Positions 1 through 64,000 of a stretch of 64,000 nucleotides of DNA are shown in pieces. Below the pieces are notes generated by a model. It was not told the origin of the DNA, did no database searches, and saw nothing but the letters and a program-made list of their open reading frames with translations. The position numbers were made by a program, and so were the translations under genes. Source of the DNA: Acidobacteriota bacterium (GTDB taxonomy: Bacteria; Acidobacteriota; Terriglobia; Bryobacterales; Bryobacteraceae); assembly GCA_025353165.1 (NCBI GenBank), contig JANXRE010000141.1, positions 1 to 64,000 on the forward strand, written 5' to 3'. How positions within the stretch are numbered: the first letter of the stretch is position 1; each line of letters opens with the position of its first letter.

Positions 1-2
1 TC

Positions 3-1781
3 GATAAAGACGGCGTGACCACCCCCGGCGCGGTCTCCATCAGTCTGATCGCCGCCCGCATTCCGGCCGGTCAAACGCAGTATGTCTCCTACACGACAAA
101 CACTGCAAACGCAACGACAAACAGCAACCCGCCGCAAATCCAGGCGGCGAACGACAGGGGTGGAATATTCAGCAAGAACGCGGACGGCGACTACACTTAT
201 ACGTTCAAGACCAAAGCGCCGGCCAATTTCGACTCGACCGTCACGCACGCCATCGGCGTCTCCGCCCAGCGCGATTTGACCGCGTTCATGACGTACGACG
301 AATGGAGCGAAACATCCAACGATGTGTTCACCTTTGTTCCGAACGGCGCGGCGGTAAAGGTAGTGAGGGACGTGGTCGCGACGTCGGCCTGCAACCAGTG
401 TCACGACCCGCTGATCGGGCACGGCGGTTCGCGCCTTTCGGTGCAGCTCTGCATCATGTGCCACACGCCCCAGACCATCAACCCGGACACGCAGCTTACG
501 CAGGACATGCCGGTCCTGATTCACAAGATCCACATGGGGTCGAGTCTGCCCAGCGTGAAGGCCGGCACCCCGTACCGGATCTGGCACCGAGGCCAGTGGT
601 CGGATTTCTCCACCGTGGTCTTCCCTCAGGATGTCCGCAATTGCACCACCTGCCACGCGGCTGGGCCCGCGCAGGCCGACAACTGGAAACTGAACCCCTC
701 GCGCGCGGCGTGCGGCGCCTGCCACGACAACGTCAATTTCGCCACCGGCGAGAATCATGTCAATCTGCCGGAATTCAACGACAACCAATGCAAGAACTGT
801 CACACCTCCGTGGCGGCGTTGGATTTCGACGCCTCCATTCCGGGCGCGCACATGGTTCCGAGTCACTCCGCTTCGCTTCCCGGAATCGTCATGAAGATCG
901 TCAAGGTGGACAACACCGCTCCGCTGGATGCTCCCACGGTGACGTTCAGCGTTGCCGACAAGGCCGGCAATCCGGTCGACATCAGCAAGCTGTCGAGGTT
1001 CCGGGTGCTCCTGGCAGGCGGCAACACCGACTACCAGACGGGACCGGGCGGAATCCGGGTCAGCGAGGATGCGGGGAAGGCACCGGGCAGCAACGGCCTG
1101 TACACCTACAACATGACGAACAAGCTGCCGGCCGCGGCGGCGGGCTCGTACACGATCTCGCTCGAAGCCCGCAATGCGGTGACACTGCTCCCCGGTACAA
1201 AGAAAGAGACGGTGGCCACCGACTCTGCCAAGCCCGTCGAGTACTACTTCTCGGTAGACTCGAGCCCGGTCAGCCCCCGCCGGGTGGTCGTCGCGACTGA
1301 GAACTGCAGCACCTGCCACTATGACCTGACCTTCGTTCACGGCGGCACTCGCAACGCCACCCAGGAATGCGTTCTCTGCCATAATCCGACGCTGGCGGAT
1401 GGCACTTCCAACCAGAGCGTCAACTTTGCAACCCAGATCCACAGCATCCACCGCGGGGAAAGCCTGGCGAATCCTTACGTTCTAGGAACCAGGAATTACC
1501 AGGACCTTCGCTTCCCCGGCGATCCGCGGGTTTGCTCCACCTGCCACGTGAATAACTCCTACCAGCCCGACATCGTCGGCGCAGTCGCATTGGTTGCGAG
1601 CCCGGGCGGCTTTACGCCGACCACTCCTCCCATCAGCGCCGCCTGCCAGGGTTGCCACGATGACAAATCGACCGCTTCGCACGCTTACGCCAACACGACG
1701 ATTCTGGGCGAGAGCTGCACGGTCTGTCACGGCCAGAACGCCGAGTTCTCGATGGACAAAGTCCACTCCCGGACTCAGTAG
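3..1781 (+). CDS. OmcA/MtrC-family decaheme c-type cytochrome (5' truncated by window edge)
   Basis: Outer-surface multiheme cytochrome, expected to carry electrons between a porin-cytochrome conduit and extracellular acceptors. Ten CXXCH haem sites are visible (CNQCH, CIMCH, CTTCH, CGACH, CKNCH, CSTCH, CVLCH, CSTCH, CQGCH, CTVCH), arranged as two pentahaem halves with beta-rich segments before each, as in OmcA/MtrC. The reading frame is open to the window edge, and its first residues align with residues about 95-130 of the paralogue at 6477-8633 (shared TTPG and YVSYT/FVSYT blocks). The real start, signal peptide and any lipobox are therefore upstream, and the GTG at 15 is not the start. The gene converges on the monooxygenase/MtrCAB operon with a strong hairpin between. 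Family assignment is firm; physiological direction of electron flow is unknown. Confidence 0.9.
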   Translation, partial: DKDGVTTPGAVSISLIAARIPAGQTQYVSYTTNTANATTNSNPPQIQAANDRGGIFSKNADGDYTYTFKTKAPANFDSTVTHAIGVSAQRDLTAFMTYDEWSETSNDVFTFVPNGAAVKVVRDVVATSACNQCHDPLIGHGGSRLSVQLCIMCHTPQTINPDTQLTQDMPVLIHKIHMGSSLPSVKAGTPYRIWHRGQWSDFSTVVFPQDVRNCTTCHAAGPAQADNWKLNPSRAACGACHDNVNFATGENHVNLPEFNDNQCKNCHTSVAALDFDASIPGAHMVPSHSASLPGIVMKIVKVDNTAPLDAPTVTFSVADKAGNPVDISKLSRFRVLLAGGNTDYQTGPGGIRVSEDAGKAPGSNGLYTYNMTNKLPAAAAGSYTISLEARNAVTLLPGTKKETVATDSAKPVEYYFSVDSSPVSPRRVVVATENCSTCHYDLTFVHGGTRNATQECVLCHNPTLADGTSNQSVNFATQIHSIHRGESLANPYVLGTRNYQDLRFPGDPRVCSTCHVNNSYQPDIVGAVALVASPGGFTPTTPPISAACQGCHDDKSTASHAYANTTILGESCTVCHGQNAEFSMDKVHSRTQ

Positions 1782-1794
1782 GCGATTCAGAATG

Positions 1795-1827
1795 CGGTTG
1801 GGATCGCCTTCCGGGCGGTCCCAACCG
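1795..1827. terminator. Hairpin between convergent genes, likely bidirectional terminator
   Basis: Arms at 1795-1808 and 1814-1827 pair over 14 positions, 13 Watson-Crick plus one G-T, around the 5-base loop TTCCG. A short T/C-rich stretch (GACTTTCCCCC) follows on the + side. It lies 14 bases after the decaheme cytochrome stop and about 100 bases from the stop of the facing monooxygenase gene. Confidence 0.7.
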
Positions 1828-1929
1828 GACTTTCCCCCGATTCCGATGTTGCGCGCGTCAGCAAGCGGTCTTATCGCAGGGCCGGGAAACCGCTCCCTCA
1901 CGGTCGCGGCTCGGAAGCGCTCGCAGAAA

Positions 1930-3504
1930 TCACTTAGATGATTCGAACACGCGACCGAAGTACTCCAGCACCGGCATGGGTTCGGTGGACAATCCCCGGA
2001 AACCCACGTAGCGGTCCGGCCGGATGATGTACGCGCAGGGCAAGCCCGCGCCGTACCGGTGGTGGAGTGACCCGCTGAGATCCACGATGTGCTCGCCGTC
2101 CCACTCGACTTCGCCGCGCGAGATCAGAATGGTTCTGACGTCTTCGGGATAGCCTTCCCGCATGTACCTCGCGGTGTTCGAGAAACCTCGCAGATTCTCC
2201 GCGCTGGGACGCTCGGCGGTAAATAGCATCACCGCGTGTTTCGTGCCCGGGAGGCGATCGAAGAGGCGGCTTCCGTCGGCCAGCGTGGCATCCAGCGCAC
2301 GGTCGCCAGGATCGGGGCCGGGGGAATACCAGCGCCCGTGCTGGGACACGATGGGACTGTTCCGGTAATTCAGGCTGGCGTTGGCGACCTGCCGGGCGAG
2401 GCGCTGCTGGAAAATATCGAACTGGGCCAGAAAAGGGAGGATCCGGTTCCGGATTTTCTGCGAGATCGGATTGCGCAGATTGGCAACCGCGGACAGTTGC
2501 TCGGTAAGCGCCAGCACGGCGCGTCCGGCGGATTCGCGCTCGATGCCGTAACTTTCGAGCACGGTAGCGGAAGCCTTCCCTTGCACCGCCAACGCAAGCT
2601 TCCAAGCCAGATTGTGCACGTCCTGGATCCCGGCATTCATGCCCTGGCCGCCGGCCGGGCTGTACACATGCGCGGCGTCACCGGCGAGAAATACGCGGCC
2701 GAGCCGGTAACGCTCCGCCCGCTTGTGCTGCACGCCGTACGACCCGATCCAATCCAATGCGGCGATTTCTCCGATGGTCGCCCGGGCGACCGCGCGGATC
2801 GTTTCGGCCTTTGAATCCGGCAGAATGCGCTGATCTCCCACAATCCGCCAGAGCCCTCCGGGCAGCGGGGCGCAGGCCAGCACGCCATCCTCGGTGCAGT
2901 ACAGGTACCATTCGTCGTCCGGTAGCGGAAAGCTAAGACGCACTTCCGCCGCGACGTAAGTCTCGATCGCCGCGCCGTTTTCGGTAGGAATGGACGAGAC
3001 GTGGCGAACCGTCGAGAACGCGCCGTCGCAGCCGACGACGTACTTTCCTTCCCAGCGCTCGGGGAATCCGCTGCCGCGTTGGATAAACGCCTGAATCCCC
3101 TGCTCATCTTGCTGGATACCGGTGAGGGCGGTATTCCGCTCGACCGTCCCGCCCGACTCGGCCAAGACCTGGAGAAGGATGTGCTCCGTCTGCTGCTGCG
3201 GGAGATCGAGCGCGTAACGGAACGGGCTGTCCAGTTCATCGAAGCTGAAGTGCAGGATCCGGCTGCCCCCGGCGTGCACGCTGGCCCCGTGTATCTTGTG
3301 GCCGGCGCTTATGAAATCGGCCGCGACGCCCATCGATTCGAAGACTTCCAGCGTGCGGGCTTGCACCGCAACGGCCCGGGAACCCGGCGTCGAACCAGAG
3401 TTCTGATCGATAACGCGCGGCCAGACACCGTGACGGCGTAGTTCGGCGGCCAGGGTGAGGCCCGCCGGGCCGGCCCCTACGACGAGGATTTCAGGCTGAG
3501 ACAT
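1930..3504 (-). CDS. FAD-dependent aromatic-type monooxygenase (PheA/TfdB family)
   Basis: A class A flavoprotein hydroxylase of 524 aa. Visible motifs are the N-terminal Rossmann GAGPAGL (residues about 8-14), the second FAD/NADPH motif CDGAFSTVR (about 160), and the ribose-binding GD motif in LAGDAAHVYSPAGGQGMN (about 275-292). A C-terminal thioredoxin-like extension is suggested by the length. Members hydroxylate phenolic or polyketide-like substrates using NAD(P)H and O2; the substrate cannot be read here. It starts 25 bases after the MtrB-like gene and is probably the last gene of that transcript. Its presence behind an electron-conduit operon is unusual: it could act on a quinone or shuttle-like compound, but that is speculation. 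Confidence 0.85.
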   Translation of the reverse strand: MSQPEILVVGAGPAGLTLAAELRRHGVWPRVIDQNSGSTPGSRAVAVQARTLEVFESMGVAADFISAGHKIHGASVHAGGSRILHFSFDELDSPFRYALDLPQQQTEHILLQVLAESGGTVERNTALTGIQQDEQGIQAFIQRGSGFPERWEGKYVVGCDGAFSTVRHVSSIPTENGAAIETYVAAEVRLSFPLPDDEWYLYCTEDGVLACAPLPGGLWRIVGDQRILPDSKAETIRAVARATIGEIAALDWIGSYGVQHKRAERYRLGRVFLAGDAAHVYSPAGGQGMNAGIQDVHNLAWKLALAVQGKASATVLESYGIERESAGRAVLALTEQLSAVANLRNPISQKIRNRILPFLAQFDIFQQRLARQVANASLNYRNSPIVSQHGRWYSPGPDPGDRALDATLADGSRLFDRLPGTKHAVMLFTAERPSAENLRGFSNTARYMREGYPEDVRTILISRGEVEWDGEHIVDLSGSLHHRYGAGLPCAYIIRPDRYVGFRGLSTEPMPVLEYFGRVFESSK

Positions 3505-3529
3505 GATTGCTTTCAGGATATGCCCGGCT

Positions 3530-5494
3530 TCACCGGATCAGACGCAGGCTGGTCATGAAGACGTGCGCGCGGAAACCCTCGAACGCATAGACGGCCTCGT
3601 TCATGCCGTACCAGCGCCATTCGGTGTTCCATTGAATATGCTCGCGGATCGGGAATGAAATGCGCGCTTGCGGCTGATAGTAAGCGGTGGGCCGCGTTCC
3701 AGAGGACTTGAAGTACGAACCACCCGCGCTGAACCGGGGCGCGAACCGGCCAGTGACCGGCGAGCCTTCGATCAGCGCGGTGATGGTGTGCGCGTTGTCG
3801 CGGTACTGCGACACCGCCGGGATCAGAGCTTGGGGAATAAAGTAATTGATGTCGGAGCGCAGTCGCGAGAACGTGTAGTCCCCCAGCACAGTAAAGCGCT
3901 TCGCCGCGGCGGGCACCCACTGGAATCCGAGCGACGACTGGCTGTACAGAAAATCGAGATTGATATTGGTATCGGGATTCGAATTCGTAGTCAGGCTCTG
4001 GGCCACCGAGAAGCTGAGAGCGCTGGACGCCTGGTAGCGCGCCCGGATGGAACTCCGCTTGTAGTTATAAAGGCTGGTGCGGAAGAAAGCGCGGCTGGTA
4101 GTGCCCACCTCGAGATCGCCGTTGACCGTCAGCTTCTGCTTCATCCGGAACTGAAAGCCCGCGAGACCGACCTTTTGCCGCAAGTCGGCCGTCTGGTTAG
4201 GCTGGAACTGCGGAGCGGTGATCGATCCTTCGGTTTGAGCGTCGCCCCAGACATAGCGGAATCCGCCGCGAACGGTCAGGTAGGAAGTGAGGTCGAACAT
4301 CGCTTCGGTCTGGTGCCGGTTGTAGTTCACATAGATGCGGTCGACGTCGTTGGTTGAGACGGCGGCCGGCGCCAGATTCGTCAGGTCGGAATAAACCTGG
4401 GAGGACGCGACATGGAAGCGGTCGGAAGACAGGGACTCCAGAATTCTAAGCCTGCGCGACGGATGAATATCGACGAGATAACTGCCGGAGGAATGAGGCT
4501 GGTTGGCGTATGCAGTGGCGTTGTCGTGCTGCGACGCGTAGAACTCCAGCGTCTGGAGATCGACAAAGTTGCCCGTGTTCGTCTGATCGTAGACCACGCT
4601 CGTCGTCGGTAGGCTATACAGGAACTGGCCCGACAGGTCCAGCCAGGAGAAGGGCGAATAGGAGACCATCGCGCGGGTGAAGATGCTGTCGCCCGTCACT
4701 CGGTAGGCTTGCGCCGCCGAACTCAAGAAGAGGCGCTGTCCGAAAATCGGATTCGCGCGATTCCCGTAAATCGGGTCGCCGGAATAAGAGACCAACTGGT
4801 CGTCGTGGAAGCTGGTGCCACCGCCTTCGAGCGTGGCGTGAAACTTCGAGAACTGGATCTGGACGCCGCCACGGTAACGGTCCTCGTGATTCGAGATGCG
4901 GTTCCCGACCGGATATTGATTGCTTTGGACGACGAAGGTCGTTACCCCGGAACCGCCGTCGGAATTGCGGTCGAACGCAAAGTATGGAACGAAGCGAGTG
5001 CCTGGGAGAAGGCGGAGTTCGGTGTCGAAGGTCCGGATGCGCGTGTCGAACGCCTGCTCGGTGGAGACGATTCCGCGAGACAGCAGCGGATCCGCATAGG
5101 AGGGGAGAAAGTTGTAGTACGCGATGTTCCTGTAATCCACGCGCAGGTCGTAGAGGCGTTCCTTGAACGCGTCCGCTCGGAAGGTGCTGTAAGGATCGCC
5201 GCCCCAGCCCATTCCCTGGACGCTGATGCGGTCGAAGAACTTGCGGTCGGCACTGCGGATCAACCCGTCGACGTTGAAAAGCTTGGGGCCTTCGCCCAGG
5301 TTCACCACGGAACGGTACGTAGCAAAATTCCCGCCGCGGAAATCCACCCAGCGATACCCGGCGTCTATGCTTCCTTCCACTCCGGTGTCACGGGGAGTTT
5401 TGTCCGGCGCCGCCGGGGCCGGCTCCGGCGCCGGTTTAGGCGCGTCTTGAGCCATCAGGGGCAACAGCGTGAACAGAACCAGCAGGGTCCTCAT
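3530..5494 (-). CDS. mtrB: MtrB/PioB-type outer-membrane beta-barrel
   Basis: A 654-aa barrel expected to sheath a periplasmic decaheme cytochrome in the outer membrane. It has an N-terminal signal peptide (MRTLLVLFTLLPLMAQ), a Pro/Ala-rich linker, then a long run of alternating hydrophobic/polar strands rich in Tyr, Phe and Arg typical of a large porin (for example GGFRYVWGDAQ near residue 410). No cysteine haem sites are present. Its ATG overlaps the TGA of the upstream decaheme gene in an ATGA, so the two are translationally coupled, which fits the obligate MtrA-MtrB partnership. The call rests on barrel character plus this context; primary-sequence similarity within the family is low. Confidence 0.8.
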   Translation of the reverse strand: MRTLLVLFTLLPLMAQDAPKPAPEPAPAAPDKTPRDTGVEGSIDAGYRWVDFRGGNFATYRSVVNLGEGPKLFNVDGLIRSADRKFFDRISVQGMGWGGDPYSTFRADAFKERLYDLRVDYRNIAYYNFLPSYADPLLSRGIVSTEQAFDTRIRTFDTELRLLPGTRFVPYFAFDRNSDGGSGVTTFVVQSNQYPVGNRISNHEDRYRGGVQIQFSKFHATLEGGGTSFHDDQLVSYSGDPIYGNRANPIFGQRLFLSSAAQAYRVTGDSIFTRAMVSYSPFSWLDLSGQFLYSLPTTSVVYDQTNTGNFVDLQTLEFYASQHDNATAYANQPHSSGSYLVDIHPSRRLRILESLSSDRFHVASSQVYSDLTNLAPAAVSTNDVDRIYVNYNRHQTEAMFDLTSYLTVRGGFRYVWGDAQTEGSITAPQFQPNQTADLRQKVGLAGFQFRMKQKLTVNGDLEVGTTSRAFFRTSLYNYKRSSIRARYQASSALSFSVAQSLTTNSNPDTNINLDFLYSQSSLGFQWVPAAAKRFTVLGDYTFSRLRSDINYFIPQALIPAVSQYRDNAHTITALIEGSPVTGRFAPRFSAGGSYFKSSGTRPTAYYQPQARISFPIREHIQWNTEWRWYGMNEAVYAFEGFRAHVFMTSLRLIR

Positions 5495-6441
5495 TTCAGG
5501 AAGCTCCTATCCACCTGCGATCCGTGCGTTTTGATGTGGCATACGCTGCAGTTCCGATATATCGGGCTGCGCAAATCGTGAAAGGCCGGGGGCACGCCGC
5601 CGATGGTGTGCGTCTGGGCCGCGGAGAGCCCCACGTTGGCGTGACACTCCAGGCACACAAACCGCTCCTCATGGCGAGTGAGCATACGCGGATTCGCCGA
5701 GCCGTGCGGCTCGTGGCACGTTTGGCAGCCTTCCATTTTCACCGGCGGATGCTCAAAAGCAAACGGCCCGCGCTTGTCGCTGTGGCAGCGGACGCAACCG
5801 GGCTCGTTGGCGTTTACCGTGTTGACCATGCGAGGGAGAAAACTGCCGTGGGGGTTATGACAATCGACGCAGGACATGGCGCCTTCCGGCAGGCGATGCG
5901 TGTGCGGCCGCTGAAACTGGGCCCAAACTTGGACGTGGCAGCCGGCGCATTCGGCGTTGATCGCCTTGTTGCGGCCCGTGGTAATCGCCTCGGCATCCGG
6001 CTTGTGCACCGAATGGCAGCTCACGCAGGCGACCTGATATCGGCCGTGCCCGCCCTGAACCCGGCCGGCATGGGCGAATGTGTTCTTGTGGCATCCCAGG
6101 CAAATGCGCTCCGATTCCGCCGGCCGGACCTTGGCCGGATTCACGATGTCGGAGGCGGAAGCGGACTCGGCGTGCTTGCCTCCCGGACCGTGGCAGGACT
6201 CGCACGCCTTCCCAGCCCACTGCAGACTCGGGCCGCGGATGCCCTTGGAGGCTTCCACCGTATGATGGCGGTTGCGCCCGAAGGCTTTGAAAATGTCTTC
6301 GTGGCAAGCCTGGCAGGTTTCCGAGCCCGCGTATTCCGCGGGCTTGGAGGAGTCAGCCGGTTTTGCGTTTTGAGAAGCGAAGACCAGCCCGGCAACGCTC
6401 AGTGCGACGATTCCCAACTTCACACTTGGAACCTTTACCAT
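5491..6441 (-). CDS. mtrA: MtrA/DmsE-type periplasmic decaheme cytochrome
   Basis: A 316-aa cytochrome with ten CXXCH sites (CQACH, CESCH, CLGCH, CVSCH, CAGCH, CVDCH, CVRCH, CQTCH, CLECH, CSVCH), matching the DmsE/MtrA family in length and spacing; CXXCHxPHG repeats are visible. The N-terminus (KLGIVALSVAGLVFA) is a Sec signal. Known members form a haem wire inside the MtrB barrel and pass electrons from periplasmic carriers to surface cytochromes. It sits between the surface cytochrome gene (35-base gap) and the porin gene (ATGA overlap), the classic mtrCAB gene set in the order C-A-B. Confidence 0.92.
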   Translation of the reverse strand: MVKVPSVKLGIVALSVAGLVFASQNAKPADSSKPAEYAGSETCQACHEDIFKAFGRNRHHTVEASKGIRGPSLQWAGKACESCHGPGGKHAESASASDIVNPAKVRPAESERICLGCHKNTFAHAGRVQGGHGRYQVACVSCHSVHKPDAEAITTGRNKAINAECAGCHVQVWAQFQRPHTHRLPEGAMSCVDCHNPHGSFLPRMVNTVNANEPGCVRCHSDKRGPFAFEHPPVKMEGCQTCHEPHGSANPRMLTRHEERFVCLECHANVGLSAAQTHTIGGVPPAFHDLRSPIYRNCSVCHIKTHGSQVDRSFLK

Positions 6442-6476
6442 TCCATAGACCTCAGTCTCGCCTCTTCGCTTTGAAC

Positions 6477-8633
6477 TTATTCCGCGTGCACCTTGGTCGT
6501 GGCGAACTCGGCGTTAGGGCCGTGGCAAACCGAGCAGCTCTCGCCGAACTGCGTCGTATTTGCGAAGGCGTGCGAGAGCGCGGCATTCGTCGCGTGGCAG
6601 GCCGTGCAGGCCGCGGTCGTGATCGGCGTCGGGTTCCACTTGCCCTGCGGGTTGTTCATGGCGTTCAATCCCTCGGGGAAGATGGCTTCGGAACCGTTCA
6701 CATGGCACATGTTGCACTTGCCGATGTTCCCGGTCTGTCCAGTGCCGTCCATCACGGGATATTGGACGCCGCTGTAATCGTTCACGCTGCCGCCGAATCC
6801 GACGACGGTGTAGCCCACTCCGGTGAAGTTCTTCACGTTCTCGCCTCCATGAATGTGGTGAATCATGTAAGCGAAGCTGACCGCCTGCGGAGGCAGGGCC
6901 TTCTGGACGGGGTCCTTCGTGATCGCGCGCCTGACCGCGTCCGTTTCGGAGGCGTTGTGGCAACTGACGCACATTTCGATCCGGTCGCGGTTGGTGCCGT
7001 GGAGCGACAGGTTGGTGTGGCACCCGTTGCACTTCGCCAGATCGACGACCGTACGGCGCGAAGCAACCGGCGAGCCGTCCACCGCGAAGTAAGCGAGTTT
7101 GTTGTGGGCTCCGTACTCCGTGCTGACCGCCTTGAGCGTTCCGGCCAGGATGGTGATGCCGCGGCGGCCCTCCAGCCCGATGCTGTAGGTTCCGGTCGCG
7201 CTGGCGGGGATCGCATGCGTAAAGGTGTAGGAGCAGTTCCCGCCGGCATCACAGGTTCCGCCGCCCGTCACGATGTTTTCGGAGATGTAGCCGCCGGTCT
7301 CCTGGTCAGCGCCGAAGCTCGTGTAGCCGTAATCGATTACCGGGCCCGCGAGGACTCCAGCGAGGCGTCCGGGGGATGCCGCCAAAGATGGCAGAGGGAT
7401 CGGAGTACCGCTCTTGTCTTTCAAGGTGAAGGCGATAGTTGGTTTGGTCCCGGCCGTTCCGTTAGTGACTACGAGGTTGTCGAACACCATCCCGGGAACG
7501 AAATCCTGCGTGTCCGGAATCAGGCCGGCGTCCGTATTGATGTGAGCGCCCAGGATGGAAGCATCCAGCGGCAACTCGCCTTGCGGGATGTGGCAGTTCG
7601 CGCACTGGTTGTCATCTAGTTGAGGCAGGTCGACGTGGTTTTCCCCGGTGGCGAAATTCACGTTGTCGTGGCAAGCGCCACAGGCGGCCCGGTTGGGCTG
7701 GGTAAGATACAAGTTGGCCTGCTTGGCTCCATACTTAGCGTCGTGGCAAATCTGGCACTGCCCCTGATCGGACGGTAGAGCGACCGTCGAGAAGTCAGAA
7801 ATCGCGCCCTGATACCCGGCAATCTGATAAGGGGTGCCGGCTATCACGCTCGGCAGTTTCTCTCCCATGTGGACCTTATGGATCAGCACGGGAAACCACA
7901 GGGAGTTCTGCGTGGTCGGGTCCGAAGCCGCCTTGGTATGACACATCACACAAAGCTGCGCTCCCTGCGCATTACCGCCGTGGAAAGCGAGCGTCGCATG
8001 GCAACTGTTGCACGCCTCGGTGCGAATGATGTCGTGGACCTGGGTGGGCGGCTTTCCCCCCGGAACGAAGTCGAGAACGGCCCCCGCGTAGTTGGTTCCG
8101 AGCGAGAACTCGCTCAAATCACGAATCGCGACACACGCGGCTCTGTGAGATGCGGTGATGTCGAAACCGGACGGCGCCTTGGTCTTGAACGTGTACAGGT
8201 ACTGGCCGTCGGCCGTCTTGGTGAACGCGCCGCCAAAATCGTACCAGACCTGGGTACCGTTGTTCCCGTTCGCAGTGACCGGGAACGAGGTGTAAGACAC
8301 GAAGTCGTTGCTGCCGTTGGGCAACACCGCTATCGTACAACTGACCGCAACGGGTCCTGGAGTGGTAATTCCGGCCCTGTCGAGCGGCAGCCCCTTGGGA
8401 TCGCCGATGCTGACCGCAGCCGTCATGGTGCCGTCGGCCTTGACGTCGGCCGCGGTTACAGCGAATGTCAGGCCGGGGCGGACAAAATCGACCGTCGCGG
8501 CGTCCACATTGAACGCTTTTTGGCTGATCCTCCGCTTAAAGTCGGTTGAACCAGCGGTCAAAATCGCAATCGCGCCGATGGCTAGTAATGCAGTGAGTTT
8601 AGAAATTGTTTTCGATAAAGGCGGCATGCGCAT
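6477..8633 (-). CDS. mtrC: OmcA/MtrC-family decaheme c-type cytochrome
   Basis: A full-length 718-aa surface cytochrome with ten CXXCH sites (CNSCH, CVMCH, CQICH, CGACH, CANCH, CNGCH, CVSCH, CNMCH, CTACH, CSVCH) split into two pentahaem modules, each preceded by a beta-sandwich segment. The N-terminus has a hydrophobic segment (LTALLAIGAIAILTAGS); no clear lipobox cysteine is present, so anchoring by a lipid is not supported. A second ATG lies six bases inside the chosen start. It is the first gene of the conduit operon and paralogous to the cytochrome at 3-1781 (same haem-motif order and near-identical ACGACHDNVNFATGENHV-type segment). Confidence 0.92.
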   Translation of the reverse strand: MRMPPLSKTISKLTALLAIGAIAILTAGSTDFKRRISQKAFNVDAATVDFVRPGLTFAVTAADVKADGTMTAAVSIGDPKGLPLDRAGITTPGPVAVSCTIAVLPNGSNDFVSYTSFPVTANGNNGTQVWYDFGGAFTKTADGQYLYTFKTKAPSGFDITASHRAACVAIRDLSEFSLGTNYAGAVLDFVPGGKPPTQVHDIIRTEACNSCHATLAFHGGNAQGAQLCVMCHTKAASDPTTQNSLWFPVLIHKVHMGEKLPSVIAGTPYQIAGYQGAISDFSTVALPSDQGQCQICHDAKYGAKQANLYLTQPNRAACGACHDNVNFATGENHVDLPQLDDNQCANCHIPQGELPLDASILGAHINTDAGLIPDTQDFVPGMVFDNLVVTNGTAGTKPTIAFTLKDKSGTPIPLPSLAASPGRLAGVLAGPVIDYGYTSFGADQETGGYISENIVTGGGTCDAGGNCSYTFTHAIPASATGTYSIGLEGRRGITILAGTLKAVSTEYGAHNKLAYFAVDGSPVASRRTVVDLAKCNGCHTNLSLHGTNRDRIEMCVSCHNASETDAVRRAITKDPVQKALPPQAVSFAYMIHHIHGGENVKNFTGVGYTVVGFGGSVNDYSGVQYPVMDGTGQTGNIGKCNMCHVNGSEAIFPEGLNAMNNPQGKWNPTPITTAACTACHATNAALSHAFANTTQFGESCSVCHGPNAEFATTKVHAE

Positions 8634-8849
8634 TGGAGAACCCCCGCCCCCATGGGTGCAAGCACACGGCCATTGTTATTCCAGACCTGTTTCTCTGTTG
8701 TTTCTTTAACTTAGGCGTTAGCAGATTTACGATAAACGTCTGCGGGTGGGCCAAGTGTCGCCATTGAGTGGGGGAAATCGCGACAAGAGACCGATTACTT
8801 GGCCAAATCCGGTTGGAACTTAAGTCGCGTGTCTTTCGTTTTGCAGGGC
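8634..8849. other. Divergent intergenic region between conduit operon and permease remnant
   Basis: This 216-base spacer holds a moderately AT-rich core (about 8690-8735) that should contain the promoter for the minus-strand cytochrome operon. I could not identify a convincing -35/-10 pair, operator or terminator in it. Confidence 0.4.
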
Positions 8850-10579
8850 ATGGAGTTTCTGTTCGCCGACGTCAAGCAAGCCTTCCGGGTGTTGCGCAAG
8901 AGCCCGGGATTTATGATCACCGCAATCGCCGCGCTCGCATTGGGCATCGGAGCGAACACCGCGATTTTCTCCGTCGTGGATTCGGTGCCGCTCAAGCCGC
9001 TCCCCTATCCGGAGGCCGACCGGCTGGTCAACGTGGTACGGACTTTCAAGAGCGGGTACGGCGATAACACTTCCATTCCCAAATTCAATATCTGGCGGCA
9101 GGAAAATCGCGCCTTCGACGCGATGACAGCTTACGATTTCGGCGGACCGGGAATGAATAGGGCCGGTGGCGACGTGCCGGAGCAGGTAAAAGCCATTCAC
9201 ACCACGGACGAGTATTTCCGCGTTTTCGGCGTCCAGGCTCAGATTGGCCGCACCTACACCGCCGAGGAGGACCGCCCGGGGCTCCCAAGGCGGTGGTGAT
9301 GAGCGACGGCCTCTGGAAACGGCGTTTCGGCGAGGACCCGGCGATCGTCGGCCGCAACATTTCGTCGGCTTAAGCGGCGAGCCATACACGGTGGTCGGCG
9401 TGTTGAGCCGGTCGTTCCAGCCCGACCCGCCCAGCGATGTTTGGATTCCGCTGCAGCCGGATCCGAACAGCGCCAATCAAGGCCACTATCTGGCGGCAAC
9501 CGGCCGCCTGAAAACGGGGGTCACGCTTGAGCAGGCCAAGGCGCAGTCGAAGGTGATTGGCGAGCGCTTCCGGACCCAATATCCTCTCGATGGCGGGCGG
9601 CCGGTACGCCAACGCCGAGGCGCTGGATAATTTCGACCGGCAAGTAACCGGCCGGCTCGAATCGATCCCCGGAGTGCAGGGCGTTACGATGTGCATTTCG
9701 CTCCCCTTGCAGCAGGTCGGCGTCGATCTTCCCTTCAGCATTGTCGGAAGGGCGCTGCCGAACGGGGAGAATTATCACGGCGACGATTTCTGGCGGAATA
9801 TCAGTCCGCATTACTTCAACGTGTTCAAGATCGGGCTTCTGCGGGGACGCGTTTTCGATAAACGCGACACCCGAAAAGCGCCGCCGGTGATTATTATCAA
9901 CGACACGTTTGCGAACAAGTATTTCCCGAAGCAGGACCCGATTCGGCCAGCAGATTCTGGTGGGCAAGGATCTCGGGCCGGACTTCGCCGATGCTCCTCG
10001 CCAGATTGTCGGCATTGTCGCCAACGTTCGCGAGGGCGGACTGGACCAGGATTTCAGGCCGGTCATGTACATCCCGGCCCAGCAGGAGCCCGAGGGGATG
10101 TCGCGGCTTGTGAATCAAATTCTTCCCATGACCTGGGCCATTCGAGTGGCCGGCGACCCGTTTTCGATCACGAATGCCGTGCGGCGGGAGATTCAGTCGG
10201 TAGATGGCCAGATGCCGGTGGCGAAGTTCAAGAGCATGGAACTACTGGTGCGCGTGAACACCGCCCGGCAGAGCTTCAATATGATGTTGTTCAGCATTTT
10301 CGCGGCGATCGCCCTGCTGCTCGCGGCCATCGGGCTGTATGGACTGATGGCGTATTCGGTGGAGCGGCGGAGGCAGGAGATTGGAATCCGCCTGGCGCTG
10401 GGGGCCGCTCAGGGCGACGTCACCTCGATGATCGTGCGGCAGGGGATGCTGCTCGCCGGTATCGGCGTGCTGGTTGGGCTGGCCGCCGCGTACGGGTTGA
10501 CACGGCTTTTGCAGAGCCTGCTGTACGGCGTGAAGCCGTACGATCCGTTGACGTTCGCGGGAGTCGCCGTGATTCTCTC
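8850..10579 (+). pseudogene. ADOP/MacB-like ABC permease, decayed and truncated
   Basis: Remnant of an acidobacterial duplicated orphan permease (FtsX/MacB family, about 800 aa when intact). The N-terminus (SPGFMITAIAALALGIGANTA, a membrane helix) is in one frame to about 9278. The reading frame then changes near 9278, 9362, 9590 and 9945, with an in-frame stop at 9298-9300 in the first frame. MacB-type periplasmic segments and the C-terminal FtsX helices (FSIFAAIALLLAAIGLYGLM, then the ERRRQEIGIRLALGA motif) can be followed through about 10579. The first FtsX transmembrane block expected around 9585 is missing, so there is also an internal deletion. Homology stops after FAGVAVILSL; the missing final residues appear at 20560-20653. 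Clearly non-functional. Confidence 0.85.
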
Positions 10580-10919
10580 CCTATCTCGATTTCGAATTGG
10601 TTCGTGCAATACACCACACTTCTTGGCGAAGTGCGGTTATATTACCCGAGGGGAGAGCCTGAGAACGTTCCTTTTCAGGCCCCGGAGCACGCCAGTTTGC
10701 GCGAAGTAGCCAGCAGTGTAGGCCTGCATGAGAGAAACTGCTTTTGCGGATATTGGCCATTCGCGAACATTTCCGCGGCCACGCAGTTAACCCGTAGGGA
10801 CAGAGATCCGAACTGAAATAGTTTGGCTCCCCAAGCGCTACACGAAGGAAATTCCGGTCGCTATAGGGCTTGGTGAGAATTAGTAAGTTGTTTTTACATC
10901 ACTGACTTCCGGTGAAAAT
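10580..10919. other. Gene-free left end of the inserted block
   Basis: About 340 bases directly after the permease homology breaks off. An open frame runs through it but shows no family I recognise. The only structured element is the IS-end-like repeat at 10822-10851. Confidence 0.4.
10822..10851 (+). repeat. Left copy of a ~30-bp direct repeat, IS-end-like
   Basis: TTTGGCTCCCCAA (10822-10834) followed by GCGCTACACGAAGGAAA (10835-10851). The same two blocks recur in the same orientation at 20043-20055 and 20057-20073, with one extra G between them. The right copy follows an ISL3 transposase remnant, so both are probably relic ends of the same ISL3-type element. The two copies bracket the kinase block. 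Confidence 0.65.
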
Positions 10920-11159
10920 TTAGCTCGCCAGGCCTAAATCAAATCCGCCTTGCTCGAAGGTCCTATCGGTTTGTGAGCTTCGCTCTTTGAACCAGTCCCG
11001 AAAACACTCATGCTTCCGGATGTGCCGCCCCAGATCCGCCCATACCGATTCACAGAGCCGAACGTCTTCGCTTTCCCCTGTCTGCGCCATCACCGCTAGC
11101 AGTTCCCCGTAAAGGGCCGCCAGGCGTAGGCGTTCCGGGCAATCCGTTACGGGCGGCAC
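10920..11159 (-). CDS. Small hypothetical protein
   Basis: A 79-aa ORF with a GTG start that overlaps the end of the upstream 82-aa gene by 13 bases. The sequence (LRLAALYGELLAVMAQTGE, then a Trp- and Cys-containing region) looks protein-like and helical, but I recognise no family. It is the distal gene of a possible two-gene minus-strand unit just inside the inserted block. Confidence 0.4.
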   Translation of the reverse strand: MPPVTDCPERLRLAALYGELLAVMAQTGESEDVRLCESVWADLGRHIRKHECFRDWFKERSSQTDRTFEQGGFDLGLAS

Positions 11160-11395
11160 ATCGAATGGTCCACGTACTGCTTACGCCCGCTACCGGTGAC
11201 GTAGTAACAGCCGTCTCGTGGCCCGGTGATGTACTTCCGCTCTCCCTGCGCGGAGGCTGAGGGCTGCGGCGCGCCTTGCTGGGCGCTCGGGGTCGGCACC
11301 GCGGGTTGGTTGGCGGCTGGTTCGCATAGCGACCGGGGTACTGACTTCTTCTTTCCACTGGCGCTCACGCTGTAGCAACCGCCGCGCGGCCTCAC
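11147..11395 (-). CDS. Small protein with two Gly-Cys-Tyr basic repeats (PBCV-adaptor-like)
   Basis: An 82-aa ORF made of two copies of an about 20-residue unit (RGGCYSVSASGKKKSVPRSLC and RDGCYYVTGSGRKQYVDHSMC) joined by a Pro/Ala/Gln-rich linker. The unit resembles the PBCV-specific basic adaptor repeat known from large DNA viruses and scattered bacteria; this is recognition by motif only. No signal peptide is visible. The start is GTG and an in-frame stop lies six codons upstream, so the gene may be 5' truncated. Confidence 0.5.
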   Translation of the reverse strand: MRPRGGCYSVSASGKKKSVPRSLCEPAANQPAVPTPSAQQGAPQPSASAQGERKYITGPRDGCYYVTGSGRKQYVDHSMCRP

Positions 11396-11465
11396 ACCTT
11401 GAAAGCATCAAGGGTGGGATAGGCAGAGCCGCGTTGCCTGTGCCAAAAGTGGCACCAAAAATCGC

Positions 11466-11496
11466 TTGACTGCCTTGTACCCTTGTGATTAACAAT
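11466..11496 (+). promoter_or_regulatory. Weak candidate promoter for the kinase pair
   Basis: TTGACT at 11466-11471 followed after 18-19 bases by the AT-rich TAACAAT. The -10 match is poor. It lies 30 bases before the ATG of the HAMP kinase in the only AT-rich part of the leader. Confidence 0.3.
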
Positions 11497-11525
11497 CCTA
11501 TGAAGGCTGGCTAGCTAGAGCGCAC

Positions 11526-12653
11526 ATGAGCGATACGACGGGTATTTCTTTACCCAAGAACGGACCGCCTCCGATTCCTCCTCCTGTTAAGAAAGGGGGT
11601 GGGAAAGCTAAGGATCCTGCTCATTCGCGAGCACTTAGCGTTTCTATGGCGCGGACCGGGGAAGCCCGGCTTCGTTTGATCCTTGGCGCTATGACCGCCT
11701 TCCGGGACGGGGACTTTTCGGTCCGCCTTCCCCTAAACTGGCCCGAAACCGAGGGGGCTATCGCGGGGGCATTCAACCAGGTGATCGCGGAGAAACAGCG
11801 CATCTCTAAAGAAGTTGCGCGGTTGAGCGAGGCGGTCGGTAAAGAAGGTCGGCTGAAACAGCGCATGACCCTTCGGGGCGCTATCGGGGGGTGGGCCGCT
11901 GAAGCCGACTTTGTGAACACCCTGATTGACGATCTGGTTCGTCCGACTACGGAATCGGCGCGGACGATCGGGGCTGTGGCGAAGGGCGATCTGGGGCAGT
12001 CCATGGAATTGGAAGTGGACGGTCGTCTTCTCAAGGGCGAATTCCTCAGGTCGGCCAAGCTGGTCAACACCATGATTGAGCAGCTTTCGGTGTTTACGTC
12101 GGAAGTGACGCGCGTGGCTCGTGAGGTCGGCACGGAGGGCAAGCTCGGCGGGCAGGCGCAGGTGCCGGGCGTTTCGGGCGTCTGGAAAGACCTGACGGAC
12201 TCGGTCAACCAGATGGCGGGCAACCTGACGGCGCAGGTTCGGAATATTGCGGACGTGACGATCGCGGTGGCGAACGGCGATTTGTCGAAGAAGATTACGG
12301 TGGACGTTCGGGGCGAAATTCTGCAGCTGAAGGAAGCCACCAACACCATGGTGGATCAGCTGCGGTCGTTCGCTTCCGAAGTGACTCGTGTGGCCCGCGA
12401 AGTGGGTACGGACGGTCGGCTGGGCGGTCAGGCTGTGGTGCCTGGTGTGGCGGGTACGTGGAAGGATCTCACTGACTCAGTGAACGCGATGGCGACGAAC
12501 CTGACGGCTCAGGTTCGGAACATTGCGACGGTAACAACGGCTGTGGCTCGCGGCGATCTTTCGCGCAAAATCACGGTGGACGTTAAAGGCGAAATTCTGG
12601 AGCTGAAAGAAACCATTAATACGATGGTGGATCAGCTGAACGGGTTCTCCTAG
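11526..12653 (+). CDS. N-terminal part of giant HAMP-array hybrid kinase, ended by an in-frame amber codon
   Basis: This 375-aa frame carries a Pro-rich N-terminus (PPPIPPPV), two divergent HAMP units (starting near residues 55 and 150), and the first two and a half units of the regular array ([32 protein letters not shown]). It ends in NGFS followed by TAG at 12651-12653. The downstream ORF is in the same frame and resumes with [10 protein letters not shown]; sister repeats read GFASEVTRV with TCG at the stop position. A single C-to-A change therefore explains the stop. Intact, the protein would have about 2,208 residues. No membrane segment or signal peptide is seen, so it is cytoplasmic. 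See the next feature for the output domains. Confidence 0.85.
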
Positions 12654-15400
12654 GAAGTGACCCGCGTGGCCCGCGAAGTCGGCACGGAAGGCAAGCTGGG
12701 CGGTCAGGCGGAGGTGCCTGGGGTGGCCGGTACGTGGAAGGATTTGACGGACTCAGTGAACTCGATGGCTTCGAACCTGACGGGTCAGGTTCGGAACATT
12801 GCGGACGTGGCGACGGCGATCGCGCGCGGGGATCTTTCTTCGAAGATCACGGTGGAAGTGAAGGGCGAAATTCTGGCCCTGAAGAACACCATGAACACCA
12901 TGGTGGACCAGCTGAACGGGTTCGCTTCGGAAGTGACTCGTGTGGCGAGGGAAGTCGGCACGGAAGGCAAACTGGGCGGCCAGGCTGAGGTTCGCGGCGT
13001 GGCGGGTACGTGGAAGGATTTGACCGACAACGTGAACTTCATGGCCTCGAATCTGACGGGCCAGGTGCGGAACATTGCGGAAGTGACCACGGCGGTAGCG
13101 AACGGCGATCTTTCGAAGAAGATCACCGTCGACGTGAAGGGCGAGATTCTGGAGCTGAAGAACACCATCAACACGATGGTGGTGCAGCTCAACGGGTTCG
13201 CTTCGGAAGTGACGCGCGTGGCGAGGGAAGTCGGCACGGAGGGTGAGTTGGGCGGGCAGGCGGAAGTTCGCGGTGTGGCGGGTACGTGGAAAGATCTTAC
13301 GGACTCGGTGAACGCGATGGCGACGAACCTCACGTCGCAGGTTCGGAACATTGCGGAAGTGACGACGGCGGTGGCGAACGGAGATCTTTCGAAGAAGATC
13401 ACGGTGGACGTTCGTGGCGAAATTCTGGAGCTGAAGAACACCATCAACACGATGGTGGATCAGCTGAACGGATTCGCCGGCGAGGTCAGCCGTGTGGCTC
13501 GCGAAGTGGGTACGGAAGGCAAGCTGGGCGGTCAGGCGCAGGTGCCGGGCGTTGCTGGAACGTGGAAAGATCTCACGGATAACGTGAACTGGATGGCGTC
13601 GAACCTGACGGGCCAGGTACGCAACATTGCGGACGTGGCGACGGCGGTGGCAAACGGCGATCTTTCGAAGAAGATTACCGCCGACGTGAAGGGCGAAATT
13701 CTGGAGCTGAAGAACACGCTGAACACCATGGTGGATCAGCTGAACGCGTTCGCTTCGGAAGTGAGCCGCGTGGCGCGCGAGGTGGGTACGGAGGGCAAAC
13801 TGGGCGGGCAGGCGCAGGTCCGCGATGTGGCCGGTACGTGGAAAGATTTGACGGATAACGTCAACTCGATGGCGAACAACCTGACGAGTCAGGTACGGAA
13901 CATTGCGGACGTGACGACGGCGGTGGCGCGCGGCGATCTTTCGCGCAAGATCACGGTGGAAGTGAAGGGCGAAATTCTGGAGCTGAAGAACACCATCAAC
14001 ACCATGGTGGATCAGCTGAACGGGTTCGCCGGCGAAGTGAGCCGCGTGGCGCGCGAGGTGGGTACGGAAGGCAAGCTGGGCGGTCAGGCGCAGGTTCCTG
14101 GCGTGGCCGGTACGTTGAAAGATCTCACGGATAACGTGAACTTCATGGCCTCGAACCTGACGGGCCAGGTGCGCAACATTGCGGACGTGGCGACGGCCAT
14201 CGCGAAGGGCGACTTGTCGAAGAAGATCACGGTGGAAGTGAAGGGCGAAATTCTGGCCCTGAAAAACACGGTCAACACCATGGTTGATCAGCTGAACGCG
14301 TTCGCCGGCGAAGTGAGCCGCGTGGCGGGCGAGGTGGGTACGGAAGGCAGGCTGGGCGGTCAGGCGGCGGTGCCGGGTGTGGCGGGTACGTGGAAAGATC
14401 TTACGGATAACGTGAACTCGATGGCGTCGAATCTGACGGGTCAGGTTCGAAACATTGCGGAAGTGACCATCGCGGTGGCGAACGGCGATCTTTCAAAGAA
14501 CATCACGGCCGGCGTGCGCGGTGAAATTCTGCAGCTGAAAGAGACCATCAACACGATGGTGGAACAGCTCAGATCGTTCGCTTCGGAAGTGAACCGGGTG
14601 GCGAGGGAAGTGGGTACCGAAGGGCGGCTGGGTGTGCAGGCGGTAGTGCCGGGCGTGGCGGGTACGTGGAAAGATCTTACGGACTCTGTGAACGCGATGG
14701 CGACGAACCTGACGGCGCAGGTCCGGAACATTGCGGAAGTGACAACCGCCGTGGCGCGCGGCGATCTCAACCGTAAGATCACGGCCGACGTGAAGGGCGA
14801 AATTCTGGAGCTGAAGAACACCATCAACACGATGGTGGATCAGCTGAATTCCTTCGCTGGCGAAGTGACCCGTGTGGCGCGCGAAGTGGGTACGGAAGGC
14901 AAGCTGGGCGGCCAGGCGATGGTCCCCGGCGTGGGCGGCACGTGGAAGGATCTCACGGATAACGTGAACTTCATGGCTTCGAATCTGACGGAACAGGTTC
15001 GCGGCATTGTGAAGGTGGTGACGGCGGTGGCGAACGGCGATCTGACGCAGCGCCTGACGGTGCAGGCGAAGGGCGAGGTGGCGGCGCTGGCGGACACCAT
15101 CAACAACATGACGGTGACGCTGGCGACGTTCGCGGATCAGGTGACGAATGTGGCGCGCGAAGTGGGCGTGGACGGGCGGCTGGGCGGTCAGGCGAACGTG
15201 CCTGGCGCGGCGGGTACGTGGAAAGATCTCACGGGTAACGTGAACCTGCTGGCGGCGAATTTGACGACGCAGGTCCGCGCGATTGCGGAAGTGGCGACGG
15301 CGGTGACGAAGGGCGATCTCACGCGGTCCATTCAGGTGGAGACGCGCGGTGAAGTGGCGGAGCTGAAGGACAACATCAACACGATGATTTCTAACCTTCG
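12237..15400 (+). repeat. Tandem array of 276-bp HAMP-coding units with no indels
   Basis: The VR(N/G/A)I start of each unit falls at 12237, 12513, 12789, 13065, 13341, 13617, 13893, 14169, 14445, 14721, 14997 and 15273: twelve units at exactly 276 bases (92 codons). The central units are close to identical in DNA and protein, while the last two (from 14997) are more diverged. This is a recombination-prone array and also a place where assemblies collapse or expand. Confidence 0.95.
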
Positions 15401-18155
15401 CGAAACCACGGAGAGTAACCGTGAGCAGGACTGGCTGAAGACGAACCTGGCGAAGTTTACGGGTATGCTGCAAGGCGAACGCGAACTGAAGACCGTGGGT
15501 CAGATGCTGCTGACGGAATTGGCTCCGCTGGTGAACGCACACCAGGGCACGATTTATCACCTGACGGGTTCGGATAAGCGGACAGAGCTGAAGATGCTGT
15601 CGAGCTATGCACACAGCAGCGATTCGCAGCTGACGAGGTCAATTCAGCTGGGTGAGGGGTTGATCGGGCAGGCGGCGGTGGAGAAGAAGCGCAACCTGCT
15701 GATGAATGTGCCGCCGAATTTCATCAACATCGAATCCAGTCTGGGGAAGGCGCGGCAGGTGAGTATTGTGGTGCTGCCGGTGCTGTTTGAAGGGCAGACG
15801 AAGGCGGTGATTGAGCTGGCGGCGCTGCAGAGTTTCAGCCCTGGATCGCTGGCGTTTCTGGATCTGCTAACGCAGAGTATCGGAGCGGTGTTCAACACGA
15901 TTGAAGCGACGATGCGGACGGAAGGTTTGCTGACGCAGTCGCAGCAGCTTACGGTGGAGTTGCAGTCGCGGCAAAGCGAACTGCAGCAGACGAACGAGGA
16001 GCTGGGCACGAAGGCGAGGCTGCTGGCGGAGCAGAACGCCGAAGTGGAGCGCAAGAACTCGGAAGTGGAGCAGGCGCGGTATGCGCTGGAAGAGCAGGCT
16101 GCGGAACTGGCGCTGACTTCGAAGTATAAGTCGGAGTTCCTGGCGAACATGTCGCACGAGTTGCGGACACCGCTGAATTCGATTTTGATTCTGAGTCAGC
16201 AGCTGGCTGAAAATTCGGCCAGCAACCTGACGAGCAAGCAGGTAGAGTTTTCGCGGAATATCAACTCCTCGGGCTCGGACCTGCTGAATCTGATCAACGA
16301 CATTCTGGATCTGTCGAAGATCGAATCGGGCACGGTGACGGTGGATGTGGAAGACATCAGCTTCCAGGGTCTGCGGGAAAATATCGACCGCAACTTCCGG
16401 CATGTGGCGGAGGCGAAGAACCTGCCGTTCCATGTGTACTTGGACGAGGGCTTGCCGCACGCGATGGCGAGCGATCCGAAGAGGCTGCAGCAGATTCTGA
16501 AGAACCTGCTTTCGAATGCGGTCAAGTTCACCACGCATGGTCAGGTAGAGGTGCAGGTGGGGTTGGCCACACAAGGCTGGACCGTGGATCATCCGGTGCT
16601 GAGCGTGGCGCAGCAGGTGGTGGCGTTCGCGGTTTCGGATACGGGAATCGGGGTGGCACCGGAGAAGCAGCGCCTGATCTTCGAAGCTTTCCAGCAGGCG
16701 GATGCGGGCACGTCGCGCAAGTACGGCGGCACGGGTCTCGGCCTCGCGATCAGCCGCGAGCTGGCGGTGCTGCTGGGTGGCGAAATCAGGCTGGCCAGCG
16801 TGCCTGGCAAGGGCAGTACGTTCACGTTGTATCTGCCGATGCTGTATGCGGGTCCGGACAGCGCCAGGTCGCTGCCGATGCGGGGATCGCAGGTTCCGGG
16901 CCCCATGCATACGCTGACGGTGCTGCCGAGCCAGCGGGCGGATGAGCATTTCGAAGACGACCGCAACACCTTTGCGCAGGGCGATCCGGTGCTGCTGATT
17001 ATTGAGGACGATCCGCACTACGCGAGGATTTTGCTGGGGCTGGGTCGCGACAAAGGCTTTAAGGGTATTGTGGCGAACAAGGGCGCGCTGGGGCTTTCGC
17101 TGGCGCGGCAGTTCCATCCCTCGGCAATTTCGCTGGATATATTCCTGCCCGACATGCTGGGCTGGACGGTGCTGAATCAGCTCAAGCTGGACCCGACGCT
17201 GCGGCATATTCCGGTGCAGATTGTGACGCTGGAAGAAGACCGGCAGCATGGTCTGGCGCACGGGGCGTTCTCCTATCTGGTGAAGTCGCCGACCACGGAA
17301 GGTCTGGAGACGGCGCTAAGCAAGATCAAAGACTTCGCCGCTTCGCGCACGAAGCGGCTGCTGATTGTGGAGGATAACGATATCGAACGGCAGTCGATTA
17401 TGGAACTGCTGGGTCACGAGGATATCGAGATGGTGTCTGTGGGGTCGGGGCAGGAGGCGCTGGAGGCGCTGCTGGCCAAGCCCTTCGACTGCGTGGTGCT
17501 GGATCTGCGGCTGCCGGATATGACCGGGTTTGAATTGCTGGAGAGAGTGCATGAGGACGCCAGCCTGACGGAAGTTCCGGTGGTGGTGTTCACCGGTAAA
17601 GACCTGAGCAACGACGAGCAGAATCAGCTCAAGGCGATGGCCAAGAGCATCGTGCTGAAAGACGTGCAGTCGCCCGAAAGGCTGCTGGATGAAACGGCGC
17701 TGTTTCTGCACCGTGTGGTGACGGAACTGCCGCCGGAGAAGCAGCAGATGCTGGAGTGCCTGCATGGTTCCAACGAGGTGCTGCGGAACCGCAAAATACT
17801 GGTGGTGGATGACGATGCGCGCAACATTTTCGCGCTTACATCGCTGCTGGAAAACCATGAAATGGACGTGATCAGTGTGACGAACGGACGGGGGGCAATC
17901 GATATTATCAGGTCAACGCCGGATCTGAGTATCGCGCTAATGGATATTATGATGCCTGACATGGACGGTTACGAAACGATGAAGGAAATCCGGCGTTCTT
18001 CGGCGTTCCCGACGCTGCCGATTATCGCGCTCACCGCGAAGGCGATGAAGGGCGATCGCGAGAAATGTCTTGATGCCGGGGCGAGCGATTATATTTCGAA
18101 GCCGGTGAATACCGATCAGCTTCTGTCGCTGCTGCGGGTCTGGCTGTTCCGATGA
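12657..18155 (+). CDS. Giant cytoplasmic hybrid histidine kinase: HAMP array - GAF - HisKA - HATPase - 3x receiver
   Basis: A sensor kinase of 1,832 aa as it stands, in frame with the preceding ORF. Order: ten HAMP-type units (residues 1-915), GAF (about 935-1085), coiled coil (about 1090-1157), HisKA with [15 protein letters not shown] (His near 1167), HATPase with N box, DTGIGVAP and [10 protein letters not shown] (about 1275-1390), then three receivers (about 1444-1560, 1567-1690, 1714-1832). The receivers carry aspartates in [19 protein letters not shown] and [13 protein letters not shown]. No transmembrane helix is seen. The architecture parallels fungal group III (Nik1-type) osmosensing kinases, in which a cytoplasmic poly-HAMP stack is the sensor, but with about twice as many units. 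The GTG at 12657 is only the first possible restart; true initiation here is unproven. It overlaps the next kinase gene by ATGA. Confidence 0.9.
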
Positions 18156-19765
18156 GTTCTGGCGGCATTTTGCAGGACACGCGCGTCAACATTCTGATCG
18201 TGGACGGCGAACAGAAGAACCTTACCGTGCTGGAGACGGTGCTGGACGATCCGACCTACCGGCTGGTGCGGGCTAACTCGGCGGAAGAGGCACTGCTCGC
18301 TCTGATTCTGGATGAGTTCGCCCTGCTGATTCTGGATGTGAATATGCCGGGGATGAGCGGGTTCGAACTGGCGCAGATGGTGAAGCAGAGGAAGAAGAAC
18401 GCTTATGTTCCCATCATTTTTCTGACCGCTTATTACAACGAAGATCAGCATGTGATTGAGGGATACGGGACGGGGGCGGTGGATTATCTGCACAAGCCCG
18501 TAAATCCGATAGTGCTGCGGTCTAAGGTGGCGGTTTTTGTGGATTTGTTCCGCAAGAACCGGGCGCTGGGCCAGGCGAACCAGGCGTTGCTGGCGGAGGT
18601 GGAACACCGGCGCGAGATTGAGGCTCAGCTCAAAGGTTTGAATGAGACCCTGGACCAGAGGGTGACAGAGCGAACGGTGGCGCTGCGCAACAGCGAGGAA
18701 CGGTTCCGGCAACTGGCGGATTCCATGCCGCAGATGGTGTGGACAGCGCGGCGCGACGGCTGTCTGGACTACTGCAATGCGCGCTGGCAAGCTTTTTCCG
18801 GCTTGGGCGAAGAAAGTTACGGAGATATCGCAGCCTGGATGCCGCTGCTGCATTCCGAAGATGCCTCAGGCTTTCTGACTGCCTGGTACAATTCCGTGGA
18901 AAGCGGCGAGCCGTACCGGATGGAGTTCCGGCTTTTGGATCAGCGGACGCAGCGTTTTTGCTGGTATCTGGGGCGCGCGCTGCCCGTGCGGGATGAGGCC
19001 GGGAAGATCGTGCGGTGGATAGGAACCTGCACGGAGATCAACGAGCAAAAGACGACAGAAGAGAGTCTGCGGCGCGCGAATCAGGTTCTGGAGCAGTTCG
19101 CCTTTGCCGCATCGCACGATCTGCAGGAGCCGATGCGGAACATATCGGTGTTTGTGGAGTTGTTCAAGGAGCGCTATGGCTCGAACCTGAACGACGAAGC
19201 GAACATGTTTTTGAAAGTGATTGTGGATGGGTCGCGACGGATCGGCAATCTGGTGTCGGGTCTTTTGGAATATACGCAGAGCGCGCAGCGGGGCGATCAG
19301 CCTTCGGGTAAGGTGAACGCCGAGGAAGTTTTCGACAGGGTTCTGAAGAATCTGGAGCAGGCTTCGCAGGAGAGTTCGGCCGTGATCACCCGGGATCAAC
19401 TGCCGGTTGTCGCGATGAACGAACTGCATCTGGAGCAGGTGCTGCAGAATCTGATCGGGAACGCGCTGAAGTACAAGAAAGACGACGAGGCACCGCTGGT
19501 CCACGTCTCGGCCAGGGGCAAGGACAACGAGTGGCACTTCACGGTAGCGGACAACGGCATCGGAATCGCGCCGGAGTATCGGGAAAAGGTTTTTGGCGTT
19601 TTCAAGCGGCTGCATACGGGCGGGCAGAAGTATTCGGGGACGGGGATTGGGCTGGCGATTTGCCAGAAGGTTGTAGAAAGCTATGGCGGGCGGATCTGGG
19701 TGGAATCGGAAGAGGGCAACGGGGCCACTTTCCATTTCACTGCGCCTCAGCCTGAGCGCGGGTAA
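18152..19765 (+). CDS. Cytoplasmic REC-PAS-histidine kinase
   Basis: A 537-aa protein with an N-terminal receiver (residues about 10-125, phospho-acceptor region [15 protein letters not shown], conserved Lys in DYLHKPVNP), a short coiled coil, a PAS fold (about 185-300, [15 protein letters not shown]) with PAC-like end, a bacteriophytochrome-type H box ([13 protein letters not shown], His near 322), and a HATPase ([19 protein letters not shown]). Its ATG overlaps the TGA of the giant kinase, so the two are co-translated. The natural reading is a phosphorelay: the giant kinase's receivers pass phosphate to this protein's N-terminal receiver and tune its own kinase. No DNA-binding output gene lies nearby. 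Confidence 0.92.
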
Positions 19766-20030
19766 CCCGCGTGATCAGACGGGAAGCCGCGTGCATCGAT
19801 ATGTGGCAGCCCTTTACCGTCAGCATTCTGCAGTGGGCGCCGAACTGCCGGATCGTTTACGACAAGTTCCACATTCTGCAACATGCCAACAAGGCAGTTG
19901 ACGAAGTCCGGCGGGCCGAATTCTTCCGCAAGGGCGGGAAACTGCGTGGCCTGATGAAGGGTAAGCGGTGGTTGCTGCTGACACGTTGGCTGACGGGGCC
20001 ATGCTGTCAATCAAACATACGCAAGAGATA
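19766..20030 (+). mobile_element. ISL3-family transposase remnant
   Basis: An 80-residue internal piece of a DDE ISL3 transposase, recognised from CIDMWQPF, ARIVYDKFH-like (CRIVYDKFHILQHANKAV), VRRAEFFRKGG and KGKRWLLLTRW. Intact transposases have about 400 aa; both ends are lost. The remnant starts directly after the kinase stop and is followed within 45 bases by the IS-end-like repeat at 20043-20073. Confidence 0.8.
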
Positions 20031-20042
20031 GCAGCTACAGAA

Positions 20043-20073
20043 TTTGGCTCCCCAAGGCGCTACACGAAGGAAA
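20043..20073 (+). repeat. Right copy of the ~30-bp direct repeat, IS-end-like
   Basis: Same blocks as at 10822-10851 (TTTGGCTCCCCAA and GCGCTACACGAAGGAAA), in direct orientation with one added G. It immediately follows the ISL3 transposase remnant and is probably its terminal sequence. Confidence 0.65.
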
Positions 20074-20214
20074 ATCGGGAGGGGTGGGCGTTTTGGAAAA
20101 GAACGATAAGTGGTGTTTCTGTCAATCACTTCCAGTAAGACGCAATCGGAGGCTGGAGCCGGCCTCGCCAATCGCGACGGGCCGATCCCCAAGCCCAAGC
20201 CGCCTCGGCGGAAT

Positions 20215-20538
20215 ATTCACAAACACTATACTGGCGTCTGTCGCGATTACGCCCATTTGGCCGTTACGTTCTGCCGGTGCATGAATATACCGGCGAGGTA
20301 GTGCACCGGCTACTTGGGCGACATCGGGATGCCACCGCCATACGGAGTTATGGATTTTGCCGCATGGTTCGACGTGTACTTCGGGGGCCGATGGTACACG
20401 TTCGATGCGCGCAATAACATCCCGCATATCGGACGCGTCCTGATAGCGCGAGGGCGCGATGCAGCAGATGTCGCCATCATCACCACTTTCGGCCCGAATA
20501 CACTCGAAAGCTTTCAGGTGTTTACCGAGGAAGTGTGA
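20215..20538 (+). pseudogene. Transglutaminase-like domain protein, truncated with in-frame stop
   Basis: The catalytic-Cys segment GVCRDYAHLAVTFCR is followed by CMNIPAR, then TAG (20299-20301), then CTGYLGDIGMPP, YGVMDFAAWFDVYFGGRWYTFDAR (His/Asp region) and GRDAADVAI in the same frame to a normal stop. Intact homologues have a Tyr at the stop position, so one base change made it. The N-terminal half before about 20215 is missing. Such proteins are predicted cysteine proteases or transglutaminases; this copy is dead. Confidence 0.75.
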
Positions 20539-20559
20539 TCGGGCCGGCTTTCAATCCGC

Positions 20560-20653
20560 TGCCGGCGTCCCCGCGGTGGCGCTGCTGGCCAGCTACATCC
20601 CGGCGCGCCGGGCAATGCGGATAGACCCGGTGACCGCGCTGCGGTACGGGTGA
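20560..20653 (+). pseudogene. Detached C-terminal tail of an ADOP permease
   Basis: Encodes VALLASYIPARRAMRIDPVTALRYG and a stop, the nearly invariant C-terminus of acidobacterial ADOP permeases. There is no permease upstream of it. The remnant at 8850-10579 lacks exactly this part, so the simplest reading is one gene split by about 10 kb of inserted DNA. An origin from a different permease copy cannot be excluded because a few residues (AGV) seem present on both sides. Confidence 0.75.
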
Positions 20654-20980
20654 CACAACTCGCGGCCCGCAAGAATCGACCCTTAACTCCCGCGCCATCA
20701 CCGCCATCCCGCTGCGGCCGCCCCGAAATCTCCGATCCGAAAGTTCGTTTTGGCACGTACGGATGATAGTCTCAGGGTGGAATGAGAACCACGTACGCAC
20801 CGCGACACCGGGCAACGCCCGACGGCCTCGCGCGCTTACGAATAATGTAAAATTACGAAACGAACCCACGGAGGGGTTAAGATACTTATAATCAGTCACT
20901 TGCCCAGCAAGAAATACCGTGCCGCCACTCCTGGCGATGCCTTCCTCGCCCACGTCTGACTCGGACGACTGAAAATGACA
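20654..20980. other. Gene-free spacer
   Basis: About 330 bases with no supported gene, RNA or mobile element on either strand. It ends in the promoter of the next operon. Confidence 0.5.
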
Positions 20981-20986
20981 TATAAT
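20981..20986 (+). promoter_or_regulatory. -10 element of the cytochrome-WD40 operon
   Basis: A perfect TATAAT 22 bases before the ATG at 21008. No good -35 is seen at 17 bases (CTGACT lies 19 bases upstream). Its position inside the longest possible ORF argues for the start at 21008. Confidence 0.5.
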
Positions 20987-21007
20987 GGTGCGCAACTGGG
21001 AACTCCT

Positions 21008-22321
21008 ATGCGCTGGATTCTCGCGGCTTTACTGCCGCTCTCGTTGTCCGCCGCCGAACCTAGCTTCTATCGGGACGTTCAGCCAATTCTCCAAAAAAAC
21101 TGCGTCGCCTGCCACCAGCCCGCGGTAACGTCTTCCGGCTTGGACCTGACCACCTACGATGGGTTTCGCGCGGGCGGCAAGCGCGGCCCTGCCTTCGCCC
21201 TCGCGATCCAATATGTCACCGGCCAAATGAAGCCGCCCATGCCGCTCGGCGGCCCGCCGCTGGCCGTGGCCGACATCGACGTAATTCGCGAATGGATCAA
21301 GTCCGGCGCAAAGAACGATACTCCCGCCGAGAGCATTTCTAACGAGCCTACGGTGTATCGGCAAGCTCCGGTGATCACGGCGTTGCGCTTCTCGCCGGAC
21401 GGGAAGCTGTTGGCGGTGAGCGGCAACCGCGAAATCCTGCTTCACCACGCCGACGGATCGGGGCTCGTCAAGCGGCTGCAGGGCAAAGCGGAACGGATCC
21501 TCTCGCTGACGTTTTCGGCGGACGGATCGATGCTGGTCGCGGGCGGCGGGACGCCGGCGCGGTTCGGCGAACTCCAGTTCTGGGATCCGGCCGCCGGCAA
21601 ACTGCTTCGCACCGTGCAGGTGGGCAGCGATACCGTCTTCGGCGCAACCCTTTCCCCGGACGGGAAGAAGGTTACCGCGGGCTGCACGGACAACACGGTT
21701 CACGTGTTCGAGACGGCGGCCGGCAAGGAACTCTACAAGATCGGCAGTCACGAGAATTGGGTCCTGGCGACGGCGTGGGGCATCGATTCCAAGCGGTTTG
21801 TCTCGGTGGGACGCGACCGCGCGGCCAAACTCGTGGACGCCGACGCCGGGCAGTTCCTCGAGAACGTCAACCAATTGCGCGGAGAGCTGTCCGCGGTAGC
21901 CCGCCACCCGAAGAAAGACGTCATCGTGATCGGCGGCGAGGACCGCATCCCTTACATCTACATGTTGGATCGGCCGCGAAACATAAAGGTTGGCGAAGAG
22001 GCGACTCTGATCCGCAAGCTGGAGACGCAGGATGGCGCGATTTTCGCGCTCGACTGGTCTCAGGACGGGAAGCAGATCGCGGTGGCGGGAGCAGGCCGGA
22101 GCGTGAACATCTACGATGCCGAATCCGGCGCGCGCATCGCCGCGTGCAGCGGTCACTCCGCCGGGATTTACGCCGTTGGGTTTTCACCCGACGGGACTCG
22201 GCTCGCTACGGGCGGGTTCGACGGACAGGTACGGTTGTATAGCGCCTCCGATTGCACGCTCCAGAAAGCCATGGTGCCGGTGCCGGTCCAAACCCCGGCC
22301 GCTGTGGGAGGTGCTCAATGA
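21008..22321 (+). CDS. Secreted c-type cytochrome domain + WD40 repeat protein
   Basis: A 437-aa exported protein. The signal peptide is MRWILAALLPLSLSAAE. A planctomycete-type cytochrome c domain follows (FYRDVQPILQKNCVACHQ, one CXXCH; MPLGGPPL supplies a possible axial Met region; ends near residue 100), then about seven WD40-like blades (repeated FSPDGKLLAVSG, LSPDGKKVTAGC, FSPDGTRLATGG). The combination is common in Planctomycetes and Acidobacteria next to DUF1549/DUF1553 and DUF1501 genes, as here; the substrate of these systems is unknown. The start at 21008 was chosen for the signal peptide and the TATAAT just upstream. It overlaps the next gene by ATGA. Confidence 0.88.
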   Translation: MRWILAALLPLSLSAAEPSFYRDVQPILQKNCVACHQPAVTSSGLDLTTYDGFRAGGKRGPAFALAIQYVTGQMKPPMPLGGPPLAVADIDVIREWIKSGAKNDTPAESISNEPTVYRQAPVITALRFSPDGKLLAVSGNREILLHHADGSGLVKRLQGKAERILSLTFSADGSMLVAGGGTPARFGELQFWDPAAGKLLRTVQVGSDTVFGATLSPDGKKVTAGCTDNTVHVFETAAGKELYKIGSHENWVLATAWGIDSKRFVSVGRDRAAKLVDADAGQFLENVNQLRGELSAVARHPKKDVIVIGGEDRIPYIYMLDRPRNIKVGEEATLIRKLETQDGAIFALDWSQDGKQIAVAGAGRSVNIYDAESGARIAACSGHSAGIYAVGFSPDGTRLATGGFDGQVRLYSASDCTLQKAMVPVPVQTPAAVGGAQ

Positions 22322-24546
22322 GGTGTCTCTTAGTCTCCGTGGCGCACGCACTGGTGCGTGCCGCGTCGGCACTCCTGCCGACGCTTGGCGAGGCGTGCGA
22401 AAAGTGGTGTCGCGAAGAGTCGCGACACGGCACGCACCAGTGCGTGCGCCACGTTGGGCTCTTACAACATAGATGGCTACTGGCGGCGTTTGGGGCGGCC
22501 CTGTGCGCCGCGCAACCGATGATCACGGACCTGCAACCTCGCGGGGTTCAAAAGGGCCGGCCCTTTACACTCACTGTGGTGGGCCAGGACCTGGCGGAGG
22601 GGGCGAAGGTTGAATCGACACTCCCCGCGACCTTCACGGCGCTCGGGGCGGAAAAGGGCGTGATGGGTGCGTCGTTTCTGGTGGAGCCTTCAGCAGAAAT
22701 GGCGGTAGGGGTTTACCCCATTCGAGTTGTGACGCCGGACGGGATTTCCAACATCCAGCTCTTCTCCGTGGGGGCCTTCCCCGAATACACCGAGGACGAA
22801 TCCCGGCCGGGAGCGCTGCCCAATTCCAACGACACCATCGAGACCGCGCAGCCTCTGCCCGCGGGAGCGCTGACCGTCAACGGCAAGCTTCGGGGACCGG
22901 AGCGCGACGTTTTCCGAATCGAAGCCAAACGGGGCGATAGGCGGGTTCTAGAGGTGGAAGCGCGCCGGTGCGGCTCGGCTATCGATCCGGTAATCGACGT
23001 GGAAGACGCGTCCGGCAAGGTACTGGCGCGCAGCGAGGATGCCGCGCTGCTGGGGCTGGACGCCCGCGTGGAGGTCACGTTCCCGAAGGACGGGTATTAC
23101 TACGTCGTGGTGCACGATGCGCGGTACTCGACTCAGAAGGCGAATTTCTATCGCCTGAACATCGGCTCCTATCCTTTTCCCGGCGACGTATTTCCGCTGG
23201 GCGGCCGGCGCGGCGAAACCGTGCAGGTCACTCTGGGCTCGCACAAGATCACCGCCGATCTGAGGAACGCGGGACGGGACACGCGGCAGGTGTTCATCAA
23301 TCTTCCTGACAGTCCCATTCTGCCGATTCCCTTCGCGGTCGGCGACGATCCGGAGGTGACCGATCCGGGCCCGCAGGCGCTCACGCTTCCGGTCACCATC
23401 AACGGCCGGCTCTCCAAGCCGGGCAAGACGGACCGCTACACGCTACAGGTCACGCCGGGCGAACCGCTGACGATTCGCATGCAGGCCCGCGAGCTCGGCA
23501 CATCCAAACTGATGGCCGTCCTCTCGGTGTTCGACCAGAAGGGCGTGACGCTGGGAAGGGCGGGCGACGAACCGCTGGCCGAGGACGTATATGACGTCAG
23601 CCAGAGCCGCACCGTAGGAGATCCCGAACTTCGCGTGAAAGCGCCCGCCGATGCCCACACCCTGGTGGTTGCCGTTGAGGACCTGGCGCTGCGGGGAGGG
23701 CCGGGGTATGCCTACCGGCTGAACGTGCGGCGAGGAGCGCAGGACATCCGGCTGGTGTTGAATACGCCTTACGTCAACGTGCCCGCGGGCGGATCCGCCG
23801 CGGTGCCCGTCATCGTGGAACGCCATGGTTACGACGGCGACGTACACATGCGGGTGCCGAATGCTCCGCAGGGGCTGCGTGTCGAGGGCGGCTACGTGGT
23901 GGCCGTTCCGCCGATGAAGGATGGTGAAAATACCCGCACGCGGAGCAGCATCGGAATTCTGATTCTCAGCGCCGAACCGGGCGCCAACATCCCGGCGTCG
24001 CAACTGACCGTGGAAGGCGTGGCCGATCTGACTGGCGGATCGCAGTTGATCCGGAGAGCGGAAGGTCCGGGCATGATGGTCGGCGTTTCCGGTGCCAAGG
24101 AGCAAGGGGCGGTCGACCGCCAGCGCACGCTTACCGCGCCATGGCTCGGACTGCAACTTCCGATGGCGGCGACAAAGCCGCAAGCCGCAACCCTGGAAGT
24201 CGCGATGGTGGAGCGGAAGCGAATGGCCGAGGGCGACCAGATCCAATTCCGATGGAAATGGATGCCGCGCGATCCGTTGCAGGAACTACCGAAGACGGTG
24301 GACGCCGATATGGTGGGCGCGGCGGACATCCGATTGATCGACGCCAGGGCGGAAACGCCCGAACGGACGACCGGCACTTTTCTCATTACGACGACGAAAC
24401 TCACCCGGCCCGGGAAGTACGACTTGTACGTCACGGGTCAGTTGAAGGTGGATGGACAAGAGCAGGAAGTAGTGTCCCGGCCGATTTCGGTCGAGGTCCA
24501 GGAAGTGGAGCCCCCCAGTGCTGCGAAAACTAATTCTGACAAGTAG
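22318..24546 (+). CDS. Secreted PPC-domain (pre-peptidase C-terminal) protein
   Basis: About 742 aa from the ATG that overlaps the upstream stop. After an odd N-terminus comes a signal-like segment (HRWLLAAFGAALCAAQP), an IPT/TIG-like beta domain (ITDLQPRGVQKGRPFTLTVVG), and a PPC domain (DVFRIEAKRGDR to GYYYVVVHDARYS), then more beta-sandwich modules including a second PPC-like one (GKTDRYTLQVTPGEPL). This is an extracellular or periplasmic adhesion or carrier protein whose homologues accompany DUF1549/DUF1553 proteins. A 116-base palindrome-rich element (22338-22453) lies between the ATG and the signal-like segment and adds about 40 residues, so the native start has probably been displaced. 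Confidence 0.75.
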   Translation: MRCLLVSVAHALVRAASALLPTLGEACEKWCREESRHGTHQCVRHVGLLQHRWLLAAFGAALCAAQPMITDLQPRGVQKGRPFTLTVVGQDLAEGAKVESTLPATFTALGAEKGVMGASFLVEPSAEMAVGVYPIRVVTPDGISNIQLFSVGAFPEYTEDESRPGALPNSNDTIETAQPLPAGALTVNGKLRGPERDVFRIEAKRGDRRVLEVEARRCGSAIDPVIDVEDASGKVLARSEDAALLGLDARVEVTFPKDGYYYVVVHDARYSTQKANFYRLNIGSYPFPGDVFPLGGRRGETVQVTLGSHKITADLRNAGRDTRQVFINLPDSPILPIPFAVGDDPEVTDPGPQALTLPVTINGRLSKPGKTDRYTLQVTPGEPLTIRMQARELGTSKLMAVLSVFDQKGVTLGRAGDEPLAEDVYDVSQSRTVGDPELRVKAPADAHTLVVAVEDLALRGGPGYAYRLNVRRGAQDIRLVLNTPYVNVPAGGSAAVPVIVERHGYDGDVHMRVPNAPQGLRVEGGYVVAVPPMKDGENTRTRSSIGILILSAEPGANIPASQLTVEGVADLTGGSQLIRRAEGPGMMVGVSGAKEQGAVDRQRTLTAPWLGLQLPMAATKPQAATLEVAMVERKRMAEGDQIQFRWKWMPRDPLQELPKTVDADMVGAADIRLIDARAETPERTTGTFLITTTKLTRPGKYDLYVTGQLKVDGQEQEVVSRPISVEVQEVEPPSAAKTNSDK
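22338..22453. repeat. REP/MITE-like palindromic element inside a coding start
   Basis: Perfect 26-base inverted arms at 22338-22363 and 22428-22453 (each containing GCGCACGCACTGGTGCGTGC or its complement), enclosing two further hairpins: GTCGGC-GCCGAC at 22365-22382 and GTGTCGCG-CGCGACAC at 22407-22428. The layout of nested palindromes with long terminal arms is that of a small non-autonomous element. I see no second copy in this window. Confidence 0.75.
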
Positions 24547-26680
24547 TCTGGCCGCCGCTGTGCTCGGCGCGGAGGTACGCGTCACGTTTCTGCGCGACGT
24601 CGCGCCGATTATGAACAAGGTTGGCTGCATGTCGGGCACCTGCCACGGCTCGGCGAAGGGCAAGAACGGATTCAAGCTGTCGCTGCGCGGATACGACGCG
24701 CAGTTCGACTACGAGTCTCTCTTGTACGATCTGTCGGGGCGCCGGTTCAACCGGGCCGATCCGGGCAAGAGCCTCATGCTGGCCAAGCCTTCGCAGGAAG
24801 TGGCGCACGGTGGCGGACTCCGATTTGAGAAGAGCTCCGATTACTACAAGACCATCTACAACTGGATCGCGCAGGGCGTGCCATTTGGCGATCCCGAAAA
24901 AGACTCGGTCGCCGAGCTGCGAGTGGAACCGAAAGAGATTTTCCTGGCGAAGCCGGGCGAGGCGGTTACCCCGAAAGTCGTCGCGCAGTTCCGGGACGGG
25001 CTGACACGCGACGTGACTCGCGAGGCGTCTATCGAATCGAACACTCCGGATGTCGCGCGCGTGGGCACCACGGCCGAGGTGAAAGGTGAGCGCGTCGGCG
25101 AAGCCACACTGCTGGTGCGGTATCAGGGCAAGTTCGCCACCGTCCCGGTGACCATCGTCAATCCCAAGCCGGGCTTTGCCTGGAAGCAGCTTCCGCAGTA
25201 CAACTACATCGACCAGAAATTGGACGCCAAGCTGGAGCGGCTGAAGATTCAACCTTCCCCGTTGATTGACGACGCCACGTTCTTGAGGCGTGTTTCGCTC
25301 GATCTCACCGGCCTCATCCCTACGCCGGACGCGGTCCAGGCATTCCTCGCCGATCCCGCGCCGTCGCACGTGAAACGTTCGAAAATGATCGACAAGCTCA
25401 TTGCCAACCCGGCGTTCGTCGATCATTGGACGTTGAAGTGGGGCGACCTGCTGCAATCCAGCCGCAAGTATCTCGGTGAAAAAGGCGTGTACGCGTTCCA
25501 CGATTGGATTCGCGATTCCATCGCAACCAACAAGCCGTACGACCGGATGGTGCACGAATTGTTGACCTCGCGCGGCAGTTCGTATGACGAACCCGCGGCG
25601 AATTTCTTCCGCGTTACGCGCGACGCCAAGCCCACCATGGAGAAGACTACGCAGGTCTTTTTGGGCGTGCGGATGGTGTGCGCGCAGTGCCACGACCATC
25701 CGTTTGAGCGCTGGACGCAGAACCAGTACTACCAGATGGCGGCGTTCTTCTCGGCGGTGGGCTTGCGCCCCGGCTACGAGGTGGGCGAGGAAATTGTCTT
25801 CGACCAGCGATCCGATTATGGGATGAAGCATCCGAAGGACGGCCGCCTGGTGAAGCCGGCGTTCCTGATCGCATCGAACGGCAAGATTCCGGTTCCCGAC
25901 GACCAGAGCCGGCGCGACGCTCTTGCCGACTGGCTGACCTCGAAGGACAATCCGTTTTTCGCCAAGGCCATAGCGAATAGGGTGTGGAGTTATTTCTTCG
26001 GCCGGGGCATCATCGAGCCGGTGGATGACATTCGCGCTTCCAATCCGCCTTCGAATCCGGCGCTGCTGGAGGCCCTCACCCAGGATGTCCTGGACCACAA
26101 CTTCGACCTGCAACACCTGATGCGGACCATCGTGAATTCGCGCGCCTACCAGACTTCGATCGTGGCCAACGACTGGAACGCGAGCGACCGGGATAACTTC
26201 TCCCACGCCTTCCCGAGGCGGCTTTCGGCCGAGGAGTTGATGGATGCCGTAGCGGCGGCGGCCGGCGCTCGGCCGGACCTGCCGGCGGTTCCCGAAGATA
26301 TCGGAGCGGAGCAGGTGGTGGATCCGCACATCGGCAAGGAAGGATTTCTGGATGTGTTCGGACGGCCGTCGCGAGAGTCCTCGTGCGAGTGCGAACGCCG
26401 GTCCGATTTCAGTCTGCCGCAGGCGTTGAACCTGGTGAATGGCCGAACGATCTCGGATGCGGTCGCGGACCCGAAGGGGCGCATCGCGAAACTGGTGTTA
26501 AGCGGCCGGGGCGATGCGGCGATTGTCGAGGACATGTATCTCGCATCGTTGAGCCGCACTCCGACGGCTCAGGAAAGTGAACACGCCGTTTCGTACTTGA
26601 GCGGCGGGGCGAAAGCGGCGCGCGCGCAGGACCTGCTTTGGGCTCTGCTGAACAGTAAAGCATTTCTGTATATCTACTGA
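24518..26680 (+). CDS. DUF1549/DUF1553 protein with N-terminal cytochrome-like segment
   Basis: A 720-aa exported protein: signal MLRKLILTSSLAAAVLGAE, a cytochrome-like segment (VAPIMNKVGCMSGTCHGS, with a CxxxxCH rather than CXXCH spacing), a Big-type beta domain (about residues 130-220), DUF1549 (ATFLRRVSLDLTGLIPTP onward) and DUF1553 (LADWLTSKDNPFFAKAIANRVW; RRLSAEELMDA). The molecular function of these domains is not established. The GTG start overlaps the previous gene by 29 bases, and DUF1501 follows after 13 bases, the usual partner order. Confidence 0.88.
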   Translation: MLRKLILTSSLAAAVLGAEVRVTFLRDVAPIMNKVGCMSGTCHGSAKGKNGFKLSLRGYDAQFDYESLLYDLSGRRFNRADPGKSLMLAKPSQEVAHGGGLRFEKSSDYYKTIYNWIAQGVPFGDPEKDSVAELRVEPKEIFLAKPGEAVTPKVVAQFRDGLTRDVTREASIESNTPDVARVGTTAEVKGERVGEATLLVRYQGKFATVPVTIVNPKPGFAWKQLPQYNYIDQKLDAKLERLKIQPSPLIDDATFLRRVSLDLTGLIPTPDAVQAFLADPAPSHVKRSKMIDKLIANPAFVDHWTLKWGDLLQSSRKYLGEKGVYAFHDWIRDSIATNKPYDRMVHELLTSRGSSYDEPAANFFRVTRDAKPTMEKTTQVFLGVRMVCAQCHDHPFERWTQNQYYQMAAFFSAVGLRPGYEVGEEIVFDQRSDYGMKHPKDGRLVKPAFLIASNGKIPVPDDQSRRDALADWLTSKDNPFFAKAIANRVWSYFFGRGIIEPVDDIRASNPPSNPALLEALTQDVLDHNFDLQHLMRTIVNSRAYQTSIVANDWNASDRDNFSHAFPRRLSAEELMDAVAAAAGARPDLPAVPEDIGAEQVVDPHIGKEGFLDVFGRPSRESSCECERRSDFSLPQALNLVNGRTISDAVADPKGRIAKLVLSGRGDAAIVEDMYLASLSRTPTAQESEHAVSYLSGGAKAARAQDLLWALLNSKAFLYIY

Positions 26681-26693
26681 GGGGGCGGATAAC

Positions 26694-28148
26694 ATGCTGA
26701 ATATTCCCGGACATCCCGTACACACCTGCGAGGGACCGACCCGGCGCGAATTGATGCGCATCGGCTCGATCGGACTGATGGGTATCAGCCTGCCGCATTT
26801 CTTCCTGTGGCGCGACCAGTCGAAAGCTGCCGTCGCCGACGGGAAGTACGCCGGCGCGCGCGGGTTTGAATCGGCGAAAAGCGTTGTGATGGTCTTTCTC
26901 CAGGGCGGACCCTCGCACATCGACATCTGGGATCCCAAGCCGGATGCGCCCCAGAACATACGCGGCATCTTCAAGCCCATCCCCACGAAGATCAAGGGCA
27001 CCTACATCAGCGAGCACATGCCGATGATGGCGCAGCACCTGGACAAGGCCACGCTGATCCGCTCCATGAGCTACACGCCGAACGGGCTCTTTAATCACAC
27101 GGCGGCGATTTATCAGATGTTGACCGGCTATCCGCCCGACAAGGTGTCGCCGTCGGGTCAGTTGGAACCGCCGTCTCCGGCCGATTTCCCCACTGCCGGA
27201 AGTCAGGTTTCGAAGATCAAGCCGCCGAAGGATCCGGTGCTGCCGTTCGTCGAACTGCCGCGCCCGCTGCAAGAGTCGGGGATCATCGGAAAGGGCGGCT
27301 CCGCGGGATTCCTCGGAAAAGCCTACGACCCATACCGGATGTATCAGGACCCGGCAAAACCGATAAAGCTGGAAGACCTGTCGCTGCGGAAGGAGATCCC
27401 GCCGCAACGGCTGAAGGATCGCTTCGAACTGCTGAAGGGCATTAACGGTTCCATGCCGGATTTGGAGAAAGCGTTGGGCGAGTACGCCGTGGATGAGTAT
27501 TACGGCAAGGCCTACGATCTGGTGCTGTCGGGCAAGACGCGGGCCGCGATGGACCTGGAGCGGGAGACTCCGAAGATGCGCGAGCGTTACGGCAACCATA
27601 CGTTCGGGCAGAGTCTGCTGATGGCGCGGCGTCTGATTGAGGCAGGCACGAAATTCGTGCAGGTGAACTGGCCTTCGGTGGCCAATGGCGACCCGGAAAC
27701 AACGGCCTGGGACACGCACGCCGCGAATTTTGCTCCGTTGAAGAATTTGCATTGCCCCAAGCTGGATCGCGGATTGTCGGCGTTGCTCGACGACATGGAC
27801 CAGCGCGGACTGTTGAAAGAAACGCTGGTGGTGGCGGTGGGCGAATTCGGCCGCAGCCCCCGCCTGGGTGTCTCGACGTCGGGCAATTCCAACTCGCCGG
27901 ACGGGCGCGATCATTGGCCGTATTGTTATAGCGCGGTGATCGCGGGAGCGGGAATCGCGCGCGGGATGCAGTACGGCGAATCCGACGCGACGGCTTCGTC
28001 GCCGAAGGAGAAGCCGGTGCATCCGAACGACTTGCTCGCCACGGTATATTATGCTCTGGGGATCGACCCGGATATGGAGATTCGCAATCACCTCAACCAG
28101 CCGCGCGAATTAGTAAAGGGGAAGCCGCTGGCGGATCTTTGGGTTTAG
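26694..28148 (+). CDS. DUF1501 (sulfatase-like alkaline-phosphatase-fold) Tat-exported protein
   Basis: 484 aa with a twin-arginine leader (TRRELMRIGSIGLMGISLP), the DUF1501 signatures VVMVFLQGGPSHIDIWDPKP near residue 63 and, toward the C-terminus, VAVGEFGRSPR with DGRDHWPYCYS. DUF1501 proteins have an alkaline-phosphatase/sulfatase-like fold and are nearly always encoded beside DUF1553 proteins. The reaction is unknown; sulfated or phosphorylated polymer processing is only a guess. An SD-like GGGGGCGG lies ahead of the ATG. Confidence 0.88.
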   Translation: MLNIPGHPVHTCEGPTRRELMRIGSIGLMGISLPHFFLWRDQSKAAVADGKYAGARGFESAKSVVMVFLQGGPSHIDIWDPKPDAPQNIRGIFKPIPTKIKGTYISEHMPMMAQHLDKATLIRSMSYTPNGLFNHTAAIYQMLTGYPPDKVSPSGQLEPPSPADFPTAGSQVSKIKPPKDPVLPFVELPRPLQESGIIGKGGSAGFLGKAYDPYRMYQDPAKPIKLEDLSLRKEIPPQRLKDRFELLKGINGSMPDLEKALGEYAVDEYYGKAYDLVLSGKTRAAMDLERETPKMRERYGNHTFGQSLLMARRLIEAGTKFVQVNWPSVANGDPETTAWDTHAANFAPLKNLHCPKLDRGLSALLDDMDQRGLLKETLVVAVGEFGRSPRLGVSTSGNSNSPDGRDHWPYCYSAVIAGAGIARGMQYGESDATASSPKEKPVHPNDLLATVYYALGIDPDMEIRNHLNQPRELVKGKPLADLWV

Positions 28149-29455
28149 ATCGGCAACATCCGATCACCAGGGCGGCTCGACGGGTATTCGTCGCACAGGG
28201 TCAGTTTCGGCGGTTCTTTTCAAACCTCGGGCCCGGGCTGATCACCGGCGCGGCGGATGACGACCCGTCCGGAATTGCGACCTATTCGGTCACCGGCGCA
28301 GCCTTCGGATACACAACGCTGTGGACGGCGGTCCTTTCGTTCCCGTTGATGGCCGCCGTTCAGTTGATGTGCGCCCGCCTGGGAATGGTGACGGGCCGCG
28401 GCCTTGCGGGCGTGGTGCGGCTGCGCTATCCGCGATGGGTTCTCTGGAGCGCGTGCTCTGTTCTGGTCACCGCCAACGTCGTCAACATCGCGGCGGATCT
28501 CGGAGGCATGGCGGATGTCAGTGAATTGCTGACCGGAGTCAATTCGCTCTATTGGACACCGGCCTATGCGGTTCTTATTGTTGCGTTGCTGTTCTGGACG
28601 AGTTATCGGACCATCGCGCGAATCTTCAAGTGGCTCACTCTGGTTCTATTTGCCTACGTCATTGCCGCGTTTCTCGCTCATCCGGACTGGGCCGCGGTTC
28701 TGCGGAGCACTCTGATTCCACGCGTGGAATGGTCGGCGATGTATTGGGCCACGCTGGTGGGCCTATTGGGAACTACGATCTCGCCGTATCTTTTCTTCTG
28801 GCAGGCGGCACAAGAAGTCGAGGAGGAGGTCGCCATCGGGCGCGTGACCGTCCAACAACGGGAAGGCGCTAACCCCAGGGAGCTGCGGCGATCGCGAAAC
28901 GATGTCGTCACCGGCATGTTCTTTTCGAACCTGGTGATGTATTTCATCATTCTTACCTCGGCCGCCACTCTGCACGCGCACGGCAACACGACGGTCGCTA
29001 CAGCGCGGCAGGCCGCCGAAGCGCTGCGTCCGCTCGCCGGCGACGGAGCGTATCTGCTATTCAGCCTGGGTCTGATTGGGGCAGGCATGCTCGGCGTCCC
29101 GGTGCTGGCGGGATCTTGCGCCTACGCTGTCGCGGAAGCGAAGGACTGGGTGGGTTCGTTGGAAGTGCATCCTCCCCTCGCCATCCAGTTCTATGCTGTG
29201 ATCGGCCTTGCAATGGCCATCGGCCTCGGGCTGGATTTCTTTGGCATGGACGCGGTCAAGATGCTGTTTTGGTCGGCGGTGCTCAATGGGGTGCTGGCGC
29301 CGCCTCTGGTGATCCTGATTGTCCTGCTCACGAGTAACGCCGATGTCATGGGCAAGCACCAGAACGGGCCGCTGCTGCGGTGGCTCGGGTGGACCTGCGC
29401 AGCCGTGATGTTGTTCGCCACCATCGTCATGTTCGTTACTGCCTGGGCTGTCTGA
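28139..29455 (+). CDS. Nramp-family divalent metal transporter
   Basis: A 438-aa inner-membrane protein with about 11 hydrophobic helices. The first unwound helix has DDDPSGIATYS near residue 41, in place of the canonical DPGN of Mn/Fe Nramp proteins. The lack of the Asn and of the usual helix-6 Met-containing motif suggests a divergent Nramp-related carrier, whose substrate (Mn, Mg, Al or another ion) cannot be read. The TTG start overlaps the DUF1501 stop by 10 bases, but internal starts are possible. Confidence 0.85.
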   Translation: MGLDRQHPITRAARRVFVAQGQFRRFFSNLGPGLITGAADDDPSGIATYSVTGAAFGYTTLWTAVLSFPLMAAVQLMCARLGMVTGRGLAGVVRLRYPRWVLWSACSVLVTANVVNIAADLGGMADVSELLTGVNSLYWTPAYAVLIVALLFWTSYRTIARIFKWLTLVLFAYVIAAFLAHPDWAAVLRSTLIPRVEWSAMYWATLVGLLGTTISPYLFFWQAAQEVEEEVAIGRVTVQQREGANPRELRRSRNDVVTGMFFSNLVMYFIILTSAATLHAHGNTTVATARQAAEALRPLAGDGAYLLFSLGLIGAGMLGVPVLAGSCAYAVAEAKDWVGSLEVHPPLAIQFYAVIGLAMAIGLGLDFFGMDAVKMLFWSAVLNGVLAPPLVILIVLLTSNADVMGKHQNGPLLRWLGWTCAAVMLFATIVMFVTAWAV

Positions 29456-29484
29456 CACGGCCGCTGTGGTAGGCTTGCGAGTTC

Positions 29485-30939
29485 ATGCCTCCTAACGGAT
29501 TCGATCTCGTTGCCGCTGCCCGGCAGGAGATGTTGGACCACGGCTTCCATCCGGATTTCGCGCCCTCCGTCGGGGCGCAACTGGCGACGCTGGAGACGCG
29601 GGCGGCTCCCACGCCGGAGGGCGACGTGCGCGACTTACGCTCGCTCCTGTGGTCCTCCATCGACAACGACACCTCTCGCGATTTGGATCAGGCTGAGGTC
29701 GCCGAGCGTGTCAGCGGCGGCATTCGTTTGTCGATCGCGATCGCCGATGTTGACGCCGACGTACCGGCCGGATCGCCCATCGACGCGCACGCGGCCGCGC
29801 AGACCACCAGCGTCTACACGGGCATCAAGACTTTTCCCATGTTGCCGGAGCGGCTGTCGACCGATCTCACTTCCTTGAACGAGGGCGCAGACCGGCTGGC
29901 CGTTGTGATCGAGATGGTCGTCGCGGCCGATGGATCGATTTCCTCCGAAAGCGTGTACCGGGCTTTGGTGCGCAATCGCGCGCAGTTGACCTACAACGGC
30001 GTTGGACCGTGGCTGGAAGGGACCGCGCCCGCTCCGCCGAAAGTCGGCGCATCCGCCGCCTTGCAGGATCAGTTGAAAATGCAGGACGAGGCGTCGCGGA
30101 TGCTTCTCGAGGAGCGCTCGCGGATGGGCGCATTGACCTTCGACCGCGTCGAGGCCGAGGCTGTCATTTCGGACGGCAAGGTCGAGGGAATCAATACCCG
30201 CAAGAAGAACCGCGCCACCGAGCTGATTGAGAATTTCATGGTGGCGGCGAATGGCGTCATGGCGCGAACGCTGATGCACGCCAATGTCTCTTCCATTCGC
30301 CGTGTCGTGAAAGCGCCGGAGCGCTGGCAGCGTATCGTCGAACTGGCTGCGCGATACGGCGAGAAGTTGCCGACCGAACCCGATTCGGGGGCGCTCAATC
30401 TTTTTCTTCAGAAGAGAAAGCACGAAGATGAAGTCCACTACGCGGACCTATCGCTGTCTGTCATCAAGTTGATGGGCCCGGGCGAATATGTGCTTGCGAG
30501 ACCGGGCGACAACGATCCGGCGCACTTCGCTCTGGCCGCTCACGATTACACCCATTCGACTGCGCCCAACCGGCGCTTCGCCGATACCGTGACACAGCGC
30601 CTGATCAAGAGCGTACTTGCCAGGCAGCCCCAGCCGTACGCGGACGCCGAATTGGACTCCATTGCGAGCAACTGCACTCTCAAGGAAGATGCGGCGCGCA
30701 AAGTGGAACGAGCGATGAATAAGCGCATCGCGGCGGTGGCGCTGCAGCACCGGATCGGCGAGACCTTCTCGGCCGTGGTGACGGGCGTCACGCCAAAGGG
30801 TGTCTTCGTGCGGGTGCTCGGGCCGCCGGCCGAAGGGATACTCGTGCGCGGCCAACAGGGCGTCGACGTGGGCGATCAACTCAAAGTGACGCTCGTCAGC
30901 ACGGACCCGCGGCGCGGCTATCTCGATTTCGCACGATAG
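29485..30939 (+). CDS. RNB-domain 3'-5' exoribonuclease (RNase II/R family)
   Basis: 484 aa, shorter than RNase R (about 700-800) because the N-terminal cold-shock domains are absent. The catalytic RNB domain starts near residue 50 with the acidic motif SIDNDTSRDLDQAE and IAIADVDADV; the conserved SYRPTAPNRRFAD-type block is seen as THSTAPNRRFADTV near residue 355. A C-terminal S1/OB-like segment follows (FSAVVTGVTPKGVFVRV). It probably degrades structured or unstructured RNA processively. Its stop abuts the stop of the facing VWFA remnant with no base between. Confidence 0.88.
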   Translation: MPPNGFDLVAAARQEMLDHGFHPDFAPSVGAQLATLETRAAPTPEGDVRDLRSLLWSSIDNDTSRDLDQAEVAERVSGGIRLSIAIADVDADVPAGSPIDAHAAAQTTSVYTGIKTFPMLPERLSTDLTSLNEGADRLAVVIEMVVAADGSISSESVYRALVRNRAQLTYNGVGPWLEGTAPAPPKVGASAALQDQLKMQDEASRMLLEERSRMGALTFDRVEAEAVISDGKVEGINTRKKNRATELIENFMVAANGVMARTLMHANVSSIRRVVKAPERWQRIVELAARYGEKLPTEPDSGALNLFLQKRKHEDEVHYADLSLSVIKLMGPGEYVLARPGDNDPAHFALAAHDYTHSTAPNRRFADTVTQRLIKSVLARQPQPYADAELDSIASNCTLKEDAARKVERAMNKRIAAVALQHRIGETFSAVVTGVTPKGVFVRVLGPPAEGILVRGQQGVDVGDQLKVTLVSTDPRRGYLDFAR

Positions 30940-31645
30940 TCAGCGGGGATCGGGCTCGGGCGATCCGGGCTTGCTGGTCAAGCCGGCCTTCACCGTCCGG
31001 TAACGTCCGTCGCCCGGCTTCGACGACGAATAGCCGAGCAGAGACTGTGTGCGCAGGCTGAGGCTGATTTCATCGACGACCGCGGGGAGCTCGCCCTTTC
31101 TCAGGCGGCTCTTGTTGTCGCCGCTATCCGATAATCGCGATGAAAGCCTTCCTCTCGTCTCTCGCGTGCTTCCTAGTGTTGAGGGCCAGCGATACCGAAT
31201 CGAGCAGCGCCGTCCAGCCATCGGGCCGAATCGCCAGGACCTGGCGCTCGAGACCTTTGACGCCGTCGCCGAAGTTCGAGAGCAACTGCGGGTGGTTATT
31301 GAACACGATCAGGAAATACTCATCGCCGGGGACCGAACGCTTCCGCGCCTGGCCGATGGTCGGCTTCATGCTGCGGCTGGCGTCGAAAACGATGCCGATG
31401 AAAGCGGGCGCGTCCTGCGCGGAGAAGTAGCGGATGTCCTGCTGGGTTCCGTTTTCAAACAAGTGGAAGTTGTCGCGGGAGACCACGTCCATGCGGAACG
31501 CCGGGACCGCGTCGCCAACCGGCTCCGGGTGGGCTCGCACGTCAATGGAGACGCGCAGGCCGGATTCGCCTGCCGTCTGACAGATGCCGATAGCAGCGCT
31601 TCCGCAGAGCGCGAGTACTGCGAGGACCAGTCTCATTCGTTTCAC
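30940..31645 (-). pseudogene. VWFA-related acidobacterial protein, frameshifted
   Basis: The N-terminal part (31645 to 31124) has a signal peptide (LVLAVLALCGSAAIGI) and a von Willebrand A core with the MIDAS-type DASRSM motif (IGIVFDASRSMKPT) and PGDEYFLIVFNN. It stops after KAFIAIIG. The frame then continues in another register as SGDNKSRLRKGELPAVVDEI to a stop at 30940. One missing base near 31125 explains the break. About 10 residues usually present before PGDEY are also missing. Confidence 0.75.
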
Positions 31646-31666
31646 CCCTTTTCCGCGTGGCGATTA

Positions 31667-32218
31667 GTGTACGATATTCGTACCGGAGTGAACGATTTCA
31701 GACCATCCGATGCGGCGGTCGCCATTGTGCACGCTGGCACGAAAAATTCCATCTTGCTGATCCGCCGCGCCGAGCGCGAGGACGATCCCTGGTCGGGGCA
31801 TTGGTCGCTGCCCGGCGGTCGAACTGACGCGGACGATCCCGATGCCCTGCACACCGCGCTGCGCGAGCTCGATGAGGAGTGCGGAATCCGGCTCTCGCGC
31901 GCGCATCTGAAAACCGAATTACCGGTAGCGCAGGCCCGGCGAAAGACAGGCCCGTGGCTTTCCGTTGCCCCTTTCGTATTCGAGGTGGAGGCGGAACTGC
32001 CGGTGGTGCTCGACCCGCGGGAGGCCGTCGAAGCCAAGTGGGTTCCCGTCAGCCTGCTGCTCGATACCGAACAGCACCGCCTTTCCGCGGTGCCCGGAAT
32101 GCCGGCGGACATGCGATTCCCGGCGGTCGCACTGGGAGCCGTGCCGCTGTGGGGCTTCACCTACCGGCTTTTGTCGGACTGGCTCGATACAATGAACGGG
32201 TCGAAGGAGAATCGATGA
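31667..32218 (+). CDS. Nudix hydrolase (CoA-pyrophosphatase/NudL-like)
   Basis: About 183 aa. The Nudix box reads LPGGRTDADDPDALHTALRELDEECGI: the REL-EE-G core is intact, and the PGG...D.D...TALRE spacing is that of the NudL group, which cleaves coenzyme A or similar pyrophosphates with Mg or Mn. Other Nudix substrates remain possible. Start is uncertain: GTG at 31667 or 31688; the frame stays open far upstream over the antisense VWFA remnant, which I discount. Confidence 0.8.
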   Translation: MYDIRTGVNDFRPSDAAVAIVHAGTKNSILLIRRAEREDDPWSGHWSLPGGRTDADDPDALHTALRELDEECGIRLSRAHLKTELPVAQARRKTGPWLSVAPFVFEVEAELPVVLDPREAVEAKWVPVSLLLDTEQHRLSAVPGMPADMRFPAVALGAVPLWGFTYRLLSDWLDTMNGSKENR

Positions 32219-32258
32219 CGACCAGACAAGAGCAGCCGGTGATGCCAGAGCCAATGCA

Positions 32259-33968
32259 ATGAAGCTCTGCGCGATATTGACTCTGGCTTGTCTGCATCCG
32301 CTGCTTGCGGCGGATGCGGATCTGATTTTCCACGACGGAAAGATCGTCACCGCGGATGCGCGATTCTCCGTTGCCGAGGCGGTGGCGATCAAAGACGGAC
32401 GCATTACCGCGGTGGGGCGGAGCGCGGACGTGCTCAAGAGGGAACGCGGCAGCCGCACCCGCGTCATCGATCTGCACGGCAAGACGCTACTGCCGGGACT
32501 GATCGACGCGCATGTCCATGCACTCGACGCCGGGCTGAGCGAGTTCCGGCGGAAGCGGCCCGCGTTCGCCAGCATCGCCGCCATTCAGGCTTACATCCGC
32601 GAGCGCGCGGCGACGACGCCAAAAGGCGAGTGGATCGTCGTTCCGCGAACGCTGCCGCCGCGGCTGAAAGAGTTGCGGATGCCTACCAGGCAAGACCTGG
32701 ATGTCACCAAGGACCATCCGGTGGCTTTCGACGCGAGCTATGTCTGGTCGGCGAACTCGAAGGCGCTCGAGGTGAGCGGCATCACACGCGATACGCCGAA
32801 TCCGCCGGGCGGCGAAGTCGTGAAAGGACCCGATGGAGAGCCCAACGGAATCCTGCGAAATGCAGACGGGCTGCTGAAGGGAGTAAGCCGGGCGGAGCTT
32901 TTCACGGAGGCCGAAGAACTCAGCGCGCTGGAGAACATGCTGCGGCTGTACGCGGCCGCCGGCCTGACGGCAGTTGGCGACCGGGCCGTCACGGGAAAGG
33001 ATGTCGCGCTGTACGAAAAACTCAAGGCGCAGGGCCGACTGCCGATTCGCGCCGTGCTCACGTGGCGCCTGCCCACCAACGCGGATATCACCGAACTCGA
33101 ACGCGAGATCCGCGATTCGCCGTGGACTACGAACAAAGGCGATGAGTGGCTGAAGTTCGGCACGTTCAAGGTGACTCTCGACGGAGGCCAGTCGGTGGGG
33201 ACGGCGTATCAGCGGATGCCCTACGGCCCGTTTGGCAGGCAGTTGTACGGGCAAACTAATCCCGACAGCCGTGGAACGCTCTTCGTCACGCCGGACAAAC
33301 TGTACCGGATCTACGAGGCTGCGCGAGAGAAGGGCTGGCAGTTGACGGCGCATGTGCAAGGCGGCGGGGCGATCGATACCTTACTGGACGTTTTCGAGCG
33401 ACTCGACCGGGAAAAGCCCATCGCTCCCACACGCAGCCACGTGATGCACGGCAGTTTTCTGAGCGAAGATGCGATCGCCCGCATGAAGCGCATGGGCGTG
33501 GCGCTGGATGCGCAGCCGGGTTGGCTGTATTTCGATGCGCCCGCGCTGGAGCGAGTGTTCGGCCGCGAGAACATGCGCTGGTTTTTTCCGCTTCGCTCCG
33601 TGCTGGCCGCAGGGATTCCCGTCGCCGCGGGCAGCGATCACATGATCGGGCACGATAAGAACGGCGCGACGAATCCATTCAATCCGTTTCTCAACATGTG
33701 GATCTCGATTACCCGGCGGATGCGCGATGGCTCGGTGTTTTATCCCGAAGAGCGCATCACCCGCGAGCAGGCGTTACGGATGTATACGACGGGCGCGGCG
33801 TGGATGCAGTTCAGCGAGAAAGAGCGCGGCTCCATCGAGACCGGCAAGCTGGCCGACCTCGTGGTCATCGACCGCGACTTTCTCACTTGCCCCGAAGGCG
33901 AGATCCGCGCGATCGAACCGCTGATGACTATAGCCGGAGGACGAGTGGTTTATGCAATTAAACAATAG
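32259..33968 (+). CDS. Secreted amidohydrolase (YtcJ-like, amidohydrolase family 3)
   Basis: 569 aa with a Sec signal (MKLCAILTLACLHPLLAAD), a small beta domain (ADLIFHDGKIVTADARF), the metal site GLIDAHVHALD near residue 85, a His-containing TIM-barrel core, HGSFLSEDAIARMKRMGV and the late metal-binding GSDHMIGHDK near residue 465. Family members hydrolyse N-substituted amides; the native substrate is unknown. It overlaps the next gene by 17 bases. Confidence 0.87.
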   Translation: MKLCAILTLACLHPLLAADADLIFHDGKIVTADARFSVAEAVAIKDGRITAVGRSADVLKRERGSRTRVIDLHGKTLLPGLIDAHVHALDAGLSEFRRKRPAFASIAAIQAYIRERAATTPKGEWIVVPRTLPPRLKELRMPTRQDLDVTKDHPVAFDASYVWSANSKALEVSGITRDTPNPPGGEVVKGPDGEPNGILRNADGLLKGVSRAELFTEAEELSALENMLRLYAAAGLTAVGDRAVTGKDVALYEKLKAQGRLPIRAVLTWRLPTNADITELEREIRDSPWTTNKGDEWLKFGTFKVTLDGGQSVGTAYQRMPYGPFGRQLYGQTNPDSRGTLFVTPDKLYRIYEAAREKGWQLTAHVQGGGAIDTLLDVFERLDREKPIAPTRSHVMHGSFLSEDAIARMKRMGVALDAQPGWLYFDAPALERVFGRENMRWFFPLRSVLAAGIPVAAGSDHMIGHDKNGATNPFNPFLNMWISITRRMRDGSVFYPEERITREQALRMYTTGAAWMQFSEKERGSIETGKLADLVVIDRDFLTCPEGEIRAIEPLMTIAGGRVVYAIKQ

Positions 33969-35286
33969 CCGAGTTTCGCGCCGCGATTTATTGCGCACGA
34001 CGGCTGCCGTGGCATTCGCCGGCGCGGTGCAAGCTGCGCCGCAAGCGGCCGGCGGGAAGTCCGTCGCCGGGATGGCGTTCCAGCCGCGCGAGAAAGTGCG
34101 CATGGGACTGATCGGGTGCGGCGGCCGCGGCACCGGCGTGCTCGGCGAGTTCCTCGCCGTGGACGGAGTGCAGGTGACGGCGGTGTGCGACCTCATCCAG
34201 GATCATGCGCTGCGGGCGCAGGCCAACGTCGAGCGCGCCGGCCAGAAGCCTCCCGCCGTTTACGCGGGCAGCGAGATGGAATTCGAAAAGCTGCTGCGGC
34301 GCGACGATGTCGATTTCGCATACATCGCGACACCATGGGACTGGCACGTCCCGCAAGCCCTGGCGGCGATGAAGAACGGCAAGCATGCCTTCGTTGAGGT
34401 GCCCGCGGCGCTGACCATCGAGGATTGCTGGAAGCTGGTGGACACGTCCGAGGCGACCTCGCGCCATTGCATCATGCTCGAGAACTGCTGCTACGGGTAT
34501 ACCGAGTTGATGGTCTTGAATATGATCCGCGACGGACTGTTCGGCGACCTCCTGTATGGCGAGGGCGCGTATCTGCATGACCTGCGCCGGCTGCTGTTCG
34601 AAGACCAGAGCGAAGGCCTGTGGCGTCGAACGCCGCACACGAAGCGCAACGGGAACTTGTATCCGACCCACGGGTTGGGACCGGTGGCCAACTACATGGG
34701 CATCAACCGCGGAGACCGGTTCGACTATCTCGTGTCCATGAGTTCTCCCGAACGCGGCCTGGACGCGTGGCGGGAGGCGCACGTTTCCAAGGACAGCCCG
34801 AAGTGGAAAGAGAAATACATCTGCGGCGATCTGAATTCGTCGTTGATCAAGACCGCGAACGGGCTAATGGTCACCGTGCAGCACGATGTAGTGAACCCGC
34901 ATCCGTACGACCGCATTAACCTGATTGCCGGGGTCAAGGGCATCTTCCGGGATTATCCGCCGCGTATCTTTTTCGACGGGAACGACCCCGAAGAGTATGC
35001 GCCGATCGACAAATACAAGGAGAAATACGAGCACGCGCTGTGGAAGAAAGAGGGTGAGATGGCGCGCAAGCTCGGCGGGCACGGCGGCATGGATTTTCTG
35101 ATGGTCTACCGGCTGGTGGAGTGCATGCGCAACGGGCTGGTGCCCGACCTTGACGTGTACGACGCGGCGGCATGGTGCGCAACGGGGCCGTTGAGCGAGG
35201 AGTCGCTGCGGAAGGGGAGCGCGCCGGTGAAGTTCCCGGATTTCACGCGCGGCCGGTGGAAGGAGAAGCGAGGATGGTTAGCGTGA
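33952..35286 (+). CDS. Tat-exported Gfo/Idh/MocA oxidoreductase, GH109-type glycosidase
   Basis: 444 aa. Twin-arginine leader SRRDLLRTTAAVAFAGA, Rossmann motif GLIGCGGRGTG near residue 55, EVPAALTIEDCW, and the GH109 signatures ENCCYGYTELMVLNM, GEGAYLHDLR and YPTHGLGPVANYMGINRGDRFDYLVSMSS. GH109 enzymes (for example alpha-N-acetylgalactosaminidase) use tightly bound NAD in a retaining redox-assisted hydrolysis. It probably acts in the periplasm on amino-sugar glycans. Overlaps the following (broken) glycosidase gene by 13 bases. Confidence 0.87.
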   Translation: MQLNNSRVSRRDLLRTTAAVAFAGAVQAAPQAAGGKSVAGMAFQPREKVRMGLIGCGGRGTGVLGEFLAVDGVQVTAVCDLIQDHALRAQANVERAGQKPPAVYAGSEMEFEKLLRRDDVDFAYIATPWDWHVPQALAAMKNGKHAFVEVPAALTIEDCWKLVDTSEATSRHCIMLENCCYGYTELMVLNMIRDGLFGDLLYGEGAYLHDLRRLLFEDQSEGLWRRTPHTKRNGNLYPTHGLGPVANYMGINRGDRFDYLVSMSSPERGLDAWREAHVSKDSPKWKEKYICGDLNSSLIKTANGLMVTVQHDVVNPHPYDRINLIAGVKGIFRDYPPRIFFDGNDPEEYAPIDKYKEKYEHALWKKEGEMARKLGGHGGMDFLMVYRLVECMRNGLVPDLDVYDAAAWCATGPLSEESLRKGSAPVKFPDFTRGRWKEKRGWLA

Positions 35287-35940
35287 GGATTTGCCTCTTC
35301 CTCGCGGGCGTCACGGTGTTTGCGTCGCCCGCGAAAACAGTGGACACGTACGACTTCGTCGAGGTTACCGCACCGGTTTCGCAGCCCGACGCGGCGAACT
35401 GCTTCACCGGCGCCTCGCTCACCGGGTCCTTCGGCGGCACAAAGGTGGAGGGGTTTTGCGACTCCGCGGATGGCTCCGTGTTCCGGATACGATTCCTGCC
35501 TTCCAAGCCCGGCCATTACGACTACCCCCGTCTCGTACCGTCAGGGCCAGTACGAGAAGAGCTACGCGGGCGGCTTCGACGCGCGCACCAACGGTCGTAA
35601 GAGACCGATCCGAATCGACCCGGCGAACCGCTGGCATTTCATCTGGGAAGGCACTGGCGAGCATTACTTCTTTAACGGAACAACCGCGCACTGGATCATT
35701 GGCTGGAAAGACGAGCGCATCATCCGGTACAGCATCGATTTGCTCCATAAGCTCAAGGTCAACCGCATGCGCGTGGACGTCTTCGGCCGCACGAACACCT
35801 TCTACGGAGAGCCGGTAATGAACGGCGGCTCGTGGAGCGTCTGCCTGGATCTCTTCGTAGCCGAGAAGCCGAGCGACTTCTCGCATCCCGGCTTTGACTG
35901 GCGCCGGTTCAACATCGCCCATGTCCCCAAGGGCGAGGAT
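35274..35940 (+). pseudogene. DUF5060/DUF4038-type secreted glycosidase, frameshifted and 3' truncated
   Basis: Begins with a signal peptide (VRICLFLAGVTVFASP) and a DUF5060-like beta domain (YDFVEVTAPV to PSKPGHYDY). A frameshift near 35524 moves the homology to another register: VSYRQGQYEKSYAGGF, WHFIWEGTGEHYFFNGTTAHWI, LKVNRMRVDVFGRTN, FSHPGFDWRRFN. Similarity ends near 35930-35945, where the catalytic barrel should continue for about 300 more residues. Instead the DNA runs into an oppositely oriented GH3 fragment. Confidence 0.75.
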
Positions 35941-36217
35941 GGGCGAAGGATGTCGTTGGCACGGCCTTGCCTTCGAAGCCGCCATTGCGGACCAGACCGT
36001 GCAGACCTTCGAAGCCGCCCGCATCCGGAATATGAAGCCGGGGCACGCCGGAGTTCGTATTCAGGCAGGCGATCTTCTCATCCAGCGTCATCCGGGACAG
36101 AATGCTGTCCACCCGCTTCTGCAGCGGCAAGTTCGGATTCTCAAACCCGCACTGGGCGCATAGCGGAGCGATGTAGAGCGCAAACAGAATGGGAAGGCCC
36201 GGCGTAGCGAGAGTCAC
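35940..36217 (-). pseudogene. GH3 beta-glucosidase, N-terminal fragment only
   Basis: A signal peptide (LPILFALYIAPLCAQ) is followed by the GH3 N-terminal hallmark NLPLQKRVDSILSRMTLDEKIACLNTN and GLHGLVRNGGFEGKAVPTTSF. Homology ends there, after about 95 of an expected 750-900 residues, at the junction with the facing truncated glycosidase. The frame runs on to 35909 without meaning. The GTG start overlaps the stop of the 814-aa VWFA-like gene by GTGA. Confidence 0.75.
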
Positions 36218-38658
36218 TTGTTTTCGAACTTGATTTCCGACGACGCGTCGAACCGGCGATAACCGCGGAAGACCGTCTCGTTCCGAACGAACTTCTTGAG
36301 TTGCCGGAGTTGAAGGACCGAGCGAAGCGGCAGCAGATAATCCTCCGATCCGATCCGGACCAGGCTGTACTCCAGCGAGAACGCGGGCGATTGCAGGCCG
36401 AAGTCTTTCGCCAGCCCGACTCCCTGAATCGTCAGCCGCCGCACCAGCCCAGTCTCCTCGTCGATGAAGATGCGGCCCGCATATCCGATGGGCTCCCGCC
36501 GTCCATTGTGACTGAGGGTGAAGTTCGATTTCGCCCGCGCCACTTCGACATCAAACACCTGGCAGAGTACTCCCATGGCCATCGAGCGACCGGCCCATTT
36601 GTATTGGGCGGCGATGTCCGGATCGAACAGGCCGAGGAGCATCGAGCCGAACTCGCCGCGCGAATGAACGCCCTTCAACCCGCCGCGCGTCGTGTCGGTT
36701 TTGACCCCGTCGATTTCGATTGTTCGATAGCTCTCCTTGCCACCCTCGTACGTCAGTTCATCCTTGAACGAGTCGGCCTCCTTGAGCTGGTCTGGTGTCT
36801 TCGCGGGGGCGGTAAACCGGTGTGTCTCCTGAAGACAGCGGAAATTCGGAAGGTGCGAGGAATACGCGAGCGCGTTCTTGCCGGCCTCGTCCCACAACCG
36901 TTTCTGCTCACCGGCGGGCATGGCGAATCCGCCCGAATCGACAGTGACCGGCTCGATCTCCGGCAGTTCGACGTCGTCGCTATCCGCGGCCGGTTGCCCC
37001 GCAAAACCCGGCCCGCGCGCGATCTTCACGGCCGCGGGCTTATCCCCAACCACCCGGAACGGAACGTTTCGCGTGATCACGTTGCGGCCCTGCCCGATGG
37101 AGATGACCGCCTCGTAGTCCCCGGGCGAAAGCTTCGCGCCTTTAATGTCGGCCAGATACGGGAATTCCTTGGCGCGTCCGCCATACATCGAGCTGCCCTT
37201 GCCGGACATCGAACCGAATTTGCCCTCGAGCGCCAGGTTGCGGAGCTGGGTTTTGAATTGCATCGGCGCGCGGGTTACGACCTTGCCGTCGCGCAGGAGT
37301 TCCAGGCTCAAGGCCGGCGGCGCGCCGTTTATGTCGGGATACAGGATCAGGTACAACTGCAGGTTGACGGGCTCGTCGGCGTGAAACACGGGGTTGAGCA
37401 TCGGAGACAATGCTTCCCCTTCGTAGCTGAGCACCTGATCGGCCTCGAATTTATCGGCGGACCCGCTGAATGGCCTCACCAGCAGGGCATCGCTGGCCAT
37501 CAGGCCGGGCGCGCCGCGGCCCGTTCGCAGCGGTGTACGGATGGTTCCGTTGCTTCCGGCCAAGAGGTCCTCAACCTTGGCCTCCAGCATGTAGCCCGAG
37601 CCGCCAGGAAGAGTCAGCCCGCGGAGGAATAACAGGCTGCCTTGGCGGCGAATGCTTAACTTTCGGATCGGTCCAGTGACAGTAACTTCTTTCTTCCCGC
37701 TCCACACGGCAACACCTTTCGAATTGCGAACAGTCGAAAGAATCCGGGCTCGCGCCAAATAGGTGCCCGCGTTATCGTCCACGTCGAACTTCAGGGCGCT
37801 CAGCGGAGATTCGACGAGGATAATGCCTCGCATCGGGCCGAAGGATTCAGTGGAATTGAACCCGCTCTCGATTTGCGACATTTGCGTCTCGCCGCTACTG
37901 TTTGCGTCCACGTGGCCAATCGACCCGACGGCGATGGTTCCGGTCATCGAGGTGCGGATGAACCGGGTGTGAATCGGGATTTCGAACTTCATGCCGGCGC
38001 CGGCCGATTCGACTGGTGCGGGCGCCGCCACGACCGCGCGTTCTTCGGGGGCTTCGGCTCCCACCGATGCCGTCAGGACACTCTGCTCCAACGCCTTGCC
38101 TTGGCGAAGCCACATTCCGCCGGTGTCCGTCGCGAGAGCCCGCAGGGCCGACTTGGGATCGTTGGGGCCGCTCTCGCCGATATCCAGCACCACCACCCGC
38201 ACCGACTTGGCGCGGCAGAGATCGACCAGATCCTGCAGCGTTCGCTCGGCCTCGCTCGACAACGGAGGACTGTTTAGCAGCGCGGCCAGAACGCGCGCGC
38301 CGGGGTGAAGGGCCGCGGCCTGGACGGCGGCGTCAAGAGCCGTGAGGAAAGTTGCGGGATCGGCGTCGCGCGCCTTCAGCGCGGCTTCGGTAAACGCCTG
38401 ATCGAGTTTCTTCGCCTCCATCCGCGAGTCGATACTCTGCGCTTCCGGACTGCCGGCGCTCCGAAGTTCGACCTTCGAGCCCGGGCTTTGCAGCCAGTGA
38501 CGGGCCGCCGACGCCGCAGCGCGCGCGCTCTGTCGGGCCGTTTGCTGCGATCCGGGACCAAACAGGAAGGTCAGAAGCCGATCCTCGGCCCGGAGGGGGG
38601 ACGCAACCGCAAGAACGATCAGTGGACCGATGATGGAAAGACCAGCAATCGCATGCAA
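36214..38658 (-). CDS. Large secreted VWFA-like acidobacterial protein
   Basis: 814 aa with a Sec-type leader (IIGPLIVLAVASPLRAED). An N-terminal VWA-like fold covers residues about 20-190 (TFLTALDAAVQAAALHPGARVLAALLNSPP, VRVVVLDIGESG), without a clear DxSxS metal site, so metal binding may be lost. A long beta-rich middle and a C-terminal part resembling acidobacterial VWFA-associated domains follow (NALAYSSHLPNFRCLQETHRF; IFIDEETGLVRRLTIQG). Function unknown, probably periplasmic. The TTG start is the only fit for the leader. Likely co-transcribed with the GH3 gene before that gene was broken. Confidence 0.7.
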   Translation of the reverse strand: MHAIAGLSIIGPLIVLAVASPLRAEDRLLTFLFGPGSQQTARQSARAAASAARHWLQSPGSKVELRSAGSPEAQSIDSRMEAKKLDQAFTEAALKARDADPATFLTALDAAVQAAALHPGARVLAALLNSPPLSSEAERTLQDLVDLCRAKSVRVVVLDIGESGPNDPKSALRALATDTGGMWLRQGKALEQSVLTASVGAEAPEERAVVAAPAPVESAGAGMKFEIPIHTRFIRTSMTGTIAVGSIGHVDANSSGETQMSQIESGFNSTESFGPMRGIILVESPLSALKFDVDDNAGTYLARARILSTVRNSKGVAVWSGKKEVTVTGPIRKLSIRRQGSLLFLRGLTLPGGSGYMLEAKVEDLLAGSNGTIRTPLRTGRGAPGLMASDALLVRPFSGSADKFEADQVLSYEGEALSPMLNPVFHADEPVNLQLYLILYPDINGAPPALSLELLRDGKVVTRAPMQFKTQLRNLALEGKFGSMSGKGSSMYGGRAKEFPYLADIKGAKLSPGDYEAVISIGQGRNVITRNVPFRVVGDKPAAVKIARGPGFAGQPAADSDDVELPEIEPVTVDSGGFAMPAGEQKRLWDEAGKNALAYSSHLPNFRCLQETHRFTAPAKTPDQLKEADSFKDELTYEGGKESYRTIEIDGVKTDTTRGGLKGVHSRGEFGSMLLGLFDPDIAAQYKWAGRSMAMGVLCQVFDVEVARAKSNFTLSHNGRREPIGYAGRIFIDEETGLVRRLTIQGVGLAKDFGLQSPAFSLEYSLVRIGSEDYLLPLRSVLQLRQLKKFVRNETVFRGYRRFDASSEIKFENK

Positions 38659-38707
38659 ATGAAGACGTACCCTCAGCGACCATTGTCCTCTTTTTTCGGG
38701 CGCCGGC

Positions 38708-38737
38708 TTTACGGCGGAATCCGATTCCGAATATGAT
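38708..38737 (+). promoter_or_regulatory. Candidate promoter for the DUF5009-like gene
   Basis: TTTACG at 38708-38713 and TATGAT at 38732-38737 with an 18-base spacer. A strong GGAGGT ribosome site follows at 38761-38766. Confidence 0.45.
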
Positions 38738-38770
38738 AGGGTCTACTCGAAATTAAATTAGGAGGTGAGA

Positions 38771-39961
38771 GTGCAGGCAGTTGTCCCCACACCCGCGATC
38801 GCGCGCAACGTCGCGGTCGACGTGTATCGAGGCTTTGTGATGCTGCTCATGATGGGCGAGGTCTTGCAGTTCGCCCGGGTGGCTGCCGCGTTTCCGGGGA
38901 ACTGGCTTTGGGGAATCCTGGCCTACCACCAGACCCATGTCGAATGGGCGGGATGCTCGCTCCACGACATGATCCAGCCCTCCTTCTCGTTCCTGGTTGG
39001 CGTTGCCCTTCCCTACTCCATCGCGAGCCGCATGGCCAAAGGCGGCACGTTCGGCAGGATGTTCGCGCATGCTCTGTGGCGGTCGTTGCTCTTGTGCGCG
39101 CTCGGTATCTTCCTCCGTTCCATGTCGAGTCCGATGACGAACTTCACGTTTGAGGACACGTTAACCCAGATTGGCTTAGGCTTCCCCATTCTGTTCGTGC
39201 TCGGCTTCAAACCTCCGAAATGGGCGTGGATCGCGCTTGCCGTCGTCCTGGTGGGGTACTGGGGCGCGTGGGCGCTCTACCCGGTCCCGGGACCGGGCTA
39301 CGATTACACGTCCGTCGGCGTTCCGCAGGGCTGGGACCACCTGTACAGCGGATTCATGGCCCACTGGAATAAGAACGCGAACCTCGGGCTAGCTTTCGAC
39401 GTCTGGTTCTTGAATCTGTTCCCGCGGCCGGAACCGTTCGTCGCCAACGGGGGCGGCTACCTGACGCTGAGCTTCATCCCAACCCTGGGAACGATGATCC
39501 TGGGCCTGATCGCCGGGCGCTGGCTTCGCGCCGCCGCGCCAAAAATCCCGATGAGAAAGCTGCTCCTCGCGAGCGTCATCGGAATCGCGGCCGGCGTTCT
39601 TTTACACTTCGCCGGAATCAACCCGTTGGTGAAGCGGATTTGGACACCGGGGTGGACGCTGTTCAGCGGCGGCGTGTGTTTCCTTTTCCTGGCCGCATTT
39701 TCGTGGGTGGTGGACGTACTCCACTTCCGCAAATGGGCCTTCCCGCTGGTGGTGGTTGGAATGAACTCGATCGCCGCGTACTTGATCGCGCACCTTTTTG
39801 AGAACTTCATCCCGAGTTCCCTGCGCATTAATCTCGGGCAGCACTGGTTCGACGTATTCGGCACCGGCATCGGCCCGTTCGTGGAGGGCGTAGGGGTGTT
39901 GCTGTGCTACTGGCTGATCTTGCTGTGGATGTACCGGAGGAAGCTGTTCCTGAAGATCTGA
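38771..39961 (+). CDS. DUF5009 / heparan-glucosaminide-acetyltransferase-like membrane protein
   Basis: 396 aa with about 10 membrane helices. The N-terminal VDVYRGFVMLLMMGEVL and SFLVGVALPYSI segments are those of the DUF5009/HGSNAT group, in which members transfer acyl groups to sugars across a membrane. The start GTG at 38771 is preferred over 38765 because GGAGGT (38761-38766) would overlap the earlier one; spacing to 38771 is 4-5 bases. Stands alone, divergent from the VWFA-like gene. Confidence 0.8.
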   Translation: MQAVVPTPAIARNVAVDVYRGFVMLLMMGEVLQFARVAAAFPGNWLWGILAYHQTHVEWAGCSLHDMIQPSFSFLVGVALPYSIASRMAKGGTFGRMFAHALWRSLLLCALGIFLRSMSSPMTNFTFEDTLTQIGLGFPILFVLGFKPPKWAWIALAVVLVGYWGAWALYPVPGPGYDYTSVGVPQGWDHLYSGFMAHWNKNANLGLAFDVWFLNLFPRPEPFVANGGGYLTLSFIPTLGTMILGLIAGRWLRAAAPKIPMRKLLLASVIGIAAGVLLHFAGINPLVKRIWTPGWTLFSGGVCFLFLAAFSWVVDVLHFRKWAFPLVVVGMNSIAAYLIAHLFENFIPSSLRINLGQHWFDVFGTGIGPFVEGVGVLLCYWLILLWMYRRKLFLKI

Positions 39962-40195
39962 CTATTCCTGCGCGGGCATCTGTACGTCGGAGTCGCGCCA
40001 GGCGCTGATCTTCAGGCGACGGCAGACCCAGCACAGTTGCTCGGTGGGATTAGGGGCGCATTCCGACCCGCAAACGCTGCACTTCGCCAAGCGCTTGATG
40101 GTGTCCATCTCGGTTTCAATTGCCTTTCGGGCGCGCTCCAGCAGTTCTTTCGAAATCACCGGAGGTTCTTGCGGTACGGTAAGTTTACGTTTCAC
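39962..40195 (-). CDS. Small zinc-ribbon-like protein
   Basis: 77 aa with helical N-terminus (SKELLERARKAIETEMDTI) and four cysteines in CSVCGSEC and CWVC, spaced for one zinc. No known family. GTG start with weak SD. Its stop abuts the stop of the facing membrane protein gene. Confidence 0.6.
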   Translation of the reverse strand: MKRKLTVPQEPPVISKELLERARKAIETEMDTIKRLAKCSVCGSECAPNPTEQLCWVCRRLKISAWRDSDVQMPAQE

Positions 40196-40228
40196 CCAGA
40201 TCCCTGCCTATTTCAAATATAGAACAAA

Positions 40229-40426
40229 CTACGCGGCGACTTTGTCCAGGTACAGGATGTAGGCGGCGTCCAGCGTCGACGCACAGCGGGCGCACTTTTG
40301 CCCCGGTCTGGTGAACTGCCGCTTGCCCTTAGCCAATACCTCGGCTTCCACCGTATGGGTGCAACTGGGACAGTAGACCCGCCCCTTTTGCGACTGAATC
40401 ATCCCTGGTTTCTGTTCGGTAGCCAT
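40229..40426 (-). CDS. Small CxxC-CxxC zinc-ribbon protein
   Basis: 65 aa with CPSC and CARC knuckles about 28 residues apart in a small beta-rich sequence ending LYLDKVAA. Strong ribosome site GGAGGT six bases before the ATG. Probably co-transcribed with the 77-aa gene (33-base gap). Function unknown. Confidence 0.65.
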   Translation of the reverse strand: MATEQKPGMIQSQKGRVYCPSCTHTVEAEVLAKGKRQFTRPGQKCARCASTLDAAYILYLDKVAA

Positions 40427-40513
40427 CGCTCACCTCCACAGCTATTCTTCAGACGCAAGATTGGTACCGAAGGATGCGCGAAAATCTCAGGTTTGCAGTA
40501 TTCTTACAAAAAC

Positions 40514-40752
40514 ATGCCGAATGTCGACTGGCTCAGAAATTATTGCCTGACACTGCCCCACCCAACCGAGCGCTCGCGGTGATGCCGCTGGAACCCGCTC
40601 CCGTGTGCCTATCTTTCAAGTGCTCGCCGGAGGAATTCGCCGAGATGGTCGAGCGGCCGGGAATCATCCCCGCGCCGCACATGGCGCGGGCATTCTGGGT
40701 GGCCTTGCAGAATGAAAATGCGTGGCCGCGGCAAGAGATCCGCGAGCGGTAG
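40514..40752 (+). pseudogene. MmcQ/YjbR-family DNA-binding protein, internally deleted
   Basis: Starts well (MPNVDWLRNYCLTLPHPTE) but meets a stop after ERSR. The C-terminal half reappears in another frame from about 40580: PLEPAPVCLSFKCSPEEFAEMVERPGIIPAPHMARAFWVAL, ending EIRER with an early stop. About 25 residues between the halves and the usual C-terminal RESYELV are missing. Identification is from family recall. Confidence 0.65.
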
Positions 40753-40764
40753 AAGCGCGTGAGA

Positions 40765-40941
40765 TCAGTCTTCGCAAACACCCGGACGGTGGCATTGTGG
40801 GCCGTCGCAGGTCCATTGCAGGCAGACACAACAGAGCGCCAGGTCCTGGTCCTCCTGCCCGGCGGATGCCGCTTGAACCGCGTCCAAGGCGTTGGCGGCG
40901 GAGGCAGTTGTTTCTTCCAGTAACATCAGTTCCGTGCTCAT
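40765..40941 (-). CDS. Small Cys-rich protein (58 aa)
   Basis: Below the usual ORF length cutoff. ATG at 40941, stop at 40765, preceded by AAGGAG ten bases upstream. The N-terminal 35 residues are acidic/Ala-rich (MSTELMLLEETTASAANALD), and the last 22 carry six cysteines and one histidine (CCVCLQWTCDG...CHRPGVCED). This could be a metal-binding peptide or a leader-core type precursor; no modifying enzyme or exporter is next to it. Same strand as the two zinc-ribbon genes further on. Confidence 0.55.
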   Translation of the reverse strand: MSTELMLLEETTASAANALDAVQAASAGQEDQDLALCCVCLQWTCDGPQCHRPGVCED

Positions 40942-41027
40942 TTCGGGCGATCTCCTTGCTGTCGAAATTGTATACCCGATATTGAGGTCTGTAAAGTTCT
41001 TTCATGGGCGCGGGTAAAATACCCACA

Positions 41028-42920
41028 ATGACCCGCCAATTCATGGTCCTCGCGTTCGCCGCGGTGGCAGCGGCACAAACCGCGCGGCTGGACGAAACCG
41101 TGCAGTACAACGACGTCGCGATCTCGCCCGATGGTAAGTTCGTGGCTTGGGGACAAGCGGCGGCATCGGAGCAGTCCATTCACATTGCTCCCGTGGCCGG
41201 AGGATCCGGGACCTCCGCAGTCCACGCCGGCAGCGAGCCCGCATGGTCTCCCGATTCGAAACAGGTGGCGTTCTTCTCCGCGTCCGCCGGTCAGGCCCAA
41301 CTGTGGACGGTGCTGGCGAACGGCGCGCAGGCGAAGCAGTGGACGCACCTAAGCGGCTACGCCGCGCGCCCGCGCTGGTCCCATGACGGAAAGAGTGTCG
41401 CATTTCTATATAGCGAGGGCGCAAGCGGCGGGGGTCCGTTGGGCGCTGCTCCCGTGCAGACCGGCGTCGTCGACCAGCAGATTCGGAATCAGCGTATTGC
41501 TGTGCTCGATGCCGGGTCCGGCGCGGTCCGGCAGGTGTCGCCTGCGACGTTGCACGTGTACGACTATGACTGGTCCCCCGACGACTCGACTTTCGTCGCG
41601 ACCGCCGCGCCGGGCCCCGGTGACAACAATTGGTGGATCGCCCAGATTTACACGATTCGCTTCTCCTCGGGCGAGGCGAAATCGATCTATCAGCCGGAAT
41701 TTCAGATCGCAACGCCGCGATGGTCGCCCGATGGGAAAACGATCGCGTTCATCGAGGGTCTGATGAGCGATGAGGGGTTTCATGGGGGCGACCTCTTTAC
41801 GATTTCGGCATCGGGAGGCAAGCCGGTAAACCGGACTGCGGGGCGCAAGTCGTCACCGAACGCGGTTTTCTGGCCCGAAGCCGGTCGGATGTTGTTTACC
41901 GAGTGGGCTGGGGGCGGCAGCGCGATTTCAGAACTGCTGCTGGAAGGGGGCACGATTCGAACGCTTTGGCGGGGTCCGGAAAACGTGCATGGCTACGGCA
42001 ACTTTCCGACATTCTCTGTGTCGCGCGACGGCTCTGTGACGGCGCTGGTTCGCAGCACGTTGAATGCTCCACCCGAGGTCTGGGCCGGTCCCACCGGAGA
42101 GTGGCGGCAACTGACCGCGAACAACGCCACGCAGACGGTCGAATGGGGCAAGGCCGAGAATCTGGAATGGACCACCGACGGGCGCCGAATCCAGGGATGG
42201 CTGCTGCCGCCGAAGGAAGTGGTGGGAGGCAGGCGCTACCCGCTGATCGTGTTGATTCACGGCGGCCCCTCGGGGAGCGAGACCTCGAGCTGGCCGGTTG
42301 AATTCGGGCTACCAGCGGTTCTATCCTCGAAAGGCTATTACGTGCTGATGCCGAATCCGCGCGGTAGCTATGGGCAAGGCGAGGAGTTCACGCGCGCAAA
42401 CGTGAAGGATTTCGGGGGCGGGGATCTGCGCGACATTCTCGCGGGAGTGGATCGCGCTCTCGGACGCTATCCGATCGACCCCAACCGCCTGGGAGTGACC
42501 GGCTGGAGCTACGGCGGTTACATGACGATGTGGACAGTGACGCAAACCCATCGCTTTCGGGCGGCGATGGCCGGGGCCGGCATCGCCAACTGGCAGAGCT
42601 ACTACGGCGAGAACCTGATCGATCGCTGGATGATTCCATTTTTCGGCGCTTCGGTGTACGACGATCCGGCGGTGTACGAGAAAAGCTCGCCGATGCGGTT
42701 CATCAAGAATACGAAGACCCCGACTCTCGTTCTGGTCGGAGAGCGCGACGCGGAGTGTCCATCGCCGCAATCCTATGAGTTCTGGCATGCGCTGCGCAGT
42801 CTGGGCGTGCCGGCGGAGCTCGTCGTCTACGCTGGGGAAGGACACATGTTCGCCGATGCCAAAAATCGCGTGGATGTGATTGACCGGACGCTCGCGTGGT
42901 TCGATAAATACTTACGGTGA
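41028..42920 (+). CDS. Secreted S9 family peptidase (acylaminoacyl-peptidase-like)
   Basis: 630 aa. Sec signal MTRQFMVLAFAAVAAAQ, a beta-propeller of WD40/PD40-like blades (ISPDGKFVAW, WSPDSKQVAF, WSPDGKTIAF) to about residue 370, then an alpha/beta-hydrolase domain with nucleophile GWSYGGYM near residue 490, Asp in GERDAECPSP and His in GEGHMFAD. Cleaves short peptides, probably in the periplasm. The later ATG at 41028 gives a proper signal. Its last nine bases overlap the end of the facing phnX gene. Confidence 0.9.
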   Translation: MTRQFMVLAFAAVAAAQTARLDETVQYNDVAISPDGKFVAWGQAAASEQSIHIAPVAGGSGTSAVHAGSEPAWSPDSKQVAFFSASAGQAQLWTVLANGAQAKQWTHLSGYAARPRWSHDGKSVAFLYSEGASGGGPLGAAPVQTGVVDQQIRNQRIAVLDAGSGAVRQVSPATLHVYDYDWSPDDSTFVATAAPGPGDNNWWIAQIYTIRFSSGEAKSIYQPEFQIATPRWSPDGKTIAFIEGLMSDEGFHGGDLFTISASGGKPVNRTAGRKSSPNAVFWPEAGRMLFTEWAGGGSAISELLLEGGTIRTLWRGPENVHGYGNFPTFSVSRDGSVTALVRSTLNAPPEVWAGPTGEWRQLTANNATQTVEWGKAENLEWTTDGRRIQGWLLPPKEVVGGRRYPLIVLIHGGPSGSETSSWPVEFGLPAVLSSKGYYVLMPNPRGSYGQGEEFTRANVKDFGGGDLRDILAGVDRALGRYPIDPNRLGVTGWSYGGYMTMWTVTQTHRFRAAMAGAGIANWQSYYGENLIDRWMIPFFGASVYDDPAVYEKSSPMRFIKNTKTPTLVLVGERDAECPSPQSYEFWHALRSLGVPAELVVYAGEGHMFADAKNRVDVIDRTLAWFDKYLR

Positions 42921-43688
42921 TCCGAGCCGGCCGCCAATCTCGTCGAGGACCGCGGGCAGCGCGGCGATTTCTTCGATGACGTAATGTGCGCCCGCCGACC
43001 GGAATCTCGATTCCGCGGCCGACACACGCCGCGTCAGTTCGCCGGAAGCGAGCGCCTCCACTTCGGCTTCGCTGAGGCCCAGTTCGTTGCCGGTCTTCGT
43101 GATGCCGACGGTCCACATGCCGGCGTTACGGCCCTCCGCAATATTGGCCATGGTGTCGCCGACCTTCACGCATGCACCGATCGGGTATGCTTCCAGGAGC
43201 ATCGCGGCCCGCAGCGCCATCCAGGGGGCGGGACGCCCGTGCGGCACTTCGTCGGCGCATACCGTGCAGTCGGGATCGAAGCCTCCGGCGGCAGCCGCGG
43301 GAATGAGATCGCGCATCATCTCGCGCGCGTATCCGGTGGTCGAACCGATTCGAATGACGCGGCTGCGCAGCTCCCGCATGACCTCGCGGGTGCCGGGAAT
43401 TACATCCGCGTACCCGGCGATTACCGAGGTTTGCAGCGGAATAAATTCGGCGTAGAGCGCATCGACGTCCGCCTCCGTGGTGGGCCATTGCCCCGCAACC
43501 GTATCGAGCGCCAGCAGGGTGCGGATGTGCTCCTTCTTCGGAGTACCCATCGGACCGCGCGCCTGTGCCGCGGTCACGTCGATCCCCTTCCGCCGGAAGA
43601 GCTCAACGAATGCAATGACCGGCGCGCGGCTGCCGTAGTCGACGACCGTGCCGGCCCAATCGAAAATCACGGCGCGGATGCTGTTCAA
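42912..43688 (-). CDS. phnX: Phosphonoacetaldehyde hydrolase
   Basis: 258-aa HAD-superfamily enzyme that splits phosphonoacetaldehyde to acetaldehyde and phosphate, second step of 2-aminoethylphosphonate use. The nucleophile motif is FDWAGTVVDYGS (residues about 9-20). The family-specific Schiff-base Lys lies in PMGTPKKEHI, and VKVGDTMANIAEG is the acidic HAD motif. Full length. ATGA overlap with phnW. Confidence 0.93.
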   Translation of the reverse strand: MNSIRAVIFDWAGTVVDYGSRAPVIAFVELFRRKGIDVTAAQARGPMGTPKKEHIRTLLALDTVAGQWPTTEADVDALYAEFIPLQTSVIAGYADVIPGTREVMRELRSRVIRIGSTTGYAREMMRDLIPAAAAGGFDPDCTVCADEVPHGRPAPWMALRAAMLLEAYPIGACVKVGDTMANIAEGRNAGMWTVGITKTGNELGLSEAEVEALASGELTRRVSAAESRFRSAGAHYVIEEIAALPAVLDEIGGRLGSP

Positions 43689-44797
43689 TGCTGTCTCCCA
43701 ATGCCCATCCGGCCGAGCACGTCATCGATGGCATCGACCAGAGCATCGATATCCGCCGGGAAAATGTGGCCGATTGTGCCGATGCGGAAGCAATCCGCAT
43801 GGGTCAGCTTACCCGGGTAAATCGCGAACCCGCGATCGCTCAGCAATTCGTAGAAGCGGCTGAAGACGAACGCGGGATGGCCGGGATAGCGGAATGCTGT
43901 GATGATAGGGCCCTGTAGCTCGGGTGCAAGGTACGCCTCGAACCCCAGCCGGGTCATGCCTTGCATCAACGCGCGATGATTCTCCGCGTAACGCGCCGAG
44001 CGCCCCGCGACTCCACCCTCGGCGTCCAGTTCAGCGAGAGCCTGCCGGAAAGCGAGCAGGGCATGGGTCGGCGGAGTGAAGCGGAACTGCCCGTCGCTCT
44101 CGAGCCCCTTCCATTGCGCGTGAAGATCCAGGCTCAGACTTCTGACGCGCCCCTCGCATTCGCGCAGCGCATCGCGCCGCATAATCGCGAAGGAGAAGCC
44201 GGGCACTCCCTGAATGCACTTGTTCGCCGACGACACTAGAAAATCGATCGAGCAATCCGGAACGCTCAGAGGTATTCCGCCGAAGCTGCTCATCGCATCC
44301 ACGATGTAGCGGCATCCGAACGAACGTACGATTTCGCCGATCTCGCGGACAGGATTGAGAATGCCCGTAGTCGTCTCGCAATGAACCACGCCTACGTGGC
44401 TCACGTTGGGATTCGCCGTCAGCGCCGAGCGGGCGAAATCCGCGGTCAGGGGCTGGTCCTCGGGGACGCTGATCTGTATCGTTTCGATGCCCAGCACTTG
44501 GGCGATCTGCGCCATGCGGCGCCCGTACGCACCGTTGATCAGAACCAGCAACTTGCCATCGCGAGCCATCGCCGAGCCGATCACCGACTCGATGCCGAAC
44601 GTGCCCGAGCCCTGCATCGGCACGGCTTCGTAGCCCGCCTCTGCGCATGCCAGCAGCAGCAACCGCGACCGGATCTCGCCAACGGCGGCGATGAACTCCG
44701 GATCGCGCGAGCCGGCGTCCCGCAGCATGGCCTCCTTCACCGAAGCGCTGGTGGTCAACGGACCGGGCGTGAACCACAGTTTCGACTGAGCTTTCAT
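43685..44797 (-). CDS. phnW: 2-aminoethylphosphonate--pyruvate transaminase
   Basis: 370-aa class V PLP aminotransferase converting 2-aminoethylphosphonate and pyruvate to phosphonoacetaldehyde and alanine. FTPGPLTTSASVK at the N-terminus, MQGSGTFGIES, VDAMSSFGGIPL and the PLP-Lys motif SSANKCIQGVPGFSF are visible. The start (ATG 44797) overlaps the upstream stop as ATGA, and the stop overlaps phnX likewise. The frame's upstream extension is antisense noise. Confidence 0.93.
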   Translation of the reverse strand: MKAQSKLWFTPGPLTTSASVKEAMLRDAGSRDPEFIAAVGEIRSRLLLLACAEAGYEAVPMQGSGTFGIESVIGSAMARDGKLLVLINGAYGRRMAQIAQVLGIETIQISVPEDQPLTADFARSALTANPNVSHVGVVHCETTTGILNPVREIGEIVRSFGCRYIVDAMSSFGGIPLSVPDCSIDFLVSSANKCIQGVPGFSFAIMRRDALRECEGRVRSLSLDLHAQWKGLESDGQFRFTPPTHALLAFRQALAELDAEGGVAGRSARYAENHRALMQGMTRLGFEAYLAPELQGPIITAFRYPGHPAFVFSRFYELLSDRGFAIYPGKLTHADCFRIGTIGHIFPADIDALVDAIDDVLGRMGIGRQH

Positions 44798-45678
44798 TGG
44801 CCCAGCGCCTCCAGCACCGGGCGGCCCATCCAGCACGGCGGTGTCTTCAGCCCGAGCAGGTACGCAACAGTCGCGGCGGTGTCGAACTGGTTGACCGGCG
44901 TACTTAGCTCCAGGCCCGCTTTCACGCCGGGACCGGAAAGGATCCAAGGAATCTCAAGTTCCGCCATGGAATTGCCGCCGTGTTTCTTGCCCACTCCGCC
45001 GTGGTCCGCCGTGAGCAGAAACACGGTGTCGTTTCGTCGCTCCCGTTTCTCCAATGCCCGCACGAGTTCTCCGGTCAGGCGATCGGCTTCCGCAATGGCC
45101 TCGAAATACTCGGGAGTGAGATGCCCGTATTTGTGACCGGCATCGTCTATGCTGTCGAGGTGGATGAAAACCAGATCGGGACTGTGCGAGTCGAGGTAGG
45201 CGATCGCCCGGTGAATGGTCTCCGCCGCGGTTTGACCGTGCGCGATGACGCTTGGGATGCCGGGCTCGACCAGGCGCGCGAAATCCTCCCAGTGATGAAA
45301 GATGGCGATATCGCTGGCGGGTTTCTGCTGACGGAGTAGCAGAAACATGGTCGGAAAGATCCCGGACGGCCCTTTGCAGGACGGCTCGATCTCGTGCTGG
45401 CCGGGTTTCCATTCGTTCGACGTGACGCCGTGCTGAGCGGGTCCCGCGCCCATGATCATGGATGCCCAGTTGGGGCTGCTGACGGTCGGCAAAACGGCGC
45501 GCGCGTGCATCGTCCAGGCGCCCGAAGAAACCAGCGCCGCTATGTTGGGCGCCTTTGCGCCTTGCAGTCCGCGTGCGCTAAGACCGTCATAGCCGATCAC
45601 CACGACTCGCCGCGCGGGAAGCTGCGCGGCCGCGCAGACCGCTAGCGACAATGCAAGTAAGATGCGCCGCAATGTCAT
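44794..45678 (-). CDS. Secreted alkaline-phosphatase-superfamily phosphodiesterase (NPP-like)
   Basis: 294 aa. Signal peptide ILLALSLAVCAAAQ; NPP/phosphonoacetate-hydrolase-like core with VVVIGYDGLS (metal Asp), PTVSSPNWASMIMG (Thr/Ser nucleophile), DSIDDAGHKYGH and TADHGGVGKKHGG (metal sites). Coupled by ATGA to phnW. It may release phosphonate or phosphate from extracellular esters, such as phosphonolipids or polymers, feeding phnWX; this is inferred from the neighbours. The ATG at 45678 fits the signal peptide. Confidence 0.82.
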   Translation of the reverse strand: MTLRRILLALSLAVCAAAQLPARRVVVIGYDGLSARGLQGAKAPNIAALVSSGAWTMHARAVLPTVSSPNWASMIMGAGPAQHGVTSNEWKPGQHEIEPSCKGPSGIFPTMFLLLRQQKPASDIAIFHHWEDFARLVEPGIPSVIAHGQTAAETIHRAIAYLDSHSPDLVFIHLDSIDDAGHKYGHLTPEYFEAIAEADRLTGELVRALEKRERRNDTVFLLTADHGGVGKKHGGNSMAELEIPWILSGPGVKAGLELSTPVNQFDTAATVAYLLGLKTPPCWMGRPVLEALGQ

Positions 45679-45715
45679 GAGCGTACCAAGGTCCGGTGGC
45701 AATCAGAGGAACCGC

Positions 45716-46521
45716 CTACTCGCCCTTGGCCGCGGCATCGAAGCACTCCCGGGCAATCCGCCGCAATACAAGCGACTGCCGCCACCGATCAGACTCCTCG
45801 CGCCCCTGAAACGTCCGCGGGTAATATATTTCCGGCGCCAGGAGCTCCGGCGTGAAGCAGATCGATTCGCCCGGACGCGCGGACCGCAGGAAACCGGCGA
45901 ACGCCGCGGTCCACAGCTTGCGGAAGTGATCCACATAAGGATGCTCGCGAGCATCGCCCTCGCCGATAGCCACCTGCATGCAGCCCGGATTTCCGATACG
46001 GCCATGCAGGAACCGAACGCGGTCGAGCACCGGGCGAATGAATTCCAACTTCGCGTCGAATCCGCCGTACACCATCTCGAGGCCCGTGTACCAATGCGAA
46101 AAATCGCCATTGAAGCGCAGTTGCGGGAACCGGCCCGCAAACTGGACCGTGCGCCACATGTCATCGCGCGGTGAGTCTCCGGATAGAGCGGCACTCCGTG
46201 CCTCCCCGACGCTTCGAGAACCGCTTCGATCAGGCGGCCGCCCTCGTCGTCGTCCTCCATCCCCCAGCCGAGGTGGAGTGTCAGACACTCGAGTCCCGCT
46301 TCGCGTGCCTCCGCGGCAAGTATGCCCGCATCGCGCGGCTCGTTCACCAGGCCGCTTCCGCATACGCCGAGCCCGAGATCGCGGGCTTCGTCGACCAGAG
46401 CGCGCGACAAAGGCTGGATGAATTGAACGCCATCGTAGCCCGCCTCGCGGATGGCTCGCAGCCGGCCTTCCGGAAACTCCGGCAGCCCGTCGAACCCCAG
46501 CCAGTTAAAGTAGCAGCGCAG
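45716..46521 (-). pseudogene. Sugar phosphate isomerase/epimerase (TIM barrel), frameshifted
   Basis: Homology starts YFNWLGFDGLPEFPEGRLRAIREAGYDGVQFIQPL with no ATG, GTG or TTG ahead of it; the first usable codon is CTG at 46521, six bases after a GGAG. It continues to LYPETHR near 46165, then shifts frame to DDMWRTVQFAGRF and FNGDFSHWYTG, running to the stop at 45716. One base change in length near CACCGCGCGATG repairs it. Enzymes of this type isomerise or epimerise free or phosphorylated sugars. Sequencing error is possible. Confidence 0.7.
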
Positions 46522-46524
46522 AGC

Positions 46525-46749
46525 TTACTCCACGACGATCTTCCGGCCGGGCTCTTCAGTCTGCTCCAGTTGCGCGATCCGCCTGTCGATCATTTGACGG
46601 ATTCCCTTGAGCACTTCAATACGGGCATTCCGAAAATGCTGCGTTACTTCGGGCGGAGGCTCCACCGCCCGGAGAATATTCTTGAGTTCCAGCGCAAGCG
46701 TGTCGATCAGCGGGTACTCGCGCGGCGCGTTCGTCTCGGTGTTCTCCAT
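46525..46749 (-). CDS. 74-aa ArsA-associated small protein
   Basis: Acidic, helical small protein (YPLIDTLALELKNILRAVEPPPEV, ARIEVLKGIRQMIDRRIAQLEQ), amphipathic and suitable for dimerising coiled coils. It lies 2 bases after arsA, with GGAG ahead of ATG 46749, so it is probably co-translated. No family recognised; a partner or regulator of the ATPase is a reasonable guess. Confidence 0.65.
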   Translation of the reverse strand: MENTETNAPREYPLIDTLALELKNILRAVEPPPEVTQHFRNARIEVLKGIRQMIDRRIAQLEQTEEPGRKIVVE

Positions 46750-46751
46750 AC

Positions 46752-47939
46752 CTATTTCTCCCTCATTTCGACGATCAGTTTCCCGCCGGCCAGCCGGGCC
46801 CGGGACGGCTCCAGGGCCGCCATGGACGTCGGTAATCCGATATGCCGGCGCAACGTTCCAACCTCCACTACCAGTTCGTCGCCCTTTTTGAAAAGACCGA
46901 CTTCGCTCTTGGAGGCGAACGGCATATCCACCCGAACTTCCCACCGGTCCTCGAACTTTTCGAAAGAGTACGGCCGTTCGGTCCGAACGACGGCGGCCGG
47001 ATCGTCATCCTCAGCGTACAACGCCCGCGCAAGTTCTTCCAGCCGCTGGCGGCCCAGCACCTCATGAGTGAACAACGGCACCCGGCGAACGTGCACGGGC
47101 GCGAAGTATTCGTCGATTTCCCGCAGAATCGTGCTCTGCGACGACCGCCATTCGGCGAAGAAAGCGTCGTTGACCTCCGGCGGCAACACGCGATTCACCA
47201 TGATGGAATCCACCGTGAGGCCGTGCAGCGAGAAGTAGACGAACGTGCGCTGGGTCTCGCGAAGCACCATGCGCTCGGGATTCGTCACCAGCCGGACGCT
47301 GGTGATGCTTGGATCCGAGAGAATTGCGTCCACGCCTTCCAGCCTGGAAAACAGTTTCGCTACATTGGCGAAGTAGTTGTCCGGCGGAAGTTCGACCGGC
47401 GAGAGCCGGTTGGCGATCGGGCGCACAGCCTTCAGCATCGTCCGCTGAAAGGGGAAGATGTGCTTCATGTACCACTCGAGCGTCGTCGGCAGGCTGACGA
47501 ACCGCAGCGATTCGGCCGTGGGCGCGCAGTCCAGGATCATCACGTCGTAGCGGCTCTCCCGGCGGTACTGGTTGACGTACATCATCGCGCTCAGCTCTTC
47601 CATGCCGGGAAGAATCGCGAGCTCCTCGGCCTCCACGCCGCTGACGCCGGTGGTGCGGAGCACGCCCGAAACGTAGGCCGCGATCTCCTGCCAGTGGCGG
47701 CGGATTTCGCGCTGGATATTCACTTCCTGGATATCGAGATTCGGAGCAACGGAATAGGGATCGCCGGTGCGGCTGTCGAACAGATCGCCTCCGAAGTCGA
47801 AGGCATCCGCCAGGCTGTGAGCGGGATCGACGCTCATCACCAGCGTACGTTTGCCGAGCGCGGCGAGGCGGACTCCGGTAGCCGCCGCCAGGCTGGTCTT
47901 CCCTACCCCTCCTTTTCCGCAAAATAAAAGAATGCGCAC
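46752..47939 (-). CDS. ArsA/Get3-family ATPase
   Basis: 395 aa with deviant Walker A FCGKGGVGKTSLAA (residues about 6-18), Switch I SVDPAHSLADAF, Switch II LDCAPTAESLR, and a C-terminal HSP20/p23-like domain (YSFEKFEDRWEVRVDMPFASKSEV). The arsenical-binding Cys triad of true ArsA is not evident and no arsB is near, so a role in membrane-protein targeting or another assembly task is more likely than arsenite export. Confidence 0.88.
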   Translation of the reverse strand: MRILLFCGKGGVGKTSLAAATGVRLAALGKRTLVMSVDPAHSLADAFDFGGDLFDSRTGDPYSVAPNLDIQEVNIQREIRRHWQEIAAYVSGVLRTTGVSGVEAEELAILPGMEELSAMMYVNQYRRESRYDVMILDCAPTAESLRFVSLPTTLEWYMKHIFPFQRTMLKAVRPIANRLSPVELPPDNYFANVAKLFSRLEGVDAILSDPSITSVRLVTNPERMVLRETQRTFVYFSLHGLTVDSIMVNRVLPPEVNDAFFAEWRSSQSTILREIDEYFAPVHVRRVPLFTHEVLGRQRLEELARALYAEDDDPAAVVRTERPYSFEKFEDRWEVRVDMPFASKSEVGLFKKGDELVVEVGTLRRHIGLPTSMAALEPSRARLAGGKLIVEMREK

Positions 47940-47948
47940 ACTTCTATG

Positions 47949-49634
47949 TTAATCTGCGGCGAATCGCGGGAGAAGCACAAGGGCGCTCCCGTACAGCAGC
48001 AGGGAAATGACGATGCCGAACACGTGCCCGCCGCGAAGGTCCTGCACGAGCAACTTCACCGTGGCGAGCGCGATCAGGATATACGGGACCCAGATCAATT
48101 CCCATATTCGGCGCTCACGAGCGACCCAGGCCAACGAAATTGCAAGGATCGTTAAAATTGCCGTGAACATCGTCACGCAGTAGTGAGGCGTGACCGGGCA
48201 CAGTCGAACGGCGACACCGGCTGCCGAGAGCGCAACGGTCAACGCCGCTGCCGCCGAAAAGACCAAGGCGGCCAAACGGTAGTTCCAATCCGCGCCGCCG
48301 GCTCGCCGATGGACGAGTAAATAGGCCGTAACGGCCGCGATCGTGACCAGCCACGCCGGTCCGCCCGCGCCGTCATGCGAGGCGCTCCGCAGGAAGCGGC
48401 TGGCCAGCTCCGGACCGGCTCCGGAAACCGCCGCGGCCGACATCAGGTACACCGCTCCGTGCCATTTCAAAGTCATGCGTCCGGCGCGCCGGCCCGCAGC
48501 CGCGAAGATCACGGCCAGCGCGGACCAGAGGAGGACCAGCCCGATGCCTTGCAGCAGTAACGCGCTGGCCGCAACCACCAGCACCAGGCCGAAGGTCGCA
48601 TACGTGTAGAAGTTGCGCTCGGTTTCCTGCACCCGCGTACGGAAAAGGAAGGCGACGGTGTAACACGCAGCGCCACAAGCGATACAGAAGCCGCCCGCAA
48701 TGATGACCGCTGCCGGATGGCCCTGCGCAACTCTCAGCGCTCCCCAAACCGCGATCACGAACGCAAGTACGCATTGTCCAATCTCGAACCCCGTGATCAC
48801 AAATCCGCGGCCCGCCGTACGGACGATCGCGCTCGACAGAAAAATAACAAGTAGCGCGATCTGAAACGCCAGAACAGCCGGCCGCCCGACAGCCGCATAG
48901 CCTTCCGGCAAGCCCTGTGGCTGGGTCACCAGGTACGTCACCAGTACGATGGCAAGATCGGTCAGGGCGGCGATGATCCAACGCTCTCGCAACCAGTGTT
49001 CGAGGCACGCGGAAACCTCCACCGCCGCGGCCAGCGCAAGCAACGCGCAGGTGAATGGGGTCAGGTCGCGAGTTGCGATCAGCAATACCCAAACGGTGAG
49101 GGCGCCGGTGAGCGTCGCCACCCAGGCGACTGCGTCCAGATTCTTTCGCCACGATACTCCCAGGCCAAAGCTCGAGAACAGAACAAGCACGGACGCCGTC
49201 GTCCAGGTTGACAGGGCTTGAAAACGAATCTGCGCTTCCCACAGCAGCGGTATCAGAATCAGTGTCGAGGTGATTGCCCGAATGCCGGCCGTCAGTCTCT
49301 CCGAACTAGCCGCTCGCGATGCGATTAAAAGCCACGCCAGCGCGTACACAATTCCCAGCGCGACTCCGGCGTGAAGCGGCAGATACTTCATCTCGGTCAG
49401 CGCGCGCAGCAGGTAGGCGAAAGCCAGCGCCAGCAGCGCTTTCCCGATGAGGGCCGTTACCTTTCCTGTGTCGGCCGCAAACGGCGGATTGCTCGCAACG
49501 AGCGGAGATGCGGGTTCCGGTGTGACTTCGGCCCCGGAGCGCCGTTCGAGCCGCTCGACGCGCTCCTGTAGCTCCCGGATCTGGCGAGCCATTTCCGGGA
49601 GCTTCGTTTCCGGACCCTCGGGGGAAGGGGCCAT
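47949..49634 (-). CDS. Multi-pass membrane protein (DUF2339-like)
   Basis: 561 aa: N-terminal coiled coil (EMARQIRELQERVERLERR) then about 15 hydrophobic helices. DUF2339-like proteins share this coiled-coil-plus-many-helices plan; the assignment is by appearance. Sits between NrfD (10-base gap) and ArsA (9-base gap). Confidence 0.6.
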   Translation of the reverse strand: MAPSPEGPETKLPEMARQIRELQERVERLERRSGAEVTPEPASPLVASNPPFAADTGKVTALIGKALLALAFAYLLRALTEMKYLPLHAGVALGIVYALAWLLIASRAASSERLTAGIRAITSTLILIPLLWEAQIRFQALSTWTTASVLVLFSSFGLGVSWRKNLDAVAWVATLTGALTVWVLLIATRDLTPFTCALLALAAAVEVSACLEHWLRERWIIAALTDLAIVLVTYLVTQPQGLPEGYAAVGRPAVLAFQIALLVIFLSSAIVRTAGRGFVITGFEIGQCVLAFVIAVWGALRVAQGHPAAVIIAGGFCIACGAACYTVAFLFRTRVQETERNFYTYATFGLVLVVAASALLLQGIGLVLLWSALAVIFAAAGRRAGRMTLKWHGAVYLMSAAAVSGAGPELASRFLRSASHDGAGGPAWLVTIAAVTAYLLVHRRAGGADWNYRLAALVFSAAAALTVALSAAGVAVRLCPVTPHYCVTMFTAILTILAISLAWVARERRIWELIWVPYILIALATVKLLVQDLRGGHVFGIVISLLLYGSALVLLPRFAAD

Positions 49635-49644
49635 GCGACGCTCC

Positions 49645-50820
49645 TCAGATACCGGCCGGCTCTTTTTCCTCCAGCCACGGAGGGAGCAGTTTCAGAAGTG
49701 CCCACAGAATCGCGAACGGCAGAAGCATGAGCACGATGCTCGCGCCCAATCCCTCGCGCGTCGCAAACTGCAACTTGTAGCTCGTGTAGCCGAGATAGCT
49801 CTTGGAGAACAACTGCCCGCCGATAACCACGTTCCAGCGCATCGCGAAGATGCCTACCATCGTCAGGCATCCAGCGGCCGCGTACATCGCCTTCCGCGCG
49901 CCTTCGCGAAACTTGAACACCTGATTGGCTCCCAGGAGGACCAGGGGAGTTACGGTGCCAACCAGAATCTGAAGCACCACCTGCGATGCCCAGAGGCGCG
50001 TGTGAACCATGAAGTCCAGGCTGCGGAACGACTCGTCGGCCTCATAGACGCGGTGAATCAGGTCCAGCATCTCCAGCGAGAAATCGATCACAAAGACATA
50101 GAACAAATACTGGCAGATTGTGTCCAGGCACCGCATGTCAATCGCGACTTTTCGCACCTTCGACGCCGCCATGTAGATCAGCATGACGGCGGCAATGCCT
50201 GAGACCATCGCCGAAAAGAGGAAAACAACCGGCATCAGCGGCGTGGACCACCACGCGTTTGCCTTGACCGAGCCGAAAATGAAACCTACATACCCGTGCA
50301 GCAAGAAGGCTGACGGGATACCGATAACCGTGATGACATAACCGACCCGCTCGTCAATTCGACGCGCCCGCGGGCTGATGTTCCGCGAACCGAGTGTGAG
50401 TATTCTATAAACCCACCGCCAGGGCGCCCGCGCTGTCTGCGAGAACTCGACAATCTCCACACGGTAGTCAAGCCAGATCTCCAACAGCAGGACGACCATC
50501 AGGTACCAGAGGTATACAAACCCGAACATCGCCATAGCCGACGAGGTATGAGGAGTGAGGTACATCTCGTAGGAACGCTCCGGGTGGCCCAGATGGAGTT
50601 GCAAGGGCAGTGGGGCGACCAACAGGAACGCGAGCGCCGTCAGCAGCGCAAGCCTGTAAGTGGGTTTGACGGCCGACACGTTAAACACGCGCTCGAGCGA
50701 CGCCAGAATGAATGCTCCGGCAACAAGACCGGTGATGAATGGGTAGAGAACGATCAGTATGCTCCATTGCAGCTCCACCTCGTTCGGGTACATGAAACCT
50801 TCGACGCCGGTTGGTCCCAT
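49645..50820 (-). CDS. NrfD/PsrC-family quinol-interacting membrane subunit
   Basis: 391 aa with about ten membrane helices (LYPFITGLVAGAFILASLE, LLTALAFLLVAPLPLQLHLGHPERSYE with the conserved LGHPER signature of NrfD/PsrC). Such subunits bind menaquinol and pass electrons to a periplasmic iron-sulfur subunit. ATG 50820 was chosen; the longer frame is antisense to the FeS gene. Forms a module with the adjoining FeS protein and tetraheme cytochrome. Confidence 0.88.
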   Translation of the reverse strand: MGPTGVEGFMYPNEVELQWSILIVLYPFITGLVAGAFILASLERVFNVSAVKPTYRLALLTALAFLLVAPLPLQLHLGHPERSYEMYLTPHTSSAMAMFGFVYLWYLMVVLLLEIWLDYRVEIVEFSQTARAPWRWVYRILTLGSRNISPRARRIDERVGYVITVIGIPSAFLLHGYVGFIFGSVKANAWWSTPLMPVVFLFSAMVSGIAAVMLIYMAASKVRKVAIDMRCLDTICQYLFYVFVIDFSLEMLDLIHRVYEADESFRSLDFMVHTRLWASQVVLQILVGTVTPLVLLGANQVFKFREGARKAMYAAAGCLTMVGIFAMRWNVVIGGQLFSKSYLGYTSYKLQFATREGLGASIVLMLLPFAILWALLKLLPPWLEEKEPAGI

Positions 50821-50834
50821 TGTGTCGATCTCCC

Positions 50835-51566
50835 TTAACGGACGGCCCCGTCCAGCGCCCGGTAAAACGTCTTCGAACGTGTCGCCATCTGCGGTTTGAG
50901 CACCTGTATTTTGTTGTTGCGGAGGAACTCGTGCACGGGGTCGCTTGGGTTCTTGAGGTCCGCCAGTTGCCTTGCGCCCGTCGGGCACGCTTCGCAGCAG
51001 GCTGTCGTGAGCCCTTGTGTGATGCGGTGGTAGCACAGCGTGCACTTGTCCACGGTTTTCTTCACTGGGTGGATATACCGGCATCCGTAAGGGCAGGCCT
51101 GCACGCAATACCGGCAGCCCAGGCAATACTTCTCATCCACCAGCACCACTCCATCGGGCGATACAAATGTCGCCCCGACCGGGCAAACCTGCACGCACGG
51201 CGACATTGCACATTGGTTGCAGAGCTTCGGCACAAAGAATCGCTTGGCGTCCGCGCCCTGCATCGGAGGGAACCCGTGAATGCCTCCGTCCGGCGACGCC
51301 ACCACGGGTGTCGCATCCTCGCCCGGTGGAACTTCGTAACGCTCGATCCAGGTCCGGTAGAAACCTTCCGGCACGCTGTTTTCAACTGCGCAGGCGCGCA
51401 CGCAGTTGCCGCAGCCGATGCACTTATCGATGTCGATGGTCATGCCCCACCAGTGCGCATGCACGTCGTAGGCGCCCGGGGAGGAGGTTGCGGAAGGCTC
51501 CCCGCTGCTGGTCATGGCCGCAATAGAGGTCGTGAGGATCAGGAACTTACGCCGGTTGATCTCCAT
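50835..51566 (-). CDS. Tat-exported four-cluster 4Fe-4S ferredoxin-type subunit
   Basis: 243 aa, DmsB/NrfC/PsrB type. Leader NRRKFLILTTSIAAM is twin-arginine-like. Four Cys groups: CIGCGNCVRAC, CNQCAMSPCVQVC, CLGCRYCVQAC and CTLCYHR...CCEACP. It would link the NrfD quinol site with the tetraheme cytochrome in the periplasm. 9 bases from the cytochrome and 14 from nrfD. Confidence 0.92.
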   Translation of the reverse strand: MEINRRKFLILTTSIAAMTSSGEPSATSSPGAYDVHAHWWGMTIDIDKCIGCGNCVRACAVENSVPEGFYRTWIERYEVPPGEDATPVVASPDGGIHGFPPMQGADAKRFFVPKLCNQCAMSPCVQVCPVGATFVSPDGVVLVDEKYCLGCRYCVQACPYGCRYIHPVKKTVDKCTLCYHRITQGLTTACCEACPTGARQLADLKNPSDPVHEFLRNNKIQVLKPQMATRSKTFYRALDGAVR

Positions 51567-51575
51567 GAAGTTCTC

Positions 51576-52037
51576 CTATTGCATCTGCGGACTGTGCGGC
51601 TGGTGGCACGAGAGGCACTCCGCCCCGCCCGAGTGCTCAGCCGGGACGACTTGGGGAAAATAGGCCGGCTTCGCCTTGTCCGCCTTATGGCAGCCCTGGC
51701 ACAACCCGGTCCCAGCCAGTTTCTTGGGTTTCATCGCGGCCGGATCATCGGCGTGTTTCGCCAGCGGACCGTGGCAGGCCTCGCAGGAAACACCCCGATG
51801 TTTGCCTTTCGAGCGGGTCGTTGCGACTTCGTCATGGCACATCGCGCACGTAGCCTGACCGGCGAACGAGACCGGACGGACCCGTATGTCGTCGAGCGCC
51901 GCCGCCCGGTAATGGCCGTATTGACCGAATGTCTTAGGAACAAGGACTTGCCGGAACAGCAAAAACACCGCGACTCCGGCGAGGACGACGAGCACCAGCG
52001 GAATCAGGTGCGCTGCGTCCTTCAGGCGGCTGGACAC
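51576..52037 (-). CDS. Membrane-anchored tetraheme c-type cytochrome
   Basis: About 153 aa: one N-terminal helix (LIPLVLVVLAGVAVFLLF), then four CXXCH sites (CAMCH, CEACH, CQGCH, CLSCH). The GTG at 52037 is preferred: AGGAGG ends five bases before it, whereas the GTG at 52043 overlaps the ribosome site. First gene of the respiratory module; probably the periplasmic electron donor or acceptor of the FeS/NrfD pair. Confidence 0.9.
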   Translation of the reverse strand: MSSRLKDAAHLIPLVLVVLAGVAVFLLFRQVLVPKTFGQYGHYRAAALDDIRVRPVSFAGQATCAMCHDEVATTRSKGKHRGVSCEACHGPLAKHADDPAAMKPKKLAGTGLCQGCHKADKAKPAYFPQVVPAEHSGGAECLSCHQPHSPQMQ

Positions 52038-52079
52038 GGCCACCTCCTTTTTAGACGGCCGGGCTAAGAATATATTCAG

Positions 52080-52109
52080 ATATTAAAATTATAATTTAAG
52101 CTGTGTCAA
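52080..52109 (-). promoter_or_regulatory. Sigma70-type promoter of the cytochrome/FeS/NrfD run
   Basis: On the minus strand TTGACA (52109-52104), an 18-base very AT-rich spacer, and TAATAT (52085-52080). The -10 is about 40 bases from the GTG of the tetraheme cytochrome. The block 52070-52110 is the most AT-rich stretch in this neighbourhood. Confidence 0.75.
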
Positions 52110-52163
52110 TACGCAATTCCAGTTAGGCTCCACTTGAGGCTGGTCCGGTGTAAGATACCAGCG

Positions 52164-53792
52164 ATGAATCCGCGCACCCACGAAGTTGTGAATCAGCCCC
52201 CTCCGCTCATCGACTACAACTTGTTCGAAACCGATCGCGCCATGGTGGAAGGCGTCCGGCGGGAGCGCGCCGCGTGGGCCGTTTCGATGCTCGGCGACTT
52301 CGGCCGCGCAGTGGGAACCGCGGAAGCCATCGCCTGGGGATTCCAGGCCAACGAATATCCTCCCGTGCTGGAAACCTACGACCGTTTCGGAAACCGCCGC
52401 GACGAAGTCGAGTTCCACCCGGCGTGGCACGGCTTGATGACGCTCGCCGTCTCGAATCGCTTGCACGCGCTGCCTTGGTCCGAACCACGGGCCGGCGCCC
52501 AGGTCGCGCGCGCTGCACTGATGATGCTGGCCGGGCAAAACGAATCAGGACACATGTGCCCGATTTCGATGACTTACTCGGCGATTCCCGTCCTGCGATT
52601 AGATCCGGCGCTCGCGGGCGAGTGGGAACCCACCATCCTGTCGACTACTTACGATCGGCGCTTCTTGCCGGTGCGCGAGAAGAAGGGTGCGCTGATCGGC
52701 ATGGGCATGACCGAGAAACAAGGTGGCTCCGACGTGCGCGCGAACACGACAATCGCTGAGCCGACGTCAGCCTTGGAATACCGTATCACTGGCCATAAGT
52801 GGTTCTGCTCAGCTCCCATGTCGGACGCTTTCCTGATACTGGCGCAGGCACCCGGCGGGCTGACTTGTTTCTTCCTTCCCCGCTGGAAGCCCGGCGGCGA
52901 CCGCAACGAAATTTGCATACAGCGCCTGAAGCGAAAGCTCGGGAACCGCTCGAACGCGTCGTCCGAAGTCGAGTTCGAAGGCGCCTGGGCGCGCCGCATC
53001 GGCGATGAGGGCCGCGGAGTCTCCACCATCATGGAGATGGTGCAGCACACGAGGCTCGACTGCTGCATTGGCTCAGCCGCCCTGATGCGCCGGGCGCTCG
53101 TCGAGGCGCTGCATCATGCCCGTCACCGTGCCGCGTTCGGCCGGTTCCTCGCGGACCAACCGCTCATGCGGAGCGTTCTCGCGGACCTCGTCATCGAGTC
53201 GGAAGCCGCAACACTCATAACGCTACGATTGGCCCGCGCCTTCGACGCCCGCCAGGCAGATGAGCGGGAACACGCCTTCGCCCGTCTTGCCACGGCGGTC
53301 TCGAAGTACTGGATCTGCAAACGAGCCCCGGCTTACGTCGCCGAAGCATTGGAATGCCTTGGTGGCAGCGGCTTTGTGGAAGAGTCGATACTCCCGCGTC
53401 TCTACCGCGAAGCGCCGCTGAACTCCATTTGGGAGGGCTCGGGGAACGTAGTCTGCCTGGATGTGTTGCGGGCCCTCCGCAAAGACCCCGAGTGCGTAGA
53501 CGCGTTTTTGAGGGAGGTGTTGCTCGCGAAGGGAACTCACCCCGCCTTCGACGAGAGCGTCCAGCAGCTCCGGTCCGATCTAACGGGACCCGCGGATGAG
53601 TCGCAAGCGCGCCGGCTCACGGAAAGAATGGCGGTACTGCTGGGTGCCTCGCTGGTATTGCGCCACTCCCCGCCGGCGATCGGCGATGCCTTGTGCACGA
53701 GCCGCCTGGCCAACGACTCGAGCCACGCCTTCGGCGCCCTCCCCCGATCGGCGGACACAGCGGCGATCCTGGCCGCCGCCTGGCCTATATGA
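52164..53792 (+). CDS. Acyl-CoA dehydrogenase, AidB-like
   Basis: 542 aa. MCPISMTYSAIP, MTEKQGGSDVRANTT (FAD-binding), ITGHKWFCSAPMSDAFL, RLKRKLGNRSNASSEVEF and QHTRLDCCIGSA are the hallmarks of the AidB/ACAD11-like group, with LECLGGSGFVEES near the C-terminus. AidB binds DNA and limits alkylation damage in E. coli; other members oxidise acyl-CoA, so substrate is open. ATG 52164 fits the family start (NQPPPLIDYNLFETD). The last eight bases overlap the facing glycosidase. Confidence 0.9.
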   Translation: MNPRTHEVVNQPPPLIDYNLFETDRAMVEGVRRERAAWAVSMLGDFGRAVGTAEAIAWGFQANEYPPVLETYDRFGNRRDEVEFHPAWHGLMTLAVSNRLHALPWSEPRAGAQVARAALMMLAGQNESGHMCPISMTYSAIPVLRLDPALAGEWEPTILSTTYDRRFLPVREKKGALIGMGMTEKQGGSDVRANTTIAEPTSALEYRITGHKWFCSAPMSDAFLILAQAPGGLTCFFLPRWKPGGDRNEICIQRLKRKLGNRSNASSEVEFEGAWARRIGDEGRGVSTIMEMVQHTRLDCCIGSAALMRRALVEALHHARHRAAFGRFLADQPLMRSVLADLVIESEAATLITLRLARAFDARQADEREHAFARLATAVSKYWICKRAPAYVAEALECLGGSGFVEESILPRLYREAPLNSIWEGSGNVVCLDVLRALRKDPECVDAFLREVLLAKGTHPAFDESVQQLRSDLTGPADESQARRLTERMAVLLGASLVLRHSPPAIGDALCTSRLANDSSHAFGALPRSADTAAILAAAWPI

Positions 53793-55851
53793 ACAGCTTC
53801 GGCAAGTAATCCAGCTTCGCCGTGAATGCCTCTGCCTTACCCGCCGCCACTTCATACATTCGCTCATGACTCGCAACGGCGGCGGCGCCGATTTCGTCAT
53901 AGGGCCGGTTGCAAACATCGAGAAATCCGATGTTGTAGTTCTCTCCGTCAAAGCGGCCGAGCGCCGACTCGTCGTACAGAGTGAACCAATGCGCGCCCAC
54001 GCAATACGGATCGGCCGCCGCATCCTCCAGGTAGACCCGGTAAGCCTTGGCGCGCTCCTGCTGATTCTTAAGGTGCCCGATCCCCGAAGCCGGCAGCCCC
54101 ACATCGAGCGCGCCGAAGTGCCACTCCCCGACCATCACCGGCATCTTCAACAGGTCGTGAATCGCCTTCGCGCGTTCCAGCGGAAGCTTGTCCTGGTAGC
54201 AGTTGAGGCTGAAAACGTCGAAGCACTTCATCCCCTTCACCGCCCATTCCGGCGGCAAGCCCGCCCATCGCATACCCAGGTTTAAATGTTTGGGATCCAC
54301 CTTCCGGCACGCGGCCGAGAGCGTCTGAAAGTACCGCTCCACCATGCGCGAGCTGAACTCGCGCAGGTCGGGCAGCGCCTCACTCGGAAGCGCGTCACGC
54401 CACTTCCCCTTGGCAACCTTGTCGAAAGTCGCCGGCAACTTCCACGCCGCCGCAAGGCCAGCATCCGTTTCGTACCTGCCTTTCAAGTAGCGCGCGAATT
54501 CCTCCCGCGTCGCGCACGTTTCGGTGTTATACAACATCCCCGCCGCCGGCATCTCGGACGAGAAGCCCCACGTCGGCTCGTTCATCAGAAAGTATCCGAT
54601 GAACGCCGGATCCGCGGCGGTACTAGCGAGTTGCGATGCGAACTCGACGGCATCCAGCGCGAAGCCGGGATGATAGACGTCGGGGAAATCCCGGTAGATC
54701 ATTCCGGAGCGCTGCGCGCCAAAATTCAGCGGACGCCCGTACGGAAATGCGGCTTTGCTCGCGTAATCCCACTCGGACCAGTTCCCCACGGTGTTAAACC
54801 GCAACCGCTTCATCTCCGCTAGCGCAGTCGCCGACCACTTATTCCGCCACCCCTCGCGCCCAAATGCGCGGATCATGTTCGCCGCGAGATAGTTCACAAC
54901 CTTGCCGCGAGACTCCCGGTCGCGCGGGTAGGCGTCGGCATATTCCTTCTGGTCCGGCAGCCACGCGAGCGCCGTCTCAATGCCGTCGTAACGCGCGTTC
55001 GTGTCCACCCGAACGCAATCCAGGCCCGCGGACCAGAAGGCATAGCCATCGGGATCCACCAGCCACCAGCGTTTCCCGTCGTTGTGCGTGCGAAAGAAAC
55101 CCGAGCCTTCGCCGAACTTCAGCGCCTTCCACCCGCCCCACCGCGAGAACGTGCCGGGCCACGCCTGTTTCGGCGCGTTCTCATACTGCTCTAGTATCCG
55201 CGCCTTCAATTGCGCCACGGTTCGGGTCTTTCCGGACCAACGCCTTGGGGCGCTCTGGCCGAACTGGTCGAGCAACGGTCCGTTCGGGAGTACCGGATTC
55301 CTCAGCCGGTCGACCACCATGGGGGCGGCATACGGATCAGTCATGCACCATCGCACCCGGCCGGGAGCCTTCCGCTGAATGGTGAACGCCATGCGGTCCA
55401 CCCGGGAGAGATCCACACGGTCCCCGCTGGCCATGGGTTTGAGGAAAGCGCCTTCGCGATCCGCCATCCAGCGGTTCTGATCCACCATCGACAAGTCCAT
55501 CCGCATTCGAAGGGAGCACTGCGGGAGAGCGCCGAATGAAAATCGAAAAGTCCGGCCCTTTTCGCCCTCCTGCAGAGAGATCGAAAAAACGGTGAGATTA
55601 TCCTCATCGACCAGGATCTCTGCGACCACGTACTTCGACGTGGCAAGCAAGCCCGGCGCAAACTGATACGCGATTCCGTCCTTCTCGGCTTGTGCGATGT
55701 ACCACGAAGCGCCGCTGATCGGCGCTTTCGCGTCATCCTTTTGAATCGAGCCGAGCATCCCGGACGGTTCAAGCCGCTTTAGCTCGCGATTCTGACCGAA
55801 AGCGGCAGTACTGGTGAGAGCGATGAACGTGCGGCGATTCAGTTCCGGCAT
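53785..55851 (-). CDS. Secreted clan GH-A glycosidase, agarase-like (GH50-like)
   Basis: 688 aa. Tat-like leader NRRTFIALTSTAAFG; N-terminal beta domain (about 30-200); then DGKRWWLVDPDGYAFWSAGLDCVR, a phrase typical of beta-agarase-type barrels. Likely acid/base Glu in FLMNEPTWGFS and nucleophile Glu in MVGEWHFGALD. Acts on galactan-like or related polysaccharides; specificity is inferred. 18 bases downstream of metH. Confidence 0.72.
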   Translation of the reverse strand: MPELNRRTFIALTSTAAFGQNRELKRLEPSGMLGSIQKDDAKAPISGASWYIAQAEKDGIAYQFAPGLLATSKYVVAEILVDEDNLTVFSISLQEGEKGRTFRFSFGALPQCSLRMRMDLSMVDQNRWMADREGAFLKPMASGDRVDLSRVDRMAFTIQRKAPGRVRWCMTDPYAAPMVVDRLRNPVLPNGPLLDQFGQSAPRRWSGKTRTVAQLKARILEQYENAPKQAWPGTFSRWGGWKALKFGEGSGFFRTHNDGKRWWLVDPDGYAFWSAGLDCVRVDTNARYDGIETALAWLPDQKEYADAYPRDRESRGKVVNYLAANMIRAFGREGWRNKWSATALAEMKRLRFNTVGNWSEWDYASKAAFPYGRPLNFGAQRSGMIYRDFPDVYHPGFALDAVEFASQLASTAADPAFIGYFLMNEPTWGFSSEMPAAGMLYNTETCATREEFARYLKGRYETDAGLAAAWKLPATFDKVAKGKWRDALPSEALPDLREFSSRMVERYFQTLSAACRKVDPKHLNLGMRWAGLPPEWAVKGMKCFDVFSLNCYQDKLPLERAKAIHDLLKMPVMVGEWHFGALDVGLPASGIGHLKNQQERAKAYRVYLEDAAADPYCVGAHWFTLYDESALGRFDGENYNIGFLDVCNRPYDEIGAAAVASHERMYEVAAGKAEAFTAKLDYLPKLFI

Positions 55852-55869
55852 GCCGGAAGTATATCGCTC

Positions 55870-58800
55870 CTACGCCACCGCGCTCTCCTCCGCATCCGCC
55901 GCGGTGAAATACGCGCAATCCGGATGATGAAACACCAGAGCGCTAACGCTCGCCTCGGGATCCATCATGAATCCTTCGGTGAGTTGCACGCCGATTTCCT
56001 CGGGCGCGAGCAGCTTGAACAATCCCGCCTGATCGTCGAGGTTCGGGCACGCGGGATATCCAAAGCTGTACCGCTTGCCGCGGTACCGCGAAGTGAAACG
56101 ATCATGCATCGTCGTCGTCGGAGGATCGGGAAAGCCCCAGTCCTCGCGAATGCGGCGGTGCAGCCACTCCGCGCATCCTTCCGCGGTCTCGATGGCCAGC
56201 GCCTGAAGCGCGTGGGCCTTCAAGTACTCGCCCGCATTCTTGGCTTTTTCCGCGCGTTCCCGAACGCCGTGCCCGGCTGTCACGACGAATACCGCGAAGT
56301 GGTCCCGCCGCCCACCGGAATCCGGGTCGAGAATGTAATCGCTGAGGCACAGTCCATCCACCCTCGGCTGCCGGCCGAACTGGAACGTATGCAGCGGAGA
56401 CGATGCCCCGGGAGCGAACAGGTGGATCGAGTTGCCGTCCCGCTCAGTTTCAAAGAATTGCCAGACTGCGCGCACCTGAAGGAAACCGGCCGCCCATTTC
56501 TTCACTTCCTCAATCTGATGGAACAACTCCAGGGCCTTCGGCTCCCGCTCGTTTAGCGCTTTGTCAAAATTGCCCTTGTACCCCAGGTGGCGGCCGTACA
56601 GCATGAACGAATTGATGTAGCTCCACACCTCCGCCAAGTGGGGAACGTCGCGAACCTTGCGCTCGAGATAAGGCGCGGGCGGAATCGGAATATCGGTCCT
56701 CACTTTGGGCGATCTGGCCTCGGACACCGGAACATCCATCCGCTCCGGCCCTTCGAATCCCGGGCCCGTCTCCGTAAACGTGTGCTCGGCCAGCACCCGG
56801 TCGCGAGTGGCCGGGTCCATGATCTCGTTCATCAGCCGGAGTCCCGTCATCGCGTCCTTGGCGTAGAACGTCGGTGAGCCGTAGGCCGGCGCAATCTTCA
56901 ACCTCGTGAACTTCTCAGAGAGCGCGGCTCCGCCCACCAGCAGCGGCGCCTTAAGTCCATGCTCGGAAAAATCGTGGGCCGTAATCACCATCTGCTGCGC
57001 GCTCTTGACCAGCAGCCCCGACAGTCCGATCGCATCCGGCTTATGCTTCTCGCACGCCTGGATCAGCAGCTCCGGCGGAACCTTGATTCCCAGGTTGATC
57101 ACGTCATAACCGTTGTTTGACAGGATGATCTCCACCAGGTTCTTGCCGATATCGTGAACATCGCCCTTCACCGTCGCCAGTAGAACTTTCCCGCGCGCCG
57201 CGGTATCGCTCTTCTCCATAAACTGCTGAAGGTGATTCACCGCGGCCTTCATCGCTTCGGCGGACTGCAGCACCTCGGCGACGATCAGCTCATTATTGTT
57301 GAACAACCGGCCGACCTCGCTCATGCCGGCCATCAGCGGGCCGTTGATAATGTCCAGCGGAGCTACGCCTTCGGTTCGCTTCAAATCGAGGTCCGCGACG
57401 AGCCCATCTTTCGTGCCCTCGATGATATAGTTCCCCAGCCGCTCATCCAGCGGCATATCCGACGCTTTCTTCTTGACCCGGCTGGTCGCATCCCGGAAAT
57501 GAGCGGCGATCGCGGCAATGTGAAATTGATTGATGGCGGCCTTCTGCTCGCGCGACTGTTGCCGCCAGTCCTCGGGCGCGCCGAGCAGGCGCTCGCGTTG
57601 CGTGTGATCCTCCGCTACCTCGGCCGGCGGAGTATTGAACAGCAGGTGCTCGGCTAAGCGGCGCTCCTGCTCGGGAATCGAGGCGAACCGTTCCAGCTTC
57701 TCGGCATTGACGATCGCGAGATCGAGACCCGCCTTGGTCGCGTAGTACAGGAAGACAGAATTAACGACCTCGCGGGCCGCCGCGGGCAATCCGAACGAAA
57801 TGTTTGAAACGCCGAGGATGGTCTTCACCAGCGGCAGGCGATCCTTGATGAGCCGCACAGCCTCGATCGTCTCCACCGCGCCCCCGATGTAATTCTCGTC
57901 GCCGGTGGCGCACGGGAAAACGAGCGGGTCGATGATAATTTCCGTGGGCGGAATGTGATACTTACCCGTCAGCAGCGCGACCGAACGCTCGGCCACCGCG
58001 AGTTTCCGTTCGCGGGTGAACGCCTGCGCCTGCAACTTGTCTTCATCGATCGTTCCCACAACCAGCGCCGCGCCGTACGACTTGGCGATCGGGCACACGC
58101 GCTCGAACTTCTCTTCGCCGTCCTCCAGGTTGATCGAATTGATGATCGCCTTGCCCTGGCAGTAAGTCAGCGCCAGTTCGATCCCCTCCGGATCGGTGGT
58201 GTCGATCATGATCGGCGCCTTGATCTTGCGGATCAGCTTGTCATAAAACGGCGGGATATCGGCCATTTCGTCGCGGTCCGACGACTGCAGGCACACGTCC
58301 ACAATGTGAGCGCCGTTCCGGATCTGCCACCGTGCGATCTCCGTTGCCTCTTCCCACTTGTCCGCGGCGATCATGTTCTTGAACAAGCGTGAACCGATGA
58401 CGTTCGTGCGCTCTCCGACGATCAGCGGGCGGCTGGATTCGTCGGCCTCGACGACCTCAATCCCCGAGAAGTAGGTGCGCGGCGCCGGCGTGCGATGCGG
58501 GCGCGGTTTGCGGCCCTCCACCATTTGCGCGATCGCTTCGATGTGCTCCGGCCCAGTGCCGCAGCAGCCCCCCACGATGTTCAGCCAGCCGTGGTCGACG
58601 AATTTTCCGAGTTGCGCGGCGAGGCTTTCCGGCGTTTCGTCGTACTTCCCCTCGACGTTCGGAAGGCCCGCGTTCGGGTAGCACGAAATGCGCGTGGCCG
58701 CCATCTCGTGAAGCGTGCGGATATGGTCCGTCATGAACTCCGGACCCGTGGCGCAATTGAGACCGATTGCCAACAGGTCCGCGTGCGAGACGGAAGAATA

Positions 58801-59442
58801 CAGGGCGTCGGCGGTCTGGCCCGCCAGCATCGTTCCCGTGTTCTCGATCGTGCCGGAAACAATGACCGGTATCCGCCCGCTAACTTCGCGCTGGAGCCGT
58901 TGGATCGCCAGCAGCGCGGCCTTGACGTTGCGGGTGTCATTACTGGTCTCGACGATCAGCACGTCCGCTCCGCCCTCCACCAGCGCCTTTGCCTGCTGGT
59001 AGTAGCCGTCGCGCATCCGGGAAAACGTGACGCCCCCGGTCACGGTAAGCGCCTTCGTCGTCGGACCCATCGCGCCCGCCACAAAGCGCGGCCGGCCCGG
59101 CGTCGAGAATTCGTCCGCCGCCTGCCGCGCCAGCCGCGCGGAAATGAAGTTCACGTCGTGGCAGCGGTCCTCAATGCCGAACTCCGCGAGCGTAATCGGA
59201 TGCCCTCCGAACGAATCGGTTTCCACCATGTCCGCCCCGGCCGCAAAGTAAGCCCGGTGCACATCCAGAATCCAGTCGGGATGCGTAAAGATCAGATTCT
59301 CGGTGCAGTTCTCAAAGCGCGCCCCGCCCCAATCCTCGTAGGTGGGATCGTACCGATGCAGCATGGTTCCCATAGCCCCATCGAGCACGAGGATTCGCGA
59401 TTCGAGCGCATCCAGTAGAGCTTGGTGCCGGAAATTGTCCAT
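55870..59442 (-). CDS. metH: Cobalamin-dependent methionine synthase
   Basis: 1,190 aa, full length. Homocysteine domain (DGAMGTMLHRYDPTYED at the N-terminus; zinc Cys in GLNCATGPE and GGCCGTGPEH), pterin-binding domain (VGERTNVIGSRLFK near 340), cap and B12 domains with KGDVHDIGKNLV (axial His near 755), and the C-terminal AdoMet activation domain (RYSFGYPACPNLDD). Transfers methyl from methyl-THF to homocysteine. Upstream leader is short (42 bases) and shows no cobalamin riboswitch. Confidence 0.95.
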   Translation of the reverse strand: MDNFRHQALLDALESRILVLDGAMGTMLHRYDPTYEDWGGARFENCTENLIFTHPDWILDVHRAYFAAGADMVETDSFGGHPITLAEFGIEDRCHDVNFISARLARQAADEFSTPGRPRFVAGAMGPTTKALTVTGGVTFSRMRDGYYQQAKALVEGGADVLIVETSNDTRNVKAALLAIQRLQREVSGRIPVIVSGTIENTGTMLAGQTADALYSSVSHADLLAIGLNCATGPEFMTDHIRTLHEMAATRISCYPNAGLPNVEGKYDETPESLAAQLGKFVDHGWLNIVGGCCGTGPEHIEAIAQMVEGRKPRPHRTPAPRTYFSGIEVVEADESSRPLIVGERTNVIGSRLFKNMIAADKWEEATEIARWQIRNGAHIVDVCLQSSDRDEMADIPPFYDKLIRKIKAPIMIDTTDPEGIELALTYCQGKAIINSINLEDGEEKFERVCPIAKSYGAALVVGTIDEDKLQAQAFTRERKLAVAERSVALLTGKYHIPPTEIIIDPLVFPCATGDENYIGGAVETIEAVRLIKDRLPLVKTILGVSNISFGLPAAAREVVNSVFLYYATKAGLDLAIVNAEKLERFASIPEQERRLAEHLLFNTPPAEVAEDHTQRERLLGAPEDWRQQSREQKAAINQFHIAAIAAHFRDATSRVKKKASDMPLDERLGNYIIEGTKDGLVADLDLKRTEGVAPLDIINGPLMAGMSEVGRLFNNNELIVAEVLQSAEAMKAAVNHLQQFMEKSDTAARGKVLLATVKGDVHDIGKNLVEIILSNNGYDVINLGIKVPPELLIQACEKHKPDAIGLSGLLVKSAQQMVITAHDFSEHGLKAPLLVGGAALSEKFTRLKIAPAYGSPTFYAKDAMTGLRLMNEIMDPATRDRVLAEHTFTETGPGFEGPERMDVPVSEARSPKVRTDIPIPPAPYLERKVRDVPHLAEVWSYINSFMLYGRHLGYKGNFDKALNEREPKALELFHQIEEVKKWAAGFLQVRAVWQFFETERDGNSIHLFAPGASSPLHTFQFGRQPRVDGLCLSDYILDPDSGGRRDHFAVFVVTAGHGVRERAEKAKNAGEYLKAHALQALAIETAEGCAEWLHRRIREDWGFPDPPTTTMHDRFTSRYRGKRYSFGYPACPNLDDQAGLFKLLAPEEIGVQLTEGFMMDPEASVSALVFHHPDCAYFTAADAEESAVA

Positions 59443-59484
59443 GGGAATAAAACGTCGTCTACCTATATTGTACCGGCCCGATCG

Positions 59485-60885
59485 TCAGCGGTCGGTAAAC
59501 CGGTAGTAGAGACTCGTCGCCCGAATCCCCAGCCAGCGGAAAGGCTCATTGGGCAGATACGGAGCGCGCCGGTTTACGAACGGATATTCCGCCCAGGCCC
59601 GCTCGCCGCCGGCCTCCAGGTCCGCGATGATCCGGCCGAAGAGAAACGTCAGGTTGACGCCGTGCCCGCAGTATCCCAACCCGTAGAAAACATTGTTGTG
59701 CGTGCCGGTGGAGCCCACCAGCGGCGCCCAGTCCAGCGTCATGTCCACCATTCCGTTCCATGCCATCTCGAACCCGACGCCGCGCAGGGAAGGATACAGC
59801 CGCAGCAGTTCCTCTTCGAGAATCGTCGCCGCCTGCCCGTCGGACCTCTCGCGCACCCCGTTGTTCCAGCCGTACGGCGCGGGACCGCCGCCGATGTGAA
59901 TCCGTCCGTCCGCCGTCCGGCCGAGATAGTGCACCAGCTTGCGCGAATCGTTGAACGGCATCCGCCCGGCCCAACCGGTCGAGGCAAGTTCCGGTCCGGT
60001 CAACGGCCGCGTGACCGCCACGTAGTTGTACACCGGCGCGATCGTGTTCCGGAAGTACCCCAGCTTGGACGTGAAGGCGTTCGTGGCGAGCACGATCGCG
60101 CGCGCCTTCACCGTCTGCCCGCCGGCCATGTGCAGCCGGATCGCCGCGCCTTCCTCCACCTGTCGGACCGAACTGTCTTCGTAAATGCGGACCCCTTCCG
60201 CCTCGGCCGCCTCTTTCACCACTCGAACAAGTTTCATCGGATGGACGTGGCCCGCGTTGGGATCGAACACCGAAGCGGCGTAGGCGCGCGTGCCGATCAA
60301 CGCCGCCGTGCCCTCGCGATCCAAATACCGCACGGGAATGCCCAGCCTGCGCGTCTTCTCGACGTACTCGCGCCCTTCCCCGGCGCTTTCCTCCGACGCG
60401 AACGCCTCCAGCGCGCCCGTGTGATCGATCGCGTCCGGAATGCTCGCGCGCGCCGCCAGCGCCTCCAGGTTCCGCATGCTCTCCACGGTCAGGTCGTAAA
60501 TGCGCTTGTGGAGTTCCGGCGGCGAAACCAGCCGCAGGTACTCGTTCGCCACGTTGGGCAGCAGCATCGCTCCATTGCGGCCCGATGCGCCGTTGCCCGC
60601 GCCGCGCGCCTCCACCACGATGACGCTCTTGCGAGGCGACCTCTTGCGGATGTGATACGCGGCCGAAAGCCCCGTGTATCCGGCGCCGATCACCACCACA
60701 TCCGCTTCCGCATCGGTGGTGAGCGGCGGATTATGCGGCGCCTGGGCCCGCATCCACAGGCTGTGATTCGGGTCGAACGCCGGTGTTTCGGGAAACAGCG
60801 CCGGCGCGACGGCGTTCAATCCGGCGCTGCCAATCGCGACTCCCCCGGTCACGGCCGCCCCACGGAGCCAGTTTCTTCGAGTCAT
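59485..60885 (-). CDS. Tat-exported FAD-dependent amine-oxidase-like protein (DAO family)
   Basis: 466 aa. Twin-arginine leader MTRRNWLRGAAVTGGVAIG, FAD Rossmann motif VVIGAGYTGLSAAYH near residue 65, RGAGNGASGRNGAMLLPN and a C-terminal GYCGHGVNLTFLFGR, as in gamma-glutamylputrescine oxidase-like DAO proteins. Oxidises an amine or amino acid; substrate unknown. The start at 60885 is set by the Tat leader. Confidence 0.85.
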   Translation of the reverse strand: MTRRNWLRGAAVTGGVAIGSAGLNAVAPALFPETPAFDPNHSLWMRAQAPHNPPLTTDAEADVVVIGAGYTGLSAAYHIRKRSPRKSVIVVEARGAGNGASGRNGAMLLPNVANEYLRLVSPPELHKRIYDLTVESMRNLEALAARASIPDAIDHTGALEAFASEESAGEGREYVEKTRRLGIPVRYLDREGTAALIGTRAYAASVFDPNAGHVHPMKLVRVVKEAAEAEGVRIYEDSSVRQVEEGAAIRLHMAGGQTVKARAIVLATNAFTSKLGYFRNTIAPVYNYVAVTRPLTGPELASTGWAGRMPFNDSRKLVHYLGRTADGRIHIGGGPAPYGWNNGVRERSDGQAATILEEELLRLYPSLRGVGFEMAWNGMVDMTLDWAPLVGSTGTHNNVFYGLGYCGHGVNLTFLFGRIIADLEAGGERAWAEYPFVNRRAPYLPNEPFRWLGIRATSLYYRFTDR

Positions 60886-60933
60886 GCAGTTACCCTTTGC
60901 GGCGCGATGCCGCAAGCGGTACAACACGAGTGT

Positions 60934-62613
60934 ATGCTTGCCGTTCCCCTCCTCCTACTCACGTTGGCGTTCCAGGCCCAGGATGCGGCTCCCACCCAAC
61001 CGCCCGAAAAGCCGAAAGCCGACTGCGTCATCAAGGGGCAGGTCCTGAACGCCGTGACCGGCGAACCGCTTCGCAAGGCGCGGGTGAACCTCATGAAGCC
61101 CACGGCACGCACGGGGCCGCGCGGGCGCGACGTGGATTCCGCCGGCCATTTCGAGTTCCGTGGCGTGGAACCCGGAACCTACACTCTCAATGCGGAGCGT
61201 ACCGGTTTTGTCACCCAATCCTACGGACGCAGGAAGCCGGGCCGCGGCATGGGAGGAACGAGCATCACGCTCACACCGGCGCAGGAGATGAAAGACCTCG
61301 TGATCAAGTTGTCGCCGCACGCGGTGATTGTCGGCCGCGTCATCGATGAGGACGGCGACCCGATGGCGGGAGTCCAGATTAGCGCAATGAAATCCATGTG
61401 GGAGGGAAAGAAGCGCCAGCTCATCCCGGTACGTAATGCGAGCACCAACGACCTCGGCGAATACCGCATCTACGACCTGGCCCCGGACACCTACTTCATA
61501 CAGGCGGTCCGCCAGCGCTGGTCCGGAATGCCACCCCCCTCTGAACCGATGTCCGACAAGCCGGAAGAGGGCTACATTGCTACCTGGTACCCCGGCACGG
61601 TCGATTCCTCCACATCACCCCGGATCGCCGTGAAGGGCGGGGCGGAATTGCGCGGCGTCGACATCCGCATGGTGAAAACGCGCGTCATCCGGATACGAGG
61701 CAAAGTGCTCAGCGGAACCACCGGCAAACCCACCGGCGGGAGTGTCATGCTGCTGCCGCGCGGCAAGGGATACCGCAGTTGGATGGAGATGAAGAATAGC
61801 TGGGTGCAGGATCCAGCCCTCGGGTTCGAGTTTAAGGACGTTACGCCCGGATCCTATTCGCTTCGCGGGGAGGCCGGTTCCGGCGATGAGCGGGAGTCCA
61901 TTGTCCAGAACATCGACGCGGGCGACTCGAATATCGACAATCTTGTCCTCCAACCGAATACCGGCGTCGAGATACGAGGCAAGCTGACCGTCGAGGGCGG
62001 AAAACTCGAAGGCGAGCGCACCAACGTCTCGCTGCAGCCCTGGGAGGAAGACGAGGGCCCAATGGGAGGCGCATCGGCGGAGCCGAAGCAGGATGGCACG
62101 TTCACTTTGAAGAACGTTCAGGCTGGGCGCTATCGGATCCAATGCTACAAACCGGACACGTACGTGAAGGCCATCCGGGCCGGCGACCAGGACATCACCG
62201 ACCAACCGCTGGATACGTCGCAAGGCGTGCCCTCGTCGCTCGAGATCACGCTGAGCGCGAACTCGCCGGAAGTGACGGGATCCGTCAAGAACGAGGACGG
62301 CAAGCCCGTCACCGGCGCATCCGTACTGCTGATTCCCACAGACGAATCGCGCCGCGAGCAGTGGGGCAACTACGGCCAGTCCACCACCGATCAAAACGGG
62401 AATTTCCGCATCCGGAACACCCGGCCTGGCGAGTACAAGGCGCTGGCGCTCGAAGAAGTCGAAGGCGGGGAGTTCATGGATCCCGATTTCCTCAAAGCCT
62501 ACGAGTGCAAGGCGACCGCCGTAACGCTGAAAGAAGATTCCAAGGAGAACCTACAGCTCACCATAATCCCGGTCGCCACCACGGCTCAGGAGAGCGAGAA
62601 GAAGGAGCGGTAA
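60934..62613 (+). CDS. Secreted carboxypeptidase-regulatory-like repeat protein
   Basis: 559 aa. Signal MLAVPLLLLTLAFQAQ, then at least four CarboxypepD_reg/SdrD-B-like beta modules (IKGQVLNAVTGEPLRKARVNL, IVGRVIDEDGDPMAGVQISA, RIRGKVLSGTTGKPTGGSV, VTGSVKNEDGKPVTGASVLL), each ending in GxFxxxxxxPGxYxL-type strands. These are extracellular structural or binding modules, abundant in Acidobacteriota. The ORF could be extended far upstream over the antisense flavoprotein gene, which I reject; ATG 60934 gives the signal peptide. Confidence 0.85.
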   Translation: MLAVPLLLLTLAFQAQDAAPTQPPEKPKADCVIKGQVLNAVTGEPLRKARVNLMKPTARTGPRGRDVDSAGHFEFRGVEPGTYTLNAERTGFVTQSYGRRKPGRGMGGTSITLTPAQEMKDLVIKLSPHAVIVGRVIDEDGDPMAGVQISAMKSMWEGKKRQLIPVRNASTNDLGEYRIYDLAPDTYFIQAVRQRWSGMPPPSEPMSDKPEEGYIATWYPGTVDSSTSPRIAVKGGAELRGVDIRMVKTRVIRIRGKVLSGTTGKPTGGSVMLLPRGKGYRSWMEMKNSWVQDPALGFEFKDVTPGSYSLRGEAGSGDERESIVQNIDAGDSNIDNLVLQPNTGVEIRGKLTVEGGKLEGERTNVSLQPWEEDEGPMGGASAEPKQDGTFTLKNVQAGRYRIQCYKPDTYVKAIRAGDQDITDQPLDTSQGVPSSLEITLSANSPEVTGSVKNEDGKPVTGASVLLIPTDESRREQWGNYGQSTTDQNGNFRIRNTRPGEYKALALEEVEGGEFMDPDFLKAYECKATAVTLKEDSKENLQLTIIPVATTAQESEKKER

Positions 62614-62649
62614 GGTCCAACGTGGCGCGCCGCCTCAACCAGGCTGACG

Positions 62650-63918
62650 CTAGTCCCGTTCGTGATATGCAGCATACGATTCGTCCAGCAGTTCGACGAC
62701 GTGCGCCACGCGCTGCCCGGTGCCGTGGCGCGCCACACCCGCGCGAAGCTGCAGCATGCATCCGGGATTCGCCGTCGCGATCACCCGCGCCCCCGTCACG
62801 TTCGCCATCGGCATCTTCTTCTCGAGGATCGCCGCCGCCATGTCCGAGTGCACCACGTTGTAGATGCCCGCGCTTCCGCAGCACAAATCGGAGAGCGGCA
62901 TTTCCCGGAACGTGAGGCCGGGAATCGCCCGCAGAATCGCGCGCGGCGCGGCGCGAATCTTCTGACCATGCGCCAGGTGGCACGAGTCCTGGTACGTCGC
63001 CGTCTGTTCCAGACGGCCGAGTTTGGTGTTCAGCGAAATGGAAACTAAGAACTCGCTGATGTCTTTCACCAGCCCCCCGAACTTACGCGCTCTGTCGGCG
63101 TACGACGAATCGTGCTCCAGCAGCTCCCCGTACTCCTTGAGCGTCGACCCGCAGCCGGCGGCGTTGGTTATGATCGCGTCGTAGCCACCATCCAGAATCG
63201 CGTCCACGTTGCGCCGGGCGAGTGTCCGCGCCTCCTCGGGCAATCCCGAATGAACGTGCAAGGCGCCGCAGCAGGTCTGTCCCGCGGGGATCGTCACCTC
63301 GCAGCCGTTCTTCCGAAGCACGCGTACGGTCGCCTCGTTCAGGCGCGCGAAACACACGTTCGCAATGCATCCGCCGAGCATCGCCACCCGGTGCCGCCGC
63401 TCTCCTTCGGCCGGATACACGCGCCCGTACTCACGAAAGAAGAATGGCGTTTCCACACGCGGCGCAAGCCTCTCGGCCTCAGCCAACCGTCCTCGCAGCA
63501 GCCCCGTCGATCGCACCAGCCACTGCAGCCCCGACGCCTGGTAGACCCAAAGCTTCCACGCTGCGACGCTGAGCAGGAACCTCGAGGGCAGCAGGTGATG
63601 GAAGACAAAGTACCGAACGAATCGCGCCACAAGGGACCGCTCGCGCACCGCCTCGATCTCCGCGCGCGCGGCTTCAATCAGACGACCGTACTGCACGCCC
63701 GACGGACAAGCCGACTCGCATCCCCGGCACGCCAAGCAAAGATCCAGATGCTCGATGTAGGATGCGTCGATCTCAGCGGCGCCCGACGCAACCTGCACCA
63801 TCTGATAAACGCGCCCGCGCGGCGAGTCCGCTTCCAGCCCTAATTCGCGATAGGTGGGACAGGCATTCAGGCACAGCCCGCAGTGAACGCACCGGTCGAG
63901 ATCAAAGAGCTGCGGCAT
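62650..63918 (-). CDS. glcF: Glycolate oxidase iron-sulfur subunit
   Basis: 422 aa. Two 4Fe-4S sites (CVHCGLCLNACP, CLACRGCESACP) and two CCG domains (MLGGCIANVCFAR...TCCGALHVHSG; YQDSCHLAHGQK...DLCCGSAGIYN). With the FAD subunits it oxidises glycolate to glyoxylate and passes electrons to the respiratory chain. Its start overlaps the end of the upstream FAD-oxidase gene. Confidence 0.92.
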   Translation of the reverse strand: MPQLFDLDRCVHCGLCLNACPTYRELGLEADSPRGRVYQMVQVASGAAEIDASYIEHLDLCLACRGCESACPSGVQYGRLIEAARAEIEAVRERSLVARFVRYFVFHHLLPSRFLLSVAAWKLWVYQASGLQWLVRSTGLLRGRLAEAERLAPRVETPFFFREYGRVYPAEGERRHRVAMLGGCIANVCFARLNEATVRVLRKNGCEVTIPAGQTCCGALHVHSGLPEEARTLARRNVDAILDGGYDAIITNAAGCGSTLKEYGELLEHDSSYADRARKFGGLVKDISEFLVSISLNTKLGRLEQTATYQDSCHLAHGQKIRAAPRAILRAIPGLTFREMPLSDLCCGSAGIYNVVHSDMAAAILEKKMPMANVTGARVIATANPGCMLQLRAGVARHGTGQRVAHVVELLDESYAAYHERD

Positions 63919-64000
63919 TGGCGCGTCCTGGATTCAACAGACCTTCGGGATCGAACAGGTCTTTCACTTTCTTCATGATCTCGGACGGCTGCGGTGCCGC
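63902..64000 (-). CDS. Glycolate oxidase FAD subunit (GlcE/GlcD-type), C-terminal end only
   Basis: The last 32 codons of a gene running off the window: IMKKVKDLFDPEGLLNPGRAN, the standard C-terminus of FAD_binding_4 oxidases. It overlaps the glcF start by 17 bases, supporting a glc operon. Whether it is GlcD or GlcE cannot be told. Confidence 0.8.
   Translation of the reverse strand, partial: AAPQPSEIMKKVKDLFDPEGLLNPGRANAAAL

Follow-up and report, generated by a model that had tools for sequence, protein, structure and literature searches.

At one end of the window, by which we mean the whole 64,000-nucleotide stretch of a Bryobacteraceae (Acidobacteriota) contig that was analysed, the listing of open reading frames confirmed an mtrC-mtrA-mtrB set on the minus strand at positions 3530-8633. 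The first gene (6477..8633) encodes a 718-residue decahaem cytochrome of the OmcA/MtrC family (TIGR03507, PF22113), the second (5491..6441) a 316-residue decahaem cytochrome of the DmsE/MtrA family (TIGR03508), and the third (3530..5494) a 654-residue MtrB-like outer-membrane beta-barrel that falls outside PF11854 by sequence and has an MtrB fold in its predicted structure. The three genes are adjacent and co-oriented. A gap of 35 bp, in which a terminator-like site was sought and none found, separates mtrC from mtrA, and the stop codon of mtrA overlaps the start codon of mtrB in the tetranucleotide ATGA (5491..5494, minus strand), which is also present at positions 5183-5186 of the related locus L060. 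The first-pass annotation had described a complete set in the order C-A-B, with this overlap and with ten haem sites in each cytochrome, and it was right on all of these points: family matches together with the fold of the porin model establish the set in an acidobacterial genome, the overlap is there, and MtrC and MtrA each contain exactly ten CXXCH motifs. At the DNA level, the haem-motif pattern has 38 matches in the window, against 3.2 expected and a maximum of 8 among 100 shuffles; mtrC, mtrA and a second OmcA/MtrC family gene at 15-1781 on the plus strand account for ten each.

Both cytochromes score above the curated NCBIfam cut-offs for their families: MtrC reaches 460.9 bits with TIGR03507 (cut-off 209.3) and finds OmcA, MtrF and MtrC in the PDB, and MtrA reaches 233.4 bits with TIGR03508 (cut-off 192.2). 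MtrA begins with a signal-peptide-like hydrophobic segment (residues 4-22) and matches the crystallised MtrA, 6r2q_A, at E 1e-35. Because all ten haem-motif histidines, and nine of the 11 other histidines in the aligned part, are kept relative to 6r2q_A, the haem ligands of MtrA are not missing, and the loss of key ligands, which had been named in advance as grounds for abandoning the reading, did not occur. MtrC has an N-terminal hydrophobic segment at residues 10-28; its first cysteine is residue 99, past that segment, and it lacks the lipobox cysteine of a lipoprotein anchor. The MtrC of Shewanella is a lipoprotein with such a cysteine, a feature that perhaps does not define the OmcA/MtrC family as a whole. 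Genes of the cytochrome c assembly families are present in the genome, which contains at least four OmcA/MtrC genes (four of the 19 candidates were scored).

The second OmcA/MtrC family gene (15..1781, plus strand) encodes a decahaem cytochrome with ten CXXCH motifs that is 41% identical to the mtrC product; it scores 479.5 bits over model positions 35-672, and its 5' end is probably cut by the contig edge. Homology between these two oppositely oriented genes accounts for the longest inverted-repeat arms in positions 1-9000, and the repeats were dismissed as an element of their own, the four longest arm pairs lying inside the two genes. Between them, 25 bp after mtrB, starts a gene on the minus strand (1930..3504) with family matches to FAD-dependent, aromatic-hydroxylase-like monooxygenases, which is possibly co-transcribed with mtrB. 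A role for this enzyme in the conduit was set aside, since no homologue was detected at E 1e-5 in the 19 related loci L060-L078 (the 20 loci L040-L059 lay outside this search). Promoter- and terminator-like sites occur at chance level only. The G+C content is even (58.5-63.3% in 2-kb steps across positions 1-20000), and the composition of the region thus gives no hint of recent transfer.

The identity of the porin had to be judged from structure and gene linkage, because the sequence searches came back empty. The protein has no match in Pfam and NCBIfam at E 0.001, none in Pfam at E 10, PF11854 included, and none in the PDB, whether searched by phmmer at E 1 or with a profile of 21 sequences at E 10; PF11854 itself matches nothing in the genome at E 1. 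The homology search that had been proposed as a check succeeded for MtrC and MtrA, both over their NCBIfam cut-offs, and failed for the porin. An AlphaFold model of the porin (mean pLDDT 78.7) places 6r2q_B, the MtrB chain of the Shewanella Mtr complex structure, first in a Foldseek search (E 1.1e-17, TM 0.67; next hit E 1.0e-10, TM 0.41) and first in VIA-align, with Z 26.0 and 3.6 A over 560 residues of the 649-residue chain (next barrel 15.7), at 12-14% identity in the structure alignments. Going by this model, the porin is an MtrB-fold barrel, and modelling as an unrelated barrel, the other outcome held to count against the first-pass annotation, did not come about.

Could an unrelated barrel nevertheless adjoin the decahaem cytochromes by chance? 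The porin matches neither PF11854 nor any solved structure by sequence, and among its relatives (alignment A1, 21 sequences) the generic barrel model OMP_b-brl matches more members (seven of 21, best E 1.2e-4) than MtrB_PioB, PF11854, whose weak matches are limited to five of the 21 (best E 3.7e-4). Those PF11854 matches are nevertheless to be found, the fold search puts MtrB far above other barrels, and in 32 of the 33 loci read an MtrA homologue with at least nine haem motifs lies within 1.5 kb of the porin relative, the single exception being near a contig end. A chance neighbour is thus hardly credible, and the porin belongs to a divergent MtrB class that PF11854 does not see. NF041027, one of the models for the Geobacter GSU2203/GSU2204 families, weakly matches 14 of the 21 A1 porins (best E 3e-7).

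An OmcA/MtrC gene was seen in the fetched stretch at 14 of the 33 porin-relative loci. The nearest named relative, a Bryobacterales metagenome-assembled genome (MAG), has mtrC, mtrA and mtrB arranged as in the window, ATGA overlap included, and the other 18 loci of the nearest-relative scan all carry acidobacterial names; a scan of viral contigs with the porin found nothing. In a sample of 247 Acidobacteriota genomes (porin match threshold E 0.001), an MtrB-type porin of one kind or the other was matched in 102, the window's class in 50 and PF11854 porins in 63. These numbers, together with earlier reports (PMC8805035, PMC7399161, PMC3669403), run against the suggestion that such a conduit is unusual for this kind of soil bacterium.

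How might electrons enter the conduit? The mtrCAB cluster contains no quinol dehydrogenase gene. On another contig, C187, of this draft genome (estimated contamination 2.7%) lies a gene for a protein of 478-480 residues with three hydrophobic segments, one CX3CH and five CX2CH motifs. The architecture given for ImcH in PMC6295460 is found in it: three N-terminal membrane segments, an adjoining CX3CH, further CX2CH motifs and NapC/NirT similarity; we call it ImcH-like on this architecture and similarity. A homologue 47% identical to it sits between mtrC and mtrA in locus L044. Of the 102 porin-bearing acidobacterial genomes sampled, 25 have an ImcH-like gene no more than 5 kb from the porin (16 of the 50 that carry the window's porin class, nine of the 63 that carry a PF11854 porin); a survey from 2018 had not found this linkage. 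Anywhere in the genome, an ImcH-like gene is present in 36 of the 50 genomes with the window's porin class and absent from 14; just one further genome of the family was in the sample, and it carries an MtrAB pair and gave no ImcH-like homologue at E 1e-20. A second candidate quinone module is encoded within the window itself, on the minus strand at 49645..52043, and consists of a membrane-anchored tetrahaem cytochrome, a four-cluster ferredoxin (TtrB/DsrO/NrfC-like) and an NrfD-type membrane protein.

Considering these genes together, we put the probability that they encode a trans-outer-membrane electron conduit working like MtrCAB at roughly 0.8. Counting against it are the MtrC without a lipobox cysteine, the cluster without a quinol dehydrogenase gene, the placing of the ImcH-like gene on another contig and the porin's failure to match PF11854. 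MtrB would form an outer-membrane barrel holding the ten-haem MtrA. Through MtrA, electrons would leave the periplasm for the ten-haem MtrC at the cell surface, which would pass them on to an acceptor outside the cell, either humic substances or Fe(III)/Mn(IV) oxides. The quinol pool would feed this presumed single complex, most likely through the ImcH-like cytochrome of C187 or else through the NrfD-type module at 49.6-52.0 kb. The likely function is accordingly export, in which respiratory electrons cross the outer membrane and reach humic matter or Fe(III)/Mn(IV) oxides, with both acceptor and outward direction inferred. A search for RuBisCO as a mark of lithoautotrophy gave no match, and the genome has two COX1-family matches; both results fit the expectation for a facultative heterotroph.

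The same conduit could instead run inward, with Fe(II) or reduced organic matter supplying electrons that MtrC and MtrA would pass on to a respiratory chain, as in PioAB/MtoAB. The COX1-family oxidases would suit such a chain, as would the second MtrAB pair of the genome, which has no adjacent MtrC, given that Fe(II)-oxidation clusters are described as often being without mtrC (PMC4245776). Against this stand the lack of a RuBisCO match, the OmcA/MtrC partner of the present locus (one of at least four such genes) and the account in PMC6295460 of the ImcH-like architecture group as so far confined to Fe(III) reducers; none of these is decisive, and we regard inward flow as unlikely. A conduit for a terminal reductase outside the cell, on the model of DmsEF and the DMSO reductase of Shewanella, is suggested by the name DmsE that NCBIfam gives to the MtrA family. 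Since the third gene is an MtrC and not a DmsAB pair, and a molybdopterin reductase was absent among the part of the window's open reading frames that was scanned, this arrangement is very improbable.

Acidobacteriota are common soil bacteria, whose part in iron and humic redox chemistry has mostly been deduced from genomes. Only 11 of the 50 genomes with the window's porin class also have a PF11854 match, and counts made with the standard model therefore miss many. Perhaps the phylum has a hybrid chain, in which an ImcH-type quinol oxidase, as in Geobacter, delivers electrons to a Mtr-type conduit, as in Shewanella, built on the porin class that PF11854 overlooks, the trait occurring across the phylum and being undercounted by PF11854 surveys; we hold this tentatively, at somewhat less than even odds. 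The recurrent linkage of ImcH-like and MtrAB genes offers a concrete electron path that is open to testing in cultured relatives.

The Shewanella MtrCAB system (6r2q) shares with the window the C-A-B order (given for S. oneidensis in PMC12133095), two ten-haem cytochromes of the same families and the MtrB fold. It differs in that the window's porin, at 12-14% identity, is outside PF11854, its MtrC is without the lipobox cysteine and there is no CymA at the locus. The Geobacter GSU2203/GSU2204 families (NF041028, NF041027) resemble the window's genes in part: MtrA scores 196.9 bits with NF041028, short of that model's cut-off of 325 bits, NF041027 does not match the window's own porin, and a literature search on GSU2204 found nothing. 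Within the same genome, the second MtrAB pair (contig C77, locus L040) has a ten-haem MtrA 42% identical to that of the window and an adjoining porin of the same class at 24% identity; unlike the window locus, it shows no MtrC within the fetched 17 kb. In the MtrA tree its MtrA stands apart from that of the window, in a group with a same-family relative and a further Bryobacterales MAG.

Also close, among published systems, are the mtrCAB clusters of Acidobacteriia/Bryobacterales designated Group 5 (PMC8805035, 2022), which share with the window the phylum, the probable order, a complete mtrCAB and the lack of an adjoining quinol oxidoreductase. As they are described there, and the comparison is by description only, a tetrahaem cytochrome lies directly downstream of mtrB, where the window has the FAD monooxygenase, and mtrC duplicates are lacking, whereas the window has its second OmcA/MtrC gene 1.75 kb beyond mtrB. 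A porin-cytochrome complex has also been described in Holophaga (PMC7399161, 2020), and MtrA/MtrC homologues in Solibacter and Terriglobus (PMC3669403, 2013). Both mtrCAB in Bryobacterales and acidobacterial MtrA/MtrC homologues were therefore already in print, in 2022 and 2013 respectively; what the present analysis adds is the porin class unseen by PF11854 and the recurrent linkage of ImcH-like genes to MtrB-type porins.

The cluster most likely encodes an outer-membrane conduit of the Mtr type, a reading based on its genes, haem motifs, ligands and linkage together with the predicted fold of its porin. The window covers the first 64 kb of an 89.5-kb contig in a draft genome of 5.77 Mb (completeness 98.4%, contamination 2.7%), and the genes lie on its minus strand. 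An OmcA/MtrC-family ORF (mtrC, 8633-6477) is followed after 35 bp by a DmsE/MtrA-family ORF (mtrA, 6441-5491), which shares an ATGA overlap with an ORF for a barrel of 654 amino acids (mtrB, 5494-3530). The complete set at 3530-8633, its C-A-B order and the overlap are as the first-pass annotation described them, and its ten haem sites in both cytochromes were borne out by a count of ten CXXCH motifs in each of MtrC and MtrA, whose sequences exceed the curated cut-offs for their families. The haem ligands of MtrA were compared with those of the crystallised protein (6r2q chain A, from the entry 'Structure of the Mtr complex', labelled 'Cystathionine beta-synthase' in one listing); all 10 motif histidines are kept, as are 9 of the 11 other histidines in the aligned part. 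A gene for an FAD-dependent monooxygenase (1930-3504, minus strand) starts 25 bp past mtrB and is possibly in one transcript with it; no homologue was found among 19 related loci.

The barrel is the weak link of any reading from sequence alone. Sequence searches with the porin found no match in Pfam or NCBIfam and no solved structure, and a search of the whole genome with the Pfam MtrB_PioB model, PF11854, gave nothing at E 1. A structure of the barrel alone was predicted from an alignment of 15 sequences (mean pLDDT 78.7, pTM 0.70, 27 strand elements), with low confidence in residues 1-35 and several loops. Both structural searches put MtrB, chain B of the Mtr complex, first: Foldseek with E 1.1e-17 and TM 0.67 (next entry 1.0e-10 and 0.41), and VIA-align with Z 26.0 over 560 residues at 3.6 A (next 15.7). 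Considering these wide margins and the failed sequence models, the porin is MtrB by predicted fold and by neighbourhood, outside the PF11854 sequence family. Within an alignment of 21 related porins, PF11854 weakly matches 5 members (best E 3.7e-4), the generic barrel model OMP_b-brl matches 7 (best E 1.2e-4) and a model of Geobacter GSU2204 weakly matches 14 (best E 3e-7); none of the three models matches the porin of the window itself.

How widespread is this divergent porin? Among 247 genomes of the phylum, a search with the window's porin gave matches in 50, probably a lower bound for a single-protein query, with many weaker matches spanning only its N-terminal part. PF11854 gave matches in 63 of the same genomes, 62 of them over the cut-off (one of 14 control genomes gave a match, below cut-off). 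Eleven genomes are on both lists and 102 on one or the other. We examined 33 porin loci, namely 20 that include the second pair of the window's own genome and 13 of the 19 from another scan, the other six being dropped because their contigs were already in the set. An MtrA homologue with at least 9 haem motifs lies within 1.5 kb of the porin in 32; in the sole exception, L073, the porin is 689 bases from the contig end. An OmcA/MtrC gene was seen in 14. At one locus (L042; G131 contig C107, 17637-23116), a PF11854-type and a divergent-class porin stand side by side, each with its own MtrA gene. Five genomes of family f23 (G027, G053, G065, G142 and G174) carry several OmcA/MtrC genes, often in tandem, with no porin among the matches listed for either search; these genes may pair with a porin of a further class.

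Among named genomes, the nearest relative is the Bryobacterales MAG bog_159 (PMVV01000115.1), which has the same gene order and ATGA overlap (identities of 46% for MtrC, 59% for MtrA and 44% for MtrB). In a tree of 33 MtrA sequences, the window's and 32 from the loci, these two are sisters with support 100/100. The presence of MtrC beside MtrA requires two changes on the tree, as low as in none of 500 shuffles, a clustering to be read with the caveat that near copies group labels by themselves. The deeper forks are unsure because of these near copies and because several end branches are long, three of them flagged as meeting.

The genome holds further conduit genes. Counting the cluster's mtrC, at least four genes exceed the OmcA/MtrC cut-off (4 of 19 candidates scored). 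One, apparently cut by the contig edge (15-1781), encodes a protein 41% identical to the cluster's MtrC; two others form a convergent pair on another contig (locus L009, 5970-8192, plus strand, 10 CXXCH; 10232-12274, minus strand, 11 CXXCH). The latter seems to carry its additional haem motif within a short insert, and the ORF between the two looks, by eye, like a propeller-type repeat protein. In the window, the translated ORF at 11526-12653 shows, also by eye, repeats common to it and the ORF after it. A second MtrA-MtrB pair (locus L040, 7255-10213) has no MtrC within the 17 kb fetched around it. The only other sampled genome of the family, G187, has an MtrAB pair of this kind, with no OmcA/MtrC match among 4 of 9 candidates scored.

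How would electrons enter the conduit? The genes next to the cluster include none for a quinol dehydrogenase. The one NapC/NirT-domain gene over the cut-off in the genome, on contig C187, encodes a protein of 478-480 amino acids with three hydrophobic segments, one CX3CH and five CX2CH, a layout that matches the ImcH architecture described in PMC6295460; by that architecture we infer an ImcH-like protein. For Acidobacteria, that paper counts homologues of ImcH (19) and of the CbcL type (two) and none of CymA, and it reports mtrAB next to imcH as not found. In our sample, 106 of 247 genomes have an ImcH-like homologue at E 1e-20, including 36 of the 50 divergent-porin and 35 of the 63 PF11854-porin genomes. 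No more than 5 kb separates the gene from the porin in 16 of the 50 and 9 of the 63 and, since these two sets are disjoint, in 25 of the 102; at locus L044 a homologue 47% identical to the C187 protein sits between mtrC and mtrA. Counting against the link, G187 has MtrAB and no ImcH-like homologue at E 1e-20, and in the window's genome the gene and the cluster are on different contigs, so that there the link is one of homology only. A second candidate for electron entry is a module on the minus strand at 49645-52043, comprising a membrane-anchored tetrahaem cytochrome, a four-cluster ferredoxin resembling TtrB/DsrO/NrfC and an NrfD-type membrane protein; no catalytic subunit was recognised beside its three genes.

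The conduit would most likely export respiratory electrons across the outer membrane, with Fe(III)/Mn(IV) oxides or humic substances as acceptors. The main rival, a less probable one, is inward flow, as in PioAB/MtoAB, against which stand the failure to find RuBisCO in a search of the genome, the several MtrC-type partners and the encoded ImcH-like protein. For an Mtr-type conduit, we infer complex formation, the outward direction, the acceptor and the quinol oxidase. The genome also has cytochrome c assembly-family genes and two COX1-family genes.

The first-pass annotation took the host to be an unexpected one for MtrCAB, a view that published reports have overtaken: these describe mtrCAB in Acidobacteriia including Bryobacterales (Group 5 of PMC8805035), a Holophaga porin-cytochrome complex (PMC7399161), MtrA/MtrC homologues of peat acidobacteria (PMC3669403) and hot-spring acidobacterial MAGs with putative extracellular electron transfer systems (PMC6137239, in whose core co-assembly a Shewanella-type mtrABC homologue was not found). 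Our literature search turned up no publication that treats either the divergent porin class or the linkage of imcH with mtrAB in Acidobacteriota, which is not proof of absence. By the description in PMC8805035, mtrB of Group 5 is followed immediately by a tetrahaem cytochrome, mtrC is not duplicated, and the neighbourhood holds no quinol oxidoreductase. The window's cluster resembles it in having no quinol oxidoreductase nearby, but differs in having no tetrahaem cytochrome directly after mtrB and in the duplication of the mtrC-type gene. Considering that the standard family model does not recognise the porin, though the system as a whole would work like MtrCAB as far as sequence and predicted fold tell, the cluster is best described as a variant of MtrCAB.
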